Part shown: piece by piece, positions 1 through 64,000 of the stretch
Layout of the letters: each line of letters opens with the position of its first letter
Numbering within the stretch: position 1 is the first letter of the stretch
Assembly: GCF_030811455.1 (NCBI RefSeq)
Contig: NZ_JAUSQU010000001.1
Coordinates: forward strand, 10,044,001-10,108,000
Direction: 5' to 3'
From: Streptosporangium lutulentum
Lineage (GTDB): Bacteria > Actinomycetota > Actinomycetes > Streptosporangiales > Streptosporangiaceae
Length of the DNA stretch: 64,000 bases
Made by a program: the position numbers and the translations under genes
Notes under the pieces: generated by a model
Database searches by the model: none
The model's input: only the letters and a program-made list of their open reading frames with translations
Told to the model about the DNA's origin: nothing

Positions 1-1742
1 TCCTCCAGCAGCGTGCGGCCCTTGGCGAACCGGCACCGGTACAGCTCGGCGAGCGCCAGCAGCGCGATCGCGACGACCGGGAGTCCGCGCCGGCTGCCGG
101 GGCCGGCCGACCGGAGCGCCTCGGCGGCCATCTCGGCCCCGCTGCGCCAGTCTCCCCGCAGGATGTCGACGGCGGCGAGTTCCACCAGCAGCGCGCTCCG
201 CACGCCGGGCCCGTGGTCGGTCGTTCTAGCCAGTTCGGAGCCGAGCAGGGCACGCGCCTCGGGCAGCCGGCCGAGTGCCCGCTCCGTGGCGCCCAGCCGT
301 TCCAGAGCGGTGTACCGGTGGACGCCGTCACCGGCGGCCAGCTCGTGCAGGATGGTCCGTGCCTCGTTGAAGCGGCCCGACAGCCTGAGCGCGTTCGCCA
401 GTTCCAGCCGCAGCGCCGCCCGCCGTTCCGCCGCCTGAGGGTCGTCGGGCAGCGCCCACAGAGCGGCGCGCAGCCAACGGGCCGCGGTCGTGGGAGCGAT
501 GTCCACGGAGTTCATCGCGGCGGTGGCGAGCAGCTCGGCGCCGATGGCGTCACCGGGCCTCACCCCGTGCCGGAGGTGTTCGGCGCGTAGCGCCAGCGGC
601 GCGTTCCGCCGGGCCAGGTGGTCGGCCGCGCGGCGATGGGCGGCGACCCGCCAGGACGGACCGGTCATGCGATAGGCGGCGGCTCGGATCAAAGGGTGAC
701 GGAACCGGAAGTGCCCGTCGGTGACGCGCAACACGTCTCGTGCCACGAGCCCGTCCAGCGCCACCCTGACGTCGTCTTCCGGCATCTCGGCGACGGACGC
801 GACCAGTGCCGGATCGAGGGCGTCGGCGGCGATGGAAGCGGCCCGGACGACCGTGGCCAGAGTCGTTTCCAGCATTTCGAGCTCTCTGGCGATCAGGGAG
901 TCGAGCCCTATCCGCCCGCCGTCCTCGCCACCCGGCACGTTGCACAGCTCGTTGACCGTGCGCTCGGGCAACTGGCCCAGGATCTCCAGGTAGAGCGGGT
1001 TGCCCCTGCCGACCTCGTACAGGCGGCGCCGGTAGGCGGGCCGCTTCCCCGGCAGCAGTGATTCGGCGTCGTCCGATGACAGCGGGCCCAGGGGCGTGCG
1101 CACCACCTGGGCGGCGGAGCTCGCCAGCGAGCGCTCCAGCACCGACGGCAGGAGACCCGTGCGGGCGGTGAGGACGGTGACGGTCGCCCGGGGAGGATGC
1201 CGCACGAGATAGTCGATCAGCTCGGTGGACGCGGCGTCGGCCCAGTGCACGTCGTCGAGCAGAAGCAGCAGACCGGACGGCAGGGCACACGCCTCGAGCA
1301 GGGCACGGGTCTGCCGGTGCGTCCGGTGCCGCTCCACTCCGATGACCTGGTCGCCGTCCTGGGCCGAGGGGGTGCGCGCGGCGAGCCTGACCCGCAGCCA
1401 GTCGGCGTGCGCGGCCAGTTGCGGATGGCTCCCGGCGTCGTCCAGGGCGTCCAGGACCAGCGCCCAGGGCGCGCCGCTCTCGATCTCCGTGGCCCGGCCC
1501 GAGAGCACCGGGACGCCGTCGGAGGCCGCGGAGGCGGCGAACGCGGAGAGGAGCCGGGACTTGCCGATGCCCGGTTCGCCGGTCACCACCACGAAGGCCG
1601 GTCGGTCTCCGCCGGCCAGCAGTTTCCGCACTCGCGCCAGTTCGGTGCCGCGACCCGGCAGGACGTCGGTCGCGTTGCCGGGGCGACTCATGGCGGTTCT
1701 GCCCAAGCCGGCGGCTCGGGCCGCGAGCGAGCGCACGTCCAT
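1..1742 (-). CDS. LAL-family (large ATP-binding LuxR-type) transcriptional regulator, 3' end cut by window
   Basis: The 580 visible codons read on the minus strand and run off the left edge. A Walker A loop GEPGIGKS sits at residues 55-62 and a Walker B-like LLDDVHWAD at 161-169, followed by a long helical, TPR-like region. This is the layout of MalT/LAL activators, whose C-terminal LuxR-type HTH would lie outside the window; that HTH is inferred, not seen. The start ATG has a GGAGA motif 8 bases upstream. The gene lies 68 bp downstream of a TetR gene on the same strand, so the two may be co-transcribed. The ligand and targets cannot be told from the sequence. A start 17 codons later is possible. 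Confidence 0.85.
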   Translation of the reverse strand, partial: MDVRSLAARAAGLGRTAMSRPGNATDVLPGRGTELARVRKLLAGGDRPAFVVVTGEPGIGKSRLLSAFAASAASDGVPVLSGRATEIESGAPWALVLDALDDAGSHPQLAAHADWLRVRLAARTPSAQDGDQVIGVERHRTHRQTRALLEACALPSGLLLLLDDVHWADAASTELIDYLVRHPPRATVTVLTARTGLLPSVLERSLASSAAQVVRTPLGPLSSDDAESLLPGKRPAYRRRLYEVGRGNPLYLEILGQLPERTVNELCNVPGGEDGGRIGLDSLIARELEMLETTLATVVRAASIAADALDPALVASVAEMPEDDVRVALDGLVARDVLRVTDGHFRFRHPLIRAAAYRMTGPSWRVAAHRRAADHLARRNAPLALRAEHLRHGVRPGDAIGAELLATAAMNSVDIAPTTAARWLRAALWALPDDPQAAERRAALRLELANALRLSGRFNEARTILHELAAGDGVHRYTALERLGATERALGRLPEARALLGSELARTTDHGPGVRSALLVELAAVDILRGDWRSGAEMAAEALRSAGPGSRRGLPVVAIALLALAELYRCRFAKGRTLLE

Positions 1743-1810
1743 GGCTCAAGTCTCCGTACGTGAGGGGAAGGAGGGAGATGCCGTCCCGCCACGCGGAGAG
1801 CAGGGCGGGG

Positions 1811-2464
1811 CTAGTCGCCGGACCGGAGGGCGCGCATGCGGCCGACCGGCGGCGGATCGTCCTGGATGACCGAGGTCTCGGGGGAGGGGAGTCCGTACAT
1901 CTCATACAGGCGGCGGCGCACGCGTTCCAGCGGGTACTGGTCCTGGTAGACCGAGGCCTTGAATATGACGCCTTCCAGAACGCTGCGGAGCATCACCTCT
2001 TCGAGGGCGGGGTCGGCCGCGCCGCGGGCCGCGAACAGCTCGCGCAACCCGTCTTCCAGGCGACGCACCCCGGCCTCCTTCCTGGCCTCCGCCTGTGCGA
2101 AGAGCGGGTGCGTGGAGGGGTGGATCACCAGGCTGAGTGTCATTTGCTGTACGGGCAGGGATTGGGCCACTGTGAGCAGGACGCCGTCGATGATGGCCGC
2201 CAGCCGTTCGTCGGGCGTGCCCGTCACGTTCAGGATGTCGGTCACGCTGTCGATGTAACGGTCCAGAAGGTTGTCCACGAGATTCTGCTTGCCTGGGAAG
2301 TAGTAGGTGATCAGACCGCGAGAGACCCCGGCACGGGCGGTGATGTCGGAGATCGTGGCATTGTGGTAGCCCTTCTCGCTGAAGACCTCCAGTGCGGCGG
2401 AGAGGATCCTCTCCATTGACTGCTCGCGCATCACTTCGTTGGCCCGCGCTGATCGTGGCGACAC
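1811..2464 (-). CDS. TetR/AcrR family transcriptional repressor
   Basis: 217-residue TetR-type regulator. The N-terminal helix-turn-helix region (ILSAALEVFSEKGYHNATIS, then DITARAGVSRGLITYYF) is typical, and the C-terminal two thirds would be the ligand-binding dimer domain. A GTG start at 2464 is chosen because GAGGTGGG lies just upstream at good spacing; an upstream GTG (2479) would bury that ribosome site in the coding region, and an ATG at 2431 is a further option. The gene precedes the LAL regulator and may share its transcript. A CTGTACAG palindrome about 170 bp upstream is a possible operator. The ligand is unknown. Confidence 0.88.
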   Translation of the reverse strand: MSPRSARANEVMREQSMERILSAALEVFSEKGYHNATISDITARAGVSRGLITYYFPGKQNLVDNLLDRYIDSVTDILNVTGTPDERLAAIIDGVLLTVAQSLPVQQMTLSLVIHPSTHPLFAQAEARKEAGVRRLEDGLRELFAARGAADPALEEVMLRSVLEGVIFKASVYQDQYPLERVRRRLYEMYGLPSPETSVIQDDPPPVGRMRALRSGD

Positions 2465-3000
2465 TCTTACCCACCTCACTGGCTCGCGTCATGGCTCGTA
2501 CGAGGCGAGAGCCGCCCTGAAGCCATTCTCGCGTGCGGCACCCGGCAGGATGCTCAGCGGCGAGTAGTCAGCCATAAACCTTCTTTCCCGTTGACGGACG
2601 CGGCCCGGGGCCATCGGTGATGCAATGTTGACTGTACAGCCATCCAGCCAAAAAACGATCAAATCCAATGGTCGAAAAAGTGAACTTCACCTCAGGTCGG
2701 ACGAAACGACCCCATCGGCTCCCACGGGCAACGGCGGCGCTCAGACGGGCCGTCGGGTCCCGTCGTCTTCGCCGGTGAACGCGGGGGGCGCGGCAGCCGG
2801 GCGCCTCGACGAGAGGGCCGATCGCCGGCCGGAGATCGCGGGTGGAGGTCGTCCGGGGCGGTGTTCGCCCGCCGGAGGACGGTCGACGCCCGCCGCGCGG
2901 TCAACCTGGTGACTGCGGGCGGGCCTGGTGAGGACGGTGGGCGGGACGGCGGGGCCGATGGCGACGCCGTCGCCGGACCCGGGAACTCGGGGGCTCGGGG
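2465..3000. other. Intergenic region upstream of the TetR gene
   Basis: About 540 bp with no convincing gene. The part near 2560-2700 is relatively AT-rich, as expected for the TetR promoter, and contains the 8-bp palindrome CTGTACAG at 2632-2639, a candidate operator with only weak support. Short reading frames on both strands here lack ribosome sites and have compositions typical of chance frames in GC-rich DNA. Confidence 0.4.
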
Positions 3001-3022
3001 GCTCGGGGGGAGTTCCCCGAGC
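3001..3022 (-). terminator. Hairpin downstream of the STAS gene at 3049
   Basis: Perfect 8-bp stem GCTCGGGG / CCCCGAGC with a 6-base loop, 27 bp beyond the stop codon of the minus-strand STAS gene. There is no U-tract, which is common for terminators in GC-rich actinomycetes. Confidence 0.45.
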
Positions 3023-3048
3023 CGTGACCTCGAAGCCTCGGGGAGGCG

Positions 3049-3411
3049 CTAGGACGCCATCAGGCGCATGTCCGGCAGCGGCCTGGTGGTCCGTGCGCCC
3101 GTCAGGTCGGAGCTGACGGTGAACCTGGCGAGCAGTCCGGTGGCCCTCAGCACCATGCAGACGGCCGGAGACGGTGAGAGCAGGCGCAGGGTGCCACCGC
3201 GCTGTGCGGCCCTGCGCAGGGTGGAGATCAGGACGGCCACGCCGCTGGTGTCCATGAGGGTCACCCGTGACAGGTCGAGGAGAAGGCGGCTGCCCGGACG
3301 GTCGAGGGCGCTGAGAAGGTGCTCGCGGAGTGTGTGGGCCGAGAAGATGTCGATCTCTCCGTCGACGCGGCAGACGGTCCAGTCGAGTCGGTTTTCCATG
3401 GAAAGGTCCAT
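3049..3411 (-). CDS. STAS-domain anti-sigma factor antagonist
   Basis: 120-residue single STAS domain. The motif LMDTSGVAVL carries the serine that an anti-sigma kinase phosphorylates in SpoIIAA/RsbV proteins. In that family the unphosphorylated protein binds an anti-sigma factor and frees a sigma factor. The start ATG at 3411 is set by GGAGG five bases upstream; an upstream in-frame TTG would overlap that site. No kinase or sigma gene is adjacent, so this is an orphan antagonist. A second STAS gene lies 380 bp away on the same strand. Confidence 0.88.
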   Translation of the reverse strand: MDLSMENRLDWTVCRVDGEIDIFSAHTLREHLLSALDRPGSRLLLDLSRVTLMDTSGVAVLISTLRRAAQRGGTLRLLSPSPAVCMVLRATGLLARFTVSSDLTGARTTRPLPDMRLMAS

Positions 3412-3794
3412 CAGGACCTCCAATCAATGGACGGAGATCACCGGCTCGAACCAGCCGTGGTCTGCGCGTCCGTTAGGGCGAATCGAGCCGACAGGCCAGG
3501 CTTTCCACCGAATCTCGGCCGCGTGGTTCTCGTCCGCGGGGCCCGGGGTGCCATCGCTGGCTGACTGCTTCGACTACATAGTGTACATCCTGATTACGCA
3601 GTGTACGGCGTGACCATGATCCAACGGTGTCACCGACACGCCGGTGTTCTTCCCGATGGTCGCGATGATCCTCAATCGGGGGTCACCGAGGTTCGTCGAG
3701 CCAGGCCCGGAACCGGGATGGAGGCCGGAGGGGAACGGTGGGCGGAAGCCGGGGGACGAGGCCCGGCCTTCACCGTCATCGTCCGTCTCGTGAC
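3412..3794. other. Intergenic region between two STAS genes
   Basis: 383 bp without a gene. On the minus strand the hexamer TACACT occurs twice, 22 bp apart, inside 3581-3606. Either copy could serve as a -10 element for the STAS gene at 3049, but no clear -35 is visible. Confidence 0.35.
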
Positions 3795-4163
3795 TCAGTG
3801 AAAGGCGGATATGCCCTGGTCGGAGACCATCCGCACGGACTGGCCGAGGTCGGGGTCGATGGGAAACGCCTCCCTCAGCCTGGTCAGCTCCAGCAGGCGG
3901 CCGAGGAATCCGTGGACCCCGACGAGCCGCAGCCAGCCGTTCCGTTCGTAGGCGCGACGCAGAGTTGCCAAAAGCATCCAGATGCCCGTGGAATCACAGA
4001 AATCCAAATCTGTCGCGTCGATGATGAGGCAGACGCGGCCACGATCCAGCAGCTCCGTGAGCTCTTCGTCGAGCCGGGGAACCGAGAGTTTGTCCAGATC
4101 GCCCACGAGGGACACCACTGAAAACCGGGGGTGATCTTTCACGATGACGGAAAGTCGATTCAT
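3795..4163 (-). CDS. STAS-domain anti-sigma factor antagonist (second copy)
   Basis: 122-residue STAS protein with the phospho-acceptor motif FCDSTGIWML around residues 55-65, as in RsbV/SpoIIAA and the BldG-type actinomycete proteins. Its likely role is to bind an anti-sigma factor when unphosphorylated. It shares the fold but little detailed sequence with the neighbouring STAS protein, so they are probably separate antagonists rather than a recent duplication. The ribosome site upstream of the ATG is weak (GGGTAA). No partner kinase is seen nearby. Confidence 0.88.
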   Translation of the reverse strand: MNRLSVIVKDHPRFSVVSLVGDLDKLSVPRLDEELTELLDRGRVCLIIDATDLDFCDSTGIWMLLATLRRAYERNGWLRLVGVHGFLGRLLELTRLREAFPIDPDLGQSVRMVSDQGISAFH

Positions 4164-4434
4164 GATTACCCGTTTGTCTACGGTGACGGAAAGCCGAGTG
4201 TCACGATGTTTCGCTGTCTACGGCCGTTGAGGGGGCAGCGCCGGTACGGGAGCCGCGCAGGGACGGAGGCCATCACCACCGTACGCCCGCGGCTCGCGAC
4301 AGTTCAACGGGTGAGGCGAACCGCCGGCCGCCGGGGCGCCCCGGCTCACCTCCGTGGCCCGGCCGGGGTGACGAACCGTGAAGACGCCGTCGCGGGATTC
4401 GTTTGCCCCTTGCGGCCGGGGGCACGCGGAAATC

Positions 4435-5571
4435 ATGGCAACCACCGGTCCGGCAGTGCTCACCGTCAACGCGGGGTCATCGAGCCTCCAGCTCCATCTC
4501 GTCCGGGACGGGCTGGTCCTGGAGGCCGAGCACAGCGAGCGGAGCCCCGATCCGGAGGCGGCCGGGCAGGCCGTCGCCGCCTTCCTCGGCAAGGCTCCGG
4601 AATGCGACGTCGCGGCGGTCGGCCATCGCCTCGTGCACGGTGGCGAGGCCGTGCGGAGACCGACGGTCGTCGACGACGACGTGCTGGTCGCGGTGCGTGA
4701 GTACGAGGACCTCGCCCCACTGCACGTACCGCCCGCGCTCGCGCTCGTCGACGCCGCGCGCGGGCGGCTGCCCGGCGTCCCGCACGTGCTCTGCCCGGAC
4801 ACCGCCTTCCACGCGGACCTGCCCGAGAGCGCCGCGACCTACGCGCTGCCGCCGGAGTGGAGGAGCCGGTACGGCCTGCGCCGCTACGGATTTCACGGGC
4901 TGTCCTACACCTGGGCGCTGGGGCGGGCGGCGGAGCTCCTGGAGCGGCCCGCCTCCTCCCTGCAGGTCGTCCTCACCCATCTCGGCGGGGGCTCCTCGGT
5001 GTGCGCGGTCCGTCAGGGCCGCAGCATGGACACCTCGATGGGGTTCACCCCGCTGGAGGGGGTGCCGATGAGCAAACGATCGGGCAGCGTGGACCCCGGC
5101 ATGATGCTGTGGCTGCTGTCGGGCTCCCGGCTCTCGATCGAGGAGCTGCGCGACGGGCTGGAGCGCAGGTCGGGGCTGCTCGGGCTGTCGGACGGCAGAT
5201 CGGGCGACACGAGGGAGCTGGTGGCCGCCGGGGACCCCGCCTCCGCGCTGGCGCTGGAGGTGTTCGTCCACCGGGTGAGCCGGGAGATCGCCGCCGCCGC
5301 GACGAGCCTGGGACGGCTGGACGCGCTGGTGTTCACCGGGGAGATCGGCTGGGACCAGCCGGAGGTTCGTGACGCCGTCTGCCGCAGGCTCGCGCTTCTC
5401 GGTGTCGAGCCCCCCGCTCGCGCCGATCTCGACGCCGACGGGACGATCAGCGCGCCGGGTGCGATCGTCCCCGTGCTGGCCGTACGGCCGCGTGAGGAGC
5501 TGCAGCTCGCCGTCGACACCCTCGGTGCGCTCGGCCGCCCTGCCGGAGACCTGGAGAGGAGCCGGAGGTGA
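4435..5571 (+). CDS. ackA: Acetate kinase
   Basis: 378-residue member of the acetokinase family, which interconverts acetate plus ATP and acetyl phosphate plus ADP in the cytoplasm. Visible family signatures are VNAGSSS near residue 11, GHRLVHGG at 63-70, PDTAFH near 121, RYGFHGLSY, the HLGGGSS phosphate loop and MDTSMGFTPLEG. The ATG at 4435 places NAGSSS close to the N-terminus as in known enzymes; an upstream GTG at 4378 would add 19 unconserved residues. Neither phosphotransacetylase nor phosphoketolase is adjacent. The segment after TPLEG (VPMSKRSGSVDP) differs slightly from the usual form. Confidence 0.93.
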   Translation: MATTGPAVLTVNAGSSSLQLHLVRDGLVLEAEHSERSPDPEAAGQAVAAFLGKAPECDVAAVGHRLVHGGEAVRRPTVVDDDVLVAVREYEDLAPLHVPPALALVDAARGRLPGVPHVLCPDTAFHADLPESAATYALPPEWRSRYGLRRYGFHGLSYTWALGRAAELLERPASSLQVVLTHLGGGSSVCAVRQGRSMDTSMGFTPLEGVPMSKRSGSVDPGMMLWLLSGSRLSIEELRDGLERRSGLLGLSDGRSGDTRELVAAGDPASALALEVFVHRVSREIAAAATSLGRLDALVFTGEIGWDQPEVRDAVCRRLALLGVEPPARADLDADGTISAPGAIVPVLAVRPREELQLAVDTLGALGRPAGDLERSRR

Positions 5572-5686
5572 CGGTCGCGCCGCTGTGAACGCCGCCCGGA
5601 TGGAGCCCCCGGATCCCGCGCCGAGGTGGGGGGAAGGGGGGAGGCCGCCTTTCACGGACGGTGGTCGTGAAGACGGCGGATTCGTC

Positions 5687-6139
5687 CTACGAGGCCGACA
5701 TCCGGGTTCCGTTCATGGGAACCCCGTTCGTGGGCCTGGGCGTGGCCGGCCGTCGTACCGCCTTCTTGATGGCGGCCGCCGCGCTGTTCTCAACCGCGCT
5801 GTTCTCAACCGCGCTGTTCTTAACCGCGCTGTTCTTCACCGAGGAGTTCTCCAGGCATGCCGGATTGATGCGGCCGCCGTGCTCGTCGTGGTGATCGGCG
5901 TCGGCGTCGTCGAACCACACACCGCCGTCGGCCAGGTAGCGGAAGCGGATGGGCTGCTGCGACGAGACGGTGAGACTCACCTGGTACGTGCCGTTGTTCA
6001 TACGCTCCATCGGATGGGCATAGGGGTCCCAGTTGTTGAAGTCACCGACCAGGGAAATCCCACCGATGGACTTGTCGTTCGGTACGACAAAGGTGAGTTT
6101 GACCTGCCCGTTTTTCATGGGCTTGCCACGCTTGATCAC
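5687..6139 (-). CDS. CBM48/AMPK-type glycogen-binding domain protein with repetitive C-terminus
   Basis: 150 residues. Residues 10-90 match an isoamylase N-terminal or CBM48 fold: ISLVGDFNNWDPYAHPM and RFRYLADGGVWFDD are the usual carbohydrate-contact strands. The tail contains the pentad repeat (S)VKNSA/VENSA, encoded by four 15-bp tandem units, then a basic KKAVRRPATPRP stretch. The start is GTG with AGGAGG six bases upstream. Such stand-alone domains occur in actinomycetes and are thought to bind glycogen or act as adaptors; the function here is not known. No glycogen enzyme is adjacent. Confidence 0.85.
   Translation of the reverse strand: MIKRGKPMKNGQVKLTFVVPNDKSIGGISLVGDFNNWDPYAHPMERMNNGTYQVSLTVSSQQPIRFRYLADGGVWFDDADADHHDEHGGRINPACLENSSVKNSAVKNSAVENSAVENSAAAAIKKAVRRPATPRPTNGVPMNGTRMSAS
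5781..5840. repeat. Four 15-bp tandem repeats within the CBM48 gene
   Basis: Unit GCGCTGTTCTCAACC repeated four times, with the third and fourth copies carrying one or two changes and a fifth degraded copy following. The period is five codons, so copy-number change keeps the frame. The repeat encodes the NSAVE/NSAVK pentads. Confidence 0.9.
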
Positions 6140-6469
6140 TGAAGTCCTCCTGACATCACTGCCTCCATGGATAGCTCGCCGTGATCTTGTTAACGGAAAG
6201 ACGTGAAGATCACGTCAACTGCCCGAATCGCGCCCTCCATGACGGGTCGCGATCGGGAGGCCGACGTTCAGTCACGGCCGAGCCGTCGATCCACCTGGAT
6301 CGTTACCGTCCGCTACGGGAGGACAACCCGGGCAAACCAACTTTTGATCAGTATTACGTCCGACCTTGACCAGGTCATGATCGTTGGCGGGTTCGGGGGG
6401 TGTGGCGGGAACTTTCCCCGGAAGTGTGACAAGGTCGGCCGCGTGGTCGCCGTCCGCCAAAATGGTGGG
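6140..6469. other. Divergent intergenic region with an inverted repeat
   Basis: About 330 bp between the divergent CBM48 and kinase-like genes. At 6200-6216 there is a perfect inverted repeat GACGTGA-aga-TCACGTC, suited to a dimeric repressor and lying about 60 bp upstream of the CBM48 start. The right half (6340-6440) is moderately AT-rich and may hold the promoter of the plus-strand gene. No gene is supported. Confidence 0.4.
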
Positions 6470-7099
6470 GTGGACGTACGGCCGATCTCCCCGTCGCTGC
6501 TGGTCGAGGAACTCGCCGACCGGATAGCCTCCGCGCCCCGTGAGTCCTGGGTGCGGGTCGCGCTCGACGGCGCGCCGGCGGCGCGGCCGGGCGAGCTCGC
6601 GGACGCGCTGGCGGGCCCGCTCCGCCTCCGCGGCCGGGAGGTTCTCCGGGTGTCCTCCACCGACTTCCTGCGCCCGGCGTCGCTGCGTTTCGAGCACGGC
6701 CGGACCGATCCGGACGCCTTCTACACGGACTGGCTCGATGCCGGGGCTCTGACGCGTGAGGTGCTGGGGCCGCTCGAACCGGGCCGGTCGGGAAAGGTCC
6801 TGCCCACGCTGTGGGACAGCGTCGTCGACAGAGCCACCCGCGCGCCCTACGTCACCCTGCCCGAGGGCGGGGTGCTGCTGCTGGACGGGGCCCTGCTGCT
6901 CGGTCAGGGACTGCCGTTCGACCTGGCCGTGCACCTGTCGCTCTCATCCGGCGCGCTCGCCCGGCGGACCGCCGAGGAATGGCGGTGGACGTTGCCCGCC
7001 TACACGCGATACGAGGAGGAGGCCGCACCGGCGAGCGTCGCCGACGTGGTCGTCAGGGTCGACGACCCGAGACATCCGGCGGTGGTCACCCGGCGATGA
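6470..7099 (+). CDS. Uridine kinase-like protein with degenerate P-loop
   Basis: 209-residue protein resembling actinomycete proteins annotated as uridine kinase: an RVALDG strand followed by a nucleotide-loop position, VSSTDFLRPASLRFEHG, a TLWD motif and a LLLDGALLLGQGLPFD segment. In place of the family's AAGKT/S loop it reads GAPAARPGE, without the phosphate-binding Lys and Ser/Thr. ATP binding by the classical mechanism is therefore doubtful. The start is uncertain: GTG at 6470 matches the usual N-terminus (RPISPSLLVEELADRIA), while a GTG at 6443 has a slightly better ribosome site. The role is unknown. Confidence 0.7.
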   Translation: MDVRPISPSLLVEELADRIASAPRESWVRVALDGAPAARPGELADALAGPLRLRGREVLRVSSTDFLRPASLRFEHGRTDPDAFYTDWLDAGALTREVLGPLEPGRSGKVLPTLWDSVVDRATRAPYVTLPEGGVLLLDGALLLGQGLPFDLAVHLSLSSGALARRTAEEWRWTLPAYTRYEEEAAPASVADVVVRVDDPRHPAVVTRR

Positions 7100-7154
7100 G
7101 CGCGCGGCGCCGACCGGCCGGGAGCCGGGGATGGGAAGGGGGCCCCGCCGAAAG

Positions 7155-7183
7155 ACGGGACGCGCCCCCCGGACGCGTCCCGT
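7155..7183. terminator. Bidirectional hairpin between convergent genes
   Basis: Perfect 10-bp stem ACGGGACGCG / CGCGTCCCGT with a 9-base C-rich loop, placed between the stops of the kinase-like gene and the minus-strand membrane protein gene. Confidence 0.6.
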
Positions 7184-7206
7184 CCCCGAATGTTCGGCCG
7201 TCGTGC

Positions 7207-7500
7207 TCACACTCCGGCGCGTGACGGCATCCTGCCCTCGTTGTAGGACTCGCTGAGCTTCTCCTGCTCCATGGGCCGCTGGTCCATGTGGGTCTCCTCG
7301 ATCCGCAGCGCGACCCCGATCGCGAAGAAGGTCGGCGCCCATTCGCCGACGAAGATCCCCCAGCGGTCCGCCCGATCCGTCCCGGCGTTCTCGGCCGCCT
7401 GGGAGGTCAGCCACGATGCGACCGACAGGCCGATCGACGCGATTCCGGCCATGTACATGACGTTCGAACTCACGCCCATCTTGTGAAGCATGCTGATCAT
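7207..7500 (-). CDS. Small membrane protein, function unknown
   Basis: 97 residues with a hydrophobic segment at about 14-33 (VMYMAGIASIGLSVASWLTS) and a second at about 48-65 (GIFVGEWAPTFFAIGVALRI), suggesting two membrane helices. The C-terminus is polar and acidic. AGGGGGA four bases upstream of the ATG supports the start. No family is recognised. It lies upstream of a coiled-coil protein gene in divergent-to-tandem context, and nothing indicates a role. Confidence 0.65.
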   Translation of the reverse strand: MISMLHKMGVSSNVMYMAGIASIGLSVASWLTSQAAENAGTDRADRWGIFVGEWAPTFFAIGVALRIEETHMDQRPMEQEKLSESYNEGRMPSRAGV

Positions 7501-7625
7501 TTTGTCCCCCTGGTGATGGTTCGTTCTTATCGTTACCCCATGCTCTGGTGTGTAACCGAAAGTGATGAACCGCAGGTGGTGGCGTGGCGTTCCGATGGAA
7601 GGCGCCGGTGACGGCCTGACCGCTC

Positions 7626-7832
7626 CTATTCGAGGCGTTTGAGTAACTCATCCCGCCAGCTCTCCAGCTCGGCGACACGCTCCTCCTGCTCGTCGGCCAG
7701 GTTGATCATCATTGCCCGCTCGGTGGCGTCCGTCGGGCCGAGGTCGCCGACCTGGTCGCGGAGCTCGGCGGCTTCGGCGCGAAGTCGCGCCAGGTCCTCC
7801 TCGACCTGCCGGAGTTCTTCCTGAGTGCTCAT
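7626..7832 (-). CDS. Small coiled-coil protein, function unknown
   Basis: 68 residues, almost entirely charged and helical, with heptad-like Leu and Ala spacing (LRQVEEDLARLRAEAAELRD, then VAELESWRDELLKRLE). It probably forms a coiled coil or helical hairpin. A small inverted repeat, GGGGTATTGACCCC on the coding strand, overlaps the weak ribosome site just before the ATG and could limit translation. No family is recognised. Confidence 0.6.
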   Translation of the reverse strand: MSTQEELRQVEEDLARLRAEAAELRDQVGDLGPTDATERAMMINLADEQEERVAELESWRDELLKRLE

Positions 7833-7920
7833 CCGGGGTCAATACCCCTGTCTCCGGGCCCGACTCCACGCGTCCGGCTCCTTGAAGGAACCGAACCGGC
7901 CCGGCCGGTGTAACTTCCGC

Positions 7921-8589
7921 ATGAGACGAATCCCGCCACTCCTGGCGATCATCGTTCCCCTGCTGGTGATGGCTCTCGCGGCGCCGGCGCGGGCCGGCGG
8001 CTGGGCGATCACCTCCATGGACCCGGTCCCGGCCGGAATACGCCCCGGCACGACCTACACGCTCGGCTTCTGGCTGCTTCAGCACGGTACGCACCCCTAC
8101 GACGGGACCGACCTGGGGGAGGTCGGGCTGAGGTTCACCGACGGGAAGAAGACCCTCATGTTCCCCGGCGTGCCGTTGAAGGAACCGGCCCACTACGCCG
8201 CGGCAGTCTCCCTGCCGGCGGGCACCTGGCAGGTGGAGGGCGTCCAGGGATGGTTCTCGCCCTACAAGGTCGGCACCCTCGCCGTGCCGGGGAACCTGAC
8301 GCTCGCCCCCGTTCCCGAAGACCTCAGGCGGGCGATCGCCGCACAGGCCCCGCAGGACCACTGGGGCGAGATCCGCCCGCCCGGCATCCCACGCGGCGAC
8401 GCCGTCCCCCTGCCCGACACCTCCCGGCCCGCCGCCGCCTCGCCCGCGCCCGCCGCGAAGGCGCTCGACGGCGTGACCACGGTCGCGGTCGTGGAGCCGG
8501 ACTTCCGGTGGCGCACACCGCACACGCTGGTGGCGCTCCTGGGGCTCGCCGCCCTCACGGTCGTGGCCTACCGGCTGCGGCGGCGCTGA
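7921..8589 (+). CDS. Secreted, membrane-anchored protein of unknown function
   Basis: 222 residues. An N-terminal signal peptide (two Arg, a hydrophobic LLAIIVPLLVMALAAPARAG core and an ARA-G cleavage site) is followed by a beta-rich extracellular domain, a proline/alanine-rich stalk (about 165-185), one hydrophobic helix near residue 205 (TLVALLGLAALTVVAY) and a terminal RLRRR stop-transfer. The protein is therefore predicted to be anchored at the C-terminus, with its domain outside the cell. There is little upstream ribosome site, so translation may be leaderless. The family is not recognised. Confidence 0.72.
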   Translation: MRRIPPLLAIIVPLLVMALAAPARAGGWAITSMDPVPAGIRPGTTYTLGFWLLQHGTHPYDGTDLGEVGLRFTDGKKTLMFPGVPLKEPAHYAAAVSLPAGTWQVEGVQGWFSPYKVGTLAVPGNLTLAPVPEDLRRAIAAQAPQDHWGEIRPPGIPRGDAVPLPDTSRPAAASPAPAAKALDGVTTVAVVEPDFRWRTPHTLVALLGLAALTVVAYRLRRR

Positions 8590-8703
8590 GCAGGCGCCCG
8601 GTCCCGCCCGGAGAGCCGGCGGGGTCCGGGGGGGAGTCCCGGCGCTGAACCCGGCACGCCGGCAGTGCGTATCTCCGCCTGAACGCGAGCTCAGAGGAGA
8701 ACC

Positions 8704-9363
8704 ATGAACGACGTCACGGCCTCCGTGAGGACTCTCAGCCTCCCCGCCGCCCCAGCGTGCCCGCCGTGGTGCGAGCGCGAGCACCCCACCACCTACGTCA
8801 CCCACACGGCCGATGTCGCCGAGCTGGAGAACGCCGACGGATCCACCGTGGTGATCACACTCTCCCAGCACCTCCAGCCGGGCTACGTGGGGGAGCGGGT
8901 CGTGCGGGTCTACACCTGCGTGGGCGAGGAGGCCACCATCGCCGACCTGCCACCGCACTCCGCCGAGGCCCTCGGGCGCTCGATCGCCGCCTTCTCCCCG
9001 GACGGGTCCATGCGCGCGTACGGCCTGGCCCTGCGGAGGGCCGCCGCCCGCCTGCTCCTTCCCTCCCCGGCCCGGCCCCGGGCCGGGGAGGGCGCGCCCG
9101 CGTCCCGGCCGGGCGAGAACCCCGGCCCCGCTCCCACCGGGTCGCACTCGCAGGAGAGGCTGTTCCGGATAGCGTTCCTGTCCGGTTACCTCAACGCGGC
9201 GAGGACCCCGCCGATCCTGGACGGAGGCGTCGTCGAACACCGGCTCGGCCAGGTGCTGTCGCCGAGGGAGACGGGGGAGCTCCGCGACATCGTGCGCGGC
9301 ATGCTGACGCGCCGGGCGGCCGCGGGAGTGTCCGGCGACGACGGATGGGCGGTGAACCGATGA
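8704..9363 (+). CDS. Hypothetical protein with CPPWC motif (DUF6907-like)
   Basis: 219 residues. The N-terminal half carries CPPWCEREH and a set of short strands resembling actinomycete DUF6907 proteins (family name from memory; function unknown). A Pro/Gly-rich linker follows (about 125-145), then a helical C-terminal half. GAGGAGAACC precedes the ATG at good spacing. The stop codon overlaps the start of the next gene (ATGA), implying translational coupling. Confidence 0.72.
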   Translation: MNDVTASVRTLSLPAAPACPPWCEREHPTTYVTHTADVAELENADGSTVVITLSQHLQPGYVGERVVRVYTCVGEEATIADLPPHSAEALGRSIAAFSPDGSMRAYGLALRRAAARLLLPSPARPRAGEGAPASRPGENPGPAPTGSHSQERLFRIAFLSGYLNAARTPPILDGGVVEHRLGQVLSPRETGELRDIVRGMLTRRAAAGVSGDDGWAVNR

Positions 9364-9860
9364 GGGCCGCCGTCCGTACCTCGAGGATGTCGACACATTC
9401 ACGCCAGGCCGGTGTCGCGAGGAACGTCCGGGCGATCGCCGCGACGGCCCTCGCCCTCTCGCTCTCCCTCGCCTGCAGCGGAGACCCGGCCACCGGCGAA
9501 CCCCGGGCCGCGGGCGAGGCGATCCCGGCGGCCGTGCCGTCCGGCCCGCCGCCCACCGTCGAGGAGCTGGCGGGCAGGGTGGACTGCGAGCCCGACATCC
9601 AGGTCGACGCCGTCGACATGCGTCAGGGGTACTGCGAGACCTCCGTCGGCCGGTTCTTCGTGACGACCTTCGTCACGCAGAGCGGCAAGGACCAGTGGAT
9701 GGACACGGCGCCGGAGTACAACCCCCACCTCGTCGGCAACCTCTGGACGGTGCTCGCGAGCCGGAAGGTGCTGGACGAGCTCCGCGAGGAGCTCGGCGGC
9801 GACCTGCACCTGACCGACCACAGAGTGACCCCGGCCCCGGCCGTGACCCCGGCCGGGTGA
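9360..9860 (+). CDS. Putative exported protein or lipoprotein
   Basis: 166 residues, start overlapping the previous stop by four bases. After a basic N-terminus comes a hydrophobic stretch AIAATALALSLSLACSG; the Cys could be lipidated, although the lipobox is imperfect (Ser at -3, Leu at -2). A second start, MSTHSRQAG, ten codons in, is possible. The mature part has two further Cys residues (VDCEPD and GYCETS) that could form a disulfide. Function is unknown; linkage to the DUF6907-like gene is the only clue. Confidence 0.65.
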   Translation: MRAAVRTSRMSTHSRQAGVARNVRAIAATALALSLSLACSGDPATGEPRAAGEAIPAAVPSGPPPTVEELAGRVDCEPDIQVDAVDMRQGYCETSVGRFFVTTFVTQSGKDQWMDTAPEYNPHLVGNLWTVLASRKVLDELREELGGDLHLTDHRVTPAPAVTPAG

Positions 9861-9882
9861 CGGCCGCCGGTCGGCGTGCCCG

Positions 9883-11097
9883 CTACCAGGTGACCGGGAT
9901 GCGGGTGAACCCTCCGGAGAGCGACGCCTCGCGCTCCACCAGCTCCCCGGCGGGGACGGCGAGGGCCAGGGTGGGAAAGCGGCGGAACAGGCCGGTGAAC
10001 ACCGACCGCAGCTCCACCCTGGCCAGACTCGCCCCGATGCAGTACCGGGCCGCGTAGCCGAACGAGAGCTGCGGGTCGCCGAGGGGACGGCCGATGTCGA
10101 AACGGTCGGGTTCGGGGAAGACCCGCTCGTCGCGGTTGGCCGACATCGTGACGATGACCACCGCCTCGCCGCGCCTGATCGTCACGCCGCCGATGGTCAC
10201 GTCCTCGTGGGCGTACCGGGGCAGGCCGTGGTTGCCCGGCGCGGCCATCCGCAGGATCTCCTCCACCGCCCCGTCCGTCAGCGACGGGTCGGCGATCAGG
10301 GCGTCGCGCTGCGAGGGGTTGGAGAGCATCAGCAGCACGCCGTAGTCGATCCGGTTGACCGTCGTCTCGTGACCGGCGAACAGCAGTCCCGCCGCGAGCG
10401 AGGAGATCTCGTCGTCGGACGCGTCCATGGTGGCCAGGTCGGAGAACACGTCGTCGGCCGGGTTCGCCCGCTTGCCGATCAGGATCTCGCGGGTGTAGCC
10501 GGTCAGCTCGGCCTTCGCCGCCCCGGCCCGCCGCCGATCGCTCAGGTCCGTCATCGCGTCGGCCAGCTTCCTGAAGTATCTGCGGTCGCCGTACGGCACG
10601 CCGAGGAGCTCGCAGATCACCAGCACGGGCAGCGGCAGGGAGAGCTCCTCCCGCAGGTCCACCGGGGGCGGCAGCTCCGCCATGCGGTCGAGCAGGCCGT
10701 CGACGAGCTCCTGGACGTGGGGCCCGAGGGCGCTCATCCGGCGGGCGGAGAAGGCCGGGACGAGCATCCGGCGCATCCGATCGTGTTCGGCCTTCTCGGT
10801 CTCGATGGCGCCGCTCGGACCGCCGATCAGCACCGAGTCGGAGATGCGCGCGGCCCTGTCCGGATCGGGGGACGAACGGCCGAGACGCGGATCGGCGAAG
10901 GCCTGCCTGGCCTCCTCGTAGCCGGAGACCAGCCAGGCGAGGTCGCCCGCCTGGGTGCGAACCCGGGTCACCGGCCGGGTGGTCCGCAGCGTCCGGTACA
11001 TCTCCGGCACCTCAAGCGGGTCCTCCCGCTCGAAGGGCAGTCTCGGCAGGCCGGTGGGATCGATGTGACCGGTGTGATCGGCGAGGCGGTCGTCCAT
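9883..11097 (-). CDS. Cytochrome P450
   Basis: 404-residue bacterial class I P450. The I-helix oxygen-binding motif AGHETT, the EEILR K-helix ExxR motif and the heme loop FGYAARYCIGASLAR are visible, with Cys353 as the iron ligand. The heme loop has Ala in place of the usual second Gly and Arg in place of the His/Arg position, but keeps Phe, Gly, Cys and Gly. The start ATG at 11097 has AGGAGG 11 bases upstream; a longer upstream frame has no support. It is divergent from ispH and next to the geosmin synthase gene, so terpene tailoring is conceivable but unproven. Its ferredoxin partner is not adjacent. Confidence 0.92.
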   Translation of the reverse strand: MDDRLADHTGHIDPTGLPRLPFEREDPLEVPEMYRTLRTTRPVTRVRTQAGDLAWLVSGYEEARQAFADPRLGRSSPDPDRAARISDSVLIGGPSGAIETEKAEHDRMRRMLVPAFSARRMSALGPHVQELVDGLLDRMAELPPPVDLREELSLPLPVLVICELLGVPYGDRRYFRKLADAMTDLSDRRRAGAAKAELTGYTREILIGKRANPADDVFSDLATMDASDDEISSLAAGLLFAGHETTVNRIDYGVLLMLSNPSQRDALIADPSLTDGAVEEILRMAAPGNHGLPRYAHEDVTIGGVTIRRGEAVVIVTMSANRDERVFPEPDRFDIGRPLGDPQLSFGYAARYCIGASLARVELRSVFTGLFRRFPTLALAVPAGELVEREASLSGGFTRIPVTW

Positions 11098-11690
11098 GGC
11101 CGGAGACACCTCCTGGGGCTCGACGTCACGTGCACCTTCGAACGTGCCACCCGTGGGAGCGTTCGGCAAGGTGCCACGACCACAGGCTCTCACCTGCGCG
11201 TTCGTCCGTGCGGAGGGTGTGGGGGCGCGCGGTCGGCGCCGCGGGGAAGGAGGCTCGCGCGGCCGGGCCCGGGGAGGCGCCCGGCGCGTCCGGCCTCACG
11301 GCCTCGCAGGGAGGCGAGACCGGCCGTCCGGGGCGCGGCCCGAACAGGCGGGGCGGCGCGTGCCGTAAATCATTCTTGGTCTTGACTATTCCGTGGGATT
11401 AATGATTACACTCCGAAGCCATGCGGATTCGGAGCGAGACGTCACCGTCGGGGTCGCGCGCCGGAGACGCCGGGTCCGGATCCCCTGTCCGGGCGTGGTC
11501 GCGGCGGACGAGCCGGTGCGTCGGGCGCTCCACTCCCCGGGGGCGGGTTCCCCTACTCTTCGTGGCCGTCGCACGACGTTCCGCTTGCCAGTGCTTCCGG
11601 AAGGGCAGATCGTCCCTGTCGTAGATCCCGAGGTGCTCACGATCAGCCGACCACTTCTCACCCACCGCATTCGACCAGGGGGAACCACTG
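11098..11690. other. Divergent intergenic region upstream of ispH
   Basis: About 590 bp between the P450 and ispH. A candidate promoter lies at 11382-11412 inside an AT-richer island: TTGACT, a 19-bp spacer, then TACACT. The remaining 280 bp to ispH would form a long leader. Short frames inside this leader have no convincing ribosome site. Confidence 0.4.
11382..11412 (+). promoter_or_regulatory. Candidate ispH promoter
   Basis: TTGACT at 11382-11387 and TACACT at 11407-11412 resemble -35 and -10 elements of a vegetative sigma factor, although the 19-bp spacing is slightly long. It is the best promoter-like match in the region. Confidence 0.35.
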
Positions 11691-12614
11691 ATGGGACGCG
11701 TAATACTGGCAGCTCCGCGTGGATACTGCGCGGGCGTCGAACGGGCCGTCGTCACCGTGGAGGAGGCACTGCGGCGGTACGGCCCGCCGGTGTACGTCCG
11801 TAAGCAGATCGTGCACAACACCTTCGTGGTGGGAGATCTCACCCGGCGCGGCGCGGTGTTCGTCGACGAGCTCGACGAGGTACCCGACGACGCGCTCGTC
11901 ATCTTCTCCGCCCACGGCGTCTCCCCGGCGGTCAAGGAGCAGGCCCGGGAGCGCGGGCTGCGCACCATCGACGCGACCTGCCCGCTGGTCACCAAGGTCC
12001 ACAAGGAGGCCGTACGGTTCGCCGAGGTGGGATACGAGATCGTCCTCATCGGCCACGCCGAGCACGAGGAGGTGGAGGGCACCATCGGTGAGGCCCCCGA
12101 CCACATGCACCTCGTCGACCCCGGGCGCCCCGACGACCTCCAGTTGCCGAAGGGCACGCCGGTGGGCTGGCTCTCCCAGACCACCCTGTCGGTCGACGAG
12201 ACCATGACCGCAGTCAGGCGCCTTCGCGAGCGCTTCCCGGACCTGGTCGACCCGCCGAGCGACGACATCTGCTACGCCAGCCAGAACCGGCAGGAGGCCG
12301 TCGCCAGGATCGCCCCGCACTGCGATCTCGTCGTCGTGGTCGGGTCCTCCAACTCCTCCAACTCGCAGAGGCTGGTCGAGGTCGCCCTGGGAGCGGGAGC
12401 CCGCACCTCCTACCTGGTGGATCAGGCCGGCGACGCCGACGAACGCTGGCTCGACGGCGTGGAGACGGTCGGCGTCAGCTCCGGGGCCTCCGTCCCCGAA
12501 CACCTGGTCGCGGAGCTGCTGGACTGGCTCGCGGAGCGGGGCTACACCGACACGGAGTCGGTGACGCTGACCGAGGAGACCCTGACGTTCTCCCTGCCCC
12601 AAGAGCTCCGGTAG
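11691..12614 (+). CDS. ispH: 4-hydroxy-3-methylbut-2-enyl diphosphate reductase
   Basis: 307-residue IspH/LytB, the iron-sulfur enzyme that makes IPP and DMAPP in the last step of the MEP pathway. The three cluster cysteines are visible at Cys13 (PRGYCAGV), Cys97 (DATCPLV) and Cys194 ([11 protein letters not shown]), with the HNTFVV and SAHGVS active-site segments. AGGGGGA lies seven bases before the ATG. The following gene is geosmin synthase, so this copy probably boosts isoprenoid precursor supply for terpene formation. Whether it is the only ispH of the genome cannot be judged here. Confidence 0.96.
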
Positions 12615-12704
12615 CGGGGCCGGCGGTTCCCGGATCCTCGGGTTTTCCCGGTTTCCCGCGGCCCCCGCGGCTCCCGTGGATGAGACGGGCGGTGTCCGGC
12701 GTGA

Positions 12705-16102
<3,398 letters not shown>

Positions 16103-16301
16103 CGGGGCCCCCTTGTCGGCCATCGGTCTCGACCGTCTGATTCCTCCCCTCGCTCCACATTAGGTCTCGCCGCCGGACGGGAACGGGGCCGCCTCGGCCT
16201 CGGCCGGGCGGGGTTCCTCGCGTCATCATGATCCAAGCTCCGATCCGGCGAGCGTAAAGGACCTGCGAATTGTCGGTGGGACAGGGAAGAATGATCCCAT
16301 C

Positions 16302-16496
16302 ATGGTTATCTCCCCCTCTCTCCCGTTCACTGCCACGACGTCCCCGAGCGGCGACATCGTGATCTTCTACGTCGGCACCGAGCCCCGCATGACCCCGGAG
16401 CAGGCGCTCGCGTTCGCCGACCAGCTCCGCGACCTCGCGGCCGGAACGCTGCGCCCCAGCATGGCCGGGGAGCTGGTCGGCGCCCACGGGTGCTGA
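16302..16496 (+). CDS. Small hypothetical protein
   Basis: 64 residues with a beta-strand-like middle (GDIVIFYVGTE) and a helix (PEQALAFADQLRDLAAG). It carries no recognised domain. A strong hairpin begins 46 bp after its stop, which supports a real transcript. The upstream ribosome site is poor, so the start is uncertain. Confidence 0.5.
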   Translation: MVISPSLPFTATTSPSGDIVIFYVGTEPRMTPEQALAFADQLRDLAAGTLRPSMAGELVGAHGC

Positions 16497-16542
16497 CCGG
16501 GAATCACCGGTCCTCGATCGTCACCGGCCCTCGCGCCTGGTG

Positions 16543-16586
16543 AAACGGCTCGGCGCCCGTCCGCGGGACGGGGCGCCGAGCCGTTT
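16543..16586 (+). terminator. Strong hairpin terminator
   Basis: About 20-bp stem: AAACGGCTCGGCGCCCGTCC pairs with the copy downstream with a single bulged base, and the loop is about 3 bases. It lies after the small protein gene, followed by TTTGATC. The remaining bases up to 16797 contain no gene. Confidence 0.7.
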
Positions 16587-16797
16587 GATCTCCAAAGGGG
16601 TGTGAGGCCGGCCCGCATATACTTTGAAGCTTGACGAGTGCCCGAGTGCCCGCCGGGGGCCGGGCCGGTGACGACCACGGACGGGAAGTGGTGCCTGTTC
16701 GGCGACAGGGCAGGCCGCGCGCCGTAGAGGAGACCCTCCGGCGAAAGAGTGATTTCCCGCTCCGGCGCTTACCGGCGTTCGGGATGGAGGGACGACG

Positions 16798-17346
16798 ATG
16801 ACGAGTTCCGTTGCCGACCTGAGGCTCCATTACCGTGATCATGCCGGCCTGGTGCTGCTGCTGATGGCGGCGTGGGGGTTCGGCAACCTCTACGAGGCCG
16901 TGACGGTCATTCCGTGGCTGGCCACCCTGCCTCCCGGCTCGGCGGCGGGACAACTGGAGATCGGCAGCCCGCTGTTCTACTTCCTCCCGATCGCCGTCTG
17001 CCTTCTCGTGCTCGCCTGGGCCCTGGTGATCCGCCTGGTCCGCGGCGGCGCCGACCGCGTCATGCCCGGCTCGGTACGGTCGGCCGGGACGGCCGCCGTG
17101 CTGGTCACCCTGGCCGGGGTCACCACGGTGATGCTGGTCACCACCGTCAACCCGGCCTTCCACGACACCACCGCGACCGTGGACGCCGTCCAGACGACCC
17201 TGCTGATCTGGGAGATCGGCAACGCGTTACGGATGACGCTCATGGCCAGCGCCGCCGTGTGCCTGCTGGCCTGGCGGATCAGGCTGGCCGACGTCGCGGC
17301 GGTCCAGGCCGGACCTTCGCGGGTCGACGGGCAGGGCGACCGCTAG
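16798..17346 (+). CDS. Four-helix membrane protein, function unknown
   Basis: 182 residues with about four hydrophobic segments: near 17-40, 62-82 (FYFLPIAVCLLVLAWALVIR), 100-120 and 143-165. It resembles small DUF1772-like or anthrone-oxygenase-like membrane proteins only in layout, and no specific motif was found. GGAGGGACGACG precedes the ATG. It is alone on its strand, flanked by a terminator and a divergent or convergent regulator. Confidence 0.7.
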   Translation: MTSSVADLRLHYRDHAGLVLLLMAAWGFGNLYEAVTVIPWLATLPPGSAAGQLEIGSPLFYFLPIAVCLLVLAWALVIRLVRGGADRVMPGSVRSAGTAAVLVTLAGVTTVMLVTTVNPAFHDTTATVDAVQTTLLIWEIGNALRMTLMASAAVCLLAWRIRLADVAAVQAGPSRVDGQGDR

Positions 17347-17508
17347 GTTCGCCGTGTCGAGTTTCCGGCCGGCCTGGTGGGCTCGGCCTTCTCGTGAGCC
17401 GGGCATGACGGCGATCGATCGCCCGCGCGCCGGCGCGGACGGGGCGTCACTTCGGGTGAGGCCTGAGCGAGGTCATGGGGCAGGCGGGTCGGGATCGATC
17501 CCGGGGGT

Positions 17509-18504
17509 TCACCGCCGGGCGGGTATCCAGCCCCGGTCGGCGGCGAGGTAGCCGGCCTGGAACCGGCTCCGGGCGTCGAGGCGCTCCATCAGCTCGGCGG
17601 TGATGCGCCGCAGGGTGCGCACGGAGATGTCGAGCTTGCGGGCGACGGCCTCGTCGGTGTGGCCCGTCGACAGCAGGCGCAGCACCTCGCGTTCCTGGCC
17701 GCTCAGCCCGCGCTCGTCGCGCCGCGGCTCCTCGCCGAACGCGTCGGCCCTCTCCCAGGTCTGCTCGAACAGCGCCGTCAGCGCGGTGACGATGCCCGCG
17801 CCGTGGAGCAGCACCGCGCCGACGCTGCTGTCGCCCGGGTCGATCGGGAGCAGCGCCGCCTCCCAGTCGAAGATGATCATCCTGGTCGGAAGGGTGGGGG
17901 TCGCGCGCACCTGGCCGCCGAGCTCGGTGAGCCAGGTCGCGTAGGTCGCGATCGACTGGTCGTTGCGAGCGCTGGCGAGATAGACGATGCGGATCTCCAC
18001 GCCGTTTTCGAGCAGGGTCCGGTCGAGCGGCCTGCTCGCGTCGATGTTCGCCAGCGTCTGGGCGCCCTGAGGGTCGAACACCCGCAGTTCGTTCCGGCAG
18101 CGCAGGGCCAGTTCCTCGATCCGGGTGCGGACGGTGTCGATGCCCAGCAAGGTCTCGGCGCCCTCGCCGGGCTGGGCGGGGTTCAGGTCGGCATAGGTCG
18201 CGATCATCTGGGCGATGATCGCCCGGCTCCGCTCGATCTCCTGCTGCCGGTGCAGAAGCGCCGTCTCCTCCCGGGCGAGCAGCGCGGACAGCCCGACCTC
18301 GGGACGCACCAGGCGGAACACGCGGGGGTCCTCCCAGGAAGGCCGCAGCAGTGACAACCTCGCCAGCTCGTCGAGCGCGTCACGGACCCGGCGAACCGGC
18401 CAGCCCAGTTCCTCACTCAACTGGTTCACCCCGTGGGAGGGGTTCTCCAGAATGGCGCGGTAGACGGTTTCCCCGGCGGACCCAAGGCCAAGTAGCGAAA
18501 GCAC
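17509..18504 (-). CDS. TrmB-like / LuxR-type HTH transcriptional regulator
   Basis: 331 residues. An N-terminal winged-helix domain (about 10-70, TVYRAILENPSHGVNQLSEE) is TrmB-like, a middle part resembles a sensing domain, and the C-terminus is a LuxR-type HTH (LSGQEREVLRLLSTGHTDEA then VARKLDISVRTLRRI). This architecture is common in actinomycetes and several such regulators sit near secondary-metabolism genes. GTG at 18504 is preceded by GGGAGG; an upstream ATG at 18573 lacks one. Its target is unknown. Confidence 0.85.
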   Translation of the reverse strand: MLSLLGLGSAGETVYRAILENPSHGVNQLSEELGWPVRRVRDALDELARLSLLRPSWEDPRVFRLVRPEVGLSALLAREETALLHRQQEIERSRAIIAQMIATYADLNPAQPGEGAETLLGIDTVRTRIEELALRCRNELRVFDPQGAQTLANIDASRPLDRTLLENGVEIRIVYLASARNDQSIATYATWLTELGGQVRATPTLPTRMIIFDWEAALLPIDPGDSSVGAVLLHGAGIVTALTALFEQTWERADAFGEEPRRDERGLSGQEREVLRLLSTGHTDEAVARKLDISVRTLRRITAELMERLDARSRFQAGYLAADRGWIPARR

Positions 18505-18702
18505 GGCCCCTCCCAACGTCAAACACGAGCGTGACGCGACCGAGGTGAGCCGATCCCCCAGGGGTCGCATCACGAAGGTAGAGGAATGAAATTATGGCGA
18601 GGTTATGAAAACGCCGGACAGGTGGTCGCCGGCGACCGGACGGGGTGATTCTCACCCCGTCCGCGGCGTTTCTCGCCGGCCGGTGTGAGGCGGTTCTCCG
18701 CC

Positions 18703-18735
18703 CTGGCAGTCTCCTGCAATGCAGGTGCCTGCCAG
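18703..18735. repeat. Inverted repeat element, copy 1
   Basis: CTGGCAG at the left and CTGCCAG at the right bracket an inner TCCTGCA ATGCAGG palindrome. The first 17 bases nearly match copy 2 at 19118. It lies about 50 bp upstream of the small gene at 18781 and could be an operator. Confidence 0.55.
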
Positions 18736-18780
18736 CGGGAATCCCTGGTGAATCCGACGCCGGGTGGTCACCGTCGATTC

Positions 18781-19176
18781 ATGTATCTCATCACCGCTCG
18801 CCTGCGGGCCCCCGGGGGCGACGACCGCAGGCCGCCGCCCGCGACACGGATGCGGGCGTGCGAACTTCGCGACCTCGTCCTGGCCCTGGCGGCCCCCGCC
18901 GACCGGATCGAACACGTCTATGGAGCGGCGAGCCCCGCCGGAGTCGACCTCGGCGTCTTTGTCCTCCAGCCCACGTTCGACGACGCCGAGTCCGTCGTGG
19001 ACCGGTTGTGCAGGCGCTGTGTCGAGGTGACCCCCCGGCTCGCGGGCTGGTCCCTGGACGGCTGCGGCGCCGGCCTGGCCCCCGGGATCGCCGACGCCGT
19101 CCTGCTCTCCGAGGCGCCTGGCAGTGTCCTGCCATTGCAAGCTGCTGCCAGTCGCCGGGACTTACCGGAGAACTGA
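18781..19176 (+). CDS. Hypothetical protein, 131 residues
   Basis: The protein begins MYLITARLRAPGGD and contains a beta-alpha-beta-like pattern (VDLGVFVLQPTFDDAESVVD) with paired Cys in LCRRCVE. The family is not recognised, although similar short proteins starting MYLIT are known from actinomycetes with no function. The ATG at 18781 is preferred because the coding pattern starts there; the ribosome site is weak. Related inverted-repeat elements lie upstream and within its 3' end. Confidence 0.6.
   Translation: MYLITARLRAPGGDDRRPPPATRMRACELRDLVLALAAPADRIEHVYGAASPAGVDLGVFVLQPTFDDAESVVDRLCRRCVEVTPRLAGWSLDGCGAGLAPGIADAVLLSEAPGSVLPLQAAASRRDLPEN
19118..19151. repeat. Inverted repeat element, copy 2
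   Basis: CTGGCAGTGTCCTGC and, further right, CTGCCAG, matching copy 1 at 18703 at about 15 of the first 16 positions. It falls inside the end of the preceding gene's coding region and upstream of the antiporter gene. Confidence 0.55.
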
Positions 19177-19357
19177 TCTCCCGGAAAGAATCCGAGGGAC
19201 CGGACAGCGCGTCATGAATGTCCGGGAAACGCGCCGAACCGCGAACGGATGACATAGCCGATCCGTTGCCGGCGGAATGCAAAGGAAGAAGAGGCGACCA
19301 CAGTGAACAACCAGGACGTCGAATTCATTTCGGAGAGCCGGCACCACATCGAGAACG

Positions 19358-20728
19358 GTGGATGATCACATGATGCTCGCCGCGGCACCTGTCGCCGTCA
19401 TTCCCGCCCACCACCTCATGACCTTCCTCCTCCAGCTCGGTCTGCTCCTCGGCCTGGCGACCGTCCTCGGGCGGCTCGCCGCCCGGTTCGGGCTGCCGGC
19501 GCTTCTCGGCGAGCTGTCCGCGGGCATCCTGATCGGGCCGTCGCTGCTGGCGCACGCCGCGCCGGACCTCTTCGCCTGGCTGCTGCCCCAGGACGCGGCC
19601 CGATTCCACCTGATCGACGCCGTCGGCCAGCTCGGCGTCCTGCTCCTGGTCGGCCTGGCCGGTATGCACCTCGACGCCGGCTTCCTCCGGCGGCAGGGCA
19701 GGGCGGCGGCCTGGATCAGCGGCGCGGGACTGATCATTCCGCTCGTCCTCGGCGTCGGGATCGGGTTCATGGTTCCCGCGGAGCTGATCGCCGACGGTGT
19801 CGACCCCACGGTCTTCGCTCTCTTCATGGGAGTCGCCCTGTGCGTCAGCGCCATCCCGGTGATCGCCAAGATCCTCACGGAGATGCGCCTCCTCCACCGG
19901 AACATCGGCCAGCTCATCCTGAGCACCGCCGTGATCGACGACGTGGTGGGCTGGCTCCTGCTGTCAGTGGTCTCCGCGCTCGCCACCGCCGGAGCCCGCA
20001 CCGGCCAGGCGGTGATGACCTCGATCGCGCTGCTCGTGGCGTTCGTCCTGGTCGCTCTGCTCCTGGGCCGCAGGGCGGTCGCCGTCGTGCTGCGCGTGGC
20101 CGATCGCGGCCAGGGGAACAACACGACGATCGCCGCGGTGACGGTCATGTTCCTGCTCTCCGCCGCGGTGACCCACGCGATGGGGTTCGAGGCCATCCTC
20201 GGCGCCTTCGTCTGCGGAGCGCTCATCGGATCGTCCCCCGACCTCAAGGTGGCCAAGCTGGTACCGCTGCAGACGTTCGTCGCCGCCGTACTGGCACCGA
20301 TCTTCTTCGCGACGGCGGGCCTGCGGATGGACCTCACCGAACTGGCCAACCCCGTCGTCCTCGTGGCGGGAATCGTGGTCCTCGTCGTCGCCATCGCGGG
20401 CAAGTTCGCCGGCGCCTACATCGGCGCCCGCATCGCGCGGCGCAGCCGGTGGGAGGCGCTCGCCCTGGGAGCGGGCCTCAACTCCCGGGGCGTCATCGAG
20501 GTGATCATCGCCATGGTCGGGCTCAGGCTCGGCGTGCTCACCACCGCGTCCTACACGGTGATCGTGCTGGTCGCGGTCGTGACCTCGATGATGGCGCCGC
20601 CCCTGCTCCGCTTCGCGGCCTCCCGTATCGCCCCCACCGGGGAGGAGGCCGTCCGCGAGGAGTTCTTCGACGCCCTGGAGAACTCCGACAGGGAGCTGAT
20701 GGCGACCGCCAGGGAGACACGACCGTGA
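19358..20728 (+). CDS. CPA2-type cation/proton antiporter
   Basis: 456 residues with about twelve membrane helices. Hallmarks of the CPA2 (KefB/GerN-like Na+/H+ or K+/H+) exchangers are visible: LPALLGELSAGILIGPSLL early, the paired Asp in AVIDDVVGW, and GAGLNSRGVIEVIIAMVG near the end. It would exchange protons for Na+ or K+ across the cytoplasmic membrane. There is no C-terminal TrkA-N domain. GTG at 19358 is used; ATG at 19370, which has GGTGG nine bases upstream, is equally plausible. Confidence 0.9.
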   Translation: MDDHMMLAAAPVAVIPAHHLMTFLLQLGLLLGLATVLGRLAARFGLPALLGELSAGILIGPSLLAHAAPDLFAWLLPQDAARFHLIDAVGQLGVLLLVGLAGMHLDAGFLRRQGRAAAWISGAGLIIPLVLGVGIGFMVPAELIADGVDPTVFALFMGVALCVSAIPVIAKILTEMRLLHRNIGQLILSTAVIDDVVGWLLLSVVSALATAGARTGQAVMTSIALLVAFVLVALLLGRRAVAVVLRVADRGQGNNTTIAAVTVMFLLSAAVTHAMGFEAILGAFVCGALIGSSPDLKVAKLVPLQTFVAAVLAPIFFATAGLRMDLTELANPVVLVAGIVVLVVAIAGKFAGAYIGARIARRSRWEALALGAGLNSRGVIEVIIAMVGLRLGVLTTASYTVIVLVAVVTSMMAPPLLRFAASRIAPTGEEAVREEFFDALENSDRELMATARETRP

Positions 20729-20745
20729 CAGCGGACCACCCACGG

Positions 20746-21657
20746 TCACCGCGACGCGCTCCTGACGGGTTCCGGCGCGGTGACCAGGTTGAGCGCGGGA
20801 CGGACGCCGCGGCGCGCGGCGAATCCCGCGACGGACGCGACGAGGAACACCAGCACGCCGTACACCACGGCGGGGATCGCCATCTGCGGGTTGTTCAGCA
20901 GGGCGGGGCTCATCGCGACGGCGATGGCGAGCGTGCTGTTGTGGATGCCTATCTCCATGCACGAGGCGAGAGCCTGGCGGGGGGCCACTCCGGCCAGGCG
21001 CGGCAGCCAGTAACCGACGCCGAGACTGACGACGCTGAAGACCAGGCAGATCATGCCGACGGTGCCGACGTAACCCGAGAGGTTGGCCGCCTCGGCGGCG
21101 ACCGCGACGCCGATCACCGTCACCAGCGTGATCACCGAGAGGACCTTGACCGGGCGGTTCATCCGGTCGGCGAAGGCGGCGGCCCTGACCTTGATCAGCA
21201 TGCCGAGCACGGCGGGGATCAGCACGACGGCGAAGACCTGGACGATCTTGTCGAACTGCAGCCCCAGCGCACCCGCGTCGGCGTAGAAGTAGGCCATGGA
21301 GAGGTTGGTGACGATGGGGAGCGTGAAGACGGCGGTCACGGAGTTGATCGCGGTCAGCGTGACGTTGAGCGCGACGTCTCCGCCGAAGAGGTGACTGTAG
21401 AGGTTGGCCGTCGGCCCGCCGGGCGAGGCGGCCAGCAGCATCATGCCGACGGCCAGCGCGGGGGGCAGATCGAAGGCCAGGACGAGTCCGAAACAGACGA
21501 CGGGCAGCAGGAGCGCCTGGCAGGCGATGGCGACGAGGACGGCCCGGGGGTGGACCGCCACCCGGCGGAAGTCGGCCGCGGTCAGGCCCAGGCCCAGACC
21601 GAACATGATGACGGCGAGAGCCGCGGGCAGCAGTACTCCGGTGACGGTGGGGCTCAT
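20746..21657 (-). CDS. Bile acid:sodium symporter (BASS) family transporter
   Basis: 303 residues, nine to ten predicted membrane helices. The family signature LAASPGGPTANLYSHL (crossover region binding Na+) and MEIGIHNSTLAIAV (second crossover) are clear. Bacterial BASS members take up bile-acid-like or other organic anions with Na+; the substrate here is unknown. It is convergent with the CPA2 antiporter. The start ATG has a modest ribosome site. Confidence 0.9.
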   Translation of the reverse strand: MSPTVTGVLLPAALAVIMFGLGLGLTAADFRRVAVHPRAVLVAIACQALLLPVVCFGLVLAFDLPPALAVGMMLLAASPGGPTANLYSHLFGGDVALNVTLTAINSVTAVFTLPIVTNLSMAYFYADAGALGLQFDKIVQVFAVVLIPAVLGMLIKVRAAAFADRMNRPVKVLSVITLVTVIGVAVAAEAANLSGYVGTVGMICLVFSVVSLGVGYWLPRLAGVAPRQALASCMEIGIHNSTLAIAVAMSPALLNNPQMAIPAVVYGVLVFLVASVAGFAARRGVRPALNLVTAPEPVRSASR

Positions 21658-21762
21658 GGTTGGCCCTGCCTTTCTGACGGGGGGGTCGAGCCGGTCGCCC
21701 CGGCCGGCCGTCCGCCTTCGCCCGGCCGGAGCGGAAGGGCCGGCCGGGCGAAGGCGGGAGGG

Positions 21763-22347
21763 TCACTCCTCGCCGAGATCGAGACGGACGATCCAGCGGT
21801 GTCGCCGGTCGCTCTTGGCCGAGGTCTTGAGAAGGCGGCGGAATCCGGCCCGCTCGAACATGCCGATGGTCCCGACGTAGGCGAGGGAGGGGTTGACCCG
21901 CCCGCCCTCGGGGTCGACGGGGTAGCCCTCGATGGCCGGTGCGCCGTACTTGCGGGCGTGCTCCACGGCACCCAGCAGGAGGGCCTCGGCGACGCCGCGG
22001 CGCCGGTGGGAGGCCCGGACGACGAAGCACACCACCGACCACACCGGGACGTCGTCGACCGGGGGAATGGTGCGCGAGCCGGTCAGGCGGTCCATCGCCG
22101 AGCGGGGTCCCACGTTGCACCAGCCGGCCACCTCGCCGTCCACGTAGGCCAGCAGTCCGGGCGGAGGGTCGCCGTCGACCAGGGCGCGCATGACGTCCCC
22201 CCGCTCGTCGGCGGTCCTGCTGTTGTACTCGGACGTGGTCAGGCGCCAGGCCAAGCACCAGCACGTCTGCCTGTTCTCGGTGGGGCACAGGACGGTGCGG
22301 AGATCGGCCCAGCGCTGCGCGGTTGCCGGGTGAATTTCGACGGGCAT
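21763..22347 (-). CDS. GNAT family N-acetyltransferase
   Basis: 194 residues. The acetyl-CoA pyrophosphate loop appears as VRASHRRRGVAEALLLGAVEH (R-R-x-G-x-A type), preceded by WSVVCFV and followed by a C-terminal YVGTIGMFERAGFRRL strand-helix typical of GNATs. The substrate is unknown. It is divergent from the DUF2461 gene with 32 bp between the starts, so the promoters overlap. Confidence 0.9.
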   Translation of the reverse strand: MPVEIHPATAQRWADLRTVLCPTENRQTCWCLAWRLTTSEYNSRTADERGDVMRALVDGDPPPGLLAYVDGEVAGWCNVGPRSAMDRLTGSRTIPPVDDVPVWSVVCFVVRASHRRRGVAEALLLGAVEHARKYGAPAIEGYPVDPEGGRVNPSLAYVGTIGMFERAGFRRLLKTSAKSDRRHRWIVRLDLGEE

Positions 22348-22379
22348 ATCGTGGATCCGTTTCTGTGGGAGGCTGAACC

Positions 22380-23024
22380 ATGAGTTTCTCTGGTTTCTCC
22401 CACGAGACCTTCGATTTTTACAGGAATCTGACGGCGGACAATTCCAAGGAATTCTGGAAGCGGAACAGGGAAATCTACGATCGGGCGGTCAGGACGCCGA
22501 TGGAGGAGCTCGCCGGGGAGCTGTCCGGGGAATTCGGCGAGGTGCAGGTGCTGCGTCCCCAGCGCGATTCGCGATTCTCCAACGACAAATCGCCTTATAA
22601 GACCTATCAGGGCGCCTATCTCGACATCGAGCCCTGTCTGGGCTACTGGGTTCAGATCGACGCCTCAGGCCTGTACGCCTCCGGCCGCTTCTACCCCTAC
22701 GACCCCGCGGAGGTCGTCCGCTATCGGGAGGCGGTAGACGCCGAGGGAAGCGGGACGGAACTGGCCGAGCTGGTGACGAGGCTGCGTGAGGAGGGGTTCG
22801 AGGTCGGGGGAGAGCGGCTCAAGACGCGTCCCCGGGGTGTGCCGGCGGACCATCCCCGGCTCGATCTGCTCCGGCACAGGAAGCTGGACGTCGGCCTGAC
22901 GCTCGCCGCCGGCCCGTCGCTCGGGTCGCCGGAGCCGCTCGACCGGGTCCGCTCGATCTGGCGCGAGGTGCGTCCCCTGCTCCGCTGGGTGTCGCAGCAC
23001 GTCCGGGCGCCGGACCGAGCCTGA
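22380..23024 (+). CDS. DUF2461 family protein
   Basis: 214 residues matching the DUF2461/TIGR02453 family: FSHETFDFYRNLTADNSKEF at the start, RDSRFSNDKSPYKTY near residue 62-76, and GRFYP later. Biochemical function is not established for the family. GGGAGG seven bases before the ATG supports the start. Confidence 0.9.
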   Translation: MSFSGFSHETFDFYRNLTADNSKEFWKRNREIYDRAVRTPMEELAGELSGEFGEVQVLRPQRDSRFSNDKSPYKTYQGAYLDIEPCLGYWVQIDASGLYASGRFYPYDPAEVVRYREAVDAEGSGTELAELVTRLREEGFEVGGERLKTRPRGVPADHPRLDLLRHRKLDVGLTLAAGPSLGSPEPLDRVRSIWREVRPLLRWVSQHVRAPDRA

Positions 23025-23036
23025 TCGGGGAGCCGC

Positions 23037-23261
23037 TCACGCCATCCGCGTCCACGCGGACTCCCCGTCGAGAAAGGCCAGCAGGAGCGGCCACCGGCGG
23101 CGGGGTGTCACGAGCCGGGTGGGGCCGGCGCCGTACCGCCGGGACGCGGGTCCGTGGGAGACCGGTTTCCCACCGGACAGGCCCGCGGCCGTGGTGATGG
23201 TGATCAGCAGTTTCAGCAGTGGGTTCGCCGCGTCGGCGACGGTTCCGGCGGTGCTCTTCAT
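23037..23261 (-). CDS. Small hypothetical protein downstream of the SARP gene
   Basis: 74 residues with a hydrophobic segment LLKLLITITTAAGL near the N-terminus and a basic SRRYGAGPTRLVTPRRRWP stretch. It begins 30 bp after the SARP stop on the same strand, with GAAGGA seven bases before the ATG, so it is probably co-transcribed and translated. No family is recognised. The length and position would fit a small regulator or precursor peptide, but no modification-enzyme gene is adjacent, so no such claim is made. Confidence 0.5.
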   Translation of the reverse strand: MKSTAGTVADAANPLLKLLITITTAAGLSGGKPVSHGPASRRYGAGPTRLVTPRRRWPLLLAFLDGESAWTRMA

Positions 23262-23291
23262 GAAAAGTCCTTCTCGTGGGGCGGGACGATC

Positions 23292-24104
23292 TCAGAAGGC
23301 CGAGGACGGGCCGGCCAGCGCCGGGACGAGCGGCCGGTTCCTTCGGCGGGTCAGGGAGGCGAGAATCCGCTCGGTGCGCTCCGCGGGCTCGGCGTCGAGG
23401 TCCTTGCTGAGACGGCGGCGGCACAGCTCGTACCAGTCCCTGGCTCTGCCCAGCTCACCCAGCTCGCCGTGGATCATCATCAGCGTCTGGTAGGTGTCCT
23501 CGTGGTAGGGGTCGAGGGCGATGATGCGCCGGCACCAGTGCATGGCCGCCGCCCAGTCCTCGCGCTCCAGGGAGTCGGCGCGCAGCACCGCCAGCGCCCG
23601 AAGCGCGAGGCCCTGCGCCCACTGGCGCTGCTCGTTGATCCAGTCACCGGTCTCGCTGGCCAGGAAGTCGCCGGTGTAGAGGTCGGCGGTGGTCTGGAAC
23701 CATTCGAGGGCGCGCTGGTGGTCCTTGAGGGCCCAGGCGTCCCGTGCCCTCTGGAAGGCCCGCTCGAACTCCTCCAGATCGACCCAGGCGTTCTGCGCCT
23801 GCAGCATGTATCCGTGGTCCTGATGGATCAGCCGGAACCCGTCGTCTCTGTCGTACGTTCCCAGGACGCGGCGTACGGCGTGAACCGCCACCTTGAGGGA
23901 GCTGGAGCTCCGGTCGTCGCTGTCGGGCCAGAGCACCTCGTGGAGCCGGTCGCGGTGGATCAACCGATCACGGTTGACCAGGAGATATTGGAAGAGTGCC
24001 CTGGCCTTACCCGCGCGCCAGTGGGCCACCGGCCGGCCGTTGATCTCCAGACGGAAGTTGCCCAGGCAGTGGACCGTCACGGCAGGCGTGGAATCCGTGA
24101 GCAT
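23292..24104 (-). CDS. SARP family transcriptional activator
   Basis: 270 residues with the SARP layout: N-terminal OmpR-like winged helix (FRLEINGRPVAHWRAGKARA to VAVHAVRRVLGTYDRDDGFR, about 15-95) and a bacterial transcriptional activation (BTAD) domain (about 105-250, for example DLYTGDFLASE and ALDPYHEDTYQTLMMIHGEL). SARPs activate antibiotic gene clusters by binding direct repeats at promoters. It sits at the left border of the peptide cluster, divergent from ubiA, so it is the best candidate for pathway-specific activator. Confidence 0.92.
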   Translation of the reverse strand: MLTDSTPAVTVHCLGNFRLEINGRPVAHWRAGKARALFQYLLVNRDRLIHRDRLHEVLWPDSDDRSSSSLKVAVHAVRRVLGTYDRDDGFRLIHQDHGYMLQAQNAWVDLEEFERAFQRARDAWALKDHQRALEWFQTTADLYTGDFLASETGDWINEQRQWAQGLALRALAVLRADSLEREDWAAAMHWCRRIIALDPYHEDTYQTLMMIHGELGELGRARDWYELCRRRLSKDLDAEPAERTERILASLTRRRNRPLVPALAGPSSAF

Positions 24105-24231
24105 GGGGGCCGTCCTTTCAATGGGACGCGGAGGGCCGCCGAGGCACTCCGAACCCGCTTGTCGGGTCTGACCTGAACGCTATGGAACCTTGAATGCCCT
24201 GATCAAGGGCGCTGCCCGCAAGGTGCAAGGG

Positions 24232-24253
24232 GGCTACGACTTTAGTTGTAGCC
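24232..24253. promoter_or_regulatory. Inverted repeat in the SARP/ubiA divergent promoter
   Basis: GGCTACGAC-TTTA-GTTGTAGCC, an 8-of-9 matched inverted repeat placed between the divergent starts (24104 and 24338). It is a plausible operator for control of both genes. A shorter GCCCT-GATCA-AGGGC repeat lies just to the left. Confidence 0.45.
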
Positions 24254-24337
24254 GGGTGCACACCTCGCGCTATATACGGGTGGCGATCGCCCGGAAACGA
24301 TGAACGGGTCGATACAGCCGGACATTGAGGCATTCCA

Positions 24338-25261
24338 ATGACGCAGCCGATGTACAAGGTCAACACAGGGATTCGACCGACGAGCGTGATCAACGGCCGG
24401 ACGGTACGACTGGCCTGGATCGAGGCTCGACCCGCGGTACAGGTGATCTTCCAGCTCCGACTGCTCGCCGGCGCGCTCATCGGCGCCGGAGCCCTGGCCG
24501 ACGTCTCGTGGAAGGTGATGGCGGTGGGAGCGGTCACCTGGCTCCTGCTGACCTGGTCGGCCTACCTGCTCAACGGCGCCGCCGACGTCGTCGAGGACGA
24601 GTCCAACGGCTCCACCCGCCCGATCGCCCGGGGCGACCTCGCCGCGATCACCGGGGGGCGGCTCGCCATCCTGCTCGCCGCCGTCGGGCTGACGCTGTCC
24701 GTGGCGGTGTCGGAGAGGTTCTTCCTCCTCGCGCTCCTCCTCCTTGTCCTCAGCTGGGCCTACTCGACCGGTCCCGCTCCCCTGAAGAACACCGTGGCGG
24801 GGGTGCAGGTGGCCGTCGTGGGCGCGGGGCTCGTCACCTACCTGGCGGGCATCAACGCGGCCGGCGTCCCCCTCGCCGACACCGTGCTGGTGTTCGCGGT
24901 CGCGATGTCGGCCTGGATGGGCATCGGCGGGCTCGCGAAGGACCTGTCCGACGTCGCGGGAGACCGGGCCGCGGGGCGGCACACCCTGCCGCTGCTGTGG
25001 GGTGAGCGCCGGGCCAAGCTGGCCATCGCGACCGCCGCGACGGCGGTGGGCGCGGCCTTCTTCCTCGCCGCGCTGACCGTCGCGCCCGGTCTCCTGTTCG
25101 TCGCGGGCCTGGTCCTCACCGGAAGCGTCGTCCTCGCCGTCGTCGCGCTCGGCCGGTGGAGCAAGGGAGACCGCGTGGCGCAGCGCCGGCCGTACCGTAT
25201 CTTCATGATCACCCAGTACTCGGGGCACCTGAGCGTCCTGTCGGAGCTCGTGATCCGGTAG
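24338..25261 (+). CDS. UbiA family prenyltransferase
   Basis: 307 residues with about eight membrane helices. Both prenyl diphosphate-binding motifs are present: NGAADVVEDESNGSTRP (NxxxDxxxD) and KDLSDVAGDRAAGRHTLP (DxxxDxxxD). UbiA enzymes transfer a prenyl chain to an aromatic acceptor in the membrane; some related members cyclise terpenes. TTGAGG precedes the ATG. Next to the SARP gene and an NRPS, it may decorate the cluster's aromatic (indole) unit, but it could also be housekeeping (menaquinone-type). A 64-bp palindrome starts at its stop codon. Confidence 0.9.
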   Translation: MTQPMYKVNTGIRPTSVINGRTVRLAWIEARPAVQVIFQLRLLAGALIGAGALADVSWKVMAVGAVTWLLLTWSAYLLNGAADVVEDESNGSTRPIARGDLAAITGGRLAILLAAVGLTLSVAVSERFFLLALLLLVLSWAYSTGPAPLKNTVAGVQVAVVGAGLVTYLAGINAAGVPLADTVLVFAVAMSAWMGIGGLAKDLSDVAGDRAAGRHTLPLLWGERRAKLAIATAATAVGAAFFLAALTVAPGLLFVAGLVLTGSVVLAVVALGRWSKGDRVAQRRPYRIFMITQYSGHLSVLSELVIR

Positions 25262-25324
25262 GTCGCGCAGACGTCGAGGGCGGGGCCGGATATATCCGGC
25301 CCCGCCCTCGACGTCTGCGCGACC
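25261..25324. terminator. Perfect 64-bp palindrome after ubiA
   Basis: Two 32-base arms with no spacer: GGTCGCGCAGACGTCGAGGG leads the left arm, the centre is CCGGATATATCCGG, and the right arm is an exact reverse complement. RNA would form an extremely stable hairpin, so it most likely ends ubiA transcription; the stop codon TAG overlaps its first base. Confidence 0.85.
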
Positions 25325-25360
25325 GGGCCCCGGGGCGTTCGTGACGGCGGTTTCGGCGGT

Positions 25361-25421
25361 ACGCGGACACGGTTCCTCCCCGGGGGAGGACACGCGGACA
25401 TGGTTCCTCCCGGGGGAGACC
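25361..25421. repeat. Two tandem copies of a 30-31 bp element
   Basis: Unit 25361-25391 and unit 25392-25421 share ACGCGGACAYGGTTCCTCCC and a following GGGGGAG core. Each unit holds its own palindromic CTCCC(C)GGGGGAG centre. They lie between the ubiA palindrome and the hairpin of the NRPS gene. Confidence 0.75.
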
Positions 25422-25451
25422 ACATGGACGGGCGAGAGGGCGCGCATGCGA

Positions 25452-25510
25452 ACGGCCACCGCGTGCTCGTCCGGTGTCGGGTGGACAGCTGGGGAGCACG
25501 CGGTGGCCGT
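25452..25510 (-). terminator. Hairpin downstream of the A-T synthetase gene
   Basis: 17-bp perfect arms ACGGCCACCGCGTGCTC / GAGCACGCGGTGGCCGT with a 25-base loop that itself contains a small GTCC/GGAC stem. It begins 24 bp beyond the minus-strand NRPS stop. Confidence 0.75.
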
Positions 25511-25534
25511 GGGCGCGGTACCGTCATCGGGCTG

Positions 25535-28084
25535 TTACGAGAGAACCGGCTCCTGTTCCTCGCTCAGGTCCATGACGAGCTCGGCCGCCTCCACCGCCGT
25601 CGCCCCGTGTACCGGGACGGAGGAGATGGCGGCGGCGAGATCCGCCGGGACGGGGTTGTCGAACACCTGCCGGAGCGGCACCTCGACGCCGAGCAGCTCC
25701 CTCAGGGCGTACGCCAGGCGGGTGCCGCTGAGGGAGTCGCCGCCGAGCCGCAGGAAGTTGCCGGTGCGCTCGACCGGCTCGCAGCCCAGCACGTCGCCCA
25801 TCAGCACGCCGATGACACGCTCGAGTGCGGTCCCGGGCACCTCGGCGTCCTCCGCGGGAGCCGTCCGGTCCGCCTGCGTCGTCTGTTCCGGCCCCGGCTT
25901 CGCGGAGACGGCCGGGCCGACGCCTCCGGCCCGCTCGATGAGCGTAAGCCGGTCGATCTTGCCGTTGCGGGTCAGGGGCAGCGTGTCGAGCACCTCGACC
26001 TTGGCCGGGACCATGTACGAGGGCAGCAGCTCCCGGAGACGGGTGCGCAGCTCGCGCGGGTCGGGACCGTCCTGCCCGACGACAAAGGCGTGCAGCCGGC
26101 GCACCCCCCACCCGCTGCGCGGCGCCACGACGACGGCCGCCTCGACCGAGGGCTGGTCCCGCAGGACCGTCTCGATCTCCCCCAGCTCGATCCGGTATCC
26201 CTGGATCTTCACCTGGTGGTCCTCGCGGCCCAGGATCTCGATGTTCCCGTCCGGGAGGTAACGCCCGAGGTCTCCGGTCAGGTACGCGCGGCCGCCCTCG
26301 GGGAGCGTCACGAACTGCGCCGCGGTCCGGTCGGGGTCGTCGAAGTAGCCGTGGGCCAGACCGACGTCGCTCACCACCGCCATCTGCCCGGGCGCCCAGA
26401 TCGGGCGCGGCCGCAGCTCGTCGTCCACGATGTGGTAGCGCTGGTTGGTGATCGGCTTGCCGTACGGAATGCTCGGCCAGGACGGGTCGACCTCCCCGAC
26501 GGGTGAGAACACCGACCAGCAGATCGTCTCCGTTGGCCCGCCCGAGCCCACGAACGTCAACGCGTCCGCCTGCGCGCGCAGACGGCCGGGAAGGGTGAGC
26601 GGGATCCAGTCGCCGGACAGCACGGCCAGGCGCAGCGTGGCGAGGGGGCGGTCGTCCCGGATCTCGGCCTGTCCGACGAGCATCTCCATGATCGCCGGGA
26701 CGGAGTTCCAGAGCGTCACGCTCTCCTCCCGCACCCGGTCGGTCCACCGGTCGGGCTGGGCACGCTCGAACGGGTCGGGCAGCACGACGGTGCCGCCTGC
26801 GGCCGGCACGCCGAACACGTCGTAGATCGACGCGTCGAAGTGCAGCCCCGAGATGCCGAACAGGCGGTCGTCCGGGCCGACGCCGAACCGGGCGTTGACA
26901 TCGGTGATCAGGTTCACCACGCCGAGGTGGTCCACCATCACGCCCTTGGGCTCGCCCGTCGACCCGGAGGTGAAGATGACGTAGGCGAGGTCGGTCGGGC
27001 GCTGGACGGAGGGGAGCGGGCCGTCGTCACCGGTCTCGAACTCCTCGTCGACCCGGTGCAGGACCACGCCGTCAGGCCAGGTCAGCCGCTCGGCCAGGCG
27101 CGACTGGGTCAGCACGTGGCGGACGTGCCCGCGCTCGATCAGGTGGGCCAGGCGCTCGGGTGGCACGGTGGCGTCGATCGGAAGGTAGGCCGCGCCCGAG
27201 GTGAGCACGCCGTACACGGCGGCGTACTGCTCCCAGCCCTTCTCCATGACGATCGCGACGAGATCGTTCGCGCGCACCCGGTCGCGCCGCAGGCGGCGGC
27301 CGATGCGGTGCGCGTAGCTCGACAGCTCGCCGTAGGTGAGCCGCCGCCGGCCGTCGACGACCGCCTCCGCGTCCGGCCGCTCGGCGGCCCGGGCGATGAC
27401 GATCTCGTGCAGCAGCGTGTCGGGGACGGGGCCGTCGGTCGCGTTCACCTCGTCGAGGATCGCGCGGTCGGCCTCGGGGACCACGTCCGGGCGCGTCTCC
27501 CGCCAGGCCGCCTCCTCGGTGGTCAGCCGCTCCAGCAGGGCGACCAGGGCGCCGGACATCGACGCGCACAGACCCCGTGGGAACGCCGTCCCTTCGGCCT
27601 CCCAGCGCAGGTACAGTCCCCCGTTCTCCTCGCGGAAGCCCAGGTCGAGCAGCGCGGGCTCCGGCACCTGCCCGGCCTCCAGCGCGCCGACGACCACCGG
27701 CGGGCCGCCGGTCTCGGTGAACGGCGCGGCGCCGGCCACGGCGCGGGCGATCGCCTGGTCGAGCTTGGCCGCCCGGACGCCGAACCGGTCGTCGGTGCGT
27801 GAGGCGACCACCGGAACGAGCCCCGTTCCGGGCGAGCGGTAGGCCAGGGTGAAGTGCGGGCTCTTGGACCAGCCCCGCAGCACCTCGGCGAACGCCGCCA
27901 CCAGCAGGGCCTGCGGGCGGGCACCGTGAACACGGGCGGCCTCGGCCAGCGCTTCCCAACGGTCGGGAGACAGCCGGTGCTCGTGCCGCTCGGCCGGGCC
28001 GGGCGAACGCGGACCCACCGCGGTGGGGAGATCCGGCGAAGACGGGAGCGCCAGTTGATCCGGCTCCTCGTACAGAGCGGTCAT
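25535..28084 (-). CDS. NRPS: partial cyclization-like domain, adenylation, thiolation
   Basis: 849 residues. The first about 200 resemble only the C-terminal half of a heterocyclization or condensation domain (ALLVAAFAEVLRGWSKSPHF); no HHxxxDG or DxxxxDxxS motif is present. A complete A domain follows: A3 YVIFTSGSTGEPKG, A4 FDASIYD, A5 GSGGPTET, A7 YLTGDL, and the A10 Lys in TRNGKID. Then comes a T domain with LGGDS (Ser about 784). By hand alignment the pocket residues read D-A-Y-N-V-S-S-C-W, closest in feel to Cys-type codes, but this is only a guess. The start at 28084 follows GGAGG; the ATG four codons upstream overlaps that site. Confidence 0.93.
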   Translation of the reverse strand: MTALYEEPDQLALPSSPDLPTAVGPRSPGPAERHEHRLSPDRWEALAEAARVHGARPQALLVAAFAEVLRGWSKSPHFTLAYRSPGTGLVPVVASRTDDRFGVRAAKLDQAIARAVAGAAPFTETGGPPVVVGALEAGQVPEPALLDLGFREENGGLYLRWEAEGTAFPRGLCASMSGALVALLERLTTEEAAWRETRPDVVPEADRAILDEVNATDGPVPDTLLHEIVIARAAERPDAEAVVDGRRRLTYGELSSYAHRIGRRLRRDRVRANDLVAIVMEKGWEQYAAVYGVLTSGAAYLPIDATVPPERLAHLIERGHVRHVLTQSRLAERLTWPDGVVLHRVDEEFETGDDGPLPSVQRPTDLAYVIFTSGSTGEPKGVMVDHLGVVNLITDVNARFGVGPDDRLFGISGLHFDASIYDVFGVPAAGGTVVLPDPFERAQPDRWTDRVREESVTLWNSVPAIMEMLVGQAEIRDDRPLATLRLAVLSGDWIPLTLPGRLRAQADALTFVGSGGPTETICWSVFSPVGEVDPSWPSIPYGKPITNQRYHIVDDELRPRPIWAPGQMAVVSDVGLAHGYFDDPDRTAAQFVTLPEGGRAYLTGDLGRYLPDGNIEILGREDHQVKIQGYRIELGEIETVLRDQPSVEAAVVVAPRSGWGVRRLHAFVVGQDGPDPRELRTRLRELLPSYMVPAKVEVLDTLPLTRNGKIDRLTLIERAGGVGPAVSAKPGPEQTTQADRTAPAEDAEVPGTALERVIGVLMGDVLGCEPVERTGNFLRLGGDSLSGTRLAYALRELLGVEVPLRQVFDNPVPADLAAAISSVPVHGATAVEAAELVMDLSEEQEPVLS

Positions 28085-28131
28085 GGAGTCCTCCATTCGA
28101 ATGACGTTGGCGCCGCGAATCTAAAGAAGGG

Positions 28132-28200
28132 GGGTTATGTAAGGGAAAGTCCTGACATTTCTCATGACTCATAGTTGGTGTCATAACTGGGTGATAACCC
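28132..28200. promoter_or_regulatory. Divergent promoter region between NRPS and MFS genes with repeats
   Basis: Within an AT-rich stretch, GGGTTAT (28132-28138) and ATAACCC (28194-28200) form an outer inverted repeat. Between them lie three TCAT-type heptamers: TCATGAC, TCATAGT and TCATAAC. These could be binding sites for a regulator controlling both genes. No confident -10/-35 pair is assigned. Confidence 0.4.
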
Positions 28201-28261
28201 ATCTCGCCTACGCTCGCCAAAATCCACACGGCCCTACCCCAACCGGAAAGAGGACGCTGGC

Positions 28262-29575
28262 ATGGCAAAGGCATCCCTCGGCCGACACGCCGATTTCAAT
28301 CGGCTGTGGGCCGGGCAGACGATCAGTAATTTCGGTGACAAGATCTCACTGCTGGCCCTTCCGACCATCGCGATCGTCACACTCGGGGGCGGTCCGATCG
28401 AGGTCGGCGTACTGGGAACCCTGCGGTTCCTCCCCTTCCTCCTTCTCGCCCCCCTCGCGGGGCTGGTCGCCGACCGGATCTCAAGACGGTCCATCATGAT
28501 CGCCGCTGATCTCGGACGCTTCCTGGCGCTCGCGACCATCCCGCTCGCCTTCATGTTCGACGCGGTCACGCTCACCCATCTCTACATCGTGGCCGCGGTC
28601 GTCGGTGTGCTCACGACGTTCTTCGAGGTCTCCTACCAGTCCTGGCTGCCACAGCTCATCGGCACCGAGAACCTGGTCGAGGGCAACACCAAGCTGCAGA
28701 TCAGCCGGAGCCTCGCCGAGGCCCTCGGCGCGGGCGCGGGCGGCGCGCTCATGCAGGTCCTGGGCGCTGCCAGGGCCGTCACGGTCGACGCGTTCACCTT
28801 CCTCGTCTCGCTGACAGCGCTGCTGCTCATCCGGCAGCGCGATGTCCGCGAGCGGGTCGAGGGCCAGAAGGCGTCAGCGGCGGCCGACATGAAGGAGGGC
28901 CTGCGCACGCTGTTCGGCACCCCGGTCCTGCGGAGCCTGTTCACCTCCAACGTCGTGGTCAACTTCGGCGCGGCCATCGGTGACGCGCTGATCCTGGTGT
29001 ACGCCTACAACGTGCTGGGCCTCAGCCCCGGTCAGGTCGGCATCGCCTGGGCCGTCATGGCCGTCTTCGTCATCGTCGGAGCGGTCCTGTCCGAGCAGGT
29101 CGCCAAGGTCTTCACCCTCGGCCGGACGCTGGTCCTCGTCGCGGTCGTCCTCGGCGCGGGCTACATCCTGGTCCCGTCGGCCGGCGCGATCGGCGGGTTC
29201 GCCGGCCTCCTCGTCATCCAGGCGGTCCTCGGGTTCGTCAGCCCGATCTTCGACATCCACGTGCTCAGCCTGGTGCAGGGCGTCACGCCGAACGAGCAGA
29301 TGGGCCGCGTCGGCGGCACCGCGCTCGCCGCGGTCTACGGCGCGCTGTCCATCGGCTACGCGGTCGGCGGCGTGCTCGGCGAGGCCATCGGCCTGACCGC
29401 CGGACTCATCCTGGCCGGTGCGATCATCGCTCTCGGCGGGCTCCTGCTGCTCTTCGGGCCTGTGATCGCGATTCGCGAGCAACCCTCGGGGGAGTCGCCG
29501 GAGGAGACCCCGGCGGACGGCTCCGAGACCCCGGCGGACGACTCCGAGCGCCCGGCGGCGACGATCGCGGGATGA
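28262..29575 (+). CDS. MFS transporter (drug efflux type)
   Basis: 437 residues, about twelve membrane helices. The N-terminus NRLWAGQTISNFGDKISLLA and the loop GLVADRISRRSIMI (MFS motif A-like) resemble MFS_3 exporters. The C-terminus is hydrophilic and Pro/Glu rich. It is divergent from the A-T synthetase gene and precedes the DNA glycosylase gene, which suggests export of the peptide product and thus self-protection. A hairpin with a T-tract follows. Confidence 0.92.
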   Translation: MAKASLGRHADFNRLWAGQTISNFGDKISLLALPTIAIVTLGGGPIEVGVLGTLRFLPFLLLAPLAGLVADRISRRSIMIAADLGRFLALATIPLAFMFDAVTLTHLYIVAAVVGVLTTFFEVSYQSWLPQLIGTENLVEGNTKLQISRSLAEALGAGAGGALMQVLGAARAVTVDAFTFLVSLTALLLIRQRDVRERVEGQKASAAADMKEGLRTLFGTPVLRSLFTSNVVVNFGAAIGDALILVYAYNVLGLSPGQVGIAWAVMAVFVIVGAVLSEQVAKVFTLGRTLVLVAVVLGAGYILVPSAGAIGGFAGLLVIQAVLGFVSPIFDIHVLSLVQGVTPNEQMGRVGGTALAAVYGALSIGYAVGGVLGEAIGLTAGLILAGAIIALGGLLLLFGPVIAIREQPSGESPEETPADGSETPADDSERPAATIAG

Positions 29576-29615
29576 CGGCCGTGGCGGCGACGCGCCGTCG
29601 CGTGACACGAACAAG

Positions 29616-29656
29616 CTGAGGCGGACCCGATCGTCGGGGTCCGCCTCAGTCCTTTT
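29616..29656 (+). terminator. Rho-independent terminator of the MFS gene
   Basis: Stem CTGAGGCGGACCCGA / TCGGGGTCCGCCTCAG with one bulged base, followed by TCCTTTTT. It is the most classical terminator in the window. Confidence 0.88.
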
Positions 29657-29705
29657 TCACCGGACATTCAGGGCGGATGCCCCATCCTTCAGGGCGGGGA
29701 GGACG

Positions 29706-30770
29706 TCAGGTCCAGAAGCGTGCGACGTCCGCCGTCTCGGCGGCGACCCCGGCCTGGATCTCGGGTGGGAGCGGCTCGAACGGCGTGACCTCGACGGCCG
29801 ACCGCCGTCTGGTCCAGGTGGCGACCGCACGCCCTTCCGCCAGCACGGTCGGGCGGATCTGGCCGCCTCCGGGCCACACGCGTCTTTCGTGAGAGGCGGG
29901 CACCGACAGGGCGCGTGTCCGGTAGCCCACGAGATAGTTGTCGTAGGAGGGGAGCAGCCGCACGTCGGGTGCCTCCTCCCGCGCCGGCTCCGCCAGGCGG
30001 GCCGGGGGCAGTGCGTACGCGCCGCCCTCGATCTCGACGGTGACGACGTCCTTGAGGGCGCGCCACCCGTTCCGGGCCAGTGGCACGGGCAGGCCCGACC
30101 ACGAGGCGAAGTCCTCGGCCGAGGCCGGGGCGTACGCGGCGAGATACCGGCGGGCCAGCTCGGCGACGGCCTCCTGGGCCGGGCGGCCGGGATCGCCGGC
30201 CGGCACCCAGTCGTCGAGGGTCACGAACGTCGCCTCGTCCTCGCGGGCCGGACCGTGGCAGATCCGCCCTCGCAGCGCGGCGCGGCGGATGAGGTGGAAG
30301 GGCGCCTGGCCGGACGGCTCCACCCCGATGCCCGCCAGCCGGGTCGTGAGGTCGGCGCGGGTGAGCGGACCCTCCGTGGACACGGCTTCGGTGATCAGGT
30401 CCTCGGCGCGGTCCTGGAGCCGTTCGTCCAGGCCGAGCTCGGCGTATCGGCGGCGGCTCGCCGCCAGGAAGATCGGTCCGAGGAGTCCGAGCAGCCATCT
30501 GACGTCGTGGGCCGCCACCGTGTGCAGCGTGCCGCGCATGAACCATCCGCGCACGACCGCGCGGTCGGCGTCGAACGCGCGGGAGACGTCGCGCCTGGTG
30601 ATCCCCGTACCGCGGACCCGGAGGCCGAGGGCCGCCGCGCCGGTGTCCTGGGCCTGTATCGCGAAGACGCGCTCGATGACCGCGGTCACACCGTCGTCTC
30701 GGACGCCGCCGGCCAATCCCTGCGCCCGGGCACGTAACAATCGGGCCCGCTCGGGGGTGATGATCGGCAT
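29706..30770 (-). CDS. AlkZ-like winged-helix DNA glycosylase (HTH_42 family)
   Basis: 354 residues of the HTH_42/YcaQ-AlkZ superfamily. The signature IQAQD places the catalytic QxQ motif at Gln39-Ala40-Gln41, matching the Gln-x-Gln described for AlkZ, which unhooks azinomycin adducts. Further typical parts are GWFMRGTLHTVAAHDVRWL, and DVRLLPSYDNYLVGYRTRAL near residue 265. Members coded inside biosynthetic clusters often give self-resistance to DNA-alkylating products. Here it lies between the exporter and a two-component pair inside the NRPS cluster. It could instead be general repair. The ribosome site is weak (GGTGAAG). Confidence 0.88.
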   Translation of the reverse strand: MPIITPERARLLRARAQGLAGGVRDDGVTAVIERVFAIQAQDTGAAALGLRVRGTGITRRDVSRAFDADRAVVRGWFMRGTLHTVAAHDVRWLLGLLGPIFLAASRRRYAELGLDERLQDRAEDLITEAVSTEGPLTRADLTTRLAGIGVEPSGQAPFHLIRRAALRGRICHGPAREDEATFVTLDDWVPAGDPGRPAQEAVAELARRYLAAYAPASAEDFASWSGLPVPLARNGWRALKDVVTVEIEGGAYALPPARLAEPAREEAPDVRLLPSYDNYLVGYRTRALSVPASHERRVWPGGGQIRPTVLAEGRAVATWTRRRSAVEVTPFEPLPPEIQAGVAAETADVARFWT

Positions 30771-30866
30771 GAGACTTCACCCTAGTGGGACCCGCCGAGA
30801 TCAACCAGATCATTTATGATCATGTAGGGTTTTTACTTCCTGCATGTGTCTGTTTTCGGCATTGTT

Positions 30867-30878
30867 TCGAACGTTCGA
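30867..30878. promoter_or_regulatory. TCGAACGTTCGA palindrome between the DNA glycosylase and kinase genes
   Basis: Perfect 12-bp palindrome in an AT-rich divergent region, extending to 18 bp with one mismatch pair. The half sites recall actinomycete SOS boxes, but the usual 4-base spacer between GAAC and GTTC is absent. Confidence 0.4.
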
Positions 30879-30887
30879 GACGACCAC

Positions 30888-30916
30888 TTGCCCGGCCTAG
30901 AGAAATTTCGTACTAT
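30888..30916 (+). promoter_or_regulatory. Candidate promoter of the sensor kinase gene
   Basis: TTGCCC (30888-30893), a 17-bp spacer and TACTAT (30911-30916) fit a vegetative promoter; the predicted leader runs to the kinase start at 30998. The region is much more AT-rich than its surroundings. Confidence 0.5.
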
Positions 30917-30997
30917 TTGGCTTTTAAGTGACATTTGACGTTGAATGAAATTGCTTTGGCGGGCGACAAGAATTGCTCTCTAGTGTCGGGGTATGGG

Positions 30998-32164
30998 ATG
31001 GCGCTGCGCGGCGATGGCGAGCATGCCGATGAGGAAATGATCGGTTACGACAGGGATGCTGTTCGTGCGGAGGTGGTGGAGTCCTACCGGTCGCGTCTGC
31101 GCTCCGTGGGAAGCATCGCGCTGAGCGAGGAGGCCGTGGTCGAGCAACTCGTCCAGCAGGCGAGCCTGGTCGTCGACGACGTTCTGTCCCAGTTCTATGG
31201 AATCCTCTTCGAGGACGTCATATCGCTGCCCCTCAGCATGGAGATCGGCGCGACCCGCGCGGAGCAGGGCGTGCATCCGACGCAGTCGCTCCTCGCGGCG
31301 GCGCTGATGTTCGAGGCGGCCTTCCCGATCCTCGCCCGAAGGCTCGCCGACGACCTCGACCAGGAGAAGACGATCACCATCGGCCTGGACCTGCAGCGTT
31401 CCATCATGGTGCGGCTCGCCGTCGGGTCGGTGCCCTACGTCAACTTCCTGCTCGCCAAGCTGCTCTCGGCCTACCAGGACGAGCGCCACCGGATCGCGCG
31501 GGACCTCCACGACCGGATCGCCCACGGGATGGGAGTGGCGCTGCAGCAGCTCGACCTGTTCGAGTTCTACCGGGACGACCCCGAGCGCGCGGCCGGCAAC
31601 GTGGCGATCGCCCGGGAGGCGATCCGCGAGGGACTGCGGGGCACCCGGCAGCTCTCGGCGGACCTCTGGGAACGGGTCGGCGACGACAGCCTGGAGGTCG
31701 CGCTCGGCAAATACCTGCGGACCACGGTGCCACGCTCCACCCGGACCACCCTGACGACGTTCGGCGACGAGACGGATCTTCCCTGGGAGGTCAGGGAGGA
31801 GCTCTACATCCTGCTCAGGGAGGCGGTGCGCAACGCCCTGCTGCACTCGGGCACCACGGAGATACACGTGGAGCTGGAGGGGGCGGACGGCGTGCTGCGC
31901 GCGGCGGTCAGCGACCGCGGATGCGGGTTCGACGTGGTGGCGACGCGACAGGCGCGCAGAGGCGGGGGACTGACGTCGATGCGGGAGCGGGCCGCGCTGC
32001 TCGGTGGGACCGTCAACCTGTCGAGCCGGGTGGGAGAGGGAACCACGGTCGAGGTCCTGGTGCCGCTGGCGGAAGATCCGGGACTGGGCCCGTGGAACGG
32101 ATGGGGGGCGAGAAGTGACGCCACAGACGGGGGAGGAACGCGTGACGTTGACCGATCCGGATGA
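30998..32164 (+). CDS. Soluble NarL-type sensor histidine kinase
   Basis: 388 residues with no membrane helix. A helical sensing region (1-155) leads to the HisKA_3 dimerisation box ERHRIARDLHDRIAHGMG with phospho-acceptor His171, then an HATPase domain with NALLHSG, DRGCGFD and GGGLTSMRERA. Such kinases phosphorylate the adjacent LuxR-type regulator. The ATG at 30998 is preferred; an upstream TTG is possible. The gene ends inside the response regulator gene (23-bp overlap). Because it lies inside the cluster it may control it. Confidence 0.88.
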   Translation: MALRGDGEHADEEMIGYDRDAVRAEVVESYRSRLRSVGSIALSEEAVVEQLVQQASLVVDDVLSQFYGILFEDVISLPLSMEIGATRAEQGVHPTQSLLAAALMFEAAFPILARRLADDLDQEKTITIGLDLQRSIMVRLAVGSVPYVNFLLAKLLSAYQDERHRIARDLHDRIAHGMGVALQQLDLFEFYRDDPERAAGNVAIAREAIREGLRGTRQLSADLWERVGDDSLEVALGKYLRTTVPRSTRTTLTTFGDETDLPWEVREELYILLREAVRNALLHSGTTEIHVELEGADGVLRAAVSDRGCGFDVVATRQARRGGGLTSMRERAALLGGTVNLSSRVGEGTTVEVLVPLAEDPGLGPWNGWGARSDATDGGGTRDVDRSG

Positions 32165-32831
32165 GCGGCGCATCAGGGTGATGCTCGCCGACGACCACAC
32201 CCTGTTCCGTGACGGCCTGGCGGAGCTGATCCAGACGGATCCCGCCTTCGAGGTCGTGGGACAGGCGGCCGACGGCGACAAGATCATCGAACTGGTGCCG
32301 ATCATGCGGCCGGACATCGTCATCGTGGACGTCGAGATGCCGGGACCGGGCGCCCGGGCGGTCGTCAGCACGCTGAGGCGGGTCTGCCCCGAGGCGACGG
32401 TGATCGTCCTGACCATGCACCAGAACGCCAGGATCGTGCAGGAACTGCTCGACTGCGGGGCGGCGGCCTACCTGGTCAAGAACATCGCCCGTGACCAGCT
32501 GATCGCCGCCCTGCACGCCGTGCACCAGAGCCCGCGCAACATCCTGCTGTCGGTGTCGCGCGAGACCCTGGGGCACGGGGAGCCGGCCGCGGGGGACCGG
32601 CCGTTGTCGGCGCGGGAGATGGAGGTGCTGCGGCTCACCGCCGACGCCTACTCCAACTCCCAGATCGCGACCAGGCTCGGCATCACCGAGGCCACGGTGA
32701 AACGGCACCTGTCCAACATCTACGCCAAGCTCGGCGCCGTCTCCCGCGTGGACTCGGTCCGTAAGGCGATGGCCGCCCGGCTCATCAACCCGGCGATCGA
32801 CTCAGGCCGGAACGGCGGGCGTCCGGGCTGA
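32142..32831 (+). CDS. NarL/FixJ-type response regulator
   Basis: 229 residues: receiver domain (acidic pair ADD near 16-18, phospho-acceptor Asp63 in IVIVDVEMPG, Lys in YLVKNI) and a C-terminal LuxR HTH (LSAREMEVLRLTADAYSNSQ then IATRLGITEATVKRHLSN). The start is GTG at 32142, set by GGAGG five bases upstream, so translation is coupled to the overlapping kinase gene. It is a likely local regulator of the halogenase/peptide cluster. Confidence 0.92.
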   Translation: MTLTDPDERRIRVMLADDHTLFRDGLAELIQTDPAFEVVGQAADGDKIIELVPIMRPDIVIVDVEMPGPGARAVVSTLRRVCPEATVIVLTMHQNARIVQELLDCGAAAYLVKNIARDQLIAALHAVHQSPRNILLSVSRETLGHGEPAAGDRPLSAREMEVLRLTADAYSNSQIATRLGITEATVKRHLSNIYAKLGAVSRVDSVRKAMAARLINPAIDSGRNGGRPG

Positions 32832-32895
32832 GCGCGTCCCCGGCGGGTCCGTGCCGTGCCGGGAAAGCGCCGGGAAAACGTCGGGAAAAGCCGGG

Positions 32896-32948
32896 AAGGC
32901 GCTGGGACCTTTCCAGGTGAAAGGCGCTGGGACCTCCACGTGGAAGGC
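32896..32948. repeat. Tandem repeat with hairpins between convergent genes
   Basis: AAGGCGCTGGGACCT occurs at 32896 and 32921 (25-bp period), each followed by a short stem: CCTTTC/GAAAGG and CCTCCACGTGGAAGG. Several GCCGGGAAA copies lie just to the left. The block probably ends transcription from both sides. Confidence 0.6.
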
Positions 32949-32952
32949 GCGG

Positions 32953-34545
32953 TCACTTGCCGTGCAACTGCCGGAGGAACTCGTAGTTGCTCGGCAGCGA
33001 GGCCAGCAGCTCCCGCTGCTCCTGCTTGACGTCGGCGAACAGCGCCTGCGCCTGCTCGATCGACCGTTCCTTGTAGGTGAGCGAGGGAAGCGGCTGGTCG
33101 GGCAGGCAGCCCAGGCCGGCGAAGATGCAGTAGTAGCTGCCGTTCGTCCAGAAGTTGCGGAACTCGGCCTCGAAGTTGCCGTAGTAGTTGTTCTCGTCCG
33201 TGATGGGCTGGTTGATGGGGAGCCCGGCCTTGTAGGTGGCCATCTTCTCCTTGATGTTCTCGGTCAGGTGCAGCTCCTTGTTGGCCTTCCAGAACGGGGT
33301 GTCCACGCGCGGGGAGAAGTAGAAGTGCGCCTGGAGGAAGTCCCGGGTGTCGTCGAACATCTCCTCGATCTCACGGTTGAACCTGTCGATGAGGGTGGCG
33401 TTGAACCCCTTGTCGGGGAAGTGCTTGGAGAGCTGGAAGATCGCGGCGTAGGTGAAGTAGATGCCGGTGGACTCCAGCGGCTCCAGGAAGCACGAGGCCA
33501 GGCCTATGCTGACGACGTTCTTCACCCAGGCGCGGCGGTTGCGGCCCACCCGGAAGCGAATGTGGTTGAAGGACGTGTTCTCGGGGTCGAGGTTCCACAG
33601 CCGGGCGAAGTCGGAGGTCGCCTCGTCCTTGGAGGCGAACTCGCTGCTGTAGACGTAACCGCTGCCGAAGCGGCCCAGCATCGGGATCTTCCACGCCCAT
33701 CCCGAGGGCATCGCGATGGCCGAGGTGTACGGCTCGACCCCGTTCGCCTCGTCGTCGTGGGGAACGGCGGTCGCGACGGCGCTGTCGTTGATCAGGTGGT
33801 CGCTCATGTCGATGAACGGCTCCGCCATGGTCTTGTTGATGAGCAGGCTGCGGAAACCCGAGCAGTCGATGAACAGGTCGCCTTCGAGCGTGAGGCCGCC
33901 CTTCGTCCGCAGGGCCGTGACGAAGCCGCGTTCGTCGAGGACGGCCTCCGTCATCTCGTCCTGGACGTGCGTGACGCCCTGCTTGCCGGTGGCGAAGCGC
34001 CGCAGGAAGTCGGCGACCAGATGGGCGTCGAAGTGCCAGGCGTAGGCGGTCGAGCGCCGCCCGTCCAGCCAGCGCGGCGACAGGTTGGCGTCCATCAGGG
34101 GAGGCTCGCGGAAGCACGCGTAGTCGAACGGCTCGTCGGTGCGGCCGTTGTGGACGTTGTTGTACCAGTAGTGCGACAGGGGGATCCGGTCGTGATCGCG
34201 CAGGATTCCGAACGGGTGGTAGAACTGGTCCTTCCCGCCGCCTTCCAGCGTCTTGGGGGTGCCCGAACCCTCGCCGGGCGAACGCCAGTTGACGAACTTG
34301 ACCGCCATCTTGAAGCTCGCGTTGCACTCGGGCATCCACTCCTCCTCGGGGATGCCCAGGACGTCGAAGAAGGCGCGCTGCAGGTTCGGCACGGTCGCCT
34401 CGCCCACACCGATCTTCGGAATCGTGGGGGCCTCCAGGACAGTGATCCGCACGCTGCCCTGGAGCACCTTGCCGAGGTAACTGGCGGCCATCCATCCCGC
34501 CGTGCCTCCGCCGAGGATGACCACGTTATTGATGCGGTGATTCAC
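32953..34545 (-). CDS. Flavin-dependent tryptophan halogenase
   Basis: 530 residues. The FAD-binding GGGTAGW is at 12-18, the catalytic Lys79 lies in [11 protein letters not shown] (same number as in PrnA/RebH), the halogenase motif WAWKIP is at 283-288 and the active-site segment LEPLESTG is at 354-361. The family uses FADH2, O2 and halide to make HOCl that is guided to the indole ring. Regiochemistry (C5, C6 or C7) cannot be assigned by eye. The reduced flavin is probably supplied by the reductase at 50516. GTG start with GGAGG seven bases upstream. Confidence 0.97.
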
Positions 34546-34620
34546 TACGCATCCTCCGTTTCGTGGGACCGTGCCGGCCTCACCGGCGCGGAACGTCGTC
34601 GTTCACGGTGGACTGTAGGC

Positions 34621-34693
34621 CGACCGGGTTGGGCAGCGGTTACGCCGCCGCCCGAGGTGCCGCCGCCCGCGTAACCGCGGCCCAACCCGGTCG
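34621..34693. promoter_or_regulatory. Large inverted repeat in the halogenase/ALDH divergent promoter
   Basis: 25-base arms with one mismatch: left arm 34621-34645 starts CGACCGGGTTGGGC and ends GCGGTTACGC; right arm 34669-34693 starts GCGTAACCGC and ends GCCCAACCCGGTCG. The 23-base loop is GC-rich. It sits about 75 bp upstream of the halogenase start, suitable for an operator or a folded leader. Confidence 0.65.
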
Positions 34694-34758
34694 AATTAGG
34701 CTCCGGCCGAAGCCGGCCGTGGCCCGGCCGGGAGAGATCCGGAGAGAAGGAGATCGGT

Positions 34759-36261
34759 ATGACCGCGACCCTGTCCGACACCGGCACGACCCCCCGGCCG
34801 GCGCCGCTCGGCCACCGTGAGGCGCTGTGGATCGGCGGCCGGTGGACACCGCCGATCACCGATGAGAGGTTCACGGTCCTCGACCCCGCGCGGGAGGAGG
34901 TCATCGGCAGCGTGCCCGCGGGCACCGCCGAGGAGGCGCGGCGGGCCGTGGAGGCCGCGGCCGCCGCCTTCCCCGGCTGGGCGGCCCTGCCGCTGGAGGC
35001 CAGGCTGCGCCCTCTGCGGAAGCTGCTGGAGCTCATGGAGGCCGAGGCGGACATCCTGGCCGACACGATCACCCGCGAGGTGGGCATGCCCCGCCACCTG
35101 GTCCGCGGCGTGCAGGTCGAGTTCGCCCTCGGGCTGCTCCGCTCCTACCTCGACGCGCTCCCCGATCATCCCTTCGAACAGTGGGTGGGCGGATCCCTGG
35201 TCCTGCGCGAGCCCGTCGGCGTCGTCGCCTGCATCACACCGTGGAACGTCCCGCTGCTGCTCGTCATGCAGAAGCTGGTGCCCGCGCTGGCGGTGGGGTG
35301 CACCGTCGTGCTCAAGCCCAGCGAGATCACGCCGCTCAACACCTTCCGCCTGGTCGACCTGCTCGCCGAGTGCGACCTGCCTCCGGGCGTGGTCAACCTC
35401 GTCAGCGGGTCCGGTCCGGTCATCGGGTCGGTCCTGGCCGCGCACCCCGCCATCGCGATGGTGTCCCTGACCGGTTCGCAGCGCGCCGGGCGGCACGTCT
35501 CCGGGCTCGCCGCCGAAACCGTCAAACGGGTGCACCTGGAGCTCGGGGGCAAGAGCGCCAACGTCGTCCTGGAGGACGCCGACCTCGAGACGGCCGTGGG
35601 CGCCGGAATCCGTCAGGCGTGCTTCAACTCGGGTCAGGCCTGCCTGGCCTGGAGCCGCCTCCTCGTCCCGGGATCCCGGTACGAGGAGGCGGTGGCGATC
35701 GCCGCCGCGACCGCGGACTCCCTCGGGGTGGGCGACCCGTTCGACGCTCGCAACGACCTGGGCCCGCTGGTCTCCGAGACCGCGCGGGCACGGGTGCGCG
35801 ACTACATCCGGCTCGGGGAGCAGGAGGGCGCCCGGCTCGTCGCCGGCGGAGCCCAGGCTCCCGAGGGACTGGACCGCGGTTTCTACGTCCGTCCCACCGT
35901 CTTCGCCGACGTGCACAACGGGATGAGGATCGCCCGGGAGGAGATCTTCGGGCCGGTCACGGTGCTGATCCCCTACGAGGACGAGGCCGACGCGGTCCGG
36001 ATCGCCAACGACAGCGACTACGGCCTGCACGGCGCCGTGTGGTCGGCCTCGACGGAGCGGGCGCTGGCGGTCGCCCGCCGGATCCGCACCGGAAGGATCG
36101 ACGTGAACGGGGCGCCGTTCAACCTGCTCGCGCCGTTCGGCGGTTACAAGCACTCGGGCAACGGGCGCGAGCTGGGCACCTGGGGCCTGGAGGCGTTCTG
36201 CGAGGTCAAGGCGGTGCAGGTCGGCGCGGGCCCGGTGCAGGTCGACCTCGGCGCCCGCTGA
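34759..36261 (+). CDS. NAD(P)+-dependent aldehyde dehydrogenase
   Basis: 500 residues. Catalytic features of the ALDH superfamily are present: TPWN with Asn163, general base Glu261 in LELGGKSANV and nucleophile Cys295 in FNSGQACLAWSR; the coenzyme loop LTGSQRAG is near residue 238. Such enzymes oxidise aldehydes to acids. Divergent from the halogenase and sharing a repeat-bearing promoter, it could oxidise an indole-3-carbaldehyde intermediate to the acid. That substrate is inference. AGGAGA precedes the ATG. Confidence 0.94.
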   Translation: MTATLSDTGTTPRPAPLGHREALWIGGRWTPPITDERFTVLDPAREEVIGSVPAGTAEEARRAVEAAAAAFPGWAALPLEARLRPLRKLLELMEAEADILADTITREVGMPRHLVRGVQVEFALGLLRSYLDALPDHPFEQWVGGSLVLREPVGVVACITPWNVPLLLVMQKLVPALAVGCTVVLKPSEITPLNTFRLVDLLAECDLPPGVVNLVSGSGPVIGSVLAAHPAIAMVSLTGSQRAGRHVSGLAAETVKRVHLELGGKSANVVLEDADLETAVGAGIRQACFNSGQACLAWSRLLVPGSRYEEAVAIAAATADSLGVGDPFDARNDLGPLVSETARARVRDYIRLGEQEGARLVAGGAQAPEGLDRGFYVRPTVFADVHNGMRIAREEIFGPVTVLIPYEDEADAVRIANDSDYGLHGAVWSASTERALAVARRIRTGRIDVNGAPFNLLAPFGGYKHSGNGRELGTWGLEAFCEVKAVQVGAGPVQVDLGAR

Positions 36262-36342
36262 CCCCCTTTCCCCCGGGGCGCGGCCTCGCCGGCCACCCCG
36301 GGCGGATCGCGGGGTCTCCGTTCCGCCGCCGGGCGGTTCTCC

Positions 36343-36390
36343 CGACGAAGGCCCCGCCCACCGGTACACCGGTGGGCGGGGCCTTCGTCG
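36343..36390. terminator. Bidirectional terminator between ALDH and acyl-CoA dehydrogenase
   Basis: Perfect 23-bp stem beginning CGACGAAGGCCCCGCCCACC with a 2-base loop, centred between the two convergent stop codons. Confidence 0.9.
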
Positions 36391-36399
36391 TGGCGGGCG

Positions 36400-37500
36400 T
36401 CAGTACGTGCCCGCGGCGGTTTCCCAGAGCAGGGTCGGCCGGCCGCCGCGCAGCGCCTCCCAGGCGACCCGCCGGTAGCAGGAGGCCACGACGGAGTCGC
36501 GGGCCAGCCCGGACGCGCCGTGCAGGTGCACGGCCTCACGGGTGACGTCCAGGGCCGTCTCCGCGGTCAGGGCGAGGAGCCCGGCCGCGTCCGACGATCC
36601 CAGCGCCCCCTTGTCCAGGGACTTGGCGGCGTCGGCGACGGCCCAGCGGATGGCGTCCAGCCGGGCCAGCAGTCCCGCGACCCGCAGCCGGGGCGCCTGG
36701 TGCTTCACCAGCGACTGACCGAACTGCTGGCGGCTGCGGATCCGCTCCACCACCGCCGTGAGCGTGGCCGCGGCCAGTCCGGTCAGGAGCGCGGCCTGGT
36801 AGACCGCCACGCGCAGGCCCACGCGGGCCAGCGCCTGCTCCGCCTCATGACCTCGAAGGAGCACCGACTCCTCGGAGACGCGCACGTCGGTGAGAACCGC
36901 CGACGCGGTCGGCCCACCGCCCCGGTCGGCCAGTTCGCGCAGCTCCACGCCGGTGGCGGGCAGGGTGACGAGGCTCGCCTCGGGACCCTGCCCGGTCTCG
37001 GTGAGCAGCAACAGGGCGCCCGGCTGGACCCCCACGGAGAAGGGGCCCGCGGTGCCGGACAGCAGGCCGCGGCCCCCGGCCGGATCCGCCCGCCACTCCA
37101 GGCCGGTGGACAGGCACCCGGCGAGGCCCGGAAGCCGGCCGGGGATCGGGACCGGCAACTCGCCCGTCCTGACCTGGTCGAGCAGGCCGGGGTGGGTGGA
37201 CGAGGCGGAGAGCAGGTCCAGGGTGACGAGCGTGCCGAGCAGGGGCAGCGGCTGCGTCGAGCAGCCGACCTCCTCGCACAGCATGCTCACCACGGCGTGC
37301 CCCAGCTCCAGTCCGCCGCGGTCCAGCGGTACCCCGAAATCCCAGGCGCCGACGTCGGTCAGCGCGTCCCACGCCTGCTTGGGGCTCCCGCCGCTGTCGC
37401 GTAACGTCTGCCGCACGGTCAGGCGGAGCTGGCGGAAGAGCGGATCCTCCTCCTCCCAGTCGGTCCACCACTCGCCGGTCATCGGTTCCATCGTGGTCAC
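36400..37500 (-). CDS. Acyl-CoA dehydrogenase-like protein, divergent
   Basis: 366 residues with the acyl-CoA dehydrogenase fold in divergent form. The N-terminal helical part (TDVGAWDFGVPLDRGGLELG) and C-terminal helices (RIRSRQQFGQSLVKHQAPRL, RVAWEALRGG) are typical. The flavin-binding SEP-type strand and the C-terminal catalytic-region GGTSE-like motif are not seen. It may be a non-catalytic or altered partner of the second acyl-CoA dehydrogenase next to it. GTG start with GGGGGAGG upstream. Last gene of the operon. Confidence 0.85.
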   Translation of the reverse strand: MTTMEPMTGEWWTDWEEEDPLFRQLRLTVRQTLRDSGGSPKQAWDALTDVGAWDFGVPLDRGGLELGHAVVSMLCEEVGCSTQPLPLLGTLVTLDLLSASSTHPGLLDQVRTGELPVPIPGRLPGLAGCLSTGLEWRADPAGGRGLLSGTAGPFSVGVQPGALLLLTETGQGPEASLVTLPATGVELRELADRGGGPTASAVLTDVRVSEESVLLRGHEAEQALARVGLRVAVYQAALLTGLAAATLTAVVERIRSRQQFGQSLVKHQAPRLRVAGLLARLDAIRWAVADAAKSLDKGALGSSDAAGLLALTAETALDVTREAVHLHGASGLARDSVVASCYRRVAWEALRGGRPTLLWETAAGTY

Positions 37501-37549
37501 CGTGCCTCCCCCTTCCGGTCGTCCGGTGTCCTGGCGCCGCCGTGTTCGT

Positions 37550-38677
37550 TCACGGCCGTACCTCCACCCCGGAGTCGAGACGTAGCCGGGCCAGCGTCTC
37601 GAGCATCATTTCCGAGGTCCCGCCCGAGATCCGCATTCCCGGCGCCTCGCGTGCCGCCACGTCGAGGGGATCGGCGATCCCGTCCTCCTCCGCGATCATC
37701 GCCCGGTCGCCGCCGCGTTCGGCGGCCCACCAGGCGATCTCGGCGGCCAGTTCGGTGGTGTACCACTTCGCCGCCGCCGCCTCGTCCTCGTTGAGCTCAC
37801 CCCGGTCCAGCCGGGTCAGGACCCGCCGGACCAGCGTGCCCGCCGCGACGAGACGGGTGTTGAGCCGGGCCAGGCCGATCGCGTCGTGCTGCGTGAACTC
37901 GTCCCGCATCCGCTCCGTGGCGGCGCGGTGCCAGCGCAGCGCCTTGACGTAGTAGTCCAGACCGGTCCGCTCGTAGGCCAGGGTCTTGACGACGATGGCC
38001 CAGCCCTGGCCGGGATCGCCCACGACGTCCTCGGCGCCCACCGTCACGCCGTTCAGCGTGACCTCGTGGAAGTTGTCGTCCATCAGGGCCGGGATCGGCT
38101 CGATGCCGACCCCCTCGCCGGTGAGGGGGACGAGGAACAGGGTCAGCGCGTCGTTGTCGTCGCGGGCCAGGCAGAGGGCCGAGTCGGCGAGTTTGGCGAA
38201 GATCGAGTGCGTCTTGGTGCCGTACAGCCGGTAGCCGTCGCCGTGGCGGGCCGCCCGGGTGGACAGCACCGAAAGGTCCGATCCCGCCTGCGGTTCGCTG
38301 AACAGCACGCAGCCGTAGGAGGTGCCCGCGGCGAAGCCGGGCAGGTGCCTGGCCCGCATCTCCGGGCCGGCGCAGTTCAGCAGCGTCGTGCCGACGATCG
38401 ACACGGTCAGCGTGTGCAGCAGGTCCGGGACGTCGTGCATGGCCAGTTCCTCGACCAGTACGGCGGCGGTCACGTGGCTCACGCCCCGGCCGCCGTACTC
38501 CACGGGCCACTGCGGCGCGAGCAGCCCCGCGCGGCCCAGTGCCCGGTGGATCGGCCGAGGATCACGCCGCCGCCGGGCCTCGGCGATCGGCGCCGTGGCG
38601 AGGATCTCGCGGATCTCGTCGCGCAGTGCCCGCACCGGCGCCTCGCTGTGCTCCCACAGGAGTTCAGACGTGAGCAT
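37550..38677 (-). CDS. Acyl-CoA dehydrogenase
   Basis: 375 residues. Family features seen are VLFSEPQAGSDLS (flavin and substrate strand), RLYGTKTHSIF, and C-terminal MRISGGTSEMMLETLARLRL. It would oxidise an acyl thioester to an enoyl product with FAD. In this operon, which codes NRPS condensation enzymes, the substrate could be an acyl-CoA or carrier-protein-bound unit. The start ATG has AGGAGG four bases upstream. The partner at 36400 may form a heteromer with it. Confidence 0.92.
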   Translation of the reverse strand: MLTSELLWEHSEAPVRALRDEIREILATAPIAEARRRRDPRPIHRALGRAGLLAPQWPVEYGGRGVSHVTAAVLVEELAMHDVPDLLHTLTVSIVGTTLLNCAGPEMRARHLPGFAAGTSYGCVLFSEPQAGSDLSVLSTRAARHGDGYRLYGTKTHSIFAKLADSALCLARDDNDALTLFLVPLTGEGVGIEPIPALMDDNFHEVTLNGVTVGAEDVVGDPGQGWAIVVKTLAYERTGLDYYVKALRWHRAATERMRDEFTQHDAIGLARLNTRLVAAGTLVRRVLTRLDRGELNEDEAAAAKWYTTELAAEIAWWAAERGGDRAMIAEEDGIADPLDVAAREAPGMRISGGTSEMMLETLARLRLDSGVEVRP

Positions 38678-38688
38678 GGTTCCTCCTT

Positions 38689-47598: not shown

Positions 47599-48933
47599 TC
47601 AGTGGTCGTAGCCGGGCATGGGGAATGTCCGGCACAGCCGGGCGACGGCGGCGCGGATGTCGTCGCGGGCCGCCGCCGGAAGCCGGTAGTCCACGTCGCC
47701 GAGCTGCTCCACGGCCTCGACGGCCCCGCAGAAGAGGTCGGCGCAGGCGGCCATGTCGCCGGGCTCCATGCCGCGCAGCGCGAGCGTGTTGGTGCCGAGA
47801 CGGACACCGGAGGTGACGTGGGCCGGTTTGGTGTCGCCGACGATGCGGTTCTTGTTGACGATGATCCCGCACTCCTCCAGCGCCCTCTCGACGACGACGC
47901 CGGTGTGGCCCTTGGCCCCCACGTCGATGAGGACGAGGTGGTTGTCGGTCCCGCCGGTGATCAGGTTCTGGCCGCGGTCCACCAGCTCCATCGCGAGCTT
48001 CCCGGCGTCCAGGCGCAGGCGCAGGGCGAGCTCCCGGAAGGCGCCGGTGGAGGCGGCGGCGAACGCCCGGGCCTTGGCCGCCACCGCCGCGAGGTCGGGC
48101 GTGCCCTGGGCCCGGGGGAAGACCGCCCGCTGCAGCGTGCCCGCCAGCGTCCCCCGCCCGTTGAGGCCGGGCCGGTCGGCGTCCGGGCCGGACAGGATGA
48201 GGCCGCCGCGCGGCCCGTAGAGCTGCTTGTAGGTGCTGGTGGTGGTCACGTGGGCGTGCGGGACCGGACTCTGGTGCTCGCCGGCCACGACCAGCCCGGC
48301 GATGTGGGAGATGTCCGCCAGCAGCCAGGCGCCCACCTCGTCGGCGATCTCCCGGAACCGGGCGAAGTCGATGGCGCGCGGGTAGGAGCTCGCGCCGCAG
48401 ACGATCAGCTTGGGCCGGCTGCGCCGGGCCAGCTCGGCGACCTCGTGGTAGTCGATGAAGCCGTCGGGGCCCACCCCGTAGCCCACCGTGCGGAAGTACC
48501 TTCCGGTGACCGACGCCGGGGACCCGTGGGTGAGGTGCCCGCCGGCGTCCAGGTCCATGCCCAGCACGGTGTCACCGGGCTCCAGCAGGGCGAACAGCAC
48601 CGCGAGATTCGCGGAGCTGCCCGAGTGGGGCTGAACGTTGGCGTAGGCGGCGCCGAACAGCTCGCGCGCCCGTGCCACCGCCAGCCGCTCGACGTCGTCG
48701 ACCACCTCGCAGCCCGCGTGGAAGCGGGCGCCCGGGTAGCCCTCCGTCGTCACGTTCGCCAGCGCGCTGCCGGCGCAGGCCAGCACCGAGGGCGGCGCGG
48801 TGCTGCAGGCGGCCACCATCGCCAGGGTGTCGGTCTGGCGGCGCAGCTCGCGTTCCAGCAGGAGGAAGATCTCGGGATCCTCGGCGGCCAGGCTCTCCGC
48901 GGCGCGCCGGTGAAATTCGGCCAACCGGACCAT
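47599..48933 (-). CDS. SHMT-like PLP enzyme with altered active site
   Basis: 444 residues, fold type I. ANVQPHSGSSAN, GHLTHGSP, ADISHIAGL (Asp207, His210) and GPRGG are as in serine hydroxymethyltransferase, and the PLP lysine is Lys236. The region before it reads VTTTSTYK instead of VTTTTHK, so the conserved His is Tyr. The usual SEN near residue 43 is ACS, and KYAEGYPG is VTTEGYPG. The conserved Glu of EGY is kept. First gene of the NRPS operon, it may form an unusual serine analogue or cleave a beta-hydroxy amino acid. It is not a safe housekeeping glyA. Confidence 0.9.
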   Translation of the reverse strand: MVRLAEFHRRAAESLAAEDPEIFLLLERELRRQTDTLAMVAACSTAPPSVLACAGSALANVTTEGYPGARFHAGCEVVDDVERLAVARARELFGAAYANVQPHSGSSANLAVLFALLEPGDTVLGMDLDAGGHLTHGSPASVTGRYFRTVGYGVGPDGFIDYHEVAELARRSRPKLIVCGASSYPRAIDFARFREIADEVGAWLLADISHIAGLVVAGEHQSPVPHAHVTTTSTYKQLYGPRGGLILSGPDADRPGLNGRGTLAGTLQRAVFPRAQGTPDLAAVAAKARAFAAASTGAFRELALRLRLDAGKLAMELVDRGQNLITGGTDNHLVLIDVGAKGHTGVVVERALEECGIIVNKNRIVGDTKPAHVTSGVRLGTNTLALRGMEPGDMAACADLFCGAVEAVEQLGDVDYRLPAAARDDIRAAVARLCRTFPMPGYDH

Positions 48934-49059
48934 GTGGGCCTCCAGTCGTCAGATGTCCCGTCCGGAGAAAGGTCTCCGGGCGGGCGATTGAATTCGATCC
49001 ACGACCGGAAAATAATCACCTTCAGTTAAGCGCTGGTTATGATGATTTATTGGAATTAG

Positions 49060-49076
49060 TTGCGATTAAATTGCGA
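49060..49076. promoter_or_regulatory. Direct TTGCGA repeats, candidate SARP site
   Basis: TTGCGA at 49060-49065 and again at 49071-49076: an 11-bp period in an AT-rich stretch (49000-49080) between the divergent SHMT-like and MbtH-fusion genes. SARP activators bind direct heptamers spaced one helical turn apart. The site could drive either operon. Confidence 0.45.
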
Positions 49077-49204
49077 CGTTCTCAGCGCGGAGAGGCGAGG
49101 GCCCCGGACACGGATGTCCTGCATAACCACCCAGTAACCGCCGGGCGGGAGGGTGGTGGCGAACCGCTTGACGGCCGCTTTGACGGGATGCCTCTGGAGG
49201 GCCA

Positions 49205-50440
49205 ATGACGACGGGACCGCCGCTTCGGTACTTCCAGGTCGTGGTCAATGTTCGCGGGCAGTACGGCATCTGGCCCCTGGACGACGCCATGCCCGGAGGC
49301 TGGTCGCAGATCGGGTTCGTCAGCACGCGCGATGAGTGTCTGGTCCACGTGGCCGAGCTGTGGTGGGACATGCGGCCACGCGGGAAGCCGGACCTCGCCG
49401 ACGACGAACCGGACGGCTGGCGCAGCCGGATCACCGAGGTCGCGGCCGCCCGCCCGGACGCCGTCGCGCTGAGCGACGCCTCCCGGCACCTCACCTACGG
49501 CGAACTGGTGGAGGACGCGCGGCGGCTCGCCGGACGGCTGGCCGCGCTCGGCGTCCGCACGGAGGACCGGGTCGCGCTGTGCCTCCCGCTCGGCGCCCCC
49601 GCCCTCACCGCGATCCTCGGCGTCGCCCTCACCGGCGCCGCCTACCTGCCCATCGACAGCGCCGACGACGAGGACTGGCGGGACCTGGTGATCGCCGACA
49701 GCGGGGTGCGGGTGGTCGTCACGGATCGCCCCGAGACCCTGGCGCACATCGGCGCGGACCTCGTGACCTGGCCGGACCCCGAAGGCCGGCGGGACGCCGG
49801 TCCGCCGGCCCCCGAGTCCGAGGCGCTCTCGTCCGACGCGGCCTGCGTGCTCTACCATCCCGCCGACCGCGGGTCACGGGGCGTCGTGCTGGAGAACCGG
49901 CAGCTGGACGCCCTGCTGGCGGGCGCGCCACCGATCCACGCGGGCGACCGCGTCTCGGTGTCGGGACGCCTGTCCTGCGAGCTTGTCAACGCCGACGTCC
50001 TCTACACGCTGAGCGGCGGGGCCGAGGTGGTCCTGTCGCACGACGACCCCACGGCCCGGCCCGGACCGTGGCGGCACTCCTCGTACTTCTACGGGTCTCT
50101 GGAGACCGGCGTCGTGTGCGCCGCGTGCACCGTGCTCAACGGCGGGACCGGCCCGGCGCGGGTGCTGATCGGCCCGCCGTTCCCCGGATGCCGCCTGTAC
50201 GCCCTGGACGAGGACATCCGGCCGCTCTCCGTGGGCGACGCCGGCGCCCTCTACGTCGGGGGCCGGGTGGTCGCCCGCGGCTACCTGGACGATCCCGCGG
50301 CGACGGTGAACCGCTTCGTCCCCGACCCCTTCGCCGCGGACGGCAGCCGCATGTTCGCCACGGAACACCGCGTGCGGCTGAACGACGACGGCGTCCTGGA
50401 GCGTCTCGACGACGGCCCGGTCAGGACACCCGGAGGGTAG
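49205..50440 (+). CDS. MbtH-like domain fused to a degenerate adenylation domain
   Basis: 411 residues. Residues 1-62 are a clear MbtH fold (YFQVVVNVRGQYGIWPLDD, PGGWSQIGF, ECLVHVAELWWDMRP). An A-like domain follows with good A1/A2 strands (LTYGEL, AYLPID), but the A3 loop reads YHPADRGSRG and lacks the Ser/Thr-Gly-Lys pattern; A5 is YGSLETG, A7 is FATEHRV, and A8-A10 including the catalytic Lys are missing. It is probably not an active adenylating enzyme; it may act as an MbtH chaperone or a scaffold. GGAGG precedes the ATG. Confidence 0.88.
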   Translation: MTTGPPLRYFQVVVNVRGQYGIWPLDDAMPGGWSQIGFVSTRDECLVHVAELWWDMRPRGKPDLADDEPDGWRSRITEVAAARPDAVALSDASRHLTYGELVEDARRLAGRLAALGVRTEDRVALCLPLGAPALTAILGVALTGAAYLPIDSADDEDWRDLVIADSGVRVVVTDRPETLAHIGADLVTWPDPEGRRDAGPPAPESEALSSDAACVLYHPADRGSRGVVLENRQLDALLAGAPPIHAGDRVSVSGRLSCELVNADVLYTLSGGAEVVLSHDDPTARPGPWRHSSYFYGSLETGVVCAACTVLNGGTGPARVLIGPPFPGCRLYALDEDIRPLSVGDAGALYVGGRVVARGYLDDPAATVNRFVPDPFAADGSRMFATEHRVRLNDDGVLERLDDGPVRTPGG

Positions 50441-50515
50441 ACGCCCGGACTGCGGTGCTCCTGCCCTCCGCTCAACCGCGACTCATCCCGCCAACCGAAC
50501 AGAGCAGGAGCGAAA

Positions 50516-51205
50516 ATGCCTACCACTCCTCATGTCGCCGTGCTGAGCGGCGCGTTGAACGCCGACTCGCGCACGGAACGACTGGCCCGCTGGTGCGCCG
50601 GGGAATGCGTTTCGAGGGGCGCCACCGCCACCCTCTTCCGGGGCGCCGAGCTGGACTTCCCGTTCTACGGGAAGGCCGGCCTCCACGGTCCCCACGTGAT
50701 CCGCTTCCTGGACGACCTGGCACGCGCCGACGGCATCGTGCTGGTGACGCCCTCCTACCACGGCAGCGTGTCGGGCCTGCTCAAGAACGCCCTGGACTAC
50801 GTCAACGAGCTGGCCGCCGACGAGCGCCCCTTCTTCGACGAGAGAGCGGTGGGATGCGTCGCCCTGGCGGGCGGGGAGCAGGGGGCGGCCGCGACCCTGG
50901 CCACCATGCGCGCCATCGTGCACGCCATGCGAGGGTGGCCGACACCGCTGGGCGTCGGCGTGACCACGGCCTCCCTGCAGGACGGCGACGCCGCTCCCAC
51001 GGACGAGCGCACGAGGCGGCAGCTCGACCTCATGCTCGACCAGGTGCTGTTCCTGGGCTTCACGATGCGGAGGCTCTGGCCCGAGGACGCCGAGCCGGAC
51101 GCCGCGGAGACACCGGACGCCCTGAGCGTCCTGGCCGGCCCCTCCCTCGGGGGCTCGGAGCCGTACCGGCACTCCTGGTCGCAGCCTTCCTCGCGCTCGG
51201 TCTGA
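50516..51205 (+). CDS. NADPH-dependent FMN reductase family flavin reductase
   Basis: 229 residues of the flavodoxin-like NADPH-dependent FMN reductase family: a flavin-phosphate loop in the LSGALNADSRTERLARW segment, and the TPSYHGSVSGLLKNALDYVN signature. It probably supplies reduced flavin to the halogenase at 32953. Its C-terminal part (after about 175) is low complexity. The stop lies within one copy of an imperfect 33-bp direct repeat. AGGAGCGAAA precedes the ATG. Confidence 0.9.
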   Translation: MPTTPHVAVLSGALNADSRTERLARWCAGECVSRGATATLFRGAELDFPFYGKAGLHGPHVIRFLDDLARADGIVLVTPSYHGSVSGLLKNALDYVNELAADERPFFDERAVGCVALAGGEQGAAATLATMRAIVHAMRGWPTPLGVGVTTASLQDGDAAPTDERTRRQLDLMLDQVLFLGFTMRRLWPEDAEPDAAETPDALSVLAGPSLGGSEPYRHSWSQPSSRSV

Positions 51206-51284
51206 ACCTCACCGGCGGGTGATCGCCCGCGCCAGGGCCGCCGAGGGCGACGCCTCCTCGCGTTCGGTCCGAACCTCACCGGCG
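51185..51284. repeat. Imperfect 33-bp direct repeat, 67 bp apart
   Basis: 51185-51217 and 51252-51284 share TTCGGTC.GAACCTCACCGG-type sequence, 29 of 33 positions identical. The first copy contains the flavin reductase stop codon. Confidence 0.7.
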
Positions 51285-51554
51285 CGCGGGCCCCGCGCTT
51301 TTTCACGACGCCCGCGACCGCCGTCCCGGCGCCCACCGCGCCGGAGATCCCGACGCCGGGCACGGCGGCGTTTCCCGGAATCCTCCACGGTACGTCCCCG
51401 GGGATTCTTCGTCGGTTCCGCCTTTCGTCACCATCGCTGACATGGATAACCCGGCTTTAACCGACTCTATTTATTTTCTGAATATGTCGGATATCAAAGT
51501 CAGCTATCGGCTGGGCGGACTGTGCGCGAGCCACGTCACGAGGCAGGAGTTCCG
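51206..51554. other. Intergenic region upstream of the A-T didomain gene
   Basis: About 350 bp. The left part holds the repeat described above. The right part (51440-51500) is AT-rich, with CTATTTATTTTCTGAATATG, and probably contains the promoter of the A-T, thioesterase, MbtH, P450 and NRPS operon. No clear -35/-10 pair was assigned and no gene was seen. Confidence 0.4.
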
Positions 51555-53348
51555 ATGACCTACAGCTTGACGCCGGGCGCGCCGGGTGAGTATCCGGCCG
51601 CCCACCGCGTCCTCGAGGCGGTGACGCGGTGGGCCCTGCGGACTCCCACGGCCACAGCCGTCCACGCGCCGGACGGCGAGTTCTGTTTCGCGGAGCTCTC
51701 CCGTCACGTGGACGCCATCGCCGCCGCTCTCGTCAACGCGGGAGCCGGCCCGCAGACCCCTGTCGGCCTCTGCGTCGGCAGGTCGCGCTGGCTCGTGCCG
51801 AGCCTGCTCGCGATCTGGCGGGCGGGCGCGATCGCCGTGCCGGTCGACGACCGCCATCCCGCCGACCGGCTCAACTTCGTCCTGCGCGACGCCGGGGTGC
51901 GGATCCTGCTCGGCGACCGGTTGCCGCCCGGCGCGACGGTCCCGAAGTCGCGCACGCTCATCCCGGCGGAACTGGTCGAACGGCGCGCGAGCGCGTGGGC
52001 CACGGCGCCGGATCCCGACGACTGCGCCTACATCATCTACACCTCCGGGACCACCGGATGGCCCAAGGGCGTGGAGGTGACCTACCGGGGGCTCGACACC
52101 CTGCTCGACGCCCTCGCGTTCCTGGAGCTGCCCCCGGGCGGGCTCGGCGTCAACGCCGTCTCCCCGGCGTTCGACGGGTGGCTGTGGTGCACCCTGCTGT
52201 ATCTGTCCCACGGGCAGGGCGTCGCCCTCGTCGATCTGGAGGAGGGCCTCGACGCGGCGCTCGACGCGGTTCGCCCGCGCACCGTCTGTCTCACGCCGTC
52301 GCTGCTCGCCTCCTGCTCGGGAGACATCCCCAGCGCCCAGGTGCTGGTCGTGGCCGGTGAGCCCTGCCCGCCCGAGCTGGTGAGAAGGTTCGCCGGAAAG
52401 CGGAGGTTCCTCAACGTCTACGGCCCCACCGAGATGACGATCGCCGCCACGTGGGCCGACAGCCGCCGCGGCGACGACGTCTCGACGATCGGCCGGCCGC
52501 TTCCCGGCTACCGCGCCCACGTCCTCGACGACCACCGCCGCCCGGTGCCGCCCGGCGTCCCGGGAGAGCTCTATCTCGCGGGCACGGCCCTCGCCCGCGG
52601 ATACCGCAACCGGCCGGGCCTGACCGCCTCGCGTTTCGTGCCCGACCCCTTCGAGGGCGAGGGCGCCCGGATGTACCGGACCGGCGACGTCGTGGTCGAG
52701 CGGCCGGACGGGCAGCTGGAGTATCACGGCCGGTTGGACGACCAGGTCAAGGTGCGGGGCCTGCGGGTGGAGCTCGGTGAGATCGAACGCGTGGCACTGC
52801 GCGTACCCGGCGTCCGCGCCGCCGCGGCCTTCGTCACGGAGACCGGCGACGCGGTCGGTCTCGCCGTGGTGCCCTCGTCCGGCGGCCCGGCGGAGTCCGG
52901 CGCCGGGGCATCGGACTCCGCCGGGAACGTCCGGCTGGCGGCCGAGGTCAGGGAACGCTGCGCGGCGGGACTGCCGGAGGCGATGGTGCCCGCCGCGGTC
53001 GACGTCGTGACGGCCCTGCCGACCCTCTCCACGGGCAAGGTCGACCGCGTCGCGCTCTCCCGGTCCTTCCGGCCCGCGTCGCCGGCCGGACGGCCGCCGG
53101 AGGGCGAGAGGGAGCGCGTGGTGTGCGACGTGCTGAGCGACCTGCTCACCCATCCGGTCGAGGACGTGGAGGCCGACTTCTTCGAGCTCGGCGGGCATTC
53201 ACTGCTGGCCGCCCGGGCGGTCTCGGCGCTGCGCCGCCGTACCGGGCTGCGCCTGACGATGGCGCACCTGCTCTCCAGCCCCACCGCGGCGGGGCTGGCG
53301 GCGACGCTGGACGAGCTCGACGAGGCGTCTCTCGTGGGGTCGTCGTGA
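51555..53348 (+). CDS. NRPS adenylation-thiolation didomain
   Basis: 597 residues: A domain with [37 protein letters not shown] and Lys in STGKVD, and a T domain with LGGHS (Ser549). The hand-read pocket D-G-W-C-V-A-V-I-A is similar in style to aromatic-substrate codes; tryptophan or a halotryptophan is a reasonable guess. Free-standing A-T proteins followed by TEII, MbtH and P450 are typical of beta-hydroxylation cassettes, in which the carrier-bound amino acid is oxidised. ATG has AGGAG at five bases. Confidence 0.93.
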
Positions 53349-54097
53349 GCCGCCCGTGGCTGGTGTCGTGGCTGCCCGAGCCGTACACCCGCCCGACGCT
53401 GCTGTGCCTGCCGCAGGCGGGCGCGGGCTGCGGTCAGTTCCGCCCGTGGCAGGACGCGCTGGGGACGGAGGTGTCCGTGGTCGGCGTGCAGCTCCCCGGC
53501 AGGGAGAACCGCTTCACCGATCCGCCCGCCCACAGCGTCGGGGAGGTCGTCGACGCGGTCGTCGCCGAGCTCGCCGGCGCGCTCACCCCCGGACTGCCGC
53601 TCGTCGTCTTCGGCAACAGCTTCGGCGGGCTGCTCGGCTACGAGATCACCCGCAGGCTCGGGTACCACCACGACCGATGGCCCGACGCGCTGGTCGTCGC
53701 GGCCTGCCGTCCCCCCGGCATGTGGGCCGGCGCCGGCCGGGGCCTGGTCGAGGGGGAGGAGGAGCTGGTGCGGCTGCTGGCCGCGCGGGGACTCGGCGAG
53801 GACGACCTCGACGAGGACAGCCGCGAGCTGGCGCTGGAGGTCCTGCGGCACGACGCCCGGCTGTCCCTGACGTACACGCACGACGACGTCGGCCAGGCGC
53901 TGTGCCCGGTCGAGGCCTGGGGCGGCGAGACCGACGAGACCGTCACACCCGAACAGCTCACCGGCTGGCGCGACCACGCCGGCGCCGGGTTCCGCCGCCG
54001 CCTGTTCCCCGGCGGCCACTACTTCTGCCTGGAGTACCCGGGAGCGGTCCTGCCCCTGCTGCGTGCACGGTTTCGCGACGCCGCCCGAGTCGTCTGA
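53345..54097 (+). CDS. Type II thioesterase
   Basis: 250 residues, GTG start overlapping the A-T stop (GTGA). The serine nucleophile Ser92 lies in FGNSFGG, a GHSxG variant with Asn for His, and the catalytic His is in GGHYF. Family members edit misloaded carrier proteins or release intermediates. Coupled to the A-T didomain, it may free the beta-hydroxylated amino acid from the carrier. Confidence 0.9.
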
Positions 54098-54109
54098 GAG
54101 GAGCGAGAG

Positions 54110-54307
54110 GTGAACGACAAGATCCGCCACTACACGGTGCTGGTCAACGACGCCGGCCAGTACGCGCTGCACCCGGACGGGACCGGCGCGCCCCGTGGCT
54201 GGTGCCCGGCCGGCTTCACCGGCACCGAGGAGGAGTGCGCCCGCCACGTCGACGAGCACTGGACCGACACGCGCCCGCCTCACCTGCGCCGGACGGCGGT
54301 GCTCTGA
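54110..54307 (+). CDS. MbtH family NRPS chaperone
   Basis: 65 residues. YTVLVNDAGQYALHPDG, PRGWCPAGFTG, EEECARHVDEHWTDTRP match the MbtH family, although the usual LWP is LHP. MbtH proteins bind A domains and are required for their folding or activity. GTG start with GAGAGGAGCGA upstream; one base separates its stop from the P450 start. Confidence 0.93.
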   Translation: MNDKIRHYTVLVNDAGQYALHPDGTGAPRGWCPAGFTGTEEECARHVDEHWTDTRPPHLRRTAVL

Positions 54308-54308
54308 C

Positions 54309-55529
54309 ATGGCCGACATGGAGGTGAACCTTCTCGATCCGGGCCTCTTCGCCCGCGACGCCTTCTGGCCCGTCTTCGCCTGGCTGCGGAGACACGCGCC
54401 GGTCCACCGGCACCCCGAGGCGGACGGCCCCGGCTTCTGGGTGGTCAGCCGCTACCGGGACATCGCCGCCGTCTACGCCGACACCGAGTCGTTCAGCTCG
54501 CGGTACGGCATGCGCCTCGACAGCGACCCCGGCGCCGTCGCGGCCGTCTCCCAGCGCATGCTGATCGTCTCCGACGCCCCGGACCACACCCAGCTCAAGC
54601 GCGTGCTCCAGAGGTCCTTCGGCCCCTCGACCATGCCCGGGATGGAGGCCCTCGTGCGGAAGGTCGTCGCCGAGGTGATCGGTGAGGCGGCCGAGGCGGA
54701 GGAGGTCGACTTCATCGACGTCGCCAAGAAGATCCCCAACTACGTGGTGTGCGCGCTCATGGGCATTCCCCGCGAGGACTGGGAGTGGATCGGCGACATC
54801 ACCACCGCCGCCTTCGAGTCGGAGGACGAGGCCGAGCGCAGCGGCGCGCACGGCGAGATCTTCCTCTACTTCGCCGACCTGCTGCACGAGCGCAGGACCA
54901 GGCCGGGTGACGACTTCGTCAGCGTCATCGCCGCCGAGCGCCGGGCCGCCGACGTCCCCGGCGGCGAACGGCCGCTCACCGACGAAGAGATCATCTTCAA
55001 CTGCAACGGCGTGCTGGCCGGAGCGAACGAGACGACGCGTTACTCCGCAGCCGGAGGCGTGCTCGCCCTCGCCGGCGATCCCGGCCAGTGGGCCCTGCTG
55101 CGGGCGGCCGGCCCGGCAGGGGCGCCCGCGGCCGCCGAGGAGATCCTTCGCTGGACGACACCCGGCGTGCACGCGCTGCGTACCGTGATGCGTCCCGTCC
55201 AGGTCGGCGGTGTCCGCGTGGAACCCGGCGACCGGGTGACGCTGTGGAACGTCTCCGCCAACCGGGACGAGGAGCTGTTCGCCCACGGCGACCGGTTCCT
55301 CGTCGACCGCACGCCCAACCGGCACATCGCCTTCGGCCACGGACCCCACCTGTGCCTGGGCGCCAGGCTCGCACGCCTGGAACTGAGCGTGTTCGTGGAG
55401 GAGCTGGCACGACGGATCGAGCGGATCGAGCTGACCGGCGACCCGCTGTACAACGCGTCGAACTTCACCTGGGGCCTGCGCCGGCTGCCGGTACGGCTCT
55501 CGCCGGCCAGGGTTCCCGTAACCGCCTGA
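54309..55529 (+). CDS. Cytochrome P450, probable amino acid beta-hydroxylase
   Basis: 406 residues: I-helix segment LAGANETTR, K-helix EEILR, heme loop FGHGPHLCLGARLAR with Cys349. The start ATG follows the MbtH stop by one base. P450s next to A-T didomain, MbtH and TEII often beta-hydroxylate the carrier-bound aromatic amino acid; that activity is inferred from context, not residue evidence. The I-helix has an extra residue relative to the classical AGxET pattern. Redox partners are not adjacent. Confidence 0.94.
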   Translation: MADMEVNLLDPGLFARDAFWPVFAWLRRHAPVHRHPEADGPGFWVVSRYRDIAAVYADTESFSSRYGMRLDSDPGAVAAVSQRMLIVSDAPDHTQLKRVLQRSFGPSTMPGMEALVRKVVAEVIGEAAEAEEVDFIDVAKKIPNYVVCALMGIPREDWEWIGDITTAAFESEDEAERSGAHGEIFLYFADLLHERRTRPGDDFVSVIAAERRAADVPGGERPLTDEEIIFNCNGVLAGANETTRYSAAGGVLALAGDPGQWALLRAAGPAGAPAAAEEILRWTTPGVHALRTVMRPVQVGGVRVEPGDRVTLWNVSANRDEELFAHGDRFLVDRTPNRHIAFGHGPHLCLGARLARLELSVFVEELARRIERIELTGDPLYNASNFTWGLRRLPVRLSPARVPVTA

Positions 55530-55585
55530 CCCCTTCCCCTTCTCCTTCCCCCGAGTCTTCACCGCGTCGCCAAGGAGGCATCACC

Positions 55586-64000: not shown

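Follow-up and report, generated by a model that had tools for sequence, protein, structure and literature searches.

Does the alkZ-like gene that lies among nonribosomal peptide synthetase (NRPS) and halogenase genes in a 64 kb stretch of a Streptosporangiaceae genome (hereafter, the window) protect its host from the product of that cluster? Cluster-borne self-protection by AlkZ-like (AZL) proteins has precedents in HedH4, TxnU2/U4, LldU1/U5, and AlkZ (PMC9040887, PMC8934636). The tambromycin and JBIR-34/35 clusters are also known already to carry AZL genes: Bradley et al. 2022, who described them, listed the compounds as being of unknown function and proposed either that they are genotoxic or that the AZL proteins act outside DNA repair (PMC9040887). 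On balance, we lean towards alkZ encoding an accessory DNA glycosylase that protects the host from a product of the tambromycin family. What is new here is the linkage of alkZ to this cluster type, a lone alkZ copy in Planomonospora sp. ID82291, purifying selection on the gene, and three separate positions of cluster-borne copies in the alkZ tree.

The alkZ product matched the Pfam AlkZ-like profile (PF06224) with 220.8 bits (cut-off 25.9) from profile position 1 to 329 of 329, that is, across the whole protein; NCBIfam gave no matching model. Its only significant PDB sequence match was AlkZ of Streptomyces sahachiroi (5uuj; residues 28-351, E 1.9e-23). The same structure, with its three winged helices and beta-barrel, ranked first in a Foldseek search (TMq 0.84, E 2.4e-20) with an AlphaFold2 model built from a 43-sequence alignment (pLDDT 95.6), followed by AlkX/YcaQ (9zd6; TM 0.71). 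As the first-pass annotation had claimed from the IQAQ at residues 38-41, I38-Q39-A40-Q41 aligned without gaps to VQAQ of AlkZ, and Q39 and Q41 were invariant across the 43 aligned sequences. The motif is of the (Q/H)xQ type, unlike the QxD of the YcaQ/AlkX (YQL) general repair glycosylases, which share a likeness in fold but are not cluster-borne and are more distant from the alkZ product in both fold and sequence. Judged by profile, motif, and modelled fold, the protein is a member of the AZL subfamily of HTH_42 and a predicted glycosylase; a YcaQ-type general repair enzyme was ruled out because motif and fold are nearer to AlkZ.

Family name and motif alone are weak evidence for a role in the cluster, because PF06224 genes are common in the host genome (four full genes and one fragment) and (Q/H)xQ marks the whole AlkZ-like clade, ~43% of Streptomyces members (PMC9040887). 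Congeners likewise carried one to nine matches to the alkZ product each, so that PF06224 proteins are common in the group. The best matches in 15 congeners were 39-43% identical; none of these genomes has a close ortholog, so alkZ does not belong to the genus's core set of repair genes.

The linkage of alkZ to the cluster, by contrast, is kept in Streptosporangiaceae, Frankia, and Streptomyces, beyond what chance would give. An order-level census of 347 genomes, based on halogenase orthologs and then synteny, recovered the full cluster in three: the window, P. parontospora, and a further Streptosporangiaceae genome, G226. With acyl-CoA dehydrogenase as the marker, 11 of 393 Streptomyces genomes were positive, and all 11 carried an alkZ ortholog on the marker's contig, 11-13 kb from it. 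An ortholog was also present in Frankia canadensis (located via the SHMT gene), where it adjoins a different NRPS in a locus that looks like a mosaic with a chloroindole part. Taken together, alkZ was present in 14 of these 15 tambromycin-type clusters located by other marker genes, G226 being the exception. A separate named scan found 17 Streptomyces loci with alkZ adjoining an MFS gene in a tambromycin-type cluster; these may overlap the 11 and were left out of the 14/15 count. We also observed that related alkZ genes in F. canadensis, S. hygroscopicus, and S. malaysiense share a different NRPS and MFS beside them (L180, L213, L218).

Such retention with one cluster type is as a self-resistance gene would behave, and this part of the first-pass reading is borne out. 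Its description of the surroundings also holds: the MFS exporter adjoins alkZ in the window, in P. parontospora (88%), and in Streptomyces clusters (74-78%), a two-component pair (HK/RR) lies beside alkZ, and NRPS, halogenase, and tailoring genes occur on both sides. The idea that alkZ lies beside the cluster by chance alone could draw on the commonness of PF06224 genes in the group and on the G226 cluster, but linkage kept across three families together with the kept alkZ-MFS adjacency makes this exceedingly unlikely, and pure chance was ruled out on the former ground. In the complete G226 cluster, neither alkZ nor a remnant lay between the HK and MFS genes, and nothing closer than 39% was found elsewhere in that genome, so alkZ is not indispensable. 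The halogenase and ALDH genes of G226 are inverted relative to the window (C54, L118-L120).

The first-pass annotation had also stated that the remaining genes do not reveal a genotoxic product; in our analysis, they do reveal the product class (tambromycin/JBIR-34 family). All five adenylation codes were identical between the window cluster and the Streptomyces clusters of G687 and G889, and the four codes compared in Streptomyces sp. H27-S2 (L199) agreed with the window save for one residue in one code; codes were used for cluster matching, and substrates are given as rough hints only. The NRPS cluster of S. antarcticus H27-S2 is 96% similar to the JBIR-126/tambromycin cluster (PMC12451607). 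Matching codes and this link place the window cluster in the tambromycin family, with which it shares the halogenase, SHMT, Cy domain, P450, ALDH, acyl-CoA dehydrogenases, MFS exporter, and alkZ. Based on these gene-level matches, the cluster very probably makes a tambromycin-like peptide.

The window cluster differs from the tambromycin (BGC0001368) and JBIR-34/35 clusters, whose AZL proteins share PF06224 and QxQ and whose type agrees by adenylation codes and gene content, in several respects. Its host belongs to Streptosporangiaceae rather than Streptomyces, and it adds the HK/RR pair, UbiA, MbtH-A, and FMN reductase genes (Table 1). The full tambromycin/JBIR-34 gene set was not found in the 64 kb window: the 4'-phosphopantetheinyl transferase (PPTase) and the Beta_elim_lyase-family enzyme known from Streptomyces tambromycin-type clusters had no tblastn match there at E 1e-6. 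Some tambromycin producers also lack the PPTase (PMC8466323). The UbiA gene had no homologue in G687, G889, or Frankia. Adenylation domains for aryl acids lack Asp235, as does that of A-T-Cy-MT, and an aryl-acid starter is therefore likely. The truncated adenylation domain of the MbtH fusion is fast-changing (50-61% between species). Elsewhere in the window (11757-15089), a LytB (IspH) gene adjoins one for a 778-aa protein that contains two terpene synthase stretches.

Table 1 Features of the alkZ locus and its host cluster, in window coordinates.
Feature	Position	Strand	Remarks
GNAT acetyltransferase, kept with cluster	21763..22347	minus	Pfam; 66% to Streptomyces cluster protein
DUF2461 protein, kept with cluster	22380..23024	plus	54-63% in G687, Frankia, G226
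BTAD (SARP-type) regulator, kept with cluster	23292..24104	minus	
UbiA prenyltransferase	24386..25261	plus	Present in Streptosporangiaceae clusters compared
NRPS A-T	25535..28096	minus	853 aa; code DAYNVSSCW
MFS exporter	28262..29575	plus	Pfam MFS_1; downstream neighbour of alkZ
alkZ ORF (AZL, PF06224/HTH_42)	29706..30770	minus	ATG start; 354 aa; motif Q39-A40-Q41
TAGGGT, -10-like box	30779..30784	minus	8 nt before alkZ ATG; cccacTAGGGTgaagtctcATG
Sensor histidine kinase (HK)	30998..32164	plus	
LuxR-type response regulator (RR)	32181..32831	plus	
Flavin-dependent (Trp_halogenase family) halogenase	32953..34545	minus	72-74% in Streptomyces clusters
Aldehyde dehydrogenase (ALDH)	34759..36261	plus	
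Acyl-CoA dehydrogenase-like 1	36400..37500	minus	
Acyl-CoA dehydrogenase 2	37550..38677	minus	Marker for AlkZ-independent census
Stand-alone condensation domain	38689..40128	minus	
NRPS C-A-T	40125..43385	minus	Code DVFESGGVA
NRPS C-A-T-TE	43473..47531	minus	Code DMYNFGLIH
SHMT-family enzyme	47599..48933	minus	63-64% in tambromycin-type clusters; probably alpha-methylserine synthase
MbtH fused to truncated adenylation domain	49205..50440	plus	
NADPH-dependent FMN reductase	50540..51205	plus	Likely halogenase partner
A-T didomain	51555..53348	plus	Code DGWLVAVIA; predicted Trp-like specificity
Free thioesterase	53345..54097	plus	
Cytochrome P450	54309..55529	plus	
A-T-Cy-MT	55586..60094	plus	Cy motif DFLISD; A domain without Asp235

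With regard to the history of alkZ itself, cluster-borne copies occupied three places within one 49-row clade (99/96) that also holds stand-alone copies, with at least five changes between the two labels. Outgroup rows formed long branches, and the deep branching order was not used for conclusions. The expectation that cluster-borne members would form a clade of their own was not borne out, and some of their close relatives are stand-alone genes at other sites. Rough dN/dS estimates (Nei-Gojobori) were 0.16-0.26 for Streptomyces pairs and 0.49 between the window and P. parontospora; among 14 genes compared for the latter pair, alkZ had the highest value. The gene is under purifying selection. 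This selection, the QxQ invariant in 43 sequences, and the modelled fold nearest to AlkZ all argue against a non-catalytic role in DNA binding or regulation. Such a role, which we consider very improbable, would accord with the possibility put forward by Bradley et al. 2022 that the AZL proteins of the tambromycin and JBIR clusters act outside DNA repair. Between cluster and stand-alone copies, residues around the putative lesion-recognition helix differed to no greater extent than those elsewhere in the protein, and cluster-specific divergence of that region was ruled out for want of such a signal.

Many alkZ copies exist outside any such cluster. Among these relatives of 54-63%, seven adjoin an alpha/beta hydrolase and a WYL regulator as a conserved trio. 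Stand-alone copies of Kitasatospora sp. Root107, Streptomyces sp. ISL-100, and S. adustus are split over two frames (L220, L229, L230) and look decayed. In another genome, G322, two AlkZ-like genes (L067:7283 and 9454) are separated by a single acyl-CoA thioesterase-like gene.

Planomonospora sp. ID82291 provides a further copy of this kind, an intact alkZ with 86% identity to the P. parontospora gene, at a locus from which the cluster is absent. The lone gene lies at L177:9983-11115 (also L065:8270-9349), a site at which its congener has the whole cluster. On one flank the match to P. parontospora C19 runs as far as the end of A-T-Cy-MT, and the other flank matches C26 at 37.1-37.6 and 52.5-55.4 kb; the match to the cluster itself consists only of alkZ with about 20-60 bp around it. 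Both the window and P. parontospora carry alkZ within the cluster, and in the tree the Planomonospora copies pair as sisters (100/100). The simplest reading is therefore that ID82291 lost the cluster but kept alkZ; the reverse order is less likely. The first-pass annotation had named alkZ in the same place in relatives without the NRPS genes as evidence against its proposal. Such a relative does literally exist in ID82291, but cluster loss explains it better.

The retained piece in ID82291 starts at the CCACTAGGGT sequence, and CCACTAGGGTGGG, where homology at this locus begins, is kept in both Planomonospora species. Given its position, the TAGGGT box is a probable leaderless promoter of alkZ. 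In the two Streptomyces clusters analysed in full, alkZ lies behind the PPTase gene with a spacing that fits one operon; the window gene appears to have its own leaderless promoter, whereas the Streptomyces copies look operonic.

It is conceivable, if rather unlikely in our view, that alkZ encodes an AlkZ-like glycosylase for general repair (or a stress protein), carried along with the cluster in some lineages but not product-specific. WYL proteins are often responsive to DNA damage, and a WYL-domain regulator beside one subclade, the many non-cluster copies in the 49-row clade, a putative lesion-recognition region that is not specially diverged, the intact gene of ID82291, and the alkZ-free cluster of G226 would all be consistent with such a role. 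It fits less well with the 14/15 linkage, the operon-like position in Streptomyces clusters, and the absence of a close ortholog from all 15 congeners.

Under the self-protection reading that we favour, the mechanism that we infer would begin with the chlorinated indole/oxazoline peptide, as such or in a reactive form, making purine adducts (probably at guanine N7) in the DNA of the producer. The three winged-helix fold would grip the lesion, and Gln39 and Gln41 would position water at C1', so that the adducted base is released by a monofunctional glycosylase. The ordinary AP-endonuclease pathway would complete repair, and the adjacent MFS pump would export the product. This would resemble HedH4, TxnU2/U4, and LldU1/U5, likewise cluster-borne AZL proteins, for which excision of adducts of the own cluster's product is demonstrated, whereas the activity of the window protein is a prediction; their products carry reactive epoxides. 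AlkZ of S. sahachiroi shares its fold, QxQ, and position in a biosynthetic cluster with the alkZ product at 26% identity (structural alignment), but the product of its cluster, azinomycin B, is a bifunctional DNA cross-linker and the predicted window product has no known DNA-alkylating activity. The literature examined holds no report of DNA damage by tambromycin or JBIR-34.

The lack of reported DNA-alkylating activity of tambromycin in that literature would also suit a different source of damage, namely a reactive biosynthetic intermediate (e.g., an indole aldehyde or activated hydroxy-chloroindole) rather than the exported product. An aldehyde route from tryptophan is predicted (A-T, P450, TE, ALDH), and the Beta_elim_lyase-family enzyme of the Streptomyces and Frankia clusters is aldolase-like. 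Nonetheless, we consider this improbable: characterised AlkZ-like enzymes act on adducts of finished products (PMC9040887, PMC8934636), and the five-gene cassette ALDH-halogenase-A-T-TE-P450, which recurs outside tambromycin-type clusters in G166 (L121-L122) and G177 (L125), had no alkZ match within the 40 kb examined.

The near-constant linkage of alkZ makes a protective role more likely for the tambromycin family. More tentatively, chloroindole-oxazoline peptides of this family may be, or become, covalent DNA modifiers, with alkZ encoding the matching adduct-specific glycosylase. No DNA alkylation is known from this chemical class; if the proposal is true, Planomonospora sp. ID82291 would be a former producer that keeps only the immunity gene. 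The cluster without alkZ in G226 and the alkZ at the lost-cluster site in ID82291 are natural comparisons for DNA damage by this peptide family, and are the most useful new leads from our analysis.
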